Origin: Diphasiastrum complanatum
Lineage: Eukaryota > Streptophyta > Lycopodiopsida > Lycopodiales > Lycopodiaceae
DNA length: 64,000 nt
Direction of reading: 5' to 3'
NCBI GenBank assembly: GCA_029204225.1
Contig: CM055107.1
Location: 7,846,873 to 7,910,872 of the forward strand
Shown here: piece after piece, positions 1-64,000 of the stretch
Layout: every line of letters begins with the position of its first letter
Numbering within the stretch: the stretch's first letter is position 1
Notes under the pieces: generated by a model
The model's database searches: none
Seen by the model: the letters and a program-made list of their open reading frames with translations, nothing else
Told to the model about the DNA's origin: nothing
Made by a program: the position numbers and the translations under genes

Positions 1-960
1 TGGTGGTTTGTATATCTATAATTCTACCCAGATATAAGATAGAGATAACACTATTTCAAGTTTTTTTCCTACAATAATTCATTTTTCTACATTTACTAAT
101 GTCTTTAGTTCTTCATTATACCTTAGTTGAAAGATTTTTAGGGGACTAAAAAATTCTAAGGAGGGAAGAATAGTGGACATCAGAGGTAGTAAGTGTGATC
201 AGGAAAGGTATTTCGTAGTTAGGATTTTGTTAATCCTGGTAAATAATTGCTTAATACCATATATTAATTTTCAGGAGAGAATTTATTTAGTTGAATTCAT
301 AACTCATCTTTATAACCATTGAGTTATCCGTAGTTTTGGATGTCAAATGAGATATTAGGATTGGAATCTGAGACCTGGATTACATTGGATCTATTGATTG
401 ACTGAAGCTTGTCCCTAGATTTGATGCATCAGTAGGGTTTCAAAACTTATCATTAACCAGAATAGATCATAATGTAATAGTGAACCATGTTAATTCTTCT
501 GCTTAGATCACAGGATCAGATGTGGATTTGTGGTATCCATCTGATAGGCATCTGATAGACATGCTAGTCATCCAAATAATTGGATTCTCCAGTATATGGG
601 AATAAGAGATAATTTTCTTATGTGAACTATAGGACAACTAGATGATCTATGGATCTCTAGAATATCAGATAAGATAAGGATTTTTAAGAAAGGAAAAGCT
701 GATGGTATGGGACATCAGTAATTTTGGAAAAAAAATTCTAGGACTGTGAAGATCTAATGATCAATGGTGTGTTTAGTACCTAGTCATGATATGAGAAAAA
801 AGGAAAACCATTGATTAAATATTGTAAACTAAAGGGTAAAGGCCTGTCCTAAGTTCTCAAAGGCCAAAAGAATTAATTGGCTTAATCATTCACATAAAGG
901 TAGTCTCGAATCAACTTAATGAAAATCAATAAGATTTTAAATCAAAATTTGAAAAACATT
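1..960. other. AT-rich DNA, no gene recognised
   Basis: Stop-rich in all frames, with no motif I can name. Its texture resembles the 2-kb repeat at 3141-5090, but I could not align it convincingly. Confidence 0.5.
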
Positions 961-1199
961 GCATCACAAAGATTCATTCACACAATAGCGGAAGCACTGA
1001 GGGGTCAAGATGGGGACCCCCCCCGGGAGGATCCTTTTCTTATCATTATGAAAATCCAATTGGCCAATGCCAATTACATATAGAAATGGATTCCAATAGG
1101 GTCTCAGATGTAGGAACATCAACTTAACATAGACTTGATTCATATTCACTGATCTTAAATTCCATATCTAGCTTAATAAAAGCATAGACATCTCTTCAT

Positions 1200-1830
1200 A
1201 AGACTTAATCTTTCCGACATGCAATCATGTTGGGTCTTAGATTCTTATCATGCAATCCAAATGGATCTTAGATTCTTGACATGCAATCATAAGGGTTCAT
1301 GGATTCTTGGCATGCAATCATAAGGGTTCATAGATTCTTGACATGCAACTATCTGAAGTGACATGCAATCATAAGGATTCATGGATTCTTGACTTGCAAC
1401 AGTCATGAAGTGACATGCATGATCATTTGGCAATGCATGATGTGACATGCAAGCTTCAAATCTGACATGCAAGCTCTAAATCTGACATGCAAAGACAATA
1501 GGCCACTAGCGGCATGACATGCGAGCTCTAAATCTGACATGCAAGCTTTAGATCTAACATGCAAGCTCTAGATCTGACATGCATGGACAATAGGCCACTG
1601 ATGCTATGACATGCATGCTCTACATCTGACATGCAAAGACAATAGGCCACTGATGGCATGACATGCAAGCTTCCAAACTGACATGCAAGCTTTAGATCTA
1701 ACATGCAAGCTCTAGATCTGACATGCATGGACAATAGGCCACTGATGCTATGACATGCATGCTCTACATCTGACATGCATAGTCAATTGGCCATAGACAC
1801 TATGACATGCAAAAGTACTGATCAGCCATT
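1200..1830. repeat. CATGC-rich tandem array (about 20-bp motif, 144-bp higher-order unit)
   Basis: The array is built from a roughly 20-bp motif of the type gacatgcaagctctaaatct, repeated with variation. From about 1395 a higher-order unit appears: the block beginning gcaagctttagatctaac at 1541 recurs at 1685 almost base for base, a 144-bp period, and includes a variant piece with caataggccactgatg. The array is extremely rich in CATGCA/TGCATG, the core of the plant RY element. The short reading frames across it are by-products of the repeat and are not annotated. Confidence 0.85.
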
Positions 1831-2102
1831 CTGACATATGGGTAACAGTTTCAAGAGCATACCATAGTTTCGAGAGAAGGTGAGAGAGAGAGAGAGAGGG
1901 GGGGGGGTGTTTGTGTTGTGATGTGAGAGATAGAAATTCGAGGGTTTGAGCTCCAAATAATCTTGCAATCACAAAATAACATAGTCTCCTTGAGGTGATG
2001 CCTCAATCCCCTTCTCCAGATCACCTGTACACAACAAACAATAAAATGGCAGAGTTTGGATGCATCAATCTTTAATCCTCCTGGTAGAGGGGCGCATTTC
2101 CA

Positions 2103-2111
2103 CTTATATAG
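2103..2111 (-). promoter_or_regulatory. Possible TATA box on the minus strand
   Basis: The minus strand reads CTCTATATAAG here, a good plant TATA box. A CT/C-rich stretch (1878-1908) follows about 200 nt downstream, and the CATGC tandem array lies further downstream. The setting would fit the U3/R part of an LTR or a promoter, but I found no LTR ends or primer site, so the owner is unknown. Confidence 0.35.
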
Positions 2112-3140
2112 AGAGTGGAGAGTCCTTCCAAAGTGAGTGAGGTGTCAAGTTCAAGTGTAGTGTGAGGAAGACTCCAATTGGACTTAGGGAGAAGTGGAGT
2201 GCATGGATGAGGTGTTTTAGTTAGGGAGGGTGAATGGGTGATGTGTACTAGCTTGGGAGAGTTATTAGAATGATTTGGCATTTGAAGTGAGAGTGCCCCA
2301 TTCTAGGTGTCAAATAGCCTAGAATGCATGAGGAAAATTAGGTGGGAGGTAGGTGGTACAAGGTTCAAACTTGACTTTTAATTACATACAATTTTACATG
2401 GTTACAACTTGGGAATTCACCCAAGTGCAATCTTCCTATAGAAGAGCCAAGGTATATGTCCATCTTGTTTTTGCATAACGTCCATCAATTCCTAGGCCCT
2501 TTTTTCTAGAGGTTGCCCATCCTCAGTCATGTTCATTGGCGCTTACTTTCCAGAGGTTGCCCATCCTCAATCATGGTGGAACAAGTCACTAGGGTGATCA
2601 GACCCTAAGTCTTGTCTTGTTCTTTATAGACTCCTATGAGCCTTCATTATATACTTATAAATAAGCCTTCTTTATAGACTCTACTGAGCCTTCATTATAG
2701 ACTTTATCAGAAAGCCTTCTTGTATACTGTCTGTAAGCTTAGAAAGCTTCTTGATTCGATTCTTGTTGTTCTGGCACTTTCTCGTGTACCTGCACATAAC
2801 CTCAAAGAGAGATCAGTCCTTAAGCCCATAGGGCTTCTTATTCTTGTTCAGACTCTTTAGGTACATTTCATGTGTACCTGGACATACCTTCAAAGAAAGG
2901 TCACTGATCATAATACCATCAAACATGGTTCATAGAAGATTCTTAGTTCTACACGTGTCAATGCCTGTTACTCAATTCATTGAAGCAATTAATTTCATAC
3001 AATATCCATAAGAATACTGATCATTGATAATTCTATATCATCAAAGTCTATCTGGGTCTAAACCTGAGAAAGTCTTTATTACTTGGAAGCAATTTGTCTC
3101 TACAAATTACAAATGTGGGGTATTTTGAAAAATTTTGAGG
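2112..3140. repeat. Non-coding stretch with small tandem duplications
   Basis: No gene was recognised. Short local duplications are visible: agaggttgcccatcctca twice (near 2510 and 2560), gccttcattata and its variants three times at 2640-2715, and a cgtgtacctgcacataacc-type segment twice (near 2785 and 2870). Confidence 0.55.
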
Positions 3141-5090
3141 TTTAATCTAGATCCCAATGTGGTATCTCATTATTTACAAAATCAGAGGCCCTCAAATCTA
3201 TTTTTCACTTTTTAATTAATCCTTTACTTCTTAATAATTTCTCGAGTATAAGAGATCTGACTAGTTTATATGAATTCTTTTCAGCATGAAGTTATTCTTC
3301 TGGAAGATTGTTATGTCATATAAATTACTACTTGTGGGAATAGACTTGGAATTCTGGTAGATTCTAAGGTTAAAGTGTTTCAATTTCTTAAATCTAGAGT
3401 ATCTCTTTGTGCATAAATGGATTTTGATAGAATGGTAGTTCCGATCACTCGAGTTGAAAATATTTGAAAGAGAAGTCCTGTTTGAAATAGAGTGAATCCT
3501 TTTATGGAATGCATTTATTATTGACTTTTCATGGATTTGGATATTTCCACATATCAGGCTTTCCAGTTAACTATTATTGAAATTGATAATTTCTTTAAAA
3601 GGAGGGGTGAAGTGGTGGGATAAAATTCTATTTGGAAATCTGTGGGTTGCATAGTTTTTGGAAGAGAACCAACTTGGGTATAGAAATGAGATTGTTTCTG
3701 AAAGTAATTTTGGATAGATTCAGAGTCAGATGCCAAATTGGATCTTTTTGAATAAGAAGAATTCTCTAGGGATTGTGTGGACAATCTGGATCTAGAATAG
3801 GTTTGGAATTTGAATCATTATTTATAAGTTGTACAGTGAAAGGTCAAAAATTACTAATTTCATTTTGATTGGAATAGGAGTAAGTTTGATCAAGGTTTAA
3901 GTCTGAGAATTCTGTATTGGGTCAACCTAATCCTAGTTTAGTACTAAGATCAGAGAGGGGTTGATTGAGTGGATAAATTATATAATTAAAGGTAAATTGA
4001 AATGGAAAAATTGTTGAGAGTGAATTTTATTCGTCTCAGAGATTTTCTAGATATGTTATTTACTCATAAGAAATAGAAAATCTTTTGTAGCTGAGTTACA
4101 AGATCTCAATGAGATATGAAAGTAACATATGTGGGTTCTGGAGGAATCTGCCAGATAAAAATGTGTTTATATAACGGGTCATAGTGAGATTATTCACATA
4201 TGTGCACAATTGATCTTGTATGAATCTACTATGTATTCCTAGTTACTAGGGTTATTTGGTGCACTTAACCTAGTCAATGAACATAAGCATATGATCAAGT
4301 ATTTTTTGACAGATACTTGCAGAGTTAATGGATTTTTCTATGAAAGATTTATGATTTAACTAATAAATGATTTGGATGAGGATCTAAATGTGGTGTTATA
4401 CTAGTATAATGGAATTCTGTACCTATACATTTAAGATTTTTGAGTCATCAGCGATTAACTTGAGTAATTGATTTACTCTTGAGGAAGTTAATTGGAAAAA
4501 TGAACAGTGTGAAGGAAGTTCACCAGAAACTGTTTGTTGGTGTATATTGCTTGTAAGACACATGAGTTGTGAGTCATCCGGATTCATCAGTTAAAATCAT
4601 GTGCATAGGATATACAGAATTCTTGGGTGAGTATTTCTCGGTTGAGAAATAGACTCAATTTATTAGTGATTGTATCTCATTGGATAATATCTAGATTTAA
4701 TTCTAGACAGTAAATCCAAAGTTTTTCTATCTTTGACTACCTGAAGGTCTGAATTTGATAGCTTACATTTTGGTTAAGAATCCAATTTGAGAAATATTCT
4801 TAAGATTAGGTATTTTCTTAGTGGAAAAGCTTTTTAGAATGATTCTTATATATTTCCTAAGTCGTGTATTAAACATAAACTCCAAAAGTATATTTTGGGA
4901 TTCCAATAAATTATGATTGACGAATCATATGAATCTAACTATTTGTGATTGACGGATCACAAATGGATACTTAATCAAAGGGCAACCAGGAAATGTGTTG
5001 ATTCTTAAGTATGTGAGTAACTAATTGAGTTGAGATTTCAGTTTAACACTTGGGAGTGTGAATCTCTTTACTCCAGTATTTTATTGAGAA
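3141..5090. repeat. Unidentified ~2-kb dispersed repeat, copy A
   Basis: This aligns end to end in the same orientation with 58222-60202. Both begin tttaatctagatcccaatg and both end near ctttactccarta..attgag. The copies differ by many substitutions and small indels, so the duplication is old. Stop codons are frequent in all frames. In copy A one short stretch (about 4950-5060) reads TDHKW on the plus strand, which might be a relic of an RNase H domain from a retroelement. Copy B does not preserve it cleanly. I cannot assign the family. Confidence 0.75.
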
Positions 5091-5339
5091 AACGTTGCAA
5101 AAATAGCCGAAATCCTTAATCTGGACAAAGCCAGTAAGGACAACAAAAACAAATATCTTTTTTTGGCCACCGATGCAATTTGATAAATATGAATGAGATC
5201 TGAATTAGAGAGGCGGGGAGTCGGGAAAGGCAGAGAAAAATAATAGAAAGCTAGTATAATGAGTTATTGAAAAATTAAAGGTAAATTGTCGTCTAGAGTA
5301 GTGAAAAACTCTAGAACGACGGTGAACTATTTTTTGAGA

Positions 5340-6060
5340 TTTCGCAGTTGGCCTTCTATTTCCTTGAGTGTGTGCTCGTCTTCTTAGAGCGAGGCACGTA
5401 GGATGACCAGCTCGGTATCCTTTGTTACGAGCACCGCATCATGAAGTTTTCTCTGGTCTTGGTAGGTCTATAGCACCCGAGCAGAGTGATCCTTGTAGTA
5501 TTCGACGCGCTTCCTCTAGAGTTTTTGGGCAGCCAGTGTCTCTTCTTCTGCCATTGCTACCATTTGATCGAGTGTAGCTTGGATGGCCTGCACTTGTTGA
5601 TCAGCTTGCTGGACTTTTAGCTCCAAGGCCATCTGTTGGGTGGTGAAGTTGGCCTGGGATCTCTGCAACTCTTTCTTTTCCTTGGAAACATTTTGCTCCA
5701 GTTGGTAGATGTAGTCCTTAAGCGATCTTTTGGTGGCTTTGATAGATTCACGCTCCTGCTCCAGTGCGGTCTGTTTTAGCACCAAATGCTAGTAGTCAGA
5801 TTGATATTTTTTTCGTGCAATCTTCTCTTGGTGAGCTCGATCTAAAGTCTGGACACGAGTTAGTGTTGCTGAGTTGCTTGCTCTGCTTTCTTCAACTGGC
5901 CTGTCAACTGGTGGACCAATGTCTAGCTCTCAATCCTTTCTTTTTCTTAATCTCTTTTTAGCTGCACGACCTGATCAATCAAGGCTTGCAGCATTTATCT
6001 CATCACCAATTAGCCGTGACATTACTCAATAGCTCTTTTAGAAAGCATCTGGTAGAGTAA
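5340..6060 (-). pseudogene. Decayed coiled-coil part of a transposon gag-like protein
   Basis: The minus strand encodes an 89-residue open stretch (5785-5516) rich in Q, E, K and L with heptad spacing (LEQERESIKATKRSLKDY, then LEQNVSKEKKELQRS). The same coiled-coil character continues on both sides in shifted frames with stops (for example VHQLTGQLKKAEQATQQ upstream). So a longer coiled coil has been broken by at least two frameshifts. In plants a Q/E-rich coiled coil downstream of a Pro/His/Thr-rich linker is common in putative-plant-transposon (gag-like) proteins. The neighbouring segments at 6360-8080 fit the same protein, so I treat all three as one pseudogene. The family assignment is inference. 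Confidence 0.5.
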
Positions 6061-6063
6061 TTG

Positions 6064-6681
6064 CTAGAGGATGGTTAAAACAATCCAACATCCCAAAGCT
6101 TGAGTGTCCCAGCTGGCCGAAGGTGGCAGAGTTACGATGAGTGGTAGAAGAGGTGGGGTGACAGAGATGGTGGTGATGGGTGGAACAGTGGTGGTGGAGA
6201 TGGTGGCGATAACAGGGGTGACAATAGAGGTGGTGAGAGCAGCAGCAATGGTGGAAACAACTGTGGGGCGAATGGGAGATGAAGTAAGTGGAATAGTGAG
6301 TAAGGGGGGATGAGGTGGCGATGACAAGAGTGGTGATTGTGAAAATGGTGGAACTTGTGATAGCTATGGAAACAGGAGAAGAAATTGTGGGGTGGATGGG
6401 GCTATGTACAGAGGATGTGATCTGAAGTATGGGGGAGGAGCGGATGGGGCTGGTGCGCATTGGGCTAGTGTGTGTGTGAGTTGATGGCATAGGTGATGAG
6501 GCGAAGGTGAGCAATTGTTATGAGTGGAGAATAGGCTGGCGGATGGAGAGGAGGGTGTGGGTGTTTTAACACCTAGATGCTCCAGGTGAGTGTAGGCAAT
6601 GACGGTGATGAGACCACCATAGGTGATCCGTGAGGGGCACTTGAAAGTAGCTTGTAACTCCTTTATGAGAAACAAGACATG
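6064..6681 (-). pseudogene. Middle part of the same gag-like pseudogene, with Pro/His/Thr-rich linker
   Basis: On the minus strand the segment 6675-6560 reads KELQATFKCPSRITYGGLIT and then VIAYTHLEHLGV. This resembles the conserved PYGxLIT..F..LGV region of plant transposon gag-like proteins. It is followed by a long low-complexity linker rich in S, P, H and T (6550-6070), read as GGT/GAT-type triplets on the plus strand. The upstream continuation is cut at 6681 by the solo LTR at 6687-7365. Recognition rests on pattern memory alone. Confidence 0.45.
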
Positions 6682-6686
6682 ATCAT

Positions 6687-7365
6687 TGTTAAAAATTTAC
6701 AATTCTAGCTTGACTAGTTTTGGTCATATGACTTGTAAATAGTTAGATGGTCATGATGTGGCTTGTCACACGTTCCAAATAGCATAGAATTCCATTCATA
6801 AGGATGTTCTCAAGTAGACCTAAGTATTAGAACCTTTGGAATGAGTCCAAATTATGCTTAGATACAAGGGAGAAAAAATAGGAGCTATTTTCGGTAATTT
6901 TTGCATTGTTGATGGATCTCCAAGATTCCAACCCTAACTTGGTAGGGATGAAAGATCCACCAAAATTAGCATTAGGGATAGGTTTAGGGCTACTCATACC
7001 TACCCAAAACCGTGATGGATCATGTATATATAGGTGATGATATCTCACCAAAATCAATCAAGCAATTTCATGATTTTTCTCTCATAATGGTGCAATTGCT
7101 CTCTATGTTCATAATTGTTTGAGTACTTGTGATTACTAATGATTATAGGATTGAATGTAGGTCTAGTGTACAGTACTCAGACTGTGGGAGGCCGTACTTT
7201 CACACGTGTGAAGCCTTCTTCAAGGATTTGGACCATTTAGTGAGGTTCAAGCATAGATTTTTGATGGATTTTGATGGTTCAACTTGTGCTAATCTTATGA
7301 AATCATAATCTATTGTTTCCCTCATTTCAAGTGTTTTAGGATCCTTATTTGCTGTAATTTTTACA
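6687..7365 (+). mobile_element. Solo LTR, 679 bp, with perfect 5-bp target duplication
   Basis: It starts TGTTAAAAATT and ends AATTTTTACA, an imperfect terminal inverted repeat with TG...CA ends. The flanks are the direct repeat ATCAT at 6682-6686 and 7366-7370. A TATA box (TATATATA, 7025-7032) lies in the middle, as expected of a U3/R junction read on the plus strand. There is no primer site, polypurine tract or coding DNA, so this is a solo LTR left by LTR-LTR recombination. It carries the palindrome CACACGTGTG near 7201, shared with other LTRs in this window. It splits the gag-like pseudogene. Confidence 0.85.
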
Positions 7366-7370
7366 ATCAT

Positions 7371-8080
7371 ATAGTATTTGGTCCATCTATCATTATCGTC
7401 ATGACGATGACTTACTTGGACACGTGGAGGGGACGGTGGGAACTCATGATGATGGTGGTGGACTAAAAATATATCGCGTCACGGAGATTGGGATTTCTGA
7501 ATTACAAAATCAGGTAGTTGTCACTGGTTTTTGTTTTAACGTCATCATCATCTGGACAAAAAATACGGATACGTCAAGTTTGGTGAGGGTTTGAGTGGCT
7601 GGCAAGTGGCTGGAGTGTGGAAGAATCAGAGCTATCGAAATTGGTTGTGGGTCGAGGGAGACTATATGGTCTTGCCCTTTATAAGTGACAATGAAATGGC
7701 CTTTGTCAAATGTGAAAAAGACTTGCTCGACCAGAGCAAGGTCCCGAAAGATGGGCACTTCCATGTTATGAGAACTACGAGATAACTGTCATTGCTAAGA
7801 GCTGCAATCTCTTGCTCCATGTGAGTAAAGACATGATGGTGTACCATGAAGGTGCACGTGTGGCAAGAGCAGCAGTTCAGTGGGCAGATCAGGGAGATGT
7901 GCCTCCCTCCTCTTGACTGGGGGACATGGATGAGGATGGGGAGGAGACGAGGTGGATCCGGTCTATTGGGATGCAGATGGCAAGGAAGCGGTACAAGGCC
8001 AGAAGAATGGTTGGGACTAGAAAGTGCAGCAGTGTTTCGGGTGATGTGAGGGGGGGGGGGGGGAGGGGTTTCAATCATGC
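7371..8080 (-). pseudogene. N-terminal part of the gag-like pseudogene
   Basis: On the minus strand, a Pro/His/Ser-rich stretch (8078-7830) leads to a segment that must change frame near 7760. It then reads WKCPSF / VPIFRDLALVEQVFFTF, followed by DKGHFIVTYKGQ and VSLDPQPISIAL. This layout (a short 'VP.F' segment, then 'FF.F..GHF...Y.G....DP..I..A') is what I associate with the N-terminal domain of plant transposon gag-like proteins. The protein is frameshifted and further downstream is cut by the solo LTR. It is not expected to be functional. Confidence 0.45.
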
Positions 8081-8360
8081 GTTCAAGTGCAATAGAGAAG
8101 AATAATGGCGAGGACAGTGACTGTCAAAAATAGCAATAGTACTCCTTACAGACCATTCAGGACAGTTCTAGGGCAATTTTACAAGGAGAAAAGAGAAAGG
8201 AGGGGTAGGTTTGGATTTTCACATAGGATCTGTTCAAGGGCAAGGGCAGTGTGTATACAAGGTGGAATTTCTTATATATAGGGTTTTGTTGATGCTCTCC
8301 CTAACTAGATATACTCAATCTCCTATTTATTTTAAAATCATCACTTAACTATAGTAAGGG

Positions 8361-9458
8361 TGTTAGCCGATTCTCTAGTACCGAGCCAAGTTGAAGACAC
8401 AAGTTATCTCTCACCCATGACCGAGGAGGTCTCAGAATGAAGAGAGCAGAAGAAGCTGAGAGCCGAGCGTGAGAGCCGAGGAAATACTAGCTAGGCAGAT
8501 AGTGATTAACTATGTGAGCCTACGTGGTGTATCCCAAAGAAGGAATGACCATGTAGGAGCTAGTAACATGTACTTGAATAGTTGTAATAAATGTAGACCC
8601 CCTTAAAATAGTAAGAGTGAGCCACCTTTTGATGGTGACCTCTAGTGGAAGGGCAAATTCCACATGTAATTTCTAATTTAGTGGAATTGCCACATGAGCT
8701 CCACATGGGCAGCCTTCTTGCTTATTTAAGGGCCCCCCTCTCTTGTGAGGGAGCTTTTGATCATATTTTCAAGTTCTCTTGAAGTAATAAAGAGGATCCT
8801 CCACGAGTTCTTGAAGATCACTAAGCTCCTTGTTCATGGCAATGATCTTGAGTGATATTTCTATGAGCATGCTCGATTTCTTGCTTGTGAATTAACTAGA
8901 TTCTTGTTTCTTATTCTTGCTTAGTTGTGGATTAGCTTCAATTCTTGCTTGTGGAATCTTGTAGAAATTAGCATTCAAGTAAACTATAGAGGCTGGAAAT
9001 GTGGTGTAAATCTTGCATAGTCTTGACATTCTAGTTCTTGATGTTCTTGGATAATTTAGGCATCAAGTAATGTATGTTTCTTGATTCCTAGATTGTTCAA
9101 TGTTGTTAGGAATCTTGTTTCTTGTTTCTTGAATCTAGCTTTGGTTTCAGTGGCTATTCTAGTTCTTGATTGTTCTTTGATTCAGTAGTTAGTAGTAGGA
9201 TTGCTCTCTATGCTGAATCCTGATCTGTTTGAGCTGTAGATGGTTGCATGGCTAGTGTATGCATGTAGCTGAGTATCGGATTTAAGCTACCCACTGACAG
9301 GCTGGGAAATACGTAATGCATCCTTGAATATTGCTTCTGCTCTGTAAACGTTCTAATAAGAAGAATAATCACAAAAGAACCATAACGACAGAGGAATCCA
9401 AGAGAGATAAGTAGCAAAAAGAGAAGAACGTGCTACAGATTCAGTAAATAAGTGAACA
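8361..9458 (+). mobile_element. Putative 5' LTR of a plus-strand Ty3/gypsy element
   Basis: The stretch begins TGTTAGCCGATT and ends AGTGAACA. A TATA-like box (TATTTAAG, 8723-8730) and a polyadenylation signal (AATAAA, 8786-8791) lie in the right order for U3-R. Immediately after 9458 comes tttggcaccgttccac, which resembles a degenerate form of the TGGCGCCGTTGC primer site seen intact at 22770-22787. Downstream are a repetitive leader and a gypsy-type gag. No second LTR was found, so the borders rest on the TG..CA ends and the context. Confidence 0.5.
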
Positions 9459-9689
9459 TTTGGCACCGTTCCACAGCAACACACACGCTCAACCAAGCCC
9501 TATCTCAATCTCCTGTGTTGCAACACCATCATCTGAGAGCTCCTACACATTCATTGACGAGCCCATCCCGTCGTTTTGGACCAAAGTCTTGCTCGTTTCT
9601 CAACCGGAGTCTCACGATCCTCACCACGATGAGCTCTACAATCTCAACCGGAGCCAAACCACTACCTCATACCTCTCGATCGAACGAAA

Positions 9690-10440
9690 CCGTCATATAT
9701 CATTCGGAGTGCTCAGTAAAAAACTCGACCAGAGAACTGCCATCAATTCTCAACTGGAGTGCTCAGAAAAAAACTCAACCGGAGCACTGCCATCAATTCT
9801 CAACCGGAGCATTTCGCTCGCATCTCAACTGGAGTGCTCAGTAAAAACTCGACCAGAACATTGCCATCAATTCTCAACCGGAGCATTTCACTCACATCTC
9901 AATGAAGTGCTCAGTGAAAAAACTCGATTGGAGCACTTTCATCAATTCTCAATCGGAGTGCTCAGAAAAAACTCGACCGGAGCATTGCCATCAATTCTCA
10001 ACTAGAGCATTTCGCTCGCATCTCAACTGGAGTGCTCAGTAAAAACTCGACCAGAGCACTGCTATCAATTCTCAACCGGAGCATTTCGCTCGCATCTCAG
10101 CCAAAGTGCTCAGTAAAAAACTCGACCGGAGCACTGCCATCACATCTCAATCGGAGTGTTCAGTCCAATCTCGACCGAAGACCTCTACTCAGATCTCGAC
10201 CAGCACATTCTACTCAAATCTCGACCGGAGCACCCTTCTCAAATATCAACCGGAGCACTCTGCTCAAATCTCAACCGGAACACTGCTCTTGAATCTCAAC
10301 CAGAGGACACAGTCCCCTCTCGGCCTATTTCGAATCTCAACCGGAGCCGGAACCCTGTCACTTTTCAACCGGAGCCGAAACCTTACTCAAGTTCCGACAG
10401 ATGCACATCCATCCTTAACCGTCACAAACTATAGTAGACC
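9690..10440 (+). repeat. Tandem repeats in the gypsy leader (CCGGAGCA motif)
   Basis: A motif of roughly 24 bp of the type ctcaaccggagcactgctca is iterated about 25-30 times. In the first half it is organised into a larger unit of about 75 bp containing gtgctcagtaaaaaactcga and catcaattctcaaccgg. The repeat lacks stop codons, so all three plus frames stay open for up to 180 codons (protein reading SQPEHCHQFSTGAF and similar). I regard these as leader repeats and not as a gene. They lie between the putative LTR/primer site and the gag fragment. Confidence 0.75.
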
Positions 10441-10528
10441 GTAATATTATGATTTACGACCTTCAAACGACCTCCATCGACCATCCCAAACCGAAATCAA
10501 CCGGTAACAGACCACAACACCCGCATTC

Positions 10529-11182
10529 TGTGAAGGATTTCAGATCATTCAAGATCCAATCCAAGTCCCAAATCTTTGGTTACAATAAGGAGCAAACCAA
10601 CAATCCTGCCAATGTAGAAAAATCAGCATCTACATACAAAATGAGATGCAAACTCTAAGAGATATTGATCAAACATGAACCAAAACATAAAATGTGTTTG
10701 CTGTTCGTACAATTACAATACCCTACTGTATTTCACACGTGTGGAACCGAAAATAGCAATAAATGATCATTCTACACACAAGATTGCAAGATAACACCAA
10801 GATAGTGCACCAATGAGTAGTAGAACCCAAAGAGAACCATGTATAATGATGAAATGAGAGAGAGAAGAGAGAAGATGTGTCTCTCCAATAGTTACATCCT
10901 TTTATAGAGTTTCCAAACCCTATTTGGCCACTTGGCTTTCCCTCCAAAATGTAAACCCTACTATTTTTGGGTCTAGATTCAATGTACCCAAAGTTCAAAT
11001 TTGAATCTCTCTCAAACTCGACTACCAACTTTCCCACACTTTCCAAAAGTGTTTATTGAATGTAGTTTAAACTAATATAACTTCAAAAAGTTTATCTCTA
11101 AGTCTAAAATGAGTTTTGGCCTCTTATTAACAATTTACCAAAATGTGACTAAACTAGACTAAACTAGTTGAAATCTCTCACA
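10529..11182 (-). repeat. 3' LTR of the young copia element
   Basis: Begins TGTGAAGGATTT and ends TCTCTCACA on the plus strand. The minus-strand TATA box CTATAAAAGG lies at about 10899-10908. It carries CACACGTGTG near 10736. It appears identical to 15366-16019. Confidence 0.95.
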
Positions 11183-14039
11183 CTCCCTCTTCAACTAGTT
11201 TTGGCATAGTTTTGACAATAGAACTTTGATCCAACTTTAGAATGATCTCCATCCTAAGTATAGATCTTCTTTCTAAGGTTCTAAAGTATCTTTCATAATT
11301 GATATAGAGAATAGTGTCCAAATTGGATGCTTCACTATTTCTTACATCAATTTTACACATCAAGATATAACTAGAACATGAAGAACCAAATAGAATGTAA
11401 ATGAAATGATTCCTCCATGTTTCAAACTTTGAACTCTCTGGAAAATTACAGCAACCAAACAATAAATGTGAGTGATGACCATTTGCTTGCTTGTCTCCTC
11501 CAACTTTGTCCTTTCTTGATATGTCTTCACCATAAAACTCCATGAATGTGCCTCCATCTCCATCTTGCCACAAGACACCATCAAACCTTGGAAATCCATG
11601 AGTAGGTGAGTATATACATGATGCAAATCTAGCACCACATGACTCCATAAACCAAGTAATTTGCACTAGTCCATCTTCAAGATCTACTTGACACAAGAAA
11701 ATGACCATGAATTCACCAAAAATTGACAATCCCCAAGTATTGGCACCAAGTAGCTCAACACTTGAGAACTTAGCCATGGATGAGTGACATAATGAACCTC
11801 CAATAACTTCATTTCCATCAGCAAAACCAGCCAAGAATGCTAGTACAACTCCAACAATAAGATATTGCAAGACAATGTAGCTAGTTTGTCCATATCTTGA
11901 CAATTTGCACACATCCACATGAAATAGCTCAAACATGAGATAGAACAAGTAAAGTAAACTTGAACAACACTTCCTTGCTGCTCCTTTGACCTTACTTGAG
12001 TCTTCAATAAGCTGCAAAAATAGATCCATAACATCTTTGCCAAATAACCTTCCTTTGATACTCTTGACTAGCTCCAAATTGCCACCTTTCCTTTTGTGTT
12101 GTTGAAGCCCTTTAAGACCAACCTCTTGATCTTCCTCTTGATCATCAAAGTCATTAAACAAACTTTTTTTTCCAGATCCATTACTTGATTTTCTAGTATG
12201 AAAAACATGAGAACCAATATCCACTTGCATAGCTTCATCTACACAAGAAAATTCTTCAAAACATGTGAATAAAGCAAAGTGAGTCGCTTCCATGTGCTTA
12301 CCTTTCTCTTGATCATCAAAGATATCAAAGATATGAATATCTTCAGACCTGAACCTCTGGAAATACTCCCTCTCAAACATATGATCTAGATTCAACAAGA
12401 TCTCATCAATGCTTGATCTCGATCTCCCACAAAAGTTAGTGAAAACAATGTCACCAATGTCACCATCATAAATCAAAAGATAGATTCCAAATTTTCCATC
12501 CAACATGAAGTAGAGTAGGTGAAGATGAGTATCAAACCTAATAAATCCAGCCCTCTTGAGTCCATAACAAACCTCAATAAGCTCACCAATGAGATCTCCC
12601 TTGCCTTGAAGAAATTGCCTCTCGATTTGTTCCATGTAGTCTTCTCCAACCAACTTTTTGCCATCTTGATCATGAGTGATCAATTCATAATCATAGAATC
12701 CTTTGAGTTGATGAAGAGATGTGAGATCCATGCCTTGGATCTTCCCAAGAACCAATCTTTCATTGCTCTTTCCTTCATAAGACTCCCTCTTAATGATTGC
12801 ATCATAAGAAGTAGAAACCTCAAAAACATTAGAAGCCATGAAAAAAATGATTAGTACATTCAACATAAGAATGATTGAAGTACTCTCTTTTTTCAAACAA
12901 GAACTTCTACTCAATGTTTTAGGTAATGACTCACATGATAATGATTCCTCCTCACTATCATTCAAAATGACATCATTCAAAGTACATCCTACTTTGAACT
13001 CTTCACATACTTCTCTTCTTCTTGACTTGTGACTATCTCCCTCACCAAGTCTCTTGATAGAACCATTTGATCTACTCTCTTTATGAGGAAATGTGACTCC
13101 ACTTGCTGCAAAAATGACTTTCTTGGACTCATCACTAAAAAATGTAGAAGAACCACCTCCTTCATGAATGCACCTAGCAACATCTTTTGACATATGATCA
13201 AAGAAATCATTAACAACAATCTTTTCCAAGGAAGAACCTTCACCTCCATTGATGAAGTTAGCTCTTTCCTTATCTTTTGCATGCTTGCACTTGCCATGAA
13301 GAACCATTGAAACACCATCATTATCCTCAAGACTAGCCAAGTTAGCACAAAGATGAACATCTCCAAGAAGCATATTAGATCTTGACCTAGATCTAGCATA
13401 AGGAAGCTTGTTAGACTTTGCATAAGATCCAACAATCTTATTGATGCTAAAAGATAACTTTGGAAAGTTGAGACCAATCTCCTTTTCCATTCCATCCTTT
13501 TTGTTAGCCATAACAAAAGCATCAAGCTTTAAAAGTCTACCTTGTCTATTGCCCCTAGCAACCAAGATTTCTTCCTTTGTAATGAAACAAGCATCACCAC
13601 CAAACTTTACCATGTATCCTTTCTTTATCATTTGACCAACACTTAGCAAATTCTTTGAAAGTGAAGGAATGTAAAGAACACCATCAAGTCTTGCTTTCCT
13701 ATTAGTAGAGAGACAAATAGGAATTGAACCAATACCTTCAATCACACACTCACCACCATTGGCCATGTGAATTGCTTTCTTGGCTCCATCATAAGTGACC
13801 AAAGAAGTAAAGAACTCCTTGTGACTAGTCATGTGTGAGCTAGCTCCACTATCAATCCACCATGAATCTTTGTCACCTTCACTTGATATTGGACTTGATG
13901 AACACATCAAAAGAGAATCACCACCACCTAGACCCTCATCATTAGTAGTAAAGTTGATTTGCTTGCTACCTTCATCTCTTTGCTTCTTCAAACATTCATT
14001 TGCAAAATGCCCTTTGATTCCACAATAAAAGCATTTCAA
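11178..14039 (-). CDS. Copia-derived polyprotein with zinc knuckle and protease but no clear integrase or RT
   Basis: A single minus-strand frame of about 953 codons. It is also open upstream to about 14150 in the same frame. Order: a CCHC zinc knuckle (CFYCGIKGHFANEC, residues 3-16); a retropepsin-like site (WWIDSGASSHMT, ~60-71); and a gag-pre-integrase-like stretch (LDGVLYIPSLSKNLLSVGQM, ~118-137). Normal copia pol should then show the HLGH zinc finger, the DDE integrase and an RT with YVDD, about 1300 residues in all. I see none of these. Only a shadow of RT remains near residue 490 (CYGLKRAGFIRFDTH, then LLIYDGDIGDIVFTN), where the usual YVDD aspartates are rearranged. The remaining ~600 residues are low in recognisable motifs but still open. 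The frame stops at the polypurine tract. Translation could come from a frameshift out of gag. Confidence 0.8.
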   Translation of the reverse strand: MKCFYCGIKGHFANECLKKQRDEGSKQINFTTNDEGLGGGDSLLMCSSSPISSEGDKDSWWIDSGASSHMTSHKEFFTSLVTYDGAKKAIHMANGGECVIEGIGSIPICLSTNRKARLDGVLYIPSLSKNLLSVGQMIKKGYMVKFGGDACFITKEEILVARGNRQGRLLKLDAFVMANKKDGMEKEIGLNFPKLSFSINKIVGSYAKSNKLPYARSRSRSNMLLGDVHLCANLASLEDNDGVSMVLHGKCKHAKDKERANFINGGEGSSLEKIVVNDFFDHMSKDVARCIHEGGGSSTFFSDESKKVIFAASGVTFPHKESRSNGSIKRLGEGDSHKSRRREVCEEFKVGCTLNDVILNDSEEESLSCESLPKTLSRSSCLKKESTSIILMLNVLIIFFMASNVFEVSTSYDAIIKRESYEGKSNERLVLGKIQGMDLTSLHQLKGFYDYELITHDQDGKKLVGEDYMEQIERQFLQGKGDLIGELIEVCYGLKRAGFIRFDTHLHLLYFMLDGKFGIYLLIYDGDIGDIVFTNFCGRSRSSIDEILLNLDHMFEREYFQRFRSEDIHIFDIFDDQEKGKHMEATHFALFTCFEEFSCVDEAMQVDIGSHVFHTRKSSNGSGKKSLFNDFDDQEEDQEVGLKGLQQHKRKGGNLELVKSIKGRLFGKDVMDLFLQLIEDSSKVKGAARKCCSSLLYLFYLMFELFHVDVCKLSRYGQTSYIVLQYLIVGVVLAFLAGFADGNEVIGGSLCHSSMAKFSSVELLGANTWGLSIFGEFMVIFLCQVDLEDGLVQITWFMESCGARFASCIYSPTHGFPRFDGVLWQDGDGGTFMEFYGEDISRKDKVGGDKQANGHHSHLLFGCCNFPESSKFETWRNHFIYILFGSSCSSYILMCKIDVRNSEASNLDTILYINYERYFRTLERRSILRMEIILKLDQSSIVKTMPKLVEEGV
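11183..11192 (-). other. Polypurine tract of the young copia element
   Basis: The minus strand reads GAAGAGGGAG and ends directly at the 3' LTR, the expected plus-strand priming site. Confidence 0.8.
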
Positions 14040-14764
14040 CTTAGACTTATCTTTCTTTTTTCCAAAAGAAGAAGTCTCACCTTGATCTTGCCCTTTAGAC
14101 CACTTGCCTTTGCCTTTGCCCTTGAACTTGCTTTGATGAACATAGCATCCTCTTCATAATGAGATGTCGATGTAGATCCACCTCCTCTTGATTGAAGCCT
14201 ATACTCCTCATTCACCAAGATCTCTTGCAAATCCACAATACTTGGCAAAGTCTTTTGAATAGCAAAACTTTGAACAAGATTAGCATGATCATCCAACAAG
14301 CCATTAAGTATAACTTGAACAAGCTCTACCTCCTTAATGCTTTCATCAATACATGCTAACTCATCATTGAATGCCTTAACCCTCAAAACAAAAGCATGAG
14401 TACTCTCTTCCCTCTTTTGCAAACTTTGAAAGATTTGCCTCCTAAGAGTAAGCACTCTTGATGTAGACTTGGATTCATAAAGCTTTTTCAAAATTTCCCA
14501 AGCCTCCAAAGATGATGTGCACTTACCAACTTCCTTGAGAAGTTCATTGGTAACATTCATCTTAATCATGTGTAGAGCTTTCTTTGCTCTCTTGTCATAC
14601 CTCACTTGATCTTGAGGTGCTTGAGGTCTCTCCTCCACACCTGCAACAATCTCCATCAACTCATTCATCTCCAATAAGGACTCCATCCTCACCTTCCAAG
14701 TAGAATAGTTGATTGAGGTAAGCCTATCATTGCTCTCCAACATAAATCCACCACTTGTAGCCAT
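14036..14764 (-). CDS. Copia Gag (UBN2-type) of the young element
   Basis: 242 residues starting MATSGGFMLESNDRLTS. It shows the features of copia gag polypeptides: NYSTWKVRMESLLE near residue 20, a helical LKKLYESKS segment near 90, FNDELACIDESIKEVE and LNGLLDDHANLVQSF near 135-165. It would form the particle that packages the RNA. The last ~40 residues run in a different frame from the zinc knuckle. The related element at 23770-25821 keeps FIKRKSKSKWSKGQDRGE and its zinc knuckle in one frame, so the young copy has a one-base shift near 14147. This could be a mutation or a programmed frameshift site. ATG 14764 is the first one after the primer site and fits the family start. Confidence 0.88.
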   Translation of the reverse strand: MATSGGFMLESNDRLTSINYSTWKVRMESLLEMNELMEIVAGVEERPQAPQDQVRYDKRAKKALHMIKMNVTNELLKEVGKCTSSLEAWEILKKLYESKSTSRVLTLRRQIFQSLQKREESTHAFVLRVKAFNDELACIDESIKEVELVQVILNGLLDDHANLVQSFAIQKTLPSIVDLQEILVNEEYRLQSRGGGSTSTSHYEEDAMFIKASSRAKAKASGLKGKIKVRLLLLEKRKISLS

Positions 14765-15353
14765 GTTGAAGTGACCTGATCTTCTCTTTCAACCTGTTCC
14801 AATGCACAAAGCACTCTCTTGAATGTCAAAAAATGAACTCAAGAAGAAATCACAAAGATATGGAACCTCTCAAATCTCTTCTAGCACTTCTAACTAGAAA
14901 ATCAACACATAGAATAGTGAAATCTTGATCAACCTATGATCTATCCTCAATCTAATGATTCTTGCCACTTCCTAAGATTGAAACACACTCAAATAAAGTT
15001 CAGTAACCTCACAAACTAGAGATCCAATCAAAATTAGGGTTTTGACAAAATCACAAAAAATTGAATATCTCAAATTCTACATGCAATTTCTAGAAACTTG
15101 GTATATCTTCTTGTAGACTCCAATGAGACCTTCCTAATGCACCAAAAATCATCTAATTCCAGTAAGCCAAGTGTTAAATCGGAATTGATCAAGTATATAA
15201 CCCTATATTGAGTTTTGACCTACAAAAGATCAATTCTACACATGCAAAAATGCTGATTTTTGAGTAGAGATCAATCTAGCATGCTCTAGCATTGGTAACT
15301 CCTCAAACTTCTTGCTAAAGATGGCTGATCCTTTCATAACCTGAGACACAATA

Positions 15354-15365
15354 GCTCTGATACCA
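15354..15365 (-). other. Primer binding site (initiator Met tRNA)
   Basis: The minus strand reads TGGTATCAGAGC directly next to the 5' LTR end, the standard copia primer site. Confidence 0.92.
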
Positions 15366-16019
15366 TGTGAAGGATTTCAGATCATTCAAGATCCAATCCA
15401 AGTCCCAAATCTTTGGTTACAATAAGGAGCAAACCAACAATCCTGCCAATGTAGAAAAATCAGCATCTACATACAAAATGAGATGCAAACTCTAAGAGAT
15501 ATTGATCAAACATGAACCAAAACATAAAATGTGTTTGCTGTTCGTACAATTACAATACCCTACTGTATTTCACACGTGTGGAACCGAAAATAGCAATAAA
15601 TGATCATTCTACACACAAGATTGCAAGATAACACCAAGATAGTGCACCAATGAGTAGTAGAACCCAAAGAGAACCATGTATAATGATGAAATGAGAGAGA
15701 GAAGAGAGAAGATGTGTCTCTCCAATAGTTACATCCTTTTATAGAGTTTCCAAACCCTATTTGGCCACTTGGCTTTCCCTCCAAAATGTAAACCCTACTA
15801 TTTTTGGGTCTAGATTCAATGTACCCAAAGTTCAAATTTGAATCTCTCTCAAACTCGACTACCAACTTTCCCACACTTTCCAAAAGTGTTTATTGAATGT
15901 AGTTTAAACTAATATAACTTCAAAAAGTTTATCTCTAAGTCTAAAATGAGTTTTGGCCTCTTATTAACAATTTACCAAAATGTGACTAAACTAGACTAAA
16001 CTAGTTGAAATCTCTCACA
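15366..16019 (-). repeat. 5' LTR of the young copia element
   Basis: 654 bp, apparently identical to 10529-11182. The minus-strand TATA box is at 15736-15745. CACACGTGTG is near 15573. The outer flank is the target duplication CATTC (16020-16024). Confidence 0.95.
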
Positions 16020-16096
16020 CATTCTGACATCCGTATCCACTGTACCCAAAGTGCACGAGTTTATTTCCACCATCCTACGACACTCTACGAGCTGTC

Positions 16097-16640
16097 ATGG
16101 ATCGCCCTAATGATCCGAATACTACAGAGGACTATCCACTAGAGATGGTCTCACCATCTACCAAACAAGCTCAATTTAACAGGTATTTAAGGATGAAATC
16201 CCAAGTCGAAGAGCCATCCACAAACCCATTCGACAGATGGGAACCTACACATTATGAAACTCCTTACGAACGACCACAATTCCATGCTGCCGAATCATTC
16301 CATGCACGAGCTCACTTAAACGAAGCTTTCGCAAATAATGTTCCACGTACTGAAAAAAAGACCCCAAAGCTAGACTTACCTAAGTACAATGGTAACAACT
16401 GGCACTCCTAGGACCACCACCACAAGGACAACAGGATCTAGGAGCACAAAAAAATAGACATCCTCGAGAGTCTGCACACACACACCTGGTAGAAAACTCC
16501 TACGATCAATCATATCATCCTGATACATCAATTCCATCATCTAGCAATCACCAGTATCAAACTGACAACTCATGCTCGTGCAAACAAGCTGAGTATTCCA
16601 CACCACAAGACAACCCAACTCAGCTAGCCATCCAAGATGG
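16097..16640 (+). pseudogene. Ty3/gypsy gag fragment (plus strand)
   Basis: From ATG 16097 a 104-codon frame reads MDRPNDPNTTEDYPLEMVSP and ends with KTPKLDLPKYNGNNWHS before a stop. The LDLPKYNG signature also occurs in the minus-strand gypsy gag at about 21590, so the two elements belong to the same or a close family. Codons consistent with a P/Q/H-rich continuation follow to about 16640, with the frame broken. The copia insertion at 10528/16020 separates this gag from its leader and LTR. The rest of the element is missing where the minus-strand gypsy begins. Confidence 0.7.
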
Positions 16641-16644
16641 TTAT

Positions 16645-17930
16645 GTTTTTGTTGTTGAATAATTCTTCTCTGGATCTGTAAGTTGTCTGCTTGCAAATCG
16701 TATAGGATAATCTTTCTTATAATCACCTGGCTACGTCAAAACTGATCCAATGGCGTATTTTGAGGCGTCCGTATGAACATGAAACTCTAATGTCCAATCT
16801 GGAGAACGCAGTATTGGTGCTGAAGATAATGTTTTTTTTTAACTTTTAAAATGCTTCTAACGCCTCTACTGTTTAAATAGGAACAATAGTTAATTTGTAT
16901 ATAGGTCGTGCTGAATCCGCAAAGAAGACAATAAAAATTCGATAGTAGTTCGCATGACCCATAAACACATAAACTCCTCGAATTGTTGCTGGCGGTGGCA
17001 ATTCCACAATAAATTTGATCTTAGAGTAATCGGTGGCAATACCATGTCTTGATATCACATGTCCAAGCATCACTCCGTGAGAAACCCATATCTGGCATTT
17101 TTCTGGATTTAGAGAAAATCTGATATTTGCAGCATCTTTCAAAGACTTTCTCCAATCGATCCAGGTGGTCTGTATTTGTACTATGAACTCCCAAGTTGTC
17201 CAAGTAAATTTCAGGAAATCTCTATAGATAATATTTAAAGACAAATTGCATTACTCTTTGGAATGAACTTGGTGCATTACAGAGTCGAAACGGCATTACT
17301 TTGTAAGCATACGTGCCCCATTCTGTTGCAAAAGCAATTTTCTGGCAATCGGCAGGTGCAATCTTAACCTGGTTGTAGCCACTAAATCCATCCAAGAACT
17401 ATAAGCTTCCGCTCCAGCAAGGCGATCCAAAATGCTTTCAATAAAAGATAACGAAAAGTGATCCTTCCGTGTCACTTTATTCAATGCTTTGAGATTCACA
17501 CAGATTCGCAATTTCCCATTTTTCTTAGAAACAATGACAATTGGTGAAATCCATTCGGTATGCTCAATCTCATAAATGAAACCGGCGTCAAGAAATCTCT
17601 GAAGTTCTTTCTTTATCAGATCTACCACATTAGGATTACAATGATAGAACTTTGTAACCTTTGGTACTGCATCAGGTACTAAAGGTATGGTATGTTCAAT
17701 GACTGATGTTGGAATACCCTTCAAATCTTGATAAGTCCATGCAAAACAATCTTGATGCTTAATAAGTAGCAAACAGAGTGCTTGATACTGTTCAGGAGTA
17801 AGTTGTGATCCCACTTGTACAATCTTTTCTGGTTCTCCTGGTTCTGCAAGATTCATTGGCTGCGTCCTAGCTGGGCCATCATAAACCTCTTTAGATTCCG
17901 ACATGTGTTCTTCAGGTTCAGGATGTGCAT
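16645..17930 (-). pseudogene. Gypsy reverse transcriptase and start of RNase H, frameshifted
   Basis: The minus-strand frame at 17904-17296 covers the RT N-terminus: SPIVIVSKKNGKLRICVNLK and the first catalytic region (YSSWMDLV). It then shifts frame near 17390. A second frame (17203-17021) carries MDNLGVHSTNTDHLDRLEKV where Y-x-D-D is expected, so the second catalytic aspartate is Asn. A third (17244-16873) carries FSLNPEKCQIWVSHGVMLGH and VELPPPATIRGVYVFMGHANYYR, the RT connection. RNase H starts near 16800 and ends at the junction near 16641. The fragment is dead as an enzyme. Confidence 0.85.
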
Positions 17931-17985
17931 AGGTGACATGATAACCACATCATCCAGTGTATAACATTTAAAATGCTCTGGCATA

Positions 17986-18760
17986 TCATGTTGGACTACA
18001 TTTGCTTGTTTTTTTTTGAAAGGACTTGTCTTGGATCTTCGCAAGAGCTTCGTTCCAATTGACAGTATCCATTTGAGAATCATAGTGAGCTCCCAATTTT
18101 TTCTCTGGTCGATCACAAGTGTGATCCGTTGTTGATGAATCGTCATCCGCTTTTTGAACCTCTGGCTTGACAGTCCAAGTCATAGGATCAATTTTAATTG
18201 CACGTTCACGATTTTCAAAAGTGATTTTTTCGGTACCCCAGTTATGAATTACTTGCGCAACTCGTAACCATGGATGTCCTAAGAGAACTCGGTAGACATT
18301 TGGTGCTTATGGTAAGTCCACCACGACGAAAGTAATGATCAACTGTACTCCTACAATCCTGATAGGTATATCTTCCACCATTCCTCATGGACAAACCGTC
18401 GTTTGATCAGCTAGCTTAATAGCAAAAGTAGTAGGTTTAATCTTTGTAAGGCCCCATTTTGTACATAGCTTTGTAGAAATCAGGTTAACTCCTGAACCAC
18501 CATCTATCACGGCTGCTTCTTTAGAAAATTGTCTATGTTGTATTGGCAGAGTGATATTCTTTTGTTCACTTTCCCAAGCTGCTCCAACATGTAGTACATC
18601 ATTAGATTCTTCAAATCCAGCACAAAAGAATATCCCTTGATGGTCTCTCTGATTCTTCTTGAAGGGTGCTTCCGGTTCCGTCATCTTGAAAGGTTCTTTG
18701 TGATGATGTAATCGATCATTCATATCCGTACGTAAATTTCTTGAAGGCTGCAATGGTGAA
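17986..18760 (-). pseudogene. Gypsy aspartic protease region
   Basis: The minus-strand frame 18753-18385 contains EAAVIDGGSGVNLISTKLC, the retropepsin active-site region (D-G/S-G-S type). A stop follows near 18385. The frame then continues with VYRVLLGHPWLRVAQVIHNW, the typical second half of plant gypsy proteases. It lies between the gag zinc knuckles and RT, as in an intact gag-pol. At least two in-frame stops break it. Confidence 0.8.
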
Positions 18761-18822
18761 GACCGAACTTCAGCTGTTACTTTAGCAGCTTCAAGTTTCT
18801 CTTCTTCTTGCAGATGCTTAAT

Positions 18823-19957
18823 CTACTGTCTCATATCCTGATATCTTCGTTTTTCTGCATTAAGATTTGGATAAACTTCCGATGCTATTGGTATATCATT
18901 CAATGGTATAGAATCAGCAGGTACTGAATCCACTACTGGTTCTTTTTGCTTTTGTGCTCTAGTGACCACCTTCAAGGGTGCACTTGGTTTATTATAAGTT
19001 ACCAATCCTTGCTTGATTGTTATCAAATTTACAAGTGTTGTAGCTGGTGGTGGTTTCGGTCTTGCTGGACAGTCTTAATAGCAATGCCCATATCTACAGT
19101 CACGACAGAACGGCACAAATTTTTCTTTATTTGGGCATTCTGCAACTCTGTGATTTTCTCCACATGCAAAGCATCCAACTGGTGCTCTGGCCCAATTTCT
19201 CGAGGCTTGTTGTTGAGCGGCAGTATAAATGGCATACTGTTCTGAAGATCCACCTTCCTGATCATTACCATAGCTCCATTGCTCAGCACTTCTGTAAGGT
19301 TCTGGTTCCATCAAATTCGCAGGAGGAGCGGAGTGCTTTGGTGGGGCATGCAAGGCTAGACGCTCCGGGTATCCAAGAGTAGATTGTCGTAGTCTTGCTG
19401 CTGGATTGCCTCCATACTGTGGATCTCGATATCCCATATGGGCATACCAAAACTGAATCATCCGAGGGTTTAAGTTGCAAAAGGCAGTCTCATGGTCAGG
19501 TGAATTACACAGATGGAAAACACTGATTTCCATTCGTTTTTTCAATTGAGGACACTAGTTCACTGTGTGATTTCCTGTACAAATAGAACACCAGACATTT
19601 TCCCTAGTAGAAAAATTCTTTGCAAATTTCTCAGGTTCCTTGTTTGCTTCTCCGTGAAAATTTTCCAATGCTTTGATCTTCTCATCAAATTGCAACTGCA
19701 ACTTTTCCATCTGTTTCTGCTGGGTCTTCTCAAGTTTCTCGAACTCATTGAGCATCATTTCTGTAGTAGCATTGGCATTCGTTGATGCAATAGTGGTGGA
19801 TGTCGTAGTAGTCTACCCTGCTGTATAAGGCAACATACTGACATTCGGCTCATCATCTGAATATTCATCCTCCTCCTGAATTGCATCGTCCATCGCATTT
19901 TGCAAAAGTGCGTACTCATTATGACGTTTTAGTTCATGCCTAATCCATTTAGGTAGA
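18823..19957 (-). pseudogene. Gypsy gag C-terminus with two zinc knuckles
   Basis: Reading on the minus strand from the fold-back junction: LPKWIRHELKRHNEYALLQN and an acidic segment (EEDEYSDDEPNVSML); a coiled-coil stretch (FEKLEKTQQKQMEKLQLQFD, 19758-19660); CSICTGNHTVN (first cysteine cluster); and, at 19170-19075, CFACGENHRVAECPNKEKFV followed by PFCRDCRYGHCY, two adjacent CCHC-like knuckles. One stop separates the second knuckle from the next segment. The N-terminal half of the same gag lies at 21226-21700, beyond the fold-back insertion. Confidence 0.82.
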
Positions 19958-21225
19958 CATTAGGGCCCTTTTTGAACTCAAAAAGGGACTCTTCCTTTCC
20001 TAAACATGTTTGCTAATTAGGATTAATTAACTCATTAATCATCCTATGGGCAGTTCACCCTGGGTTTATCATGGGTTAACTTCTATTTTAGTAGGCTTCA
20101 CTTAGGCCTAACATAATATAGCAAGGACACCTAATTTTTGGCCAAAAAATTTAAATCCAATATAACATCTATTTTTTCAAGGCCTTCAAAATTCATCTTT
20201 TTAAGTTTAGAATGAGTGAAAAGGGGGCCTGATATTTTCTTGGGCTAAACCCTCAACCCTAAACCCTAAACCCTAAACCCTAAACCCTAAACCCCATTTT
20301 GAAAAAAAAAGGAGAGGGGGATGGGAGTACATCCCCCCCCCCCCCCCCCCCCGCCCCCCGTTCTCTCTCTCTCTCTCTCCCTCGGGGCCAGTTGGCCCGT
20401 CGCGCCCCACCCACCCCTCCGGGCCACTGGTCCTCATTGAATCGCATGGCCCGGAGGGCCACACCTAACACCCCCCTCCCCTCCCTCGTTGTCCTGTCAA
20501 AGAGGGAGGGGGGAGACATGGGAGCTTGCGCTCATCACGCTCCCACTCGGCTCAACAGCTCCAAGTGGGCAGGAGCACGCTGCTCTGCCTACTTGGAGTC
20601 GCTGAGCCAGGTGGGAGCGCGATGAGCGAGCGCTCCCAGGTCTCCCCCCTCTCTCTTTGACAGGACAACGAGGGAGGGGGGGTGTTAGGAGTGGCCCTCC
20701 GGGCCACGCGATTCAACGAGGGCCAGCGGCTCGGAGGGGTGGGTGGGGCGCGACGGGCCAGCTGGCCCCGAGGGAGAGAGAGAGAGAGAGTGGGGGGCGG
20801 GGGGGGGGGGGGGGGGGGGGGGTACAAGCGTACAATGGGGGGGGGGGGATGTACTCCCATCCCCCTCTCCTTTTTTTTTAAAAATTTTTTTCAAAATGGG
20901 GGCCCGAGGAAATATTGGGCCCTCTTTTCACTCATTCTAAGCTTAAAAAGATGAATTTTGAAGGCCTTGAAAGACGATTATATTGGTATTTAAAATTTAA
21001 AGTTGAGCCTTGTCAAATCATCATTACTATGGGTTGAGCAAGTAGAGTTAGAGGAGGGTTACTAGGAGGGTTAGAATTTGGAGATCTATTTTACACCATT
21101 GGATGTGCCATGTCATATGAACCATTCCATCTCACTTGTCACTCTCTTATTGGTACACATGTCATCATTAACACTAATTATAATTGGTGAAGAGGCCCTT
21201 TTGGAGTCCAAAAAGGGCCCTAATG
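19958..21225. mobile_element. Fold-back DNA element, 1268 bp, inserted in gypsy gag
   Basis: The two ends are inverted: cattagggccctttttg...actcttc at the left against the complement of gaag..ggagtccaaaaagggccctaatg at the right, about 37 bp with a few mismatches. A subterminal part of about 200-300 bp differs between the arms. Inside, about 20145-20575 and 20600-20995 form a long near-perfect inverted repeat. It includes GC-rich blocks, a CT/AG tract and poly-C/poly-G runs. The centre is near 20588. No transposase is visible. The gag reading on both sides shows it is an insertion, but no clear target duplication could be defined, so the superfamily (Mutator-like or other) is open. Reading frames inside it are products of low complexity. 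Confidence 0.85.
20246..20294. repeat. Interstitial telomeric repeat tract (CCCTAAA)n in one fold-back arm
   Basis: About seven head-to-tail copies of the plant telomere heptamer CCCTAAA, with one ccctcaa variant. In the right arm the matching place (20898-20915) goes from the ccattttg equivalent straight to gggc without any heptamers, so the tract was added to, or kept in, only one arm. Confidence 0.9.
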
Positions 21226-21700
21226 CCTGACAAATACCACATAATCATGGCAATTTCATTAATCAGCTCAGGCTCACATTCAGATCTAAGACATTTCACC
21301 CTTTCAATGTAATCTCGAACAATTTCCCATTTTAATTTTACTTAAAATTAGGAAAGGGTCTTCCATAAACTTCCGCGGTTTGAACCGTGTGATAAGGGCT
21401 CGGTTAACAACCTCCTAATCTGTACGCTCAGTTTCATCTTGGTTATAGTACCAATCTTGTGCTGCGCCTACATAGGCCATAGGAAACAACTTAAGTTTAT
21501 CTTGAGGATAAATCTCACCATAGACCTCACAGGATTCAACATAGATATTAAGAAATCAAACTGGATCTGTTAATCCATTATATTTGGGTAGATCCAATCT
21601 GGGTGCTCTTCTAACAACAATTGGATTGACCTCCTGTGGAGCACCTCCAGGAGCATCCAGGGGCAGCCATTTAGATCAAGTTGATAATGTGATTGGATAT
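21226..21700 (-). pseudogene. Gypsy gag N-terminal half (retrotransposon gag domain)
   Basis: The minus strand reads LDLPKYNGLTDPV, then FLNIYVESCEVYGEIYPQDK, LKLFPMAYVGAAQDWYYNQD and, after a stop, VVNRALITRF. This is the classical plant Ty3/gypsy gag core (F...VGAAQDWY). After a frame change it continues to YIERVKCLRSECEPELINEI, then breaks at 21225 where the fold-back element begins. The gag resumes at 19957. Confidence 0.82.
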
Positions 21701-22769
21701 AGATTTTTCCAAAAACTATCTCAGATTAGATCTGCTAGCTCTATTCCACTTTTCAAGAATCTGATTCTATATGATGAAAAACTACCCAAAATTTGATCAA
21801 TCAATACTTCTCAAAAGGGATAAATCTCTCAGAGTCCAATTCAGAATATATCAGATCTGATCCAAATTTTGATAGAGACTTGATCTGGAAAATCAAAAAC
21901 TAAAAATAGGACTGACGAAGGTTATCTAGGCGAAGGTTAGCTCGACGAAGATTCAACAGTGCTATTTTGGGATAAAAACTCTTTAAACACTTTTCTGGCA
22001 ATTTTTTGGGAAATAACCTTCGCCGATTTCTCAGATGGAAGGTCTGACACAAATAAAACTATGGACAACCGGACGAAGGTTTTAGACACAAGAAAATACA
22101 GTTTTTGTGATCTGGCGAGGGTAAAAATCAAGATGTTTTGTGATTTGAGCAAGATAAATCTTTGTCGAACTCAAAAATAGTATTTTTATATAAATAGAAT
22201 GTTCTGGAAACTCGGCGAAGGTTCTGGCGAAGGATCAAGAGTAATACAGGTAATTTTGCAAAAAAGTGACTTTTTTGGCAAAAATATGACAATATGATAA
22301 CTGATCCTTTGAAAACCTTTCTATTTTTGGTATTATTCTTCGCCGACCTGGAAGTAGATAGATATGAGTCACATCTAAGCACAGTGAATTGGGCAAAGGT
22401 TCTTTTTTTGTATTTTTTAGGATTTTGATATTTGGTGTTTTTTGGTGGTTTTTCTGATGTTTCTGGAAATCTGCTCGGAATTAATCTTTGCCCTTCAAAC
22501 TGAAAGTTTTGTAAACAAAACCAAAGGTGTTTGCAACTCGGCAAAGGTTTCCTGAAGGAGGGTAAAATGTTTTGGGCTCTGATGACGCTTTTTGTCTCCT
22601 TTTGAATAATCAGATTAGATTTTAAACAAGCAAATCCACTCAAAATCTAGCAAAATCAATCCCAAACTATCCCTACAATACAGTTTTAACACTATTCATG
22701 CCACGACAAGATGTCTAATGCAAGCTAACCATCAGCCAAACATGCTGCAAACTGAAAAATTGGCGTAGC
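21701..22769 (-). other. Gypsy leader with recurring CGAAGGTT motifs
   Basis: No protein. On the plus strand CGAAGGTT/CGAAGGAT and close variants recur irregularly, for example near 21918, 21932, 22075, 22216 and 22226. This is an untranslated leader between primer site and gag, comparable in position to the repetitive leader at 9690-10440. Confidence 0.6.
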
Positions 22770-22787
22770 TCCCCAGCAACGGCGCCA
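22770..22787 (-). other. Primer binding site (Asp tRNA type)
   Basis: The plus strand reads tccccagcaacggcgcca, which matches the 3' end of plant tRNA-Asp (TCCCCGGCAACGGCGCCA) with one mismatch. It lies 4 nt from the LTR end. Confidence 0.85.
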
Positions 22788-22791
22788 AAAT

Positions 22792-23537
22792 TGTAGTGGG
22801 TTTCTTTCTTTTCCTAACCTGAATCCAAGATCTAGTCAATCTAGCATCAAAGAGACGGAGTTAGTTGTCACGCGGAGGTTCGTTCCCATGAGAGCGATAG
22901 TACAGTTCAGATTTCAACATGAATGGAGGATCTAACACTAACATCCATTAACATTACATCCATCAACCCTACTTCCATTAACCCTAAATCCACAACAACG
23001 ATAGAAACTTATTCTTCTCTCTCTCCCTTTCTCTCTCACAAAAAGCATAAGAAATAGCAATCCCAATAATGATCACATCCAACAATTAGTAAAATCCAAA
23101 GAAAGCATGAGAAATGGAGGAAAAGAGAGGAAAAGCAAGGACATTCATCAATCCATTTCTAAAGAGAACCAATCTGCTTTATTGAAATGAGGAAACGGAC
23201 ATGAGGAGCAACTCGAGTTGGTCCCTTTTTATAGTAGAGAGGAGGACCCTGGCCTCTGAATCCTATTGGTCCAGTCTTGCCTCTCTTTTTATTCAAATTT
23301 AAAAAAAGTGTGGGAACCATCAAAATTGGAGGGAAACCCAACTTTATTCACTAACTTGACATTTAGGCCCTGCGACATTAAAAGTCCCGCAAAAAGGCCT
23401 AAAGTCCTTTTATTAACATTCTAGTTAATCAAATAACTATGTGATCATTGGATTGGACTTACACACGCAGGGTGCCAAATCCCTCTCACTTATTAACTAG
23501 GGTTAGGATTGCCTTGGGATCCGCAAACTCTCCAACA
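22792..23537 (-). repeat. 5' LTR of the minus-strand gypsy element, about 746 bp
   Basis: On the plus strand it begins TGTAGTGGG and ends CTCTCCAACA (TG..CA). The minus-strand TATA box CTATAAAAAG lies at 23225-23234. It is adjacent to the primer site. The partner LTR is absent, so the outer border rests on the TG/CA rule. Confidence 0.7.
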
Positions 23538-23769
23538 ATCTTCGAACAATGTTTTTGAAAGGAGCATACAAGTTGACTGATACAGTATATGCTCTCTTAT
23601 TTCAGAAGTAGGAGTTGAAAAAGTTGCTAACTGTTTGGCTTCAAAGTGGAACTTTCTCTCTTTGGAGGGCTATACACACATGAATGGGCTTAAATTACTT
23701 CCATCATTGACTAAGCTGTAGGAATTGACACAAATTTTTCTTGGTGGAGTTGGTGGTATCACTAATGAT

Positions 23770-24336
23770 TGTGAAAGATTTGGGATCCATTAAGATCTTT
23801 GGTTACAAAAACAAGCAACTCACCATTCTTGCCAATGTAGAAAAATCAGCATCTACTCTAAGAATGAGATGCAAAATCTATTAGATCTTGACCAAACATG
23901 AACCAAAATATAAAAATAGATTGTTGTTCATACAATTATAGTAAGCTATTGTATTTCACATGTGTGGATATGAAAATAACAAATATTGAGCATTCTACAC
24001 ATAGAATTGCAAGATATCACAAGTATAGTGTACCAATGGATAGTAGAACCCAAGAAAACCATGTATAAGCATGAATGAGATAAGAGAGAGTGATTGATCT
24101 CTCTTCCCATGAGTTACATCCTTTTATAACAGGTCCAAACCTAAGTTTCCACTTGGTTTTCCTCCAGAATATAAACCCTACTATTTTTGGGACTAGATTC
24201 AATGTACCCTACATTTAAATTTGAATCTACTCAAACTCGACTTCCTACATTTTCCACACTTTCCAAAAGTGTCTATGCAATAACTTTTTAGACTAATATA
24301 ACTTTGAAAGTCAAACATACGAAATTGGCCTCATAC
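23770..24336 (-). repeat. Truncated 3' LTR of the deleted copia
   Basis: Aligns with 10529-11110 of the young copia LTR with scattered differences (for example ttcacatgtgtgga for ttcacacgtgtgga). It stops at ggcctca and continues into gag-pre-integrase DNA. Confidence 0.85.
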
Positions 24337-24655
24337 AAGCATCTCCATCAAACTCAACCTTTAGGCATCTACTTAGCAATTGACCCACACTAAGCAAATT
24401 CTTGGTAATAGATGGAATAAACAAAACATCCTCCAAATGAACATTCGTATTTGTAGAGAGAGAAATAGGAATTGTACCAATGTCTTTGGTTTGTACATTC
24501 ACCATCATTGGCCTGTAGATCACCCTCTTGTCATCTCCATATGCCAACAAAGAAGTGAAATACTCTTTTTGAAAAGTCATGTGTGAACTTGCTCCACTAT
24601 CAATCCACCATGGATCTAGATCTCCATCATTAACAAGCATACATGAAGACATCAC
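24337..24655 (-). pseudogene. Copia protease and gag-pre-integrase remnant
   Basis: The minus-strand frame reads WWIDSGASSHMTFQKEYFTS (retropepsin site) and later VLFIPSITKNLLSVGQLL, the same order as in the young element. The frame is then cut by the LTR junction. Confidence 0.88.
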
Positions 24656-25450
24656 AAATGCATCATCATTTGCAAACCATCCTCATCAAGAGTAAGACTA
24701 CTTTGCTTGTCTCCTTGATCTCTCTTCTTCTTGTAGCACTCACTTGTAAAGTGTCCTTTGATGCCACAAGAGAAGCACTTGAGCTTTGATCTATCTTTCT
24801 TTTTGCCATTTGAAGAAGCCTCCCCTCGATCTTGCCCTTTAGACCACTTACTTTTGCTTTTTCTCTTGATGAACATAGCCTCATCTCCAACTTGAGATGT
24901 TGATGAAGATCAACCTCTTGCTTGAAGCCCATATTCTTCATTGATCAAGATCTATTGATGCAATCAAACTTGACAAAGTTCTTTGAATAGCAAGACTTTG
25001 AACAATGTTAGCATGAGCATCCAACAATCAGTTTAGAATAACTTGGAAAAAAAAGACTCTCCTTCCTTAATGCTCTCATCAATGCAAGCCAACTCATCAT
25101 TCAATGCTTTCACTCTCAAAATAAAAGTATTGGGTCTTTCTTCATTCTTTTGCAAACAAGAAAAGATTTTCCTTCTTAGAGTCAACACTCTAAAAGTAGA
25201 CTTGGATTCATAAAGCTTCTTCAATAAATCCTAAGCATCCTTTGATGAAGTACTCTTACCAACTTCCTTGAGAAACTCATTGGTAACATTCATCTTTATC
25301 ATGTGTAGAGCCTTATTGGCCCTCTTGTCATACCTCACTTGATCTTGTTGTGTTGTTGGCCTCTTCTCCAAACCTACAACAATATCCAAAACATCATCCA
25401 TCTCAAGAAGTGATTCCATCCTCACTTTCACAATGAATAGTTACTTGAGG
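24656..25450 (-). pseudogene. Copia Gag and zinc knuckle remnant
   Basis: Minus-strand segments read MKVRMESLLEMDDVLDIVVG (from 25431), MKKLYESKSTFRVLTLRRKI (25224), and FIKRKSKSKWSKGQDRGEAS with CFSCGIKGHFTSECYKKKRD (24876-24720). The parts match the young Gag closely but are broken by stops and frameshifts near 25227, 25040 and 24940. Here the basic linker and the zinc knuckle are in one frame. Confidence 0.87.
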
Positions 25451-25470
25451 TAAGCCTATCATTGGCTTCC

Positions 25471-25497
25471 AGAGAGAGAGAGAGAGAGAGAGAGAGA
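25471..25497. repeat. (AG)n microsatellite at the deletion junction
   Basis: About 13 AG units join the start of gag to the middle of the right LTR. In the young element the same LTR place carries a shorter gagagagaagagagaag run. Confidence 0.9.
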
Positions 25498-25821
25498 TCT
25501 TCCCACGAGTTACATCCTTTTATAACAGGTCTAAAACCTAAGTTGCCACTTGGTTTCCTTCCAAAATGTAAACCCTACTATTTTGGGGACTAGATTCAAT
25601 GTATCCTACATTCAAATGTGGGATGAAAAGCATTTTTTCAATTTGAATCTACTCAAACTCGACTTCGTACATTTCCCACACTTTTCAAAAGTATTTATTC
25701 AAATACTTTTTAGACTAATATAACTTTGAAAAGTCAAACTCTAAGTCTAATATGAAATTGGCCTCAAATGTCATATAAACAAATGTACCAAAGTATGATT
25801 AAACTAGTTGAATTTCTCACA
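25498..25821 (-). repeat. Partial 5' LTR of the deleted copia
   Basis: Aligns with the second half of the 654-bp LTR and ends TTTCTCACA, with a small insertion near 25620. The outer flank is the target duplication ATGAT. Confidence 0.85.
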
Positions 25822-26019
25822 ATGATATCTTGAGTGAGCTTCTTGTGTACATTGGTATGAAACTTAAGAAACTATAACTTTCAGAGTGTTTGTAAGTGCT
25901 TGAAGAAAATACCTGTTAGTCGAGATGTCAGATTTAATGAAGGTCAGTTCACAAGATCTGATCAAAAATTTTGCTGATTTTCACTAGTATCCATATTTTT
26001 CCAGAACAGACACAAGTGA

Positions 26020-27446
26020 AGCTGAGGAGGCATTAGCGGATCCCCCAGCTCATCCAGTACTGCCACCTCAAAGGGCTACACACAAAGGTACGGAGTCGAT
26101 TATTTTGACACATATTCGCCAATGGTCAAGATGACAAGCATGCGGCTGCTCTCTGCATACACTACACAACACAATCTAGAAATTCATCAGATTGATGTAA
26201 AGATAGTCTTTCTCCACGGAGGTCTAGAGGAAGAAGTCTTCATGAAGCAGCTTGAAAGATTTGAAGACCCCGACAATCGACAATATGTCTATCAGTTGCA
26301 TAGATGCATTTATGGTCTAAAACAGGCATCAGGAGCTTGGTACAAGAAGCTCGACAGTCTTCCGAAGTCTCTAGACTTCAATCCTACACAACCAGACTGT
26401 AATGTCTATATAAAAAAAGTAGAAATAGATTTTGTGATTCTGACTATTTTCGTGGATGATTCTCTTATGATAGGAAACTCCTTGATGCTAATCAAGGACA
26501 CGAAGAATCAAATTTTTGAAATTTATGAAATCACAGATCTGAAAAAAGCAACAAAATGTCGTGGACTGAAGATCAAAAGAGATCGAATAAAGGGAGAAAT
26601 GCATCTGAGTGAGTTAGAATATGGCAGAAAAGTGCTGAAGCAGTATCGAATGATGGACTAAAAAGAAAAAGCCACACCAATGATAGCTGGAGCCAGATTA
26701 ACGAAGTAGGACTGTCCGAAAACAGAGAAGAAAAGACAAAAGATGGAAGGTACCAAAACTTGATCGGTAGTCAGATGTACCGTACAATTTGTACCAGGCC
26801 TGATTTGGCTTTCTTTGTCTATGCTTTAAGCCAATTCTCTTTCAATCTTGGGATGGCGCATTAATGGCAAAACGAATCCTACAATATTTGAAGGGTACCC
26901 AAAATATGGGATTAACCTACAAAGCAGACAATGAAAGAAAAGGATTCGAGCTATACCACTACAGTGATGCAAGCTGGGAGAGTTGCAAAGATGACAGTGA
27001 AAACAACTCCGCGACAGGAGGATGCTCAATGGTGTGCGAAGTAGCAATCAGCTGGATATGCAAAAAGCAAACCTAGGTAGCTCAATCATCATGTGAAGCT
27101 GAATATGTCGCAGCTTCAAAGATGGCGAACAAGATAGTTTGGTTACAAATGATGTTGGAGGCAACTGGAATACCACAAGGAGAACCATACACGATGATGA
27201 TGGATTCTCAAAGTGTCATTTACTATCCCAAGATCACGTCTTCCATTCAAAGACAAAACATATATCTCTGAAGTACCATCACATATAAGATCTGATCTCG
27301 AAAGGAGAGCTCGAGGTCCAGCACATAAAGTCATAAAGTTTGAAGACATGATTGCAGATCTGCTCACGAAGCCGCTCAACAAACCACTCTTCACAAAGCA
27401 AAGAAAGACAATTGGATTAAACATACAAAGTTGTAATGTTCAAGAA
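26020..27446 (+). pseudogene. Copia reverse transcriptase / RNase H, plus strand, decayed
   Basis: After a short linker (LADPPAHPVLPP) the RT enters at GYTQRYGVDYFDTYSPMVK. From 26122 a 180-codon frame covers IHQIDVKIVFLHGGLEEEVF, IYGLKQASGAWYKKLD and FVDDSLMIG (the YVDD box with F for Y). It ends at a stop. RNase H resumes at 26864 (RILQYLKGTQNMGLTYKAD). It has a stop in place of the expected Gln before VAQSSCEAEYVAASKMANK. The C-terminus (FEDMIADLLTKPLNKPLFTK) is in another frame near 27340. Integrase and gag are absent: the 5' half was lost before 26020. The 3' LTR follows. Confidence 0.9.
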
Positions 27447-27450
27447 GGAG
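27441..27450 (+). other. Polypurine tract of the plus-strand copia
   Basis: caagaaggag lies immediately before the LTR start TGTCAAAAATTGTG. Confidence 0.65.
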
Positions 27451-28038
27451 TGTCAAAAATTGTGAACTCTTGCAACTTTGTCGCGAAGCAAAGCAAAGCG
27501 AAACGAAGTCCAAGGGCGAAGGGCGAACAATTCACGAAATTCAAACATACCTCAAGGACCAAAAGACATGAAATGAGATGAAACGAAAAGAATACGAACG
27601 AAAATAATTTGCACTGCCAGCTGGCAGCTCGACGGGCGTATGCGTGGTGTCTTGTACTTCACGCTCAGCTGAAAGAGTTAGCAGTAACAGAGAATAACTA
27701 ACTAGTTGATTAGCGTTGACTAATCTTGTAATTATCTATTTAGCTATCTTGTAAACTCCACACAGTGGAGATAAATCCACAATTTTTGCCAACAAGCAGA
27801 ACACAGTGATTGAGCTGAGTGTCAGGCCGCCATCGAATGAGACACTGATCATCTCACTCAAAACTCAAAAACTGATAATACAACTGCTCTCTTCTCCGTC
27901 TCATTGTTTTTCGTCGTCTTAATTGCTAGAATGTTTTATGTTCTGTGATCTGAAGTCGCATGCCTAGGATCTTGAAAGCTTCCGTATAAGAAAACTAAAC
28001 GAAAAGAATCTGTTCGCGAAACCAAATAATTCACGACA
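27451..28038 (+). repeat. 3' LTR of the plus-strand copia, about 588 bp
   Basis: It begins TGTCAAAAATTGTGAAC after the polypurine tract and ends, most plausibly, at TTCACGACA. It contains runs of gcgaagc/gcgaaac motifs. The 5' LTR is missing, so the outer border is tentative. Confidence 0.6.
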
Positions 28039-29960
28039 AGTCTAATGTTATGGACAAGCTTGAGCATTCAACATTGAGATCGACAAGCCTGCATATGCTA
28101 ATGCGCCATTTATCACTTACTGATGGCCGTAATTTTCAAACTTTCACAAAATTGTCGTTTTGAAGCTCTCTTGAATGAATCCTCTATAGCAGGCTTTGAT
28201 TCCAAGTTAAAATTTCTGACTCATACGATCACATATCAGCAGAAACAAAAATCAACACAGTAACTACTCCAAAACCAAAACTCCAACATAGCAAACTATA
28301 TTCTCACAAAAATCCAAACATTATACACATAGTACTCTTAGTGGCAACCCATGCATAACCAAGTTGCCGCTGATGAGACGCATCGACTGTCTAGTCGTTA
28401 GCACAACTGGCCCTAGTTTGTTGACAGACCTCAAATCCAATGCCCTAGTAAATCTACTTTTATATTAATAGCAACTTTGGATAGTTGTCCCCGTACCAGG
28501 GACTAGTTTTCCATGCATCAGTTTACTGCTTAACTATATGTACTTGAATGCTAAGCAAAAAAAGTTTTAGTTTATGATTCAATTTTTATGGCTTTCAACA
28601 TTGATCATATATTCACATACCCCAAAATAGATGGTGATTGAGATGTCATGCTTTCATAATATCTATTAATGACCACAATTATTCTTAACTCATTCAACGT
28701 CTTTTGATACAACAATTTAACCAAACATCAACTCTATGCTATCATTACTCTTAAGTTTGACCTCTTTCTCTCATGTTTCAACTATAGGTATAGAATAACT
28801 ATTTCTTGACAAGTGTGGGGCAATATGTATATTTTGATTTACTTAAAGAATTTCTCGCATCATTTGTGTTTATGTGGTTGTTGAAATCACCCAACAAGAT
28901 TGTCCTATTAAAGTCAGAAGAAGCCAAAAATCCTCAGAACTTGACCAAATAGAAATAAAGATCAAACCTGAATCAACTTCACCCCCGAGCCACAATGACA
29001 AAATAAATTGAGCGGAGAGGTTTTCGGCAATTGAATTTCAAAATTTTAAAGCTGAGTAGGATGAATTTCTATAGGTTTATATAGACCCCTGGGGTCTAGA
29101 AATATTCCTTCCTAACCCTAATGCTCTACTAAACTCATATTTAATTGTTATTGATACTCTCTATATGAACATAGCCATCAATTACCATGCACTACTCCAC
29201 ATGTCCTAATTGGAGTGTTTGGGCCCTCAAAAGGTTATTAATTACATTTTTGTCCTAGTCCAAAATGAAGAGGCATAACTAATAAACTCATACATTGGAT
29301 TGCCCAATATCCTCGCTTAGGATTATTTCTAAACCAGACATGGATGTAATACTTACCTAGCCACTTTGTCGACTGTCTCTCCTCTTAATCCCACTCCTCC
29401 CATTGATTCTCCCATCTCCTCTGCTTCTCCCCTTGGGACACACCCCCTCCATATTCAATTTATGTATCTAATCACAATTTTGTTGGATTATGCAAAAATC
29501 AATTGTAAGATAGTCTCTCACCAAAGATAAGTAGGTGTACGACGTATCGAAACAAAATGCAATCCCTCTTTGAATTATTGAAGAGACAAGGAGTTATAAT
29601 TATACTCGATAAGGATGGTTCTGAAGCAAGGTGCTAGAACAAATTTTAATTTTATGACATTCATGCAGTCTCTCACGCTCACTACATTTCTCTCTCTTCA
29701 TAAACTAATTGCTTCTATACAGGCACCACAATACCCAATACAAAACAAGATCTAGAGTCTAGTGTTGGTGGCCCTAGACTCAAGTGAATGTAGTTAGATT
29801 TTTTATTTTTGATACATATTCATTATCATTTTAGTTTATATAACAATAATTTTGTGTAGACTAAATATATTCTTGAGTTTGGAACATTTTTTTTTCCACA
29901 TTGATATTTAAAACTTGTTTTTAGTCTTTGATACTTCATTTGATTGCACAAAATTTAATT
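28039..29960. other. No recognisable gene
   Basis: AT-rich DNA without long frames or repeats that I can name. A possible TATA (ggtttatatagacc) lies near 29075. Confidence 0.5.
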
Positions 29961-29965
29961 TTATA

Positions 29966-29966
29966 T

Positions 29967-30029
<63 letters not shown>
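29966..30029. repeat. (AT)n microsatellite
   Basis: About 30 uninterrupted AT units. Confidence 0.97.
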
Positions 30030-30030
<1 letters not shown>

Positions 30031-30178
30031 TAGTAAAGAGTGTCTGTCGTTGACGGACGGTCGACAATGTTTGAGTCGAAAGTTGTCAGTGACAATTAGC
30101 CGAAATTTTGGGTGGTGGCCGATGGTTTGGGTGGACGGCCAATGATCGTACAAATATGGTGCGGATTTAGGATTAGGG

Positions 30179-30191
30179 TTGTGTGTGTGTG

Positions 30192-30224
<33 letters not shown>
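30179..30224. repeat. (GT)n microsatellite
   Basis: About 22 GT units with one interruption. Confidence 0.95.
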
Positions 30225-30225
30225 A

Positions 30226-30375
30226 CCACCACTTTTCACATGTGTGACATGCATGTTTTTTGCCAAAGCTTATATATCAACTATTACCACTTTTCACATG
30301 TGTGGCGTGCACGTTTCTTACCAAAGCTTATATCAACTACCACCACTTTTCACATGCGTGGCGTGCACATTTCTT
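30226..30375. repeat. Three tandem copies of a ~55-bp unit
   Basis: Each copy has ccaccacttttcacatgtg, then a gtg-cgtgcacgtttctt-type stretch and ccaaagcttatatcaacta. The copies start near 30226, 30285 and 30341. Confidence 0.85.
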
Positions 30376-30869
30376 ATTTCTTAAAATTAAAATCTAATAG
30401 ATATATATACTAAATATAAACATTAACGAAATGATAATATAAACTAAATATATCATTTACTAATGTAGGTATCCTGTGTACATCCCAATCAACCAAATAA
30501 GAGTAAGCATCAATTTAGAAATAAAAGATTTACACAAAATTCAAACTCAGATTTATATAAAATTCACAATACAAAGTCATTTTTAAGTTCCGCTTTGTAC
30601 ACCATCAAATCCAACAAATTCATATACATTTATCATTAAAAAGCTCTTTCGAGGACGAAAATTTTCGCAAAGTTGTTGATAGTACAAAAATTGGGTGAAT
30701 TGCTCTATCACCCAGATAATACTAGATGGATAAACATCATCTCCAAAACAGAAATAGCTCCATTATATCTCGCACAAATATCCTATAGTTTACCACAACC
30801 TGCACCATTTGCACATACACATGCACACAGCCTCAATCCCATAAACATACACACACATTTTTGTTTCGG
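30376..30869. other. No recognisable gene
   Basis: AT-rich DNA leading into the 370-bp satellite block. A short CA-rich stretch lies at 30813-30855. Confidence 0.5.
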
Positions 30870-32240
30870 GTTTGTCTCGGCATCTAGCACTGGACGAAAC
30901 AGACCGCATGCAAGACGGAGCCCGTTCGACGATACTGGACCACTTATTGGGAATATCAAAAAGTGGTCCATTTGTTGTGCCCTAAATGGTGCTCCTTCTG
31001 ACATGAAGGACATTTTCAGACAAACGATGTCTGAATTGAGCTGCAACTAGTCCAGTGGGTTTGTGCCAAGCCCACGAACCAGTGGCCACCTTCCATCTAA
31101 GGTTATGACATCTCTAGCACGAATCCGACTAGTTTTCGGTCCAACAGGCCTAGGTTTCCTATATTGTTGTTAGGGTTTATGGCTGCTCGGACGCACGTTT
31201 CTCTGTGAGTACGGAACCGTTTGGAGCCCAGTTTGTTGTTGCACGTTTGTCTCAGCGTGCAACATTGGACAGAATAGACAACATGCAAAACGGAGCCTGT
31301 TTGTGAATATTGGACTATTTCGTGGGAATGTTGAAAAGTAGTATATTCTTGTGCCCTAATGGTGCTCCATCCAGGACGAAGGACATTTTCAGAAAAATGA
31401 TGTCCAAGTTGAGCTACATTTGGTCTAGTGGGTTCGTGCCCACAAACTTGTGGCCACTTTCCATCCGAGGTTCTGACATCTCTAGCACGAATCCGACCAG
31501 TCCGGTCCACAACATGCGTAGGTTTCCTATAATGCTTTTAGGGTTCATGGCTTGGACACACATTTCTCTGTGAGTACGGAACCATTTGGATCCCGGTTTG
31601 TTGCTACGGGTTTGTCTCGGTGTGCAACACTGGATAGAATAGATAGCATGCAAACCAAAGTCCGTTCGACAATATCAGACCACTTCTTGGGAATGTCGAA
31701 GTAGTCCATTCTTGTGCCTCAATGGTGCTCCATCCAACACGAAGGACGTTTTCATAAAAATGACGTCCAAGTTGAGTTGCACCTGGTTTAGTGGATTCGT
31801 GCCAAGCTCAGAAACCTATGGCCACCTTCCGTCCAAGGTTCTGACATTTTCAACACGAATCTGACCAATTTTCGGTCCGATAGGCCTAGGTTTCCTATAT
31901 TGCTTTTAGAATTTATGGCTTGGAAGCACATTTATCTATAGATACAAAACCGTTTGGAGCTCGGTTTGTTGCTTCGTCTTGGCATGCAACACTGGATGGA
32001 ACAAACAACATGCAAAACAAAGCCCTTCGACGATATTGAACCACTTATTTGGAATGCCAAAAAGTAGTCTATTATTGTGCCCTAATGGCACTCCATCCTG
32101 GCATGAAGGACATTATCAGAAAAATGATGTCCAAGTTGAGCTGCACCTGGTCCAGTGGGTTCGTGCCAAGCCCACAAGTCTGTGGCCACCGTCCGTCTGA
32201 CATTTTGACATTTCTAGCACAAATCCGACCAATCTCCTTT
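30870..32240. repeat. Satellite-like tandem array, four copies of a ~365-375 bp unit
   Basis: The units begin gtttgtctcgg..tgcaac at 30870, 31245, 31610 and about 31974. Each contains tggtgctccatcc, ggacattttcag, gatgtccaagttgagctgca, ggccaccttccatc, the sequence gacatctctagcacgaatccgac and gtttggagccc in the same order. The copies differ by an estimated 10-20%. The last copy ends near 32240, before a CA-rich stretch. The short frames inside are repeat by-products. Confidence 0.92.
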
Positions 32241-32835
32241 CTCTCACCCTCTTTCATATTTTAGATTTAGTTTTACCATATCCCTCGGCCCCCACACACA
32301 CAACGTGCGCACACACACACACACATCTTTTCGTTCCATCCCGATTCCCCTTTCTTATGTGTTATTCCCCTCTCTTATAATTTCTCACTCCCTCTTAACC
32401 TCGTTGTAATGGGGTCTGATCGCCCCCAGACCAGTTTATTGCGTACTACGATATCATTTCATATAGTAGTTATGAAATGTCACGCCTACATTTTTTGAAT
32501 AGGACTATTCAAAATGGCCCTTTTCAACATGGCAGTTGTTAGGTGGTTTGGGCGATAGGTTTGACACCATGCCATTTAGCTTTAGGGTTCTCACCCCTCC
32601 CGCACATTATATCGCCCACTCTCTTGCTAACGATTCATCGGCTTGATTAGGCTGTGAACAATTATGCTATTAAATAGATTAGTTTATGAATGATTAGGTT
32701 GTCAGACTCGATTATATCATACTCAATTAGGCTTTTAATTCAATAAGAATTTTAACAAAAGAAACGCAAACAACGTTGTGATAACATCATCTAAGGATTT
32801 AAAGTTATTGTAATTCGAGTAGTAGAAATTAGGGT
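32241..32835. other. No recognisable gene
   Basis: Contains a short (CA)n run (32293-32324). Otherwise unremarkable non-coding DNA. Confidence 0.5.
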
Positions 32836-33219
<384 letters not shown>

Positions 33220-33221
<2 letters not shown>

Positions 33222-33392
33222 GAAGAAGAAAAAGAAGAAGATGAGGAGGAGGATGAGGAGGAAGAAGAAGAAGATGATGATGATGAGGAGGAGGAGGAGG
33301 AAAAAGAAAAAGAAGATGAGAGGACTTACATTTGTCTTGCTTCCTCTTGCTCTTGCTCTTGCTCTTGCTCTTGCTTCCTCTTGCTTCTCCTT
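33220..33392. repeat. GAA/GAG/GAT tract followed by (CTCTTG)n
   Basis: 33220-33322 is a purine-rich mix of GAA, GAG, GAT and AAA triplets. At 33340-33375 the hexamer ctcttg repeats about five times. The lysine/glutamate-rich frames here are artefacts. Confidence 0.9.
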
Positions 33393-34089
<697 letters not shown>

Positions 34090-34237
34090 CTTGCTTGCTT
34101 TTGATGTGTGTGTGTGTGTGTGGGTAAGAGAGATAGGGGAGGTGGAAGCTGGGGGAGGAACCAATATGTATGTATGGGGAGGTGGGGAGGGGCCCCCATA
34201 CATGTATCCTCCTCCCCACTTTTTAGTTCAAAAAATG

Positions 34238-34293
34238 TGTATGCATGGGTGAGGGGAGGAGGATGCATGGTCCCGTCCTCACCCATGCATACA
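34238..34293. repeat. Perfect 17-bp inverted repeat
   Basis: tgtatgcatgggtgagg (34238-34254) and its exact complement (34277-34293) are separated by 22 nt, a strong hairpin. A short (AT)n follows at 34309-34335. Confidence 0.85.
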
Positions 34294-34335
34294 AAAGTGT
34301 ATGTAAGTTTATATATATATATATATATATATATA

Positions 34336-34839
34336 CCAACAAAATTTTTGCTCGCCAACTTTATAAGAAGTGGTGAAAAGACTTTTAAGGTTGGATGAAC
34401 TCCTAGTTTAGAATAGAATAGAGCAAGTATATGGCACCATTTTGCCTTGCACCTCGAAATAGACCTCGGGTAACCACATATATGGACCTCAAAATAACCA
34501 CAGATATAGCTCTTATCCTTTTTTAACAATAGATACTCCAACTGCATTGCCTTTCTCCAAATTTTTGATTCATGACTCTTACATGTTTTCTTTGTAGTGT
34601 TGCATTTTATCTAATTTTACAAAGGGATTACAAATTTGCCCCATTACATTCTCATAGAAACTTAGTTGACCATTGTCTCATAGTAATGAGAGTTGTCCAT
34701 TAGCCTATAAATTAATCCCATTCATAAATTATCCTTCTAAAGGGTCTTATTAAACAAACGATTTGTTGTTGTTAAACTCATCCCTATGATTTTCTCCACT
34801 ATATGATCAACATCATATTGATCAACTTATTTCTATAGT
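34336..34839. other. No recognisable gene
   Basis: AT-rich DNA downstream (on the minus strand) of the copia integrase relic. It may hold further decayed pol. Confidence 0.4.
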
Positions 34840-35650
34840 TTTTCCCTAGTGTACAATCAATAGGATCACTAGGAAATAAGTCCAAAAAATTCCATGAACT
34901 ATTTTCCTACTTAGATCTTCGATCTTTAATGGTATTGAGTTCATCGAATGTGACATGTCTACACTTTCTAGTGTTGGGTTTGTAGAGTTTATAACCTTTT
35001 AATTCCTAAATATATCACATAATGACAGACTTAGTACTTTGGGGCTCAAGTTTAGTCCTCTTCTCCTTAGGAACATGAGCATAGTTCCTACAAAAATATT
35101 TTGATTTGAGGTGATCTACTTTTTGCTTTTTCCAAGTTCAGATTTCTCTAAGACTTTTGGTTGGGAAATCCATAGTAAAAATGATAAAGAACAATATTAT
35201 TTGTCCTATCTAGGTTTTTTCATAAATCATGCTGCAAACATTGTCCATGAGTGTTTGATTAATCTTTCAGCTAGTGAATTATTAGACGAAGTATATGGAC
35301 AATGATTTGTCTTTGAATCTCATGCTCTTTGCAAAGTGTCTGAGGTAAATTTTTAGCTTTCAACTTGTCTAGACTTCCACCCACTTGTGGAATGGGCCTT
35401 GAATGAATTGAGCACCTTTGATTTAGCCTTTAGATAATAGACTACAACTCTACTACATAAGTCATCTATAAAGGACACAAAATACTTAGTAATTGCAAGT
35501 AAGCGAATACACATAGGACCCACAACATATGCTTTACTAATTTGATTACTTAGTCGTTAGCGTTGCTTGATGTCTTCAAAATTGGAGCTTTATGTTGCTT
35601 GCCATGCCTTGCTTCATCCATGAGCATAATAGATTGGAAATTTGGAAGAC
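34840..35650 (-). pseudogene. Copia integrase relic
   Basis: The minus strand near 35330-35270 reads LCKEHEIQRQIIVHILRL. This matches the FC..HGIQRQLTVP.TPQQNG core of copia integrases, with mutations. Further on comes KNLDRTNNIVL (weak). Stops and shifts occur every 20-40 codons. It belongs to the same element as 35650-36557. Confidence 0.6.
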
Positions 35651-36545
35651 TAAGAAATTTGTGCCATAGCTCTATCAATTTTTTCCTTGCTACTATCATG
35701 GCTTGATGATCTTTTCCTTACTACTAACATGGCTCGATGATCCTTTTGCTTTGTTGCCAAACAGTGAAGATATGCAGGTCTTGTTCCAAACTTGAAGCCT
35801 TCATCATAGATGTCACAACCATCCTTGTTGAAGAGTATGTATAGGTGTACTCTAGCCAACTTATTTAGTCCAATCGAGTTGCTATCATAGCTAGGGACAT
35901 GAAGTGGCCCTTTCAAGTCCTTTGGTGACTCAATTAAGAAGCCAAGTTAAAACAATGCCTTGGCCCACAACAACAGTGGGATTAGCAAGCTTCACATTTT
36001 TGGGTATGTCAAACAAGTTTGAAAATGCCACAAACCAATCTATGGATGTCATGTGGTTAGTAGCCCCCAAATCCAACAGCCTAAACTCCAGGGCATTAAC
36101 ACCACTTCCATGATAGGTTGGTCTAGATTCAGCTTGTGCCATAAGGAGGGTGGCATTTGAATAAATTTACTTGGAGGAGTCTTGTTCAACAACGTTTGGT
36201 TGAGGAGCCTTTGTAGCTTTATCTGCAATCCACTAGTAACATAACTCTTCATGATGTCCTTTCTTCTTGAAATATGCACATTTGAACATTTTGTTCTCTA
36301 CAAAATTTCCATCCCTATTTTTGGCACTTTGTGGCTTCTGAAATTTTATCCTTTGTATCCTTGGTCTGGTTTCTAAATTATACTACTAAAGCAAGTGCAT
36401 CATCAGTATGTAGACTTAGCTATCTTTGCCTCACATCTTCTTGAAGATGGATTGTAATAAAACTTAACATCTTTGTTATGTCCAAACATTTTCAAGACTC
36501 AAGTTCGACTTTTGATTAGCTTTTGTTGGGCGTGAATCATCCATG
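35650..36545 (-). pseudogene. Copia Gag end, zinc knuckle and protease relic
   Basis: Minus-strand readings: CAYFKKKGHHEELCY (a CCHC knuckle with one Cys replaced), then FRLLDLGATNHMTSIDWFVA (protease site, D-S-G-A changed to D-L-G-A), then a gag-pre-integrase-like stretch with VPSYDSNSIGLNKLARV. The order zinc knuckle, protease, gag-pre-integrase, integrase is kept along the minus strand. The protease serine/threonine is lost. Confidence 0.75.
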
Positions 36546-36557
36546 GCTTTGATACCA
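36546..36557 (-). other. Primer binding site (initiator Met tRNA, one mismatch)
   Basis: The minus strand reads TGGTATCAAAGC, adjacent to a TG-starting putative LTR. Confidence 0.75.
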
Positions 36558-37045
36558 TGTTGGAATGTTTGTAGTAATGCATTCTAGACAAAACCTGATT
36601 GTCATTCTACACTAATTTGCATATTTCTACTTAGATTTTATATTAGTCTTGGTACAAAGATAAAATTGATGCATAGAGAGAAAATGAAGCACACATGAGA
36701 TGGTTTCAACCAATATACTCAAATAGATTTTTTGAATATCATTGGAGGAAGCTCTTCATGCTACTATCTTGTACAAGCTATAAGGGTGCTTATAATACAA
36801 ACTCACCAATCCTTACTTGTAAAGAAGGTAAAATTGTACAACGAGTCTCTTGGACTCCAAGGAGTCTCGTGGACTCGTTACAATTAGATCACTAGTTGGT
36901 TAATAACCTCCCGAGTCATTATGGACTTGTTTAAACTCATAATGTCCCTGTTACAAGTCATACTATGTTACTAAGAAAATATAATGTTCATGTTACAAGT
37001 CATACTATGACTCATCATTACTAGTCTTACCAATAGGTATATCTA
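36558..37045 (-). repeat. Putative 5' LTR of the decayed copia
   Basis: Starts TGTTGGAATG next to the primer site. The outer end is not clear. I place it near 37045 on weak grounds (ttgca). Confidence 0.35.
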
Positions 37046-37777
37046 GTGTGGGAACCTATTGCACCTACGATGTACGTGTGTAAGGGTTTGAAACGACAAA
37101 TAGGTCCACGAATAGCTCGTGTTGGGGTGAAAAGCTCCCAGATTTGTACCAGCAGGGTCTTGTCAATGATCAGCAAGCTTGACATTTTTTCAAACGAGAT
37201 CGCAGGCTGATCCGGCGGAATTGAGTGTCAATCAGGGATAGGTCTGAGGGCGACCTTCAGAGCAATATTGTCAAACAATTTGCAAGCTATTTCTTCTCAG
37301 AAGGGTCCAGAGCCCAAAGGCCGAGTCGAGCTGTTGCTTGTTTGGGCCATAGATCGTGATCTTCTTGAACAAGGACTTACACTGCTGATGATAAATCTGC
37401 TTGCTTTTTAGAGAAATACTAAGCTGCGTATCGTGTGTGGGCGGATCACGATCCTGGAAACTGAAGCTCGTGTTTTTCACGATACTCCAGGAAGCTACTA
37501 GCTGCTGTCATAGATGCAGGCAGGAAGGTGCATCCACGGAAACAATCACGCGAGTTGCAACGACGCGTTGCAGGTGATTTTCTCCCTCCCCGCAGTTAGT
37601 GATTTGCACAGTTACATCGCCTGCGCTACGTTATGTTAAATTATGTTTTTCAACTGGGTGAACGGGTCGTCCATTCTCTCTCCAGCACCAGATTTCTTTA
37701 AAATCTGCATGCCTGGTCACTCTGGACTCCGGAATCTGAGATTCTGAATGTAAATGTGATAATAGTTAGAAATCGAT
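37046..37777. other. No recognisable gene, higher GC than surroundings
   Basis: Less AT-rich than its neighbours and without long open frames. Possibly unique host DNA. Confidence 0.4.
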
Positions 37778-37946
37778 GGAGGAGCGTATTCTTCACCATG
37801 ACTGAAATGACAGTCATGGTGAAGAGATGATTCAAGGGTGAAAAGGTGAGAATTCATCATCCCACCCTCCTCACCCTTGGATGTATTGGAGTCCACCACT
37901 ATCATGTCAGTGGTGGTGACGTGGTGAGTGAGGAATACGCTCCTCC
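37778..37946. mobile_element. MITE-like element, 169 bp, with nested hairpins
   Basis: Perfect 14-bp terminal inverted repeats ggaggagcgtattc (37778-37791) and its complement (37933-37946). Inside is a perfect 14-bp hairpin (cttcaccatgactg, loop aaatga, 37791-37824). There is also an 8-bp hairpin ccaccact/agtggtgg (37893-37916), and caagggtga pairs with tcacccttg. No target duplication was identified. Confidence 0.75.
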
Positions 37947-38239
37947 CAAATGGATGTGGGACGCGTTTTCAAACTCCTGAGTCGGAACTTAGAGCAACGC
38001 ACTCAGGCTGAGGCAAATCATAGAGATATCATTTATTATACAGAGATAGATGGATATAGATCGATTCGATCGATCAGTTAGAGCGAATAAGACCCAGTGA
38101 TTTTGAGTTCTGATAAGGTGAATTTGTGCCTTTTTGCACTATTATCTAATCCCCCCGGGGCGGGGCTTTGTAGGCACGCTGCTCTCTGGATTGTTTGTAT
38201 AATCTTTGTTAGTAATCGAGCAACATGCCCTTTGTTTGT

Positions 38240-39806
38240 TTGTTTTTTTTAGTCATGACTAGTTATGTCTGAAAATGGGGTACCAATGATCTTATGAATA
38301 CCTATGTTTAATGTATTCCTCTTTTTCTTCAAGTGACATATTGTTGCATATGCTTCTTTGCTAGTACCTGCAAAATCACAGGCATCCTTAACTATAGTCT
38401 TATCTAAAATTTTCTGAATGTCCACCATCAAAGACTCTGCAATTTTGCACTTTACATTGAAACTTCTATTGTTCATCATGATACACTCAGTGGATTTGCC
38501 TATCAATATTGAGCCCAATGACATTCCAAGTGAAGCATTGTCCTTAATATTCTTAGAAGCTACTAATGCAGATTTGCAAAAAATCAGATAGTTAGCATAA
38601 TATCACCGTAGCTGGAATAAATCCATATGTCATTGATAAAGGTACAAAAATCAGAATATGCTTACTTGAATGCACAAATCCTTCTATTAAAATAACCTCC
38701 TTTAAAAAGAGTTTGAATATCCTTACAACTTTGTCGCTCTACGCTTGTTATTCCTAGCTTTCTTCTTAGCCTCTTCCACATCCTTCAGTAATTGTAAGTT
38801 TTCAAATTGAATAGATTGTAAGATTGATTGCATTTGCTCTATTCTGATTTGATATCAAATGTTATCTTCTGTAATGATTCATTATTTCTTTTATGTTCTT
38901 CATTTTCCTCTAAAGTCTTTTGGACAAGACAATCTCTTTTATGACAATAAGAGGATATGTGTACCGAATCACATTCTAAAAAGTGAATTTTTCATGGAAA
39001 ACTGATTTCATAGCTCTGCAATCTCTCACAATATCCTAGTAATCCAGTATGTCCATTGCATATCCATGTAACTAGATGAGTTTTTGAAGAGAATGTGGGA
39101 TGAGTGAAAGTGCTATGACCTTGAGGATACAATCTTCCATCTGTCCACAAATTCAAGTTCTTATTTTCTTCTTTCCTATTCGATCCTCAGCAAATATTGG
39201 AATTCCTTTGCCTCCCCTTCTCTGTAAAGGTGCCAAATCGTAGGGATGTCCAAATGTAGATGATACAATGTCGTCATAAAAAAAACCAAAAAGTAATCAC
39301 ATACATCAGAACAGATTTTTCAAAACAAATCAAACTACTTATTTTTTATTATCCTATATACTTTGTACCATCAATCCGTTGATTTTGCTTGGCTACCTGA
39401 TTCAAATTTGGAGATGGTGCTCATATTTTCATTCCAATGTGAAGATTGCACTCATGTCAACCAGTGGAGGGAATTCATATTCGAATTTAGAAAAAGCTAA
39501 ACTCTTCAATTCTTACATTTTGTTCTTTTTCTTGATTCAAATTTGGGGATGGCGTTCATATTTTAGATCCAATGAGAAGATTTTCCTCATCGTAACCAAT
39601 GGAGGGAATGTATATTCGAATTTAGACAAGTTAGACTATGAACAATTTAGAGTTCTTAACTGTGACTATAGACACTATGGTTAGATCATTGGGAGTTGGG
39701 GAGGGTCAAGAGTGATGGGGGCAAGCAAATAAACAATATGGCTTTTTTTATTTTGATTTTTTCATTATCGTACATGGAAGTCCTTATAGGGTATTTTTGA
39801 TATTTG
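38240..39806 (-). repeat. Inverted partial copy of the 45148-46800 element, with gene relic
   Basis: The minus strand aligns from its start (atcaaaaataccctataagg, about 39800) to GSILIGKSTECIMMNNRSFN and KDACDFAGTSKEAYATICHL (38524-38290). The plus-strand element has GSILTGKSTECIIMNNRSSN and QGASDFVGISREAYATIFKL (46493-46690). The copy ends after IHKIIG near 38260, so only the first half is present here. Identity looks around 85%. The two copies lie in opposite orientation about 5.3 kb apart. Confidence 0.85.
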
Positions 39807-39869
39807 AAACTGAAGAAACAAAATGTTTCTAACTACAAAGTTTTGCTAGCTTTCAGCCCTGGGCCTGAC

Positions 39870-40000
39870 GAAGATGTTCGCGAACTCGAAAGTCGAGAGA
39901 CACGAAGCACGAACAGTTTCGCGAACTTGAAAGTCAAAGGAAACGAAGATGAACGGTTCGCGAACACGAAAGTCAAAGAAGACAAACACGAACGGTTCAC
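39870..40000 (+). repeat. Three ~39-bp tandem copies (CGAACGGTTCGCGAAC)
   Basis: The unit acgaacggttcgcgaac plus acgaaagtcaaag is repeated three times with small differences. The frame across it is open (RFANTKVKEDKHERF), but this is repeat-driven. The GCGAA-rich texture recalls the LTR at 27451-28038. Confidence 0.75.
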
Positions 40001-40154
40001 GAACGAGAATCCTTTGCGGTCTGGCACGAGATTCATTTGCGGTCTAGTACGAGAGAAAGGCAAACGAGTTAAACGAAACCAACGACGCAACTCGAAAATG
40101 TTGCGAAACCCGTTATGCCCTCACGCTGCAAAGAGTACCAGCAGAGATCAAACA

Positions 40155-40415
40155 AGTACCCAGAAGTACAGAGATCTGATCAAAAAGTATGATACAGGTC
40201 TTAAGATTGGTGATCTTAAAGCCAATGATTATGCTTGATCTATGATAGTTGCCATCAAATTTTTTTGGAAAGCTTCATATGAGGTGGATGGGATCGTACA
40301 AGGTTATTGAAGTATTTGACAACGATTTTGTACAATTGGAGTCACTTGAAGGCAAATTGTTACCAACACGTATCAATGGCTCCAGACTTATAGGCCATAC
40401 AGCTCTGGGTACGCC
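40155..40415 (+). pseudogene. Gypsy integrase C-terminus relic
   Basis: The plus strand reads QKYRDLIKKYDTGLKIGDL. After a stop and frame change it reads KLHMRWMGSYKVIEVFDNDF, then VQLESLEGKLLPTRINGSRL. This is the typical end of plant Ty3/gypsy integrases (GLKIGDLV...GKLHMRW.GPY.V..VF.NG...L). It is the only piece of that element recognised here. Confidence 0.75.
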
Positions 40416-41840
40416 ATATTGATGTTTACCTGCATCGTTGAATGTTTCTATGTTCTCATGAGCTTGTGGTAAGTACAACTTGAATTCAGCATGCCTCCTC
40501 CAAAACTTTCGCTTCATATCATCGTGCTTAAAAAATTGATACTCCTGTATTCGGATGTATTCTAAAGTATACATGGAGGTGAAACCTATGTACAATTCAA
40601 CTGAACCGAATGGCAAAACCTTAAATTTACCCTGGATTATGGCCCAACATGACAACCCTTTTGTTCTATGCTAAGTTGGTCCCATGACCAGAGAAAATCT
40701 TCTTTTTTCCAAACAGTTAGCCAGTCCTCGAATGCAATGCCTACTATCCTGGTAGCATCAAATAATTCAGATGCCATTGCAATTTGAAGTTAAGATGGTA
40801 AGGACTCCACAATGGTCCTATTTCATAGAACAGAGTCGCAAGCAAACTTTGATAGCTCTATCTTCCACTGAATCAGAGTATATATGCAGCTGAGTATATA
40901 TGCAGCTGAAATTATTGCACTTTGGCGTGACAAAAATAGATTCTCATCGTTCTACACCATCAACACAAGGTGAGTAAATGAAGTGCGATTTGTCCACAAA
41001 GTAGAAATCCAGGTCAAACCAGCTGCGGAAACCAGATGGATAGACTTGTGCTTGGCTATAGAAGCATTGCCAGATGATACGCAACCAGAAGAGCTGAACT
41101 TCACACAGTCGACAACTCTAGGTGTTGATATTTCACCAACTGATCCAAGGAACTTATTCAAGCTGTCAACTATATGAACTAATCCCACCGCTGTGAAGGC
41201 TACTGAGCACAAATGGTTCAGCACAACAAACTGGCAAGATAATCAGTCGTGTGGAGGTGGATGCTGCTGTGCTTGCGTGACGGTCGGAGTTTGTACGCTA
41301 GACGCAATCTAAAGAGTGAGGAAAAATTGCACCTGCAGAATCTACTTCCATTTTCTCCTGAATCAGTTCAGCTAACCTAGGAGTGCAAGCTATTTGGTCT
41401 CTGGAAGATGCTTTGGATGCGTCGGAACTTGCATTTGACATAAGTGTCACGCTTTACACCTCTGTTATCCGTCAAATTCCATTTTGGTCTTGTTCCTGCA
41501 TCTGGCGAGCTCCGACCTTCGACCATGAGGAGAACGTTAATTGGCATATTGTTGCACCACTATCAAAAGATGATAATGATCGGGGCGTGCGCGTGCATGC
41601 ACTTGTGAAAGGTGGAAGGACTAAATTATCCCAGTTCCCGCAAGATTTGCCATGATCAAAATATTATACTCAAATCTGAAAGTTTTAATATGCTTTGGCA
41701 TAAATCTTTTGAACTCCCTAAGAAACGACCTACTCTTTTAAAGTTTCCTTCATTTGCCTATTTATCTTCACCAATACTTACTCCCACGAACGAGGAAGCA
41801 ACATCTAATGCGTGGTGACTGTATGAGTCACATGCAAGCT
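40416..41840. other. Unrecognised sequence with moderate open frames
   Basis: Several frames of 60-125 codons on both strands (for example plus 40983-41177, plus 41383-41655, minus 40655-40275). I recognise none. atatatgcagctgag is duplicated in tandem near 40880-40905. It could be decayed transposon or host DNA. Confidence 0.35.
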
Positions 41841-42289
41841 ATTGGTTGTATATGATGATGGTTTAAAATGATGACATTTTTGAATGCAAGCAAGTCTTAT
41901 ATGATGGCCATAACAATTTTAAACAATTCTAAGTTCTATGTCGGCATTTGTGCCAATATTAACAATATTAAAGTGAAAATACTATATGCTATGTATAATA
42001 ACATGTATGATGACCTCTAAAAATAGTCGTATATGGTGATGAAAATGACATCCAACAAAAAACATTCATTTTCTTCTAGTTTTATGATGAGATGAATTTA
42101 TTCAAATTTTATAGCAGGGATTATCGATAGGCTAGTGGATAGAAGTACACATAGCGATCTACATATTATATACCCTTATTTGTTTACATATGTGTGCATC
42201 AAAAAACTAGTCAAAGCATGTTAATGTGTACCAATCTATTATGATGTAGGCCTAAACAATCATTTTTTGCATAATTTTCATAAATGATG

Positions 42290-42905
42290 GCCTAGGAAAC
42301 TCTTGTTTATTCTGGCATATATGATAGTTTTTCAAAAGCCATCATTTATGACATTTTTCTCTTTATGAGCACACTTAAAAATTCTAGATAAGTGGGCAAA
42401 TAAAAGTAGTTATATTGAAATAATAGTATAACACCCTTAACTTGATATTAGAGTGCATGTCGTATACTTTTTGATAGATGTCGATGTGTAATATTGAATC
42501 CAATGATATTAAACTTGAGGATATGTATAACGTCCCATGTATAACATAAGTAGGTAAATCTACACATAGATGGATGGATTACCACATAATCTAGTAGTCA
42601 TACGTGATATCTGGACTTAAATATCAGTTCATGGAAAAAAACGGCATAAATGACAGCCTAGAAAATTGTCATTTATTCTGGTTAATATGACAGCCTTTGA
42701 AAAGTCATCATTTATGCCAAAAATGACATTTTTTTGTGTTTATGGCTTGAATGTGTAGATAAGTGGGAAGATAAAGCACAGTTAGATGGATATAATAGTA
42801 TAACACCTTTAAGTTGGTATAAGTGCGTCATAATTTTTTGATACACGTTGATGATATGTATTCTAGTGTATTAATATTGAATCTGACGATATTGAACATG
42901 TGGAT
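42290..42905. repeat. Two tandem copies of a ~368-bp AT-rich unit
   Basis: catcatttatg..atgacattttt, agataagtggg, aatagtataacacc, tgatagatgtcgatg and gatattgaac follow in the same order from about 42340 and again from about 42705. A third, partial copy is at 44398-44630. Confidence 0.8.
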
Positions 42906-43607
42906 AGGTAAAATACATTAGAGGATATTTTGATTCCAAAAGGGCCGTGTAAGAAATTGTGTCATAGTAAGAGAATGTTAGAGAGAGAATAATAAAATGA
43001 TTGGAATTATTTTTAGTTTTCACTGCTGCCCGTCGTCTAACTTGTGCAGTTGGCTCATTTTTTGAAGTATATTCACAATGTGCATGAAACAAAGCACACA
43101 ACACAAGCGGGAGAAAATTCCCTCCAAAATTTCATGTGTAAAGGAGTACACAAATCCTAAAGCCCATGATCTCAACATTTGTAGATCGAAGTTCTACATA
43201 AATAAAACCTCTAGTCTTTTAGATTTCTTCGATCATTTTGTCATGCTAATTTGCATTGCACCTTCTCGAATACTTGTGAGTCCTTTTGAAATGACTTTGA
43301 GAAGCTTTGTGAGGAAGTTTTAGCAATGTAAATTCCTTTTGCAGTTTTTTATTGATGTTGTATGTCTTGGCATAAGTTCTATTTGACTTCTTGCAAATGT
43401 ACATATTAGATTAACCACCTCTTTGTGTAGGATTAAGGGTTTGGAAGACAAGGCTAAACCTTGTAGATGTTCAAATCCTCTTCCCTTAAACTATTAAAAT
43501 AAAAAATACTTGAACTTAGATCTGAATTTTACTATATGCTAAATTTCTTAATTTTGAAAATGTAAATTAAAAAAGAACTCAATTATGAAATAAATAGAAA
43601 GCCTCTA
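42906..43607. other. No recognisable gene
   Basis: Short frames only. Confidence 0.45.
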
Positions 43608-43992
43608 TACTTTTATGGAATCATATGCAAGATGTGAACATTTCATCATATTCTATGCAAAGAGTAGATCAATTTTGTTTTTTACCTCATCTCCATCAGA
43701 GTTCAAATAAGAAAGTTATGACATATCAAAGATTGTTATCATACATTTGATCATGTGGCATATCTCCACCACACGCCAATCTGCAATTGTTAAAGAGAAG
43801 AAGTCTACTGGCACGTCATGGTGATATGCCAAGTCATCAAATGCCACATCATCAATGTATGATAACGATATTTGACATGTCATAACTTTCTTATTTGAAC
43901 TCGGATGAAGATGAGGTAAAAAGCAAAAATGATCTACTCTTCACATAGAATCCAATGGAATGATCAAATCTTGCATATGATTTTATAAAAAA
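43608..43992. mobile_element. Fold-back / MITE-like element, about 385 bp
   Basis: The left arm (about 43608-43765) is the inverted complement of the right arm (about 43830-43992) at roughly 85%. Shared pieces include tcatatgcaagat, agagtagatca, and gttcaaataagaaagttatgacat with gttatcatacat. A non-matching centre of about 65 bp separates the arms. There is no coding capacity. Confidence 0.85.
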
Positions 43993-44397
43993 GAATTGAA
44001 AATTTCTAGAAAAGTTATTGTTGTTCTACTCATCGTTAGATTAATGGATGATTTTATTGTAGATGATGTTTTGCAACTTCTTGCAAATTTGCCCTCCTTA
44101 AATCATGTAAGTTTGTTTAAATATGGTTTGCTCGATATATTACTATTAACCATAACTACTAAGAGTTGGGTAGTTAGGAGTTTACGGGCAGCATGTATTA
44201 TCAAATCACAAGACCTGCCCACATCGAGAGTTTCAAAATTTACACAAATATTACCGAAAAACTCCAAACATTTTCAGACCGACAAACTATGTTACATAAC
44301 TTCACAAGTATAAAAAATTTATTGGGCCACATGTACACTAAACGGTTGAACAGTCAACAAAAGCACCTTGACAAATGGCCCTTTTGGTGGACTACCT

Positions 44398-44630
44398 CTA
44401 ATGTCTCATGCATAACATAAGTAGTTAAATTCACACATAGATGGATGGATTACTACATAATATGGTAGATATGTCTGATATCTAGACTGAAATCATCATT
44501 TCATGTAAAAAACTGAAATAAATGATAGCCTAGAAAATTGTCTTGTATTTTGGTTTATATGACAGCTTTTCAAAACTCATCATTTATGCCAAACATGATG
44601 TTTTCTTAGGTTTATGTAGATAAGTGGGTC
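44398..44630. repeat. Third partial copy of the ~368-bp unit
   Basis: cataacataagtag, cacatagatggatggattac, gatatctagactgaaat and the catcatttatgcca block match 42535-42760. Confidence 0.8.
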
Positions 44631-44872
44631 TAGGGCGGATTTTTCGTCGAGGGATTGGTCTTGTTGGAAGATCCCCAGTGGGAGAAGGGCCCACACTGTC
44701 CTTACACGTGAGTGATCAGGGTAACGCCGCATCCAATCCCGAGGGCCATCCCAATTACCCTGTTCTCCCTAGCCAATAAGAGTTTTCCAGGCTCTCAGAG
44801 ATATGGCCACCGTGAGATGAGATGGCTACAAACGTTTTAGCTAGATTCGAGCTTTGGTTTTGAATTTGGTAT

Positions 44873-44884
44873 GATTATAAATAC
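44873..44884 (+). promoter_or_regulatory. TATA box followed by a short open frame
   Basis: gattataaatac is a strong plant TATA box. The region upstream (44640-44870) has a CACGTG-like tacacgtgag and a higher GC content. A 62-codon frame starts at 44906 (MVTRDSPALIIWLLLS..., hydrophobic), about 25 nt downstream. It stops at 45094, shortly before the repeated element at 45148. It may be a promoter fragment or part of an LTR. No family was recognised. Confidence 0.35.
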
Positions 44885-45147
44885 AAGCTTCTTAGATTTT
44901 GGTCTTTGGTCACTAGGGACAGTCCTGCTTTGATAATCTGGCTTTTGTTATCATCAGTGTGGCCTTTTCTTTGTAGTCGACATTTTTCTTTCCTTCAAGC
45001 AGTGGCTCAAGTGTCCACGTTTCATTCTGCCTCATCGACTCGATCTCCTCCGACATTGCTTGCTTCTAAAATTCACCTTATGGACTCTGGATAGGTTCTT
45101 GATATGTCGCCGGCTCCTCAGCGTAGCCATTAGAAGAGGTCTCATTA

Positions 45148-48100
45148 TCAAAAAGACCCTTTAAGAAATGCCATGTAGGATAAAGAAAAAAATCAAAATA
45201 AAAAAATAATAATATTGTTTATTTGCTTGCCCCCAACACTCCTGAGGATCTCCAACTCCCAATGATCTAACTATAGTGTCTATTGTCACAGTTAAGAACT
45301 CTAAACTGTTCATAGTCTAACTTGTCTAAATTCAAAAATATTTTCCCTCCATTGGTTACGAAGAGGGCAATCTTCTCACTGGATCTAGAATATGGCCGCC
45401 ATCCCCAAATTCAAATTAGGAAAAAAAGTAAAATGTATAAATATGCATTCCCTCCAGTAGAATAAAAATTTGAGTGCCTTCTCCAAATATGAATGCCATC
45501 TCCACATTGGAATGAAAATTTGAGCGCCATCTCCAAATTTGAATCAGACAGAAAAGCAAAATCAATGGATTGATGGTACAGAGTATATAATATAATAAAA
45601 GATAAGTACTTTGTTTTGTTTTAAAAAATTTGTTCTTAGTACTTTGATGCGTTTAATTACTTTCTTGTTTTTTCTGATGACAACATTGTATTATCTACAT
45701 TTGGATATCCCTACTGATTTGGCACCTTTACAGAGAAGGGGAGGCAAAGGAATTCCAATCTTTGCTGAGGATCGAATAGGGAAGAGGAGGCAAAGGAATT
45801 CAAATATCTGCTAAAGATCATTCTCGTTATAGGGTAGAAGGAAAGAACAACTTGGATTTGTGGACAAATGGAACATTATATTCTCAAGATCCCAGCACTC
45901 TGACTCATCCCACATTCTCGTCAATAACTAATCTAGTTATATGGATATGCAATGGGCATACTGGATTACTAGGATACTGTGAGAGATTGAAGAATCATGG
46001 AAATTAGTTCTATATGATGAAAATTCACATTTTAGAATGTAAGTTGATACGGATATCCTCTTATTGTCAGAATAGAGATTGTCTTCTCCAAAAGACCTTA
46101 GAGGAAAACGAACAACTTAAAAGAAATAATGAATAATTACACCAATATAACAATCGATATCAAATACAAACTAAAGCAAATGCAATCAATCTTACAATCT
46201 ATTCGAATTGAAAAGTTACAATTACTGAAGGATGTGGAATTCTAAGAAGAAGGCTAGGAATAAGAAGCGAAAGCAACAAAGTTGCAAGGATATTTAAACT
46301 CTTTCAAAAAGGATGTTATCGAAATAGAAGGATTCATGCATTCAAGTAAGCATGTTCTGATTTTTGTAACTTTATCAATGACATATGGATTTATTTCAGC
46401 TACGGTGATATTTTGCCAACTATCTGTTTTTTTGCAGATCTGCATTAGTAGCTCCTCGGAATATTAAGGACAATGCTTCACTTGGAATATCGTTGGGCTC
46501 AATATTGACAGGCAAATCCACTGAGTGTATCATTATGAACAATAGGAGTTCCAATGTAAAATGCAAATTAACAGAGTCTTTGATGGTGGACAATCAAAAA
46601 AATTTAGATAAGACTATAGTTCAAGGTGCTTCTGATTTTGTAGGTATTAGCAGGGAAGCATATGCAACAATATTTAAACTTATTAGAGAAGCTTTTAAGT
46701 AAGTTCAAATTAGAAAAGTACTAATCCCAAGGTCATATCACTTGAAGAAAGAGAAGGATACATTAAACATAGGTATGCATAAGATTATCGGTAACCCATT
46801 TCATATTGAGGAGGTGTATGAAACTGATGGAAGTTCAATATCTTGTAGTTCATCAAACAACTTATTTGTTGATATAAATTACTTGCTAAGATACATCGTC
46901 ACATTCTATGATATAACCTTTGAAAAGGTGAATGGCAAAATAATCATGGTACTTAAGCTAAATGAGTTAGAAATTGTAAAAGGGTAGAAGATGGAGAGTG
47001 TTAGTATAGCTCTCATGAATGGTGCACTATCACAAACAGTGGAACAAGGAGATTTCAGATTTAGTGTCCAGTCCGAGAATGATATATGGTGGTTGGCAGC
47101 GTTTCAAATAATTTTTCTCTTTATTACATTATTTTCAATGGATAATATAAATTCATATTAAGCTAAGTTTGAATTATTGTTTGGATAGGTATTGAAGGAG
47201 GATCATGATATATTATCATGGATATTCTCTAGGACATCTTACCCTAGGATCATCAAGGACCATATGGATGGAGGATTTCTCAATGTTCCACAAGTTGGAG
47301 ACTTCAATGTTGAATGGCACTTAGCAAGTTATTTGAAAACATTGAAATGCATGTATAATGTCTCTCACGATGCTACATCCAAACACCCTTGTTTATACTA
47401 CATGAAAATGGCAAAAGATGTTACTAGGAGTACATGAATTACTAGAGAATATGCAGATCCAAACTGGAAGCATGTGCTGCCCATTCCCTTGAAAATTGTG
47501 CATGTTTGCACTCTTCATGTAGAAGTTAGATTAATAGAAAAGCTCATTTATCTTCATATAGTTTTTGCTTGAAATACTAAGCCAACATCATCCTCGAAGG
47601 AAGCTATCTCGAGATTAGAAGATGTTTTATCGAAAGCAAGACTTCATAAGGGACGTGTCAAAATACAGAAAGATGAAAAGCTTTCAGAAAAGACAAGAAA
47701 TATGCTTACTAAACCAAGCATAGGAGGAGCAAAAGCACGTCAATTCCTATCAAAACATACTGGTAAGGCTTCAAAATTTAACACTCAGTCTGGATGGATA
47801 TCATTGCTGCCACTCAAGGTTTCGAGAAGAGCGGCAAAACTAGATTACTAAAAGTTGATGTATGGAGAAAGCTTGATAGTATGATTGAAATTTTAAGAAA
47901 AGATAAATTTTCTGATATTGACAAGAAAGCTGTACAAAATACTTGTGTCGAGTTTGTTGGTACAGTATCAAAAGCATGGGGAGAAGATCACATCACTCAT
48001 TACATGGTTAGTATAAATGCTTCGAGATGATTTTAATACTCCTTATATATTTTGATCCAAGCATAAGACTGACATTATGATTTTGACATGTGCAACACAT

Positions 48101-48210
48101 AATAAGAGATCATACAACATTTTTTGCAAACACATGGAAGCCTGAGTGTCTAGTCATCACAAGGGATGGAGAAGTCACATTGGCAAGCACGGGCAGCATT
48201 TCATCAACAT
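45148..48210 (+). pseudogene. Unidentified decayed multi-exon gene, probably carried by a mobile element
   Basis: The first ~1.6 kb is duplicated in inverted orientation at 38240-39806. Successive plus-strand coding blocks look like exons. 46438-46698, after a good tttttttgcag acceptor, encodes GISLGSILTGKSTECIIMNN and ends at a gtaagt donor. 46742-46984 includes ITFEKVNGKIIMVLKLNELE. 47192-47437 includes VPQVGDFNVEWHLASYLKTL and DATSKHPCLYYMKMAKDVTR. 47460-48003 includes WKHVLPIPLKIVHVCTLHVE, FLSKHTGKASKFNTQS and VDVWRKLDSMIEILRKDKF. 48086-48208 includes IIRDHTTFFANTWKPECLVI. Stops interrupt the blocks, and one acceptor seems mutated (caa for cag). I do not recognise the family. The DLK...HPC..C and H..ILRDH patterns faintly recall transposon-borne proteins, which is a guess. 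Confidence 0.5.
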
Positions 48211-48552
48211 GGAGGAACCAATGAAAAATGAAACTACATTTATCAATTATTTCAATGGTTCTACCGTAGAGTTCAGATTTGACAAATAACAAAATCCATA
48301 GAATATATCAAGTTTAGAAAAGCATGCAAGTTCACGCATGAAGAGAAAAATTAGAATATTGCTGAATAACAGATTACATTCTTCTTGAAACTGTGCCTTT
48401 TCTACAAATGATTTTAATATAACAAAGACATTCAGTAATCATTGTCATCAAATTATGACAAGTTCAGAAAAGCAAGAGAGAAGAGCATCATAATCAAATG
48501 ATATGTACTCAATGTAAATGTATTAATTGTATCATAACATAAAACAAAGTGT

Positions 48553-49345
48553 TCACTCTTCATCATCAATTTTTGTATCTCCTTCTATGCCGATGAAAGA
48601 ATCCCGAACCACTTCAGTATCAAGGGTGTCAATAAGGAAGTGACTAATATCTTTAAAGGATGATGGAACTGAGGATGAGGCCATTTGAGGATCAGAAGCG
48701 ATAGCTTTTTCATCATCCGAGATCTAAACTAGCAGGAAAAGTATAAAACCAGTCTAGTATTTAAGAAAACGACATTTTCTTTTACAGATAGGACACATCA
48801 TAGTGTATCTAAATTGTTCAAACAATCTAGTAAACATTCTGTCTAGTCTTTGCTTGAACATCGGGAAGAAATGAACAAGACCAGTAAAATGCATGAATGA
48901 GAGAGGACCTATGGAGATAACATGTATACTAGCTATATCCCTGAATCTAACATAGTATTTGTAAATACTGCAGAACTAGGTTGCACAGTCTTGCAAACAT
49001 GTAGATATGGGCGAAATAGTGTGTGAAAGTAGTCTAAGTTTTTAGTCATTCCAAGATCAGTAAGAAATACACTTAGGGTGCTCTCACGGCTAGATCCCGA
49101 GGACAACACCATGGCTCTCAGGTAGATATCGCTTCTGTGCGTGGGGTAAGCAAACAGGAAAAAAGAGATTGTAAGAACGCACACAGGAGTGATATGTACG
49201 AAAACTGTAGTTGGGATATCGCATTAGTGTGTAGACAAAAGACTAGCAACAATAGATACTATAAATAGTGCGCAGAAAAGCAATTTGCCATGAAAATTGA
49301 GAAAAAAAAGTAAAAAATTAATCGGGTTGCATGTCTTTTATAGGC
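48553..49345 (-). other. Possible small gene on the minus strand
   Basis: The minus strand has a clear TATA box (CCTATAAAAG, 49345-49336). An 83-codon frame follows at 49184-48933 (internal start MVLSSGSSRESTLSVFLTDL). A 47-codon frame contains CPICKRKCRFLKY (ending near 48758). There is also an exon-like acidic stretch after a ctagtttag acceptor: ISDDEKAIASDPQMASSSVP, ending IDDEE and a TGA at 48553-48555. I recognise no family and could not join the pieces in one convincing model. It lies head to head with the histone-like gene at 54397, with the CACGTG array and a copia between them. Confidence 0.3.
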
Positions 49346-49383
49346 AATTTTCACACGTGTGGGTCAATGGTCAACCAAACACA

Positions 49384-49538
49384 TGTTGCCTCCTAATGGT
49401 TCGTACAACTACACACGTGTGATCTGACTACTGGACACGTGTCACGAGTTCATCAAAAAATGTGACACGTGTCGCCTCCCTAATGGTCCATACGACTACA
49501 CACGTGTGATATGACTACAGGGCATGTGTCACGAGGTC
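49384..49538. promoter_or_regulatory. CACGTG-rich tandem units (first two of three)
   Basis: Units of about 85 bp of the form tgt-gcctccctaatggtccata, then acacacgtgtga..tgac, then ggacacgtgtcacgag start near 49384 and 49468. A third, more diverged unit starts near 53920, on the other side of the copia insertion. Each unit contains two CACGTG-type palindromes (G-box core). An additional CACACGTGTG is near 49352. Confidence 0.8.
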
Positions 49539-49543
49539 ATTGG

Positions 49544-50152
49544 TGTCAGAAATCGAGAGGTTAGTGAGCAGAATCTTGAGCAGGTTCGTATAGGATCGGA
49601 AACGCCACAAACAACAATAGAGTATTCAAATTGAATGATTTAGACAAATGCACAATGAAATGATACTGTAGTAGGACTAAAAATTTGCACTCTGATTAAT
49701 ATCAAACAGTGAGTACATGCTTGAAGTGATAACTTTAGCTTACAGTCATTGAGAGTGATAACTTTGGTTGTAGAAACTCGAATAATCAGAAGAAGTAATC
49801 TGATGAGATTCTAGGATTGATATCCTACAAAATATCTACAACTACCTTTTGTTGCAGTTATTACAATTGCCTCATTATAGTTAATGCATGTACAAAGTGG
49901 ACAGACTATCAACGCGAAGTCGTTGGGTCGGCGACAGTATCAAAATTTACAAGTATCAAAAAATGTACAAAGATTTGAAAATACTGACTCGAAAAATATA
50001 GAATTTTTCGAGTCGATCCGATATAAAAAATTCCTAGAAAAGATTTGATTCTGAATTTTTCAATCCTCTGTTCATAATTCGAGCTTTCTGTTTTTGGTTT
50101 TTCATGATGCTCATTATTGAATGGATTTGAGACTGAGCATCGAAATCCAACA
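49544..50152 (-). repeat. 3' LTR of the ATTGG copia
   Basis: 609 bp from TGTCAGAAATCG to AATCCAACA. The purine tract on the minus strand (AAATTAAGGAAGAG, 50153-50166) is adjacent. Confidence 0.92.
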
Positions 50153-50166
50153 CTCTTCCTTAATTT

Positions 50167-50366
50167 GGATCTTGAAAACTTTTGATTTTTAGATTCAACA
50201 TGTCGTTGAATCTGAGGTGGTGCTCCTTTGATAGAGCCTTTGTGAAGTAATCTCCTGCCATTGATTCTGTCCTACAGTAGACTAAGGATATATCTTTGCT
50301 TTGTACTTTCTCTCTCAAATAGTGATATCTGATTTTGATATGCTTGCTTCGAGAATGAAATCTTGG

Positions 50367-50464
<98 letters not shown>

Positions 50465-51620
50465 ATGGTGCTTAAGTTGTCACAAAAGATGGTTGTTGGA
50501 TGTGATTGTGCAAGGTTGATTTCTGCTAGTAGGTGCCTCAACCAAATTGTTTCCTTTGTAACATTTGTGTCAGCAATGTACTCTAATTCAGTTGATGATA
50601 ATGCTACTGAGGTCTGCTTTCGGCTGTTCTAGGAGATCGGTTCTTGATTGTATAGGAATACCAATTCATAAGTAGACCTTCTAGAATCGATATCTCTTGC
50701 CCAATCTGCATCTGTGTATCCTTCAAGTACGTTGGTAGGTTGGTTGTCTCCATAACGTATGCTAAGATGTTTGGTTGCCTGAATGTACTTCATGACCTTT
50801 GTGAGCACTTTCCAATGAGTTAGACCTGGATTCGATAGAAACTGGCTGAGTGAACTGATTGAATATGCAATGTCACGGGTCGAGTGCAGATCATTGCATA
50901 CATTAGTGAGCCGATGATGGAGTGAAATAGATATTGTTTCATCTCCTCCTAATCTGCCTCAATTTGAGGATATTGTTCCTTTGACAACTTCAATCCAAAG
51001 TCAAGTGAAAAGAGACTTGGTTTGTAGTTGGCCATTCCATACTTTTTCAGCACATTTGTGAGATATCGCTGTTGGTTGATGAAAATCGGACGACTAGATC
51101 AAATTCAGAAAATTTTGATTCCGAGACAGTAGTGGGCTTTTGGACCCATATCAGTCATTTTGTACTCCTTGGCCAGCATGCATTTCGTTTCCTTCATCAG
51201 ATCCAGATCGTTACTAAATAATAGTGTATCATCTACATAGAGAGTGACGATGATGAAGAAATTTGATACAGAGTTGAAGTAGACATTCGAGTGTGCTGAG
51301 TTTGGAATGAAACCATTCTAATAAGGAATGCATTTATTTTTTGGAACTAGGCCCTAAGTGACTATTTCAGTCCATAGAGTGCCTTGTAAATTTTGCACAC
51401 AAGGTGTTGTTTTCCTCTCAACTCATATTCTTCTGGTTGTGACATAAATATTTCTTCTTCAATGGTCCCATTGAGCAAAGCGATCTGGACATCCATTTGA
51501 TGGACTTCGAGATCTACTGCAGCTGCAAAGGAGAGTAGCAAATAGAACAAAGCATGCTTGAGTATTGGGTTGAAGGTTTCAGAATAATCCAGATCTAGAA
51601 TCTGGGAATAGCCTTTGGCT
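50167..51620 (-). pseudogene. Copia RT and RNase H of the ATTGG element
   Basis: The minus-strand frame 51625-51362 reads AAKGYSQILDLDYSETFNPI, VHQMDVQIALLNGTIEEEIF and ends KIYKALYGLK, the first half of copia RT. Stops then multiply. RNase H reappears at 50570-50450 (ETIWLRHLLAEINLAQSHPT, then FCDNLSTIALS). There it is invaded by the AG/CT microsatellite. It ends with a tail of the type ESMAGDYFTKAL near 50240. Confidence 0.85.
50370..50462. repeat. (AG)n microsatellite inside the copia RNase H
   Basis: About 46 AG units lie exactly where the minus-strand protein reads IALS in the conserved DNLSTIALS motif. The array encodes a Ser-Leu run, after which the RNase H similarity resumes (QSKISFSKQAYQNQISLFE). 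Confidence 0.92.
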
Positions 51621-52220
51621 GCCAAAGCATATTAGATGATTCAGAAGTTGAGGTATGACGAGCTTGACTGTTGGAAGAATAACAATGGCTGAGTTTGTAG
51701 AGATCTCTACTTCTTCTCCCAAAAGCTAGAATTTTCCAAGTTTTGTTAAGGATAGTGCAACCGATTGTATCGAATTTAACCCTTCGATCTGAATCAATGA
51801 TTCTGCTAACTGAGAGTAGATTCTTGGTCAGATTTGAGATGTGGAGAACATTGGGAAAGAAATGAGTAGGAATTTTACCCTTAAAACACATATTTGATAC
51901 AAGATTCAAATTTCTTAGTTCTTTCAACATGCCAATCAAATCTCAAAAAAGCTCTGCCCTGCGGCCTTATGATCTTTCCAGATTCAATTAAGAATTTGAG
52001 AGTGGCAAAAAGTAGTTATTAGTTTCTTGTTGACAATAACCTTGACTTCACCTTTCTGAAATTTGACTCTGACTATTTCTTTACCTTGAATTGAATGTGA
52101 TGAGTTGTCTCCAAGTTGCACAACTCGAGTGGGTGAAAGATTTATAATCTTTGAACCAGACTTGATGGTGAGTCATGTGTTGAGTTGCTCCAGAATCGAG
52201 ATACCAGGAATCGATATCCT
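51600..52220 (-). pseudogene. Copia protease and gag-pre-integrase relic
   Basis: From about 52225 the minus strand reads a weak protease site (DSWYLDSGATQHMTHH). Near 51900 it reads GKIPTHFFPNVLHISNLTKN and LLSVSRIIDSDRRVKFDTIG. This passes directly into the RT at about 51615, so integrase was deleted. Confidence 0.75.
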
Positions 52221-53160
52221 ATTGTTTTCCGACCTTGGTCATAAAGGCTGCTTCATCTTCCTCATGTTGTTGTATCAAAAAACTAGTTGAGGCTGAATTT
52301 GCTTGTTGTTGGAAGTGCTTCTTCTTCTCATTCTTGAATTTTAAAGTTCTGTAGTCCTTGATCTCAAGTCCAATTCTCTTGCAATATCTGCAGAAAAGCT
52401 TCTGCTTTGGTTGGAAAGATGAAGAGTTCGAATTCGATCCTGAGTCTAAATTCAACCCAGAGCTAAAATTTGAGACTTAGTCAAAATTTGATCATGACTG
52501 CATATTGCTCTCTTTTTTTTGGATCTAAACTTCTGATTTTTGGAATACAGAGCATGAGGATCCGACTGTGTACCTAAGGAGGTTGCAGATCTTCTGGCCT
52601 CCTCTTGTTGAAGTAATAAAATCACTCTTGAAAGGGTGATCTTCTCTTGGATCAAAATTTCTAGGACCCAGTTCTCATAGGCCTCATGAAGACTCGATAA
52701 TAGAGTTATAACAACATCAGTATCTTCAATGACTGAGCCAGTTGCAGTCATTTGCTCCATAAAATTTTGGAAAGTGTTGATGTGGATCGAAACATTTGTT
52801 GCTTCAGACATTCTCAAGGTGAAGAATTTTTTCCTCAAATGCAGTTTGGAGGAGATGTCCTTGATATCATAGAGTGTTGCTAGGATGTCCCATGCATGCT
52901 TAGTAGTCTTAACAACTCGTATGTGACTGATTTGATTGTCTTTGATGTTGAGGTGATCATGACAAAAGCCTTGTCATCTTTCAGTCTCCATTTGGTGATA
53001 GTGGCTACATGACCTCCAAGTTTAACTTATGTGCCATCAACAATGTCCCACAGTTCCTTGGCTAGTAGTATGACCTTCATTTTGAATTTTCAAAGATGGT
53101 AGTTTCTTCTATCGAGTCTATCAATTAGAGAAGAATTAAAAGACGAATCCATTCTGGTTG
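52219..53160 (-). pseudogene. Copia Gag of the ATTGG element
   Basis: The minus strand starts near 53152 with DSSFNSSLIDRLDRRNYHL and continues with stops and a shift to MRKKFFTLRMSEATNVSIHI. Then come the helix VVITLLSSLHEAYENWVLEI (52838-52452) and a degenerate zinc knuckle CRYCKRIGLEIKDYRTLK. The His and third Cys of the knuckle are lost. Confidence 0.82.
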
Positions 53161-53277
53161 AGCAAGATCATCGGTAGAAACAATTCGAGATACTGTTGGC
53201 TATGCGCTTGCTAGGACGCGTCTTGATATAAACAAGACTTGATAATCCGCAGTAAAATACAAATTACTGCACTGTCC

Positions 53278-53289
53278 GCTCTGATACCA
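53278..53289 (-). other. Primer binding site (initiator Met tRNA)
   Basis: TGGTATCAGAGC on the minus strand, touching the 5' LTR. Confidence 0.92.
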
Positions 53290-53899
53290 TGTCGAAAATC
53301 AAGAGGTTAGTCAGCGGAAGCTCGAATAGGTTCATGTAGGATCGGAAACACCACAATAAATAGTAGAATATTCAAATTGAATGATTCGGACAAATGCACA
53401 ATGAAGCTATATAGTAGTAGGACCAAAAATTTGCACTCTGATTAATATCAAATAGTGAGTACAATGCTTGAAGCGATAACTGCAGCTTACAATCACTGAG
53501 AGTGATAACTCTGGCTGCAAAAACTCAAATAATCAAAAGAAGTTTCTAATGAAGATTCTAGGATTGACATCCTACAAAATATCTACAACTACCTTTTGTT
53601 GCAGGTATTACAACCGCCTCATTATAGTAAATGCTTGTACAAAGTGGGCGGATTGTCAATGCAAAGTCGTTGGGTCGGATTTTAGATCATCGACAATATC
53701 AAAATTTACAAGTATCAAAAAATGCACAAAGACTCAAAAAATACTGACTCAAAAAATATAAACTTTTTGAATCGATCTGATATAGAAGAATTCTCAAAAA
53801 AATTTGATCCTAAATTTTTCGATCCTCTACTCAATGAGCCCTAGTTTTTCAAGATGCCCATTAAGAAATGGATTTGAGACTGAGCATCAAATTCCAACA
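53290..53899 (-). repeat. 5' LTR of the ATTGG copia
   Basis: 610 bp from TGTCGAAAATCA to ATTCCAACA. Clearly diverged from the partner at 49544-50152. Confidence 0.92.
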
Positions 53900-53904
53900 A
53901 TTGG

Positions 53905-54396
53905 TAGGAAACATGCCATGTGACATCTCCCTATTGCACCATACGATAGCACATGTGTGACCTGACATCCGAACACATGTCACGCAATCATTGCATGGAT
54001 AAGGCGACACATGGCAGAATCTCATAAACTGATAGTTTGCACGTGCGACAAGACGTGTGTTCGCACGTGCGAACCGTTTGATAAAAGTCCTCGACCCCGA
54101 GACACTTTTCTTCAATTTTTTTTTGCTCCATCTTTCCGCATATTGCTCTTGTGCGACGGTAGGTTATGTGCACTTCTATCTATTATAATTCATATGCACA
54201 AATTTGATATACTGTACCTCCGCATATCGCTATGGTAGGACCCTCTTCTATTTGTGTTTTACTTGTTATACTCGTTGCGCATAGAAGCGATATAACTTAC
54301 TGTCCATACATATTGCTTCTCTACAACCATCATTACACCCTTTTTCATCATATTTCATTTCTCATGCACAAGTCCAATAGCCCTCTGACTACCAAT
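53905..54396 (+). promoter_or_regulatory. Upstream region of the histone-like gene with the third CACGTG-type unit
   Basis: The third tandem unit (cacatgtgtgacctgac, near 53950-53967) is followed by cacatgtcacgcaatc, gcacgtgcgac (54039) and gcacgtgcgaacc (54063). A weak TATA candidate, tattataattc, lies near 54180. The stretch agaagcgatat near 54282 is similar to cagaagcgatatc on the minus strand near 49130, which hints at an old inverted duplication of this region. Confidence 0.4.
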
Positions 54397-55458
54397 ATGG
54401 ATAGGAGAAAGCAGACAAAGAGAGATTTTTTCTCTACTGATACTTCCTCAGAGCCTATTGTTGCCATTAATCCACCCAGACAAACTAGAAGGCGCAACTG
54501 TAGTAAGTGGCTATATGATATTCGCAAATACCAGAAATCCACCAAACTCCTAATTTCCAAAGCACCATTTTACCATGTTATCCGCCAGATTACCAAGGAA
54601 GATCTCGGTAGTATAGTTAGGTTTACACCCGGGGCACTTCAGTGCCTTCAAAAGGCTGCTAAGGATTATCATAGCCTCTTTTCTGAGGACTCATTTTTGC
54701 TCGTCATACATGCCAAGCGAGTTATGATAATGCCTAAAGATTTTCAGCTACTATACAAGATGAGGGATAGATACTCAAAATTACATATGGGTGAGCCAGC
54801 TGCTCCCAGACCCGCCGATCCATTAGATAGGACATACCTCCCTACCAAGAGGCCCATGAAGCAGCCAACCCCCAAGAGAACCCCGAAGAAAGTAAGGAGG
54901 GTCGTTAATCCAGAGTCTCCTTTTGTAGATAATATAGATACTGCTACATTTGATTTGGTTGTAAACATAGCTACAACCATTTTGGATAATTCAGTTATTT
55001 TTGTAGATTCTTCTCATCCACCTCCTCCTCTTCCTTCTCATCCACCTCCTCCTCATGCAATTTTTTATACATATATAGATTTTGATGATTATCTTAAATT
55101 TGAGAGTGACATGTATGATGTTGTAGATAGAATTGGAGTTCCATTTTGTTTTAGATTAGAGGAACTTGATTTCAGTATAAATTATAGGATTATTGATTGT
55201 TTGGATCTAGAAAATAAATGGGCTTTTATCAGTGATGCTGTGATAGAGTCTGGGGACACACTCTTGCAATTTGACATTGCAAGAGATTCATCGAGTGAAA
55301 TTTTGGTGCTCAACAATTCTTTCCTTCAGGCAATTAAGGAGAAGAATGACAATTTGTCACAATGTCTATTTAGTGGATATACACCAGTTACAAAATATCT
55401 GTTTAGTGGATGCACAGCAGTTACAAAATATCTGCTGGTGTCTTATCACTGCAAGTAA
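54397..55458 (+). CDS. Divergent histone H3 / CENH3-like protein with long C-terminal extension
   Basis: The open frame runs from 54232, but I choose ATG 54397 because the protein then starts MDRRKQTKRD, aligning with the H3 start MARTKQTARK. The tail is about ten residues shorter than in H3, and the K9 position is Asp. The histone fold spans residues ~38-126: DIRKYQKSTKLLISKAPF, RFTPGALQCLQKAAKDYHSL, FSEDS, and IHAKRVMIMPKDFQLLYKM. IRKYQKST, IHAKRV and MPKD are H3 hallmarks. APF, a loop 1 one residue longer than in H3, and TP.AL..LQ.AA.DY are closer to plant CENH3. After the fold come a basic stretch (KRPMKQPTPKRTPKKVRR, ~150-168), a Pro-rich SHPPPPLPSHPPPPH, and ~120 unrecognised acidic/hydrophobic residues with a tandem LFSGYTPVTKY / LFSGCTAVTKY (55366-55431). 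No stop breaks the 353 codons. A strong donor (CAAGTAAGT, GT at 55455) overlaps the stop, so the reading may continue into 55562-55913. It would bind DNA in nucleosomes if functional. Function and expression are unknown. Confidence 0.8.
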   Translation: MDRRKQTKRDFFSTDTSSEPIVAINPPRQTRRRNCSKWLYDIRKYQKSTKLLISKAPFYHVIRQITKEDLGSIVRFTPGALQCLQKAAKDYHSLFSEDSFLLVIHAKRVMIMPKDFQLLYKMRDRYSKLHMGEPAAPRPADPLDRTYLPTKRPMKQPTPKRTPKKVRRVVNPESPFVDNIDTATFDLVVNIATTILDNSVIFVDSSHPPPPLPSHPPPPHAIFYTYIDFDDYLKFESDMYDVVDRIGVPFCFRLEELDFSINYRIIDCLDLENKWAFISDAVIESGDTLLQFDIARDSSSEILVLNNSFLQAIKEKNDNLSQCLFSGYTPVTKYLFSGCTAVTKYLLVSYHCK

Positions 55459-55561
55459 GTCAATTTAAATGTTTTTTGTTATTTATAGCTTTATTATTGG
55501 CATTATCATTTGAGGTATTTCTCAGAATTGTAGCTAATGGACTCTCTATTTTATTTTGCAG
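55455..55561 (+). other. Putative intron 1 of the histone-like gene
   Basis: 107 nt with donor GTAAGT and acceptor TTTTATTTTGCAG. With this acceptor, exon 2 gives three residues and then a TAG. A second AG 12 nt downstream (55572-55573) skips that stop and keeps the frame. Confidence 0.5.
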
Positions 55562-55717
55562 TGAGCACTAGAGTTTAAACTTGATCTCTATCAGGAGATC
55601 TATAGAGAATGTTATTAAACTTTTTTGTGTAAATATTGACTCGGTCCTACCGATTGTATGTAAATATATTCCATCAGAGACTCCCATGCAATTGAATGAG
55701 AGATCATTAGTCTGGAG
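55562..55717 (+). other. Putative exon 2 of the histone-like gene
   Basis: In the frame joined from exon 1, one TAG (55569-55571) is followed by 48 open codons (SLNLISIRRSIENVIKLFCV, then CKYIPSETPMQLNERSLVW). It ends at donor AG|GTAAAT (55718). The length is a multiple of three and the phase is 2. No domain was recognised. Confidence 0.4.
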
Positions 55718-55823
55718 GTAAATTATGTCCTTCTCATCAACATTTTGAAATCAACAATCTATTGTGTTCTTATCATTGTGTGGTTTTCCATTATTGATGT
55801 CTTGTGTGCTGAAATTTTTGTAG

Positions 55824-55913
55824 TCACCCTAGCAAAATGATTCATTCAGTTGTGGGTGGTACACTTTGTACAATGCAAAGTTGCTTTTTGAGCAAGATGT
55901 TGATATTTCAAAG
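55824..55913 (+). other. Putative exon 3 of the histone-like gene
   Basis: The acceptor tttttgtag ends at 55823. The 90-nt exon stays open in the same phase (HPSKMIHSVVGGTLCTMQSC, FLSKMLIFQ) and ends at donor AAAG|GTAATT. The 106-nt intron 2 (55718-55823) is similar in size to intron 1. Beyond it lies copia DNA at 55966, so the 3' end of the gene is unclear. Confidence 0.4.
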
Positions 55914-55965
55914 GTAATTTATTTTGTTTATTATTGGTTTTGGAATTGTGATTCATTTTTCTATT

Positions 55966-56436
55966 CGAAATGCTTCTTTTGTAGAAAGAAGGGGCATTAT
56001 GCGTCTGAATGCTACAAGAGAATAAGAGCACAAGTGGAGAAGGACAAACAAGGAAACCTTGCAAAGGAGGAGGAGGAGGATGAAGTAGATGTATTCTTGA
56101 TGGCATCTACATCCTCACCAACAAGCAATAGCAATTCAAGAGACAATTGGTGGATCGACAATGGGGCTAGCTCCCACATGTCTTGTGAAAGGACTTTTTC
56201 TCAACTTTACACTCATTCAATGATGCTAAAAAGTTTGTCTTTACTGCAAATGATGAAGAGTGTAGGATAGATGGTGTTGGCACCATCTCTTTGTGTCTAG
56301 AATCCTCAAAATGCATGGATCTAGAAAATGTCCTTTATGTACCATCAATAACCAAGAATATGCTTAGTGTTGGTCTACTCTTAGAAAGTGGTTTGGATGT
56401 CCACTTTAAGCATGGGGTTTGCTTCATCGGATTCTG
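55966..56436 (+). pseudogene. Copia zinc knuckle, protease and gag-pre-integrase fragment
   Basis: The plus strand reads KCFFCRKKGHYASECYKRIR (CCHC knuckle), an acidic linker, and NWWIDNGASSHMSCERTFSQ (protease site, with Asn for Ser). After a frame change at about 56220 it reads LENVLYVPSITKNMLSVGLL and ends HFKHGVCFIGF. The fragment ends abruptly at 56436. Integrase of a copia in the same orientation reappears at 60346, so 56437-60300 may be an insertion, though this is unproven. Confidence 0.85.
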
Positions 56437-58221
<1,785 letters not shown>

Positions 58222-60202
58222 ATTTAATCTAGATCCCAATGTGGTATCGCATTATTTACAAAATCAAAGGCCTCAAATCTATTTCTCGTTTAATTAATCC
58301 TTTACTTCTTGGTAATTTCTCGAATATAAGACATCAGACTGATTTATATGATTCTTTCCAGCATTAAGTTATTCTTCTAAAAGACTGTTATGTCATATAA
58401 TTTACTACTTATGTGAATAGACTTGGAATTCAGATAAATTCTATGGTTTAAGTGTTTCAATTATTAAACCTAGAATATCTCTTTTTGCATAAATGGTTTT
58501 TGATGGAATGGTAGTTCTGTCACTTGGGTTGAAAATAATTGAAGAGGAAGTCATTATTACTGACTTTTCTTGGATTTGGGTAGTTTCATATATCATCTTT
58601 CCAGTTAACTTTTATTGAAATTGATAATTCCTTTGAAAGGAGGGGTGAAGTGGTGGAATAAAATTCTATTTGGGAATCTCTGGGTTGCATAATGTTTGGA
58701 AGAGAACCAGATGTAGTATAGAAATGAGATTTGATTTGAAAGTAATTTCGGATACATTCAGAGTAAGATACCTAATTGAAACTTTTTTAATAAGAGAAAT
58801 TCTCTAGGGATTGTGTAGACAATCTGGAACTAGAACAAGTTTGATATTTGAATCATTATCTATAAGTAGTACTGTAAAAGGTCAAAGGTTACTAATTCCA
58901 TTTTGATTGAAATAGAAGTAAGTTTGATTAGAATTTAAGTCTGAGAGTTTTGTATTTGATCAACCTAATCTTAGTTTTAATACTAGAATCAGTGAGGGGT
59001 TGATTGAGTGGAAGAAATTATGCTATTAGAGAAAATTGGATTGGAAAACTGTTGAGAATGAATTTTATTCGTCTCAGAGATTTATGGATATGTTATTTAC
59101 TAATGAGAAATGGAAAATATTTTGTAGCTGAGTTACAAGATCTCAGTGAGATATGTGAGTAACATACGTGGGTTATGGAGGAATCTACTAGATAAAAATG
59201 TGTTTATGTACTGGGTCATAGTGAGATTATTCACATATGTGCACGATTAATCTTGTATGAATCTACTGTGTATTCTTGGTTACTAGAGCTATTTGGTGCA
59301 CTTAACCTAGTCGATGAACATGAACATATGATCAAGTATTGTTTTGACAGATACTTGCAGAGTTAACGGATCTTTCTATGGAAGATTTATGAGTTGACTA
59401 ATAGATGATTTGGATAAGGATCTAAATGGGGTGTTATGCTAGTATAATTAAGATCTGCACCTAGACATTTGAGATTTCTAAATCATTGGCAATTAACTTG
59501 AGTAGTTGATTACTCCAAGATGAAGTTAATTGGTAAAACGATTAGTGTGATGGGAAATTCACCAGGAACTGATGGTTTGTTAATTATATTGTTTGTAAGA
59601 TGCATGATTAGTGAATCATTTGGTTTCATCAGTTAAATTTGTATGCATTGGATATACAATATTCTTGGAATAGAAAATTCCTCAGTTAAGGAATAGACTC
59701 AGTTCTTTAGTGATTGTATCCCAGAGAGCTCAATTGGATAGCAAATCATAATGAATCCAAAAATAATATCTGAATTGATATTCAGTAGGACTTTGGGTAT
59801 CTAGATTTGATTCTAGATTGTAATCTAGAGCTTTTTTTGCAGTTGAAGATGATTGTCATTTTAGTATGCGTTCAGTCTTTAATTACCCGTGATCAATAAA
59901 ACTTAAAATCTTGCACTTCAGTTAAAAAATCATGTTTGAAGAATATTTCTAAATCCAGTATTTTCTTAGTGGAAAGGTATTCTGTAAATGATTATGGCTT
60001 TGGATTCCAGAAAATTATGATTGACAAATCATACGAATCTAAATATTTATGATTAAGGGATCACAAATAGATACTTAAATATTGTCAGAGGATTATAAGG
60101 AATTATAATGATTCTTAAGTGTGACAATTAAGTCTTGGTCTATTAATTGAGTAAGAATTCAGATCAGTATTTTGAACCTCTTTACTCCAATATTATTGAG
60201 AA
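58222..60202. repeat. Unidentified ~2-kb dispersed repeat, copy B
   Basis: Direct-orientation partner of 3141-5090 with the same order of segments (for example tattcacatatgtgcac, ttggtgcacttaacctagtc, ttgacagatacttgcagagtta). It has small insertions such as the tatccagagagctcaattgg region near 59720. Stops are frequent. Identity is not assigned. Confidence 0.75.
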
Positions 60203-60345
60203 CCTATGGATTTCACAGATATTCTCACAAGATAAGTATTTTACTTGTGGAGAATTTAATTTATCTAGTAAATGCTATTCTACAGGCGGTTTGGCTCCAT
60301 AGTCTCTGTTATTGTGTTCTCCTATCCTCATCTTAGGGGCAATCC

Positions 60346-60609
60346 TTGAGGGTCTTTATATGTAGCCTCTCAAAGGCTCGCAAGCAACCATTTGCTAACT
60401 CTTCTATTAGATCTTCTAAGTCATTAGATCTCATTCATAGTGATGTGCACTCTTTTTCACAAGTATCTAATGGAGGTGCATTAATGTATGAATCTTTTAT
60501 TGATAATTACTCTAGATACATTTGGATTGAGCTTTTGGATTCCAAAAGTAAGATGTTTGAGTTTTTCAATAAGATCAATAAGCAAGTAGTTCGATCCATA
60601 AACAACTAG
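60346..60609 (+). pseudogene. Copia integrase N-terminal fragment
   Basis: The 87-codon frame reads KQPFANSSIRSSKSLDLIHS, then DVHSFSQVSNGGALMYESFI and DNYSRYIWIELLDSKSKMFE. These are the typical copia integrase start (PF..S..RS..PLDLIHSDV, then FIDD.SRY.W). The His-rich zinc finger upstream and most of the catalytic core downstream are missing. In the usual FID D.SRY motif the second D is Asn. Confidence 0.85.
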
Positions 60610-61470
60610 ATCCATAAGTAAGTAGCCTTGCTGAGATGAAAATACTTTTTGATTTCAATATTAGAAAAATCCTGCCAAGTTGTGGTGATTTTTAGACTTA
60701 TGTTTCTAGCATAAGTAATATTGATAATCATAGAAAGTGCACATTGTATGATCATGTTTGTAGTGATCATCATGAGACATGGAGGTCTCAGATTTCCATC
60801 AAGGAGGAGCATGCACATCAAGAAAGCGAATGCCTCAAGGTCAAGCATCTACATGAAATTTGGAAGGAGTCAATCATCATCATGCTTTTATCAAGTTAGT
60901 TTTGAGGAGTGTTAAAATTGGCAAAAGCACTATGACTGTGACATATATATCTAGCACAAATAGGATAAGTTATCGATGAGATATAGCTCGTCTTTGTAGG
61001 ATATCAATAGGACCATCATCCTAAGTGTCAAACAAAGTGATGGACAAAAGAGTGCACATTGGAGAGAGTGGAATGCTGCATAAGTCCAAGATCTTCTCGG
61101 AAATAGTACCCTTGAAATCCAAGATCACATTAGAGGAGTTTTGAGTTCCAAAAAGACCCTTTAAGAATTCGTGCAAGATGTAGTTTATATTATTAAAATA
61201 TTATAGCACTAATACTTTTGACTTGCCATAACTTTTTAATTGTAGCTCAGAAGTATATCATCTAACATATCATTGGAAAGCTCTTGTTGAGCGCTTTCCA
61301 ATGCACTAGACTCTGCTAAATTTGGACTTGCCACAAAAACGTTATGCCATTTTTAGTGTGGAATCAAAATGTGGACTCAAAAAGTTACGTTATGTAGATT
61401 TCAAATTTGAGTGTTTTGATTGGTCCATGTGTAAGAAAAAATTGAGAAAAATTAAAAAAAGAATCCTTAC
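60610..61470. other. Non-coding, possibly decayed copia pol
   Basis: No motif is certain. The segment ccaaaaagaccctttaagaa near 61149 resembles the start of the element at 45148 (caaaaagaccctttaagaaa). A short inverted pair ggaaagctcttgttgagcgctttcc lies at 61275-61299. Confidence 0.4.
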
Positions 61471-61509
61471 AAAGTTTGGATTTAGAACTCCTCTAATGTC
61501 ACATGGGTG

Positions 61510-62310
61510 ATTGAAGTCAAATCTGAATTATCTTGAGCTACTTAAATTTGAGCCACTTAAATGTCCTAAAGCTAATTCGATAAGGTCCAAAATTGACTTA
61601 TATATGATGATGGACATCAAATTTGAGTTATTTCGTGTGATAGGGGTAAACCCCATCGATAAGGAGTCAAAATCGATGAATCTTAATATACTAGATTCAA
61701 AACTAGTTGAGTCTGATTTCTTGATCAGCCATGTCAAGTGATCAACACCAAAATCACACGTTAGGCATCGATTTTGAGCTATTCTGAGTGATAGGTACCA
61801 AATTCAAGCTATTTCAATGTCTTCAAGTCACTATTCTATTGGTTTCGTCACTCAATAGACAATCTCGAGTGATAAAGGCCAAAAATACAACTATATTTAA
61901 TGATAGATAGCAAATTTGAGCTATCTGATGTGATGGGGATTAAATGTCAACAATAACTGGTGCAACAAAATATACTAGATTTGAAGCTAGTTGAGTCTAA
62001 TAACTTGATGAGCCATGTTGGGTGATAAAAAAAAAAATTACACATTAGGCATCAAATTTTGGCATTCTCAAATGATAGGCAACACATTTAATCTATTTGG
62101 ATAAAATCCCTCAAAGTTGATCACTCTATGAGGAGCCTCAAGTGAGAAGTGCCAAAATGGGACTTTTTACATTGATAGACATCAAGTTTGAACTATCTCA
62201 TGTGATGCTGGTTAATTATGATTACTCAATGGGCTATGTCAAGCGATAGGGACCAAAATAGAGTTGTTTCACATGTAAGTATCAAATTCAGGTTACTTGG
62301 AATTTCCCAA
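61510..62310. repeat. Degenerate ~300-bp tandem duplication
   Basis: The stretch around aatatactagattcaaaactagttgag, then a gagccatgt..gtgat motif and cacgttaggcatcgatttt (about 61680-61780) recurs at about 61970-62065 with many changes. Shorter pieces of the type caaatttgagctat recur throughout. Confidence 0.65.
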
Positions 62311-62930
62311 ACTCGTGATTTTGATGATTTTTTAAAAATGACAAATATGTATTAATTATTGCTTAGTTTTCTAAATAGTTAAAAGAAATCGCACTTCTAT
62401 TTCATAGTTTGCTTGAATGTGCTTCTTTTCTTCGTGAATTACACAATGTCATATTCATTCAAGCATATTGACATTGGTGTGAATGTTTTAGTGATAAAGA
62501 TATTTGTGGATCTTGTTAAATTTGTGTGTACATCAATTTTGATTGTATATTTTGACAGGTGTATTTTGTCAATATCATTAACATTTTTGTTAAAATTTTG
62601 GAAAGATAACTCATGAGGAAAGAATATCTTGCTCTCAATTCTCAATCTTTGAACTAAATTCATAGACAGCCTGATAGGATAGCAAAAAATTAATATTGTC
62701 AACCTCATTCTTGGTTACGGCCCAGAGAATCATTAATATTCTCCCTCACCAATCCGGTCAGATTTTTGAAAATCATCTTCTGAAATCAATATAAGTTTTC
62801 ATTCGGTAATCAATGAGACTTAACCGTTTCTCATGCATTTACTGGAAAAGTAGCCAACAAATGGGAAATCCATTACCAAACAGACTTTTTCAAAATGCAC
62901 CAAAAGTTCAAATCTTGAATAACCAAAATT
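62311..62930. other. No recognisable gene
   Basis: AT-rich DNA before the LTR at 62931. Confidence 0.45.
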
Positions 62931-63632
62931 TGTGAAAGTATTGTACTTTAGGACCATAAATGGATCTACAAAATATCCACAAGAGTGATTGGATGCTTGC
63001 TTAACAATCTATCAAAAAACTAGTCATCAAAAAGTTGATCTAGATTGGCAATTTGACAAACAACAAGCATTAACAATCAAAAGCATTGATCAACATTGAA
63101 ATCCAAGCCCACACGTGTGTACTACAGGTTGTAGTACGGCCTTCAACCTGAGAAACAAGTAGAAATTGATTTGGTTTCATTTGGATCACAAAAACTCAAT
63201 GTACATAGTGAACTAGCTTGAGATTGCCAATGAGCTCCAAAATTTTTCTATCTTCTCACTATGGGAGCTTGGAATACATAGCAAATTCGACTTCCTTCTT
63301 GAAGTTAGGTGGATTTCCAGCATGTAATAAGGAAGTTAACTCACCCTTCTTGCCCTTAAAATGAAACCCTAGCCTAGATCCTAGAGTTATGCTTGGTAGG
63401 TAGCTAGTTGGTCAAATTTTCACCTTAAACTTAGGTGTAGGTCCTATAAAGTAGGGATGACCACCAAATAGACATGACCAACTCTCTTGACTTGACCTAA
63501 CCTACATTAGGATGGGTTTCCCATGTGGCATTATGGCCTCACATGTGCGGGACCCACTTGTGTACACAATTTACACTATTCTACATGGTTTTTGATCAAG
63601 CTAGATTTGTCAATTTTTGGCAATTCTTCACA
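62931..63632 (-). repeat. Putative 3' LTR of a further minus-strand copia
   Basis: It begins TGTGAAAGTATT and ends ATTCTTCACA, matching the end pattern of the copia LTRs at 10529 and 23770. On the minus strand it is preceded by the purine tract AAATTTGAGGAGGAG (63633-63647). It contains CACACGTGTG near 63113. About 702 bp. The outer border is based on similarity of ends. Confidence 0.6.
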
Positions 63633-64000
63633 CTCCTCCTCAAATTTAGCTTGATCTATCTACAACTCTTTTGCTAGATGAATGAATGCTTTTAGAAGAG
63701 TCTAAAAAGTCCAGCTACAGACAAGGAACTTTTGAGACTCCAATAGAGAATGATGTCCATGAAAGATCTTTCACCACCTCTTAGAGGATCCCTTACAAGA
63801 TGTTCCATAAATGTGTCTATATACATGTAGCACACTTCAAAAACTATACATCATGCCAAGCCATGGATTCCAAGGCATTTTGTGCACTTGAAGATACATC
63901 AATTAAAATTTTAAGTGCATAAATAATGTTGCCAAAGACAACTTGCCTTGCTTGATCCATATGATTGAGCCTTGATGGCTCCATCTTGATACTCAAGGTT
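63633..64000 (-). mobile_element. Internal 3' end of the minus-strand copia, cut by the window edge
   Basis: Purine tract next to the LTR, then non-coding or decayed internal sequence. No RNase H motif could be read with confidence before the window ends. Confidence 0.4.

Follow-up and report, generated by a model that had tools for sequence, protein, structure and literature searches.

A histone H3-like reading frame of Diphasiastrum complanatum as the first exon of a DNA transposon gene for a predicted histone–Ulp1-like fusion

What kind of gene begins like histone H3, holds the whole histone fold and then stays open for some 200 residues more? The question is raised by positions 54397-55458 of the stretch of Diphasiastrum complanatum DNA analysed in this work (64,000 nucleotides, hereafter the window), where a frame of 353 codons can be read directly from an ATG at 54397 to a TAA at 55456-55458; starting instead from an in-frame ATG further upstream, at 54232, the product would have 408 amino acids. 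The first-pass annotation saw here a variant of H3 or of the centromeric CENH3 with a long addition, and as a description of the frame this stands: it is open, its product contains both IRKYQKST and IHAKRVMIMPKD, the residues after the fold do reach 353, and the part that comprises the three core helices can be aligned with the Pfam family and with H3 chains of the PDB. What the frame belongs to is another matter, and is the subject of the following.

The histone fold and its relatives

The fold occupies residues 36-125 (54502-54771, plus strand), as delimited by Pfam, PDB and alignment. The window protein matches PF00125 (Histone) over residues 17-122 (E 7.9e-21, 75 bits against a cut-off of 26.4), its best PDB matches are the H3 chains of nucleosomes (residues 30-124, best E 4e-18), and its loop 1 has one residue more than that of H3. 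In a fold alignment of 25 rows, made up of 20 transposon copies (the window's included) and five histone-bearing proteins of the protein collection, the invariant positions include Y45, S48, F58, Y91, D98, H105, K107, R108 and R123. The tail in front of the fold (MDRRKQTKRD..., 54397-54501, plus strand) resembles that of H3 at its start only, host H3 reading MARTKQTARKS. The canonical H3 layout is absent, with a tail of about 35 residues and about 200 further residues of exon 1 past the fold; the AlphaFold model of exon 1 has a mean pLDDT of 37.

Searches of the protein collection with the whole frame or with the fold alone gave three matches each, which either were confined to the fold region or were plain H3 themselves. 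With the extension on its own, not one of 580 candidates there reached E ≤10, and Pfam gave nothing significant either; of 58 pattern matches in viral contigs, none was confirmed. The collection also contains an unrelated H3-like protein of 236 amino acids (P0003) that is extended at the C-terminus by about 100 residues.

The protein had been described as fast-evolving and as a mixture of H3 and CENH3 traits that is hard to place, and the comparisons bear this out. At the 40 sites where host H3 and Arabidopsis CENH3 differ, it agrees with H3 at 11, with CENH3 at 8 and with neither at 21. In a tree that carries a long-branch warning, ten transposon histones form a clade of their own (100/99) on a long branch; in the fold region their identity is 45-50% with host H3 and 41-48% with the Arabidopsis CENH3. 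The search for host H3 gave 13 top rows, at 60% to the CENH3 query, and the four of them that were read (L035, L036, L039 and L040) are standard H3. Judged from these alignments, the histone part is an old derivative of the H3 family in a clade of its own.

A four-exon gene carried by a DNA transposon

The TAA had been taken for the end of the protein, an interpretation that the splice signals overturn. By these signals, the frame at 54397-55458 represents the first of four exons in a DNA-transposon gene: the unspliced reading stops at 55456-55458 because it passes the 5′ splice site at 55455 (AA followed by GTAAGT) into intron 1, and it ends at the same place in 17 of the 19 open family copies (the exceptions are L010 and L027). 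All parts of the gene lie on the plus strand. Exon 1 (54397-55454; 352 codons and two nucleotides, with the same end in relatives) is followed by intron 1 (55455-55561, GTAAGT...TTTTGCAG) and by exon 2 (55562-55717), which encodes the protease His region, is shorter than in relatives and reads NEH and then an in-frame stop. Intron 2 (55718-55823, GTAAAT...TTTGTAG) leads to exon 3 (55824-55913) with the protease Gln/Cys motif QNDSFSCGWYTLYN, before which another in-frame stop is met (SP*QND). Across the family, exon 2 starts with NDHWSLNLISIK and exon 3 with SPQQNDSFSCGWYTLYNAKL; the donor GT of intron 1 is present in 19 of 20 rows and its acceptor AG in 17 of 20. In a survey of splice-site patterns over 27 rows, where rows missing a pattern were left unjudged, exons 1-4 are fully open in five (L009, L013, L017, L019 and L024).

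Joining the exons also gives the extension an identity, since exons 2-4 complete a C48 match of which the residues past the fold form the front half. The spliced L013 protein has 470 amino acids and matches both Histone (E 1e-27, 97.3 bits, residues 27-123) and Peptidase_C48 (E 1.1e-10, 42.2 bits against a cut-off of 20.7, residues 316-442). Its protease part finds in the PDB the Ulp1-like protease 6dg4 (E 0.0019) and yeast Ulp1 (E 0.0048), whilst all six PDB sequences found at E ≤1 by a profile of five protease parts are SENP2/Ulp1, the best of them (1tgz, E 0.0015) matching over columns 49-201, which include the part encoded by exon 1. In the window, the front half of this Ulp1/SENP-like domain lies at 55066-55454 (plus strand, residues 224-352) and contains a 33-bp tandem duplication at 55361-55434. 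The annotation was right that a domain had been added; its suggestion that this might be a new one does not survive the addition of exons 2-4, and a new fold for the extension is rejected on the C48 and SENP2/Ulp1 matches. As predicted from the spliced copies, the complete protein consists of an H3-like histone, a basic, proline-containing linker and an Ulp1/SENP (C48)-like domain, and we regard it as almost certain that the histone frame is a transposon gene encoding such a fusion.

The His-Trp and Gln...Cys-Gly motifs of the protease-like domain are kept in open copies (DHWSLN, QQNDSFSCGW), and the catalytic Cys is missing in L012, L020, L021 and L022. The place of the catalytic Asp is taken by Lys (in the alignment to yeast Ulp1) or Ile (in that to 6dg4), beside an alignment gap, and none of 18 readable rows has Asp at the usual place, L026 having one a residue later. 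Owing to this gap another Asp may serve, or proteolysis may be lost.

That the gene belongs to a transposon follows from its repetition and its surroundings. In a search of the genome (1.745 Gb), all 115 places scored match the window protein at E 2.3e-126 or better; these are the best 115 of 9103 first-look candidates, and hence biased to good ones. Most of them span residues 1-336, on many contigs, with identities of 63-73%, leaving aside the window's own match and that of L028, a 98% copy from its contig. The matched stretch is free of stops in 28 of these best-scoring places, an unrepresentative fraction. Comparison of 20 regions, each some 10 kb in length and surrounding a copy free of stops, six left neighbours and ten pairs of ends shows that, in copies that are not truncated, shared sequence extends to between 4939 and 5687 bp left of the histone ATG (-4939 to -5687) and between 3741 and 3780 bp right of it (+3741 to +3780). 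At either end it stops in an inverted repeat about 35 bp long, which reads CATTAGAGGAGTTCTCAATATCAAAAAGACCCTTT at the left end and in reverse complement at the right. The element measures about 9 kb and its ends read CATTAGAGGAG...CTCCTCTAATG, with termini CA..TG. The left repeat is present in five of six left pieces of the first set and three of ten of the second, and the right repeat in six of nine and six of ten, respectively; copies without one or the other are truncated or shifted. By its ends and its repetition, the element is a high-copy plant DNA transposon with pieces of at least four genes, as grouped from open frames: gene 1 (plus strand) on the left, gene 2 (minus), the histone gene, and gene 4 (minus) on the right.

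Gene 4 is itself frequent, with 13268 first-look candidates of which 137 were scored, all matching. One of its exons (L024, 7058-7909, minus strand) encodes 284 amino acids, and its model, of low confidence (mean pLDDT 34.6), predicts a strand-strand-helix-strand-strand order for the last 65 residues. A ubiquitin-like C-terminus was considered for it and rejected, as the PDB gave no match at E ≤10 and Pfam only DUF6572 at E 0.076. Two copies are laid out unlike the main form, L007 and L008 having pieces of gene 4 left of the histone match, with a piece of gene 2 also on its right in L008; by these layouts, rearranged copies or other subfamilies exist.

As for the superfamily, members of the CMCT clade mostly have CA..TG termini and target duplications of 2-5 bp, and their transposases follow the pattern D, D, C(2)C, H(3-4)H (PMC12730594). 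The element has CA..TG termini with inverted repeats. Eight pieces of genes 1, 2 and 4 were compared with Pfam and all stayed below its cut-offs, the best score being that of Cnn_1N (E 0.004, 17.7 of 28.5 bits); a gene 1 piece compared a second time again had no match. By eye, gene 1 of L024 shows KLDESE, GDLKTLK, CLYC and HVCTFH, and on these motifs the putative transposase fits the pattern. Against a target-duplication criterion of 2-5 bp (3 bp for EnSpm), duplications of 3 bp flank two of nine pairs of ends, namely a short copy in the window (61128-61498, TCA/TCA) and the short copy of L005 (GAA/GAA), L028 being left out of this count as it repeats the window's site. They are absent from the short copies of L009 and L023 and from the full-length L013, L024, L047/L048, L051/L052 and L059/L060, of which L047/L048 shares CC/CC flanks. 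Membership in the EnSpm/CACTA-like (CMCT) superfamily is thus likely, as far as ends and motifs can tell. The short copy in the window, 371 bp long, is a relative that has these end sequences as well; out of 3684 candidates for it, 40 were scored as matches, one being the copy itself, and it was probably moved by the histone-carrying transposon.

The window's own copy of the element is in pieces. Its left end (inverted repeat CATTAGAAGAGGTCTC...) and its transposase-like gene 1 lie at 45128-48388 (plus strand), where the frames are interrupted and the first three motifs read KLNELE, ASYLKTLK and CLYY; from its sequence, this gene looks dead. A remnant of gene 2 (48618-49370, minus strand) is separated from the histone gene by a copia LTR retrotransposon (49544-53899, minus strand) with LTRs of about 610 bp (49544-50152 and 53290-53899), a 5-bp target duplication ATTGG and an LTR divergence of K2P 0.187. 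The histone gene part covers 54397-55966, where homology to the element stops and a copia gag/protease fragment (55967-56437, plus strand) adjoins. With one stop straight after the His of exon 2 and another before the Gln/Cys motif of exon 3, this copy reads as an old, broken element whose histone exon is open and whose gene is not. The annotation had the frame staying open amid dead retroelements: open it is, over 353 codons, but it belongs to a DNA transposon that copia has split. A retroelement origin of the frame was accordingly rejected, the copia pieces being insertions adjoining it.

Other parts of the window carry features of their own. A partial second copy of the left part of the element lies inverted at 38338-39804 (minus strand); it and the corresponding part at 45128-46673 have opposite orientations, and about 5.3 kb separates their left ends, which face one another. 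At 10529-16020 there is an LTR retrotransposon, very young because its two 655-bp LTRs are 100% identical; of its frames one is copia gag, and another, of 953 aa, opens with a zinc knuckle and a Pol_BBD domain and has no integrase or reverse-transcriptase match. A 1.5-kb direct repeat (3141-4679 and 58223-59723, 83% identical) lies near the ends of the window. Seven copies of CTAAACC, the plant telomere repeat, stand inside the chromosome at 20245-20294; a tandem array with a 368-bp unit (3.7 copies, 76% matches) occupies 30870-32233, and a perfect run of 111 TC dinucleotides (56869-57090) lies to the right of the histone gene.

Constraint on the fusion and its possible role

Amino-acid changes are held back in the family. 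The NG86 set comprised 21 frame-open copies, that is 19 family copies, the window and L028, with L003-L008 excluded for their broken frames; the 19 were selected as stop-free, and their lack of stops is no evidence in itself. Among them (171 pairs) dN/dS is 0.33 overall and 0.18 in the fold, and between them and the window 0.29 and 0.117, the latter at a dS of 1.86, near saturation. In a set of 12 copies the fold has 0.22, exons 2+3 0.24 and the linker 0.58, next to 0.42-0.67 in the pieces of gene 1, 0.30-0.38 in gene 2 and 0.36-0.49 in gene 4. In the same 12 copies, however, intron divergence (K 0.065-0.110) is lower than dS (0.15-0.29), and the NG86 ratios therefore overstate the constraint. 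Intron means from the wider family alignment, which takes in misaligned rows, were left aside.

A stricter test took mutation rates by base and context from 267 intron sites in 12 of the 19 open family copies; L010, L011, L016, L018, L021, L023 and L027 were omitted from the 12-copy tests for having exons 2-3 shifted, missing or misaligned, or for having been excluded earlier. The observed over expected ratio of nonsynonymous (N) to synonymous (S) changes is then 0.53 in exon 1 (152 N, 110 S; p 4.8e-7), 0.52 in the fold (p 0.004), 0.52 in exons 2+3 (p 0.005), 0.41 in the linker (p 3e-4) and 0.62 in the protease half of exon 1 (p 0.034), as well as a non-significant 0.52 in the tail (p 0.068). 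The most constrained part is here the linker, the reverse of the NG86 result. The protein sequence of the family is held back, moderately by the intron-rate measure.

The explanation we prefer, and consider probable, is that of a transposon histone-protease gene with a proposed role in chromatin. What this role could be is a more tentative matter. One possibility, to which we would give clearly less than an even chance, is relief from silencing. The H3-like part would pair with host H4, or be otherwise recruited to nucleosomes, and bring the protease-like part to chromatin. There, the latter would strip SUMO from silencing factors or, since no Asp stands at the aligned catalytic place, merely bind SUMO conjugates; silencing being relieved, the element's own genes would stay active. 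The narrower version, in which the transposon encodes a nucleosomal H3 variant of its own with a SUMO protease attached, enters chromatin in the form of a histone and removes SUMO from the silencing machinery wherever it is built into nucleosomes, strikes us as rather unlikely, and gene 4 as the source of a ubiquitin-like partner would be an unsupported extension. A parallel is found in Vandal elements, whose Ulp1-carrying VANC (KIU) proteins bring about hypomethylation of the very family that encodes them (PMC13317346).

To a similarly tentative degree, the fusion may serve targeting or complex assembly, such as chromatin-directed insertion or the maturation of element proteins, rather than any relief from silencing. 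Several groups of transposons have Ulp1 domains, for which a part in transposition itself has been proposed (PMC2836005), and the histone part could read chromatin or enter it; the Vandal KIU precedent, on the other hand, leans towards anti-silencing (PMC13317346).

That the histone is a passenger, captured in Pack-type manner like other gene fragments and of no use to the element, appears improbable. Captured genes usually decay according to a review (PMC13317346), and decay is what the window copy shows, as do the stops in 87 of the 115 scored matches (the best of 9103). Yet the gene is common to deeply diverged copies (the window protein is 68% identical to L013), its introns are shared, and amino-acid changes are under-represented in both of its domains.

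Still less probable is that the host has retained the window copy as a truncated histone-like protein. Exon 1 is open despite the old copia (LTR K2P 0.187), the chance of its having no stop or frameshift being 0.008 in a neutral simulation since that insertion, and the 98% copy L028 is open too. But the frame was picked as open among many copies, by which the 0.008 has to be read, and the window and L028 differ by eight nonsynonymous to four synonymous changes, five to none in the fold; there is no sign of present constraint on the window copy since the duplication that separated the two. The annotation had allowed for an H3 pseudogene open by chance, with no orthologs and a dN/dS near 1. This does not hold for the family; it may hold for the window copy, with its 8 N to 4 S against L028.

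Finally, the original reading of a plant gene for an H3 or CENH3 variant with an added domain has next to nothing left in its favour: it has the fold, some residues that resemble CENH3 and a loop 1 that exceeds that of H3 by one residue on its side, but copy number and element ends rule out a host H3/CENH3 gene, as the frame is multicopy and bounded by transposon ends, other copies have the same element genes as neighbours, and ordinary H3 genes are present elsewhere in the host.

Comparison with known systems

Proteins with which transposons undo silencing by their host are known. Should the H3-like part enter nucleosomes, the element would alter the chromatin unit itself, which would allow a direct test of whether nucleosomal SUMO marks keep plant transposons silent. 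More immediately, element genes account for at least 115 H3/CENH3-like frames of this genome, and the number is probably far higher. Such frames would confuse searches for CENH3, and an apparent frame-ending stop may be no more than reading into an intron.

DNA transposons bearing an H3-like gene are known from fungi. A hAT family of Pyrenophora tritici-repentis carries an H3L gene (PMC3538342), and hAT elements of Pseudocercospora fijiensis and its relatives carry an H3-like gene, with 784 H3-like sequences in P. fijiensis, where the sequence is plain, intronless and inactivated by RIP (PMC6710886). The likeness lies in a DNA transposon with inverted repeats that carries and multiplies an H3-like gene, whereas the present element differs in its plant host, its CA..TG ends, its four-exon fusion to a protease-like domain and its amino-acid constraint. 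Target duplications of 8 bp are given for the hAT elements of P. fijiensis and Cercospora zeae-maydis (PMC6710886); here, none was seen in nine pairs of ends, nor any hAT match to Pfam in nine ORFs tested. The word Ulp1 is absent from the main text of both fungal papers (PMC3538342, PMC6710886).

Ulp1 domains, in turn, are known from other transposons. Ulp1-bearing MULEs include Vandal/VANC (KIU, Kaonashi) and elements of grapevine, melon and rice (PMC13317346). They resemble the present case in that a plant transposon gene has an Ulp1 domain, tied to silencing relief in KIU, but KIU belongs to non-TIR MULEs and the element here has 35-bp inverted repeats; its pieces and ORFs tested gave no match to a MULE transposase in Pfam, and the word histone is absent from the main text of the same review (PMC13317346). 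Ginger1 DNA transposons encode Ulp1 or OTU protease domains (PMC2836005), the protease there being joined to an integrase-type transposase and here to a histone, in a gene separate from the transposase-like one. Among the literature matches listed, from a library with few subscription papers, neither a fusion of histone and Ulp1 nor a plant element carrying an H3-like gene of its own turned up, and within that scope a core-histone-like protein fused to a SUMO-protease-like domain is undescribed.

A further comparison is with the CMCT elements (EnSpm/CACTA, Plavaka, ESTA, Lanisha and others) and the fungal elements with TET/JBP (PMC12730594), with which the present element has in common CA..TG termini, an extra chromatin-related gene and, by eye, the C(2)C and H(4)H motifs of its putative transposase. 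There the cargo is a dioxygenase; here it is a histone-protease fusion, beside a putative transposase without a profile match. With plant CENH3 and canonical H3, lastly, the transposon histone has the histone fold in common, and it differs from both in being borne by a transposon, in its short tail, its linker, its protease-like domain and the clade of its own in which it stands.
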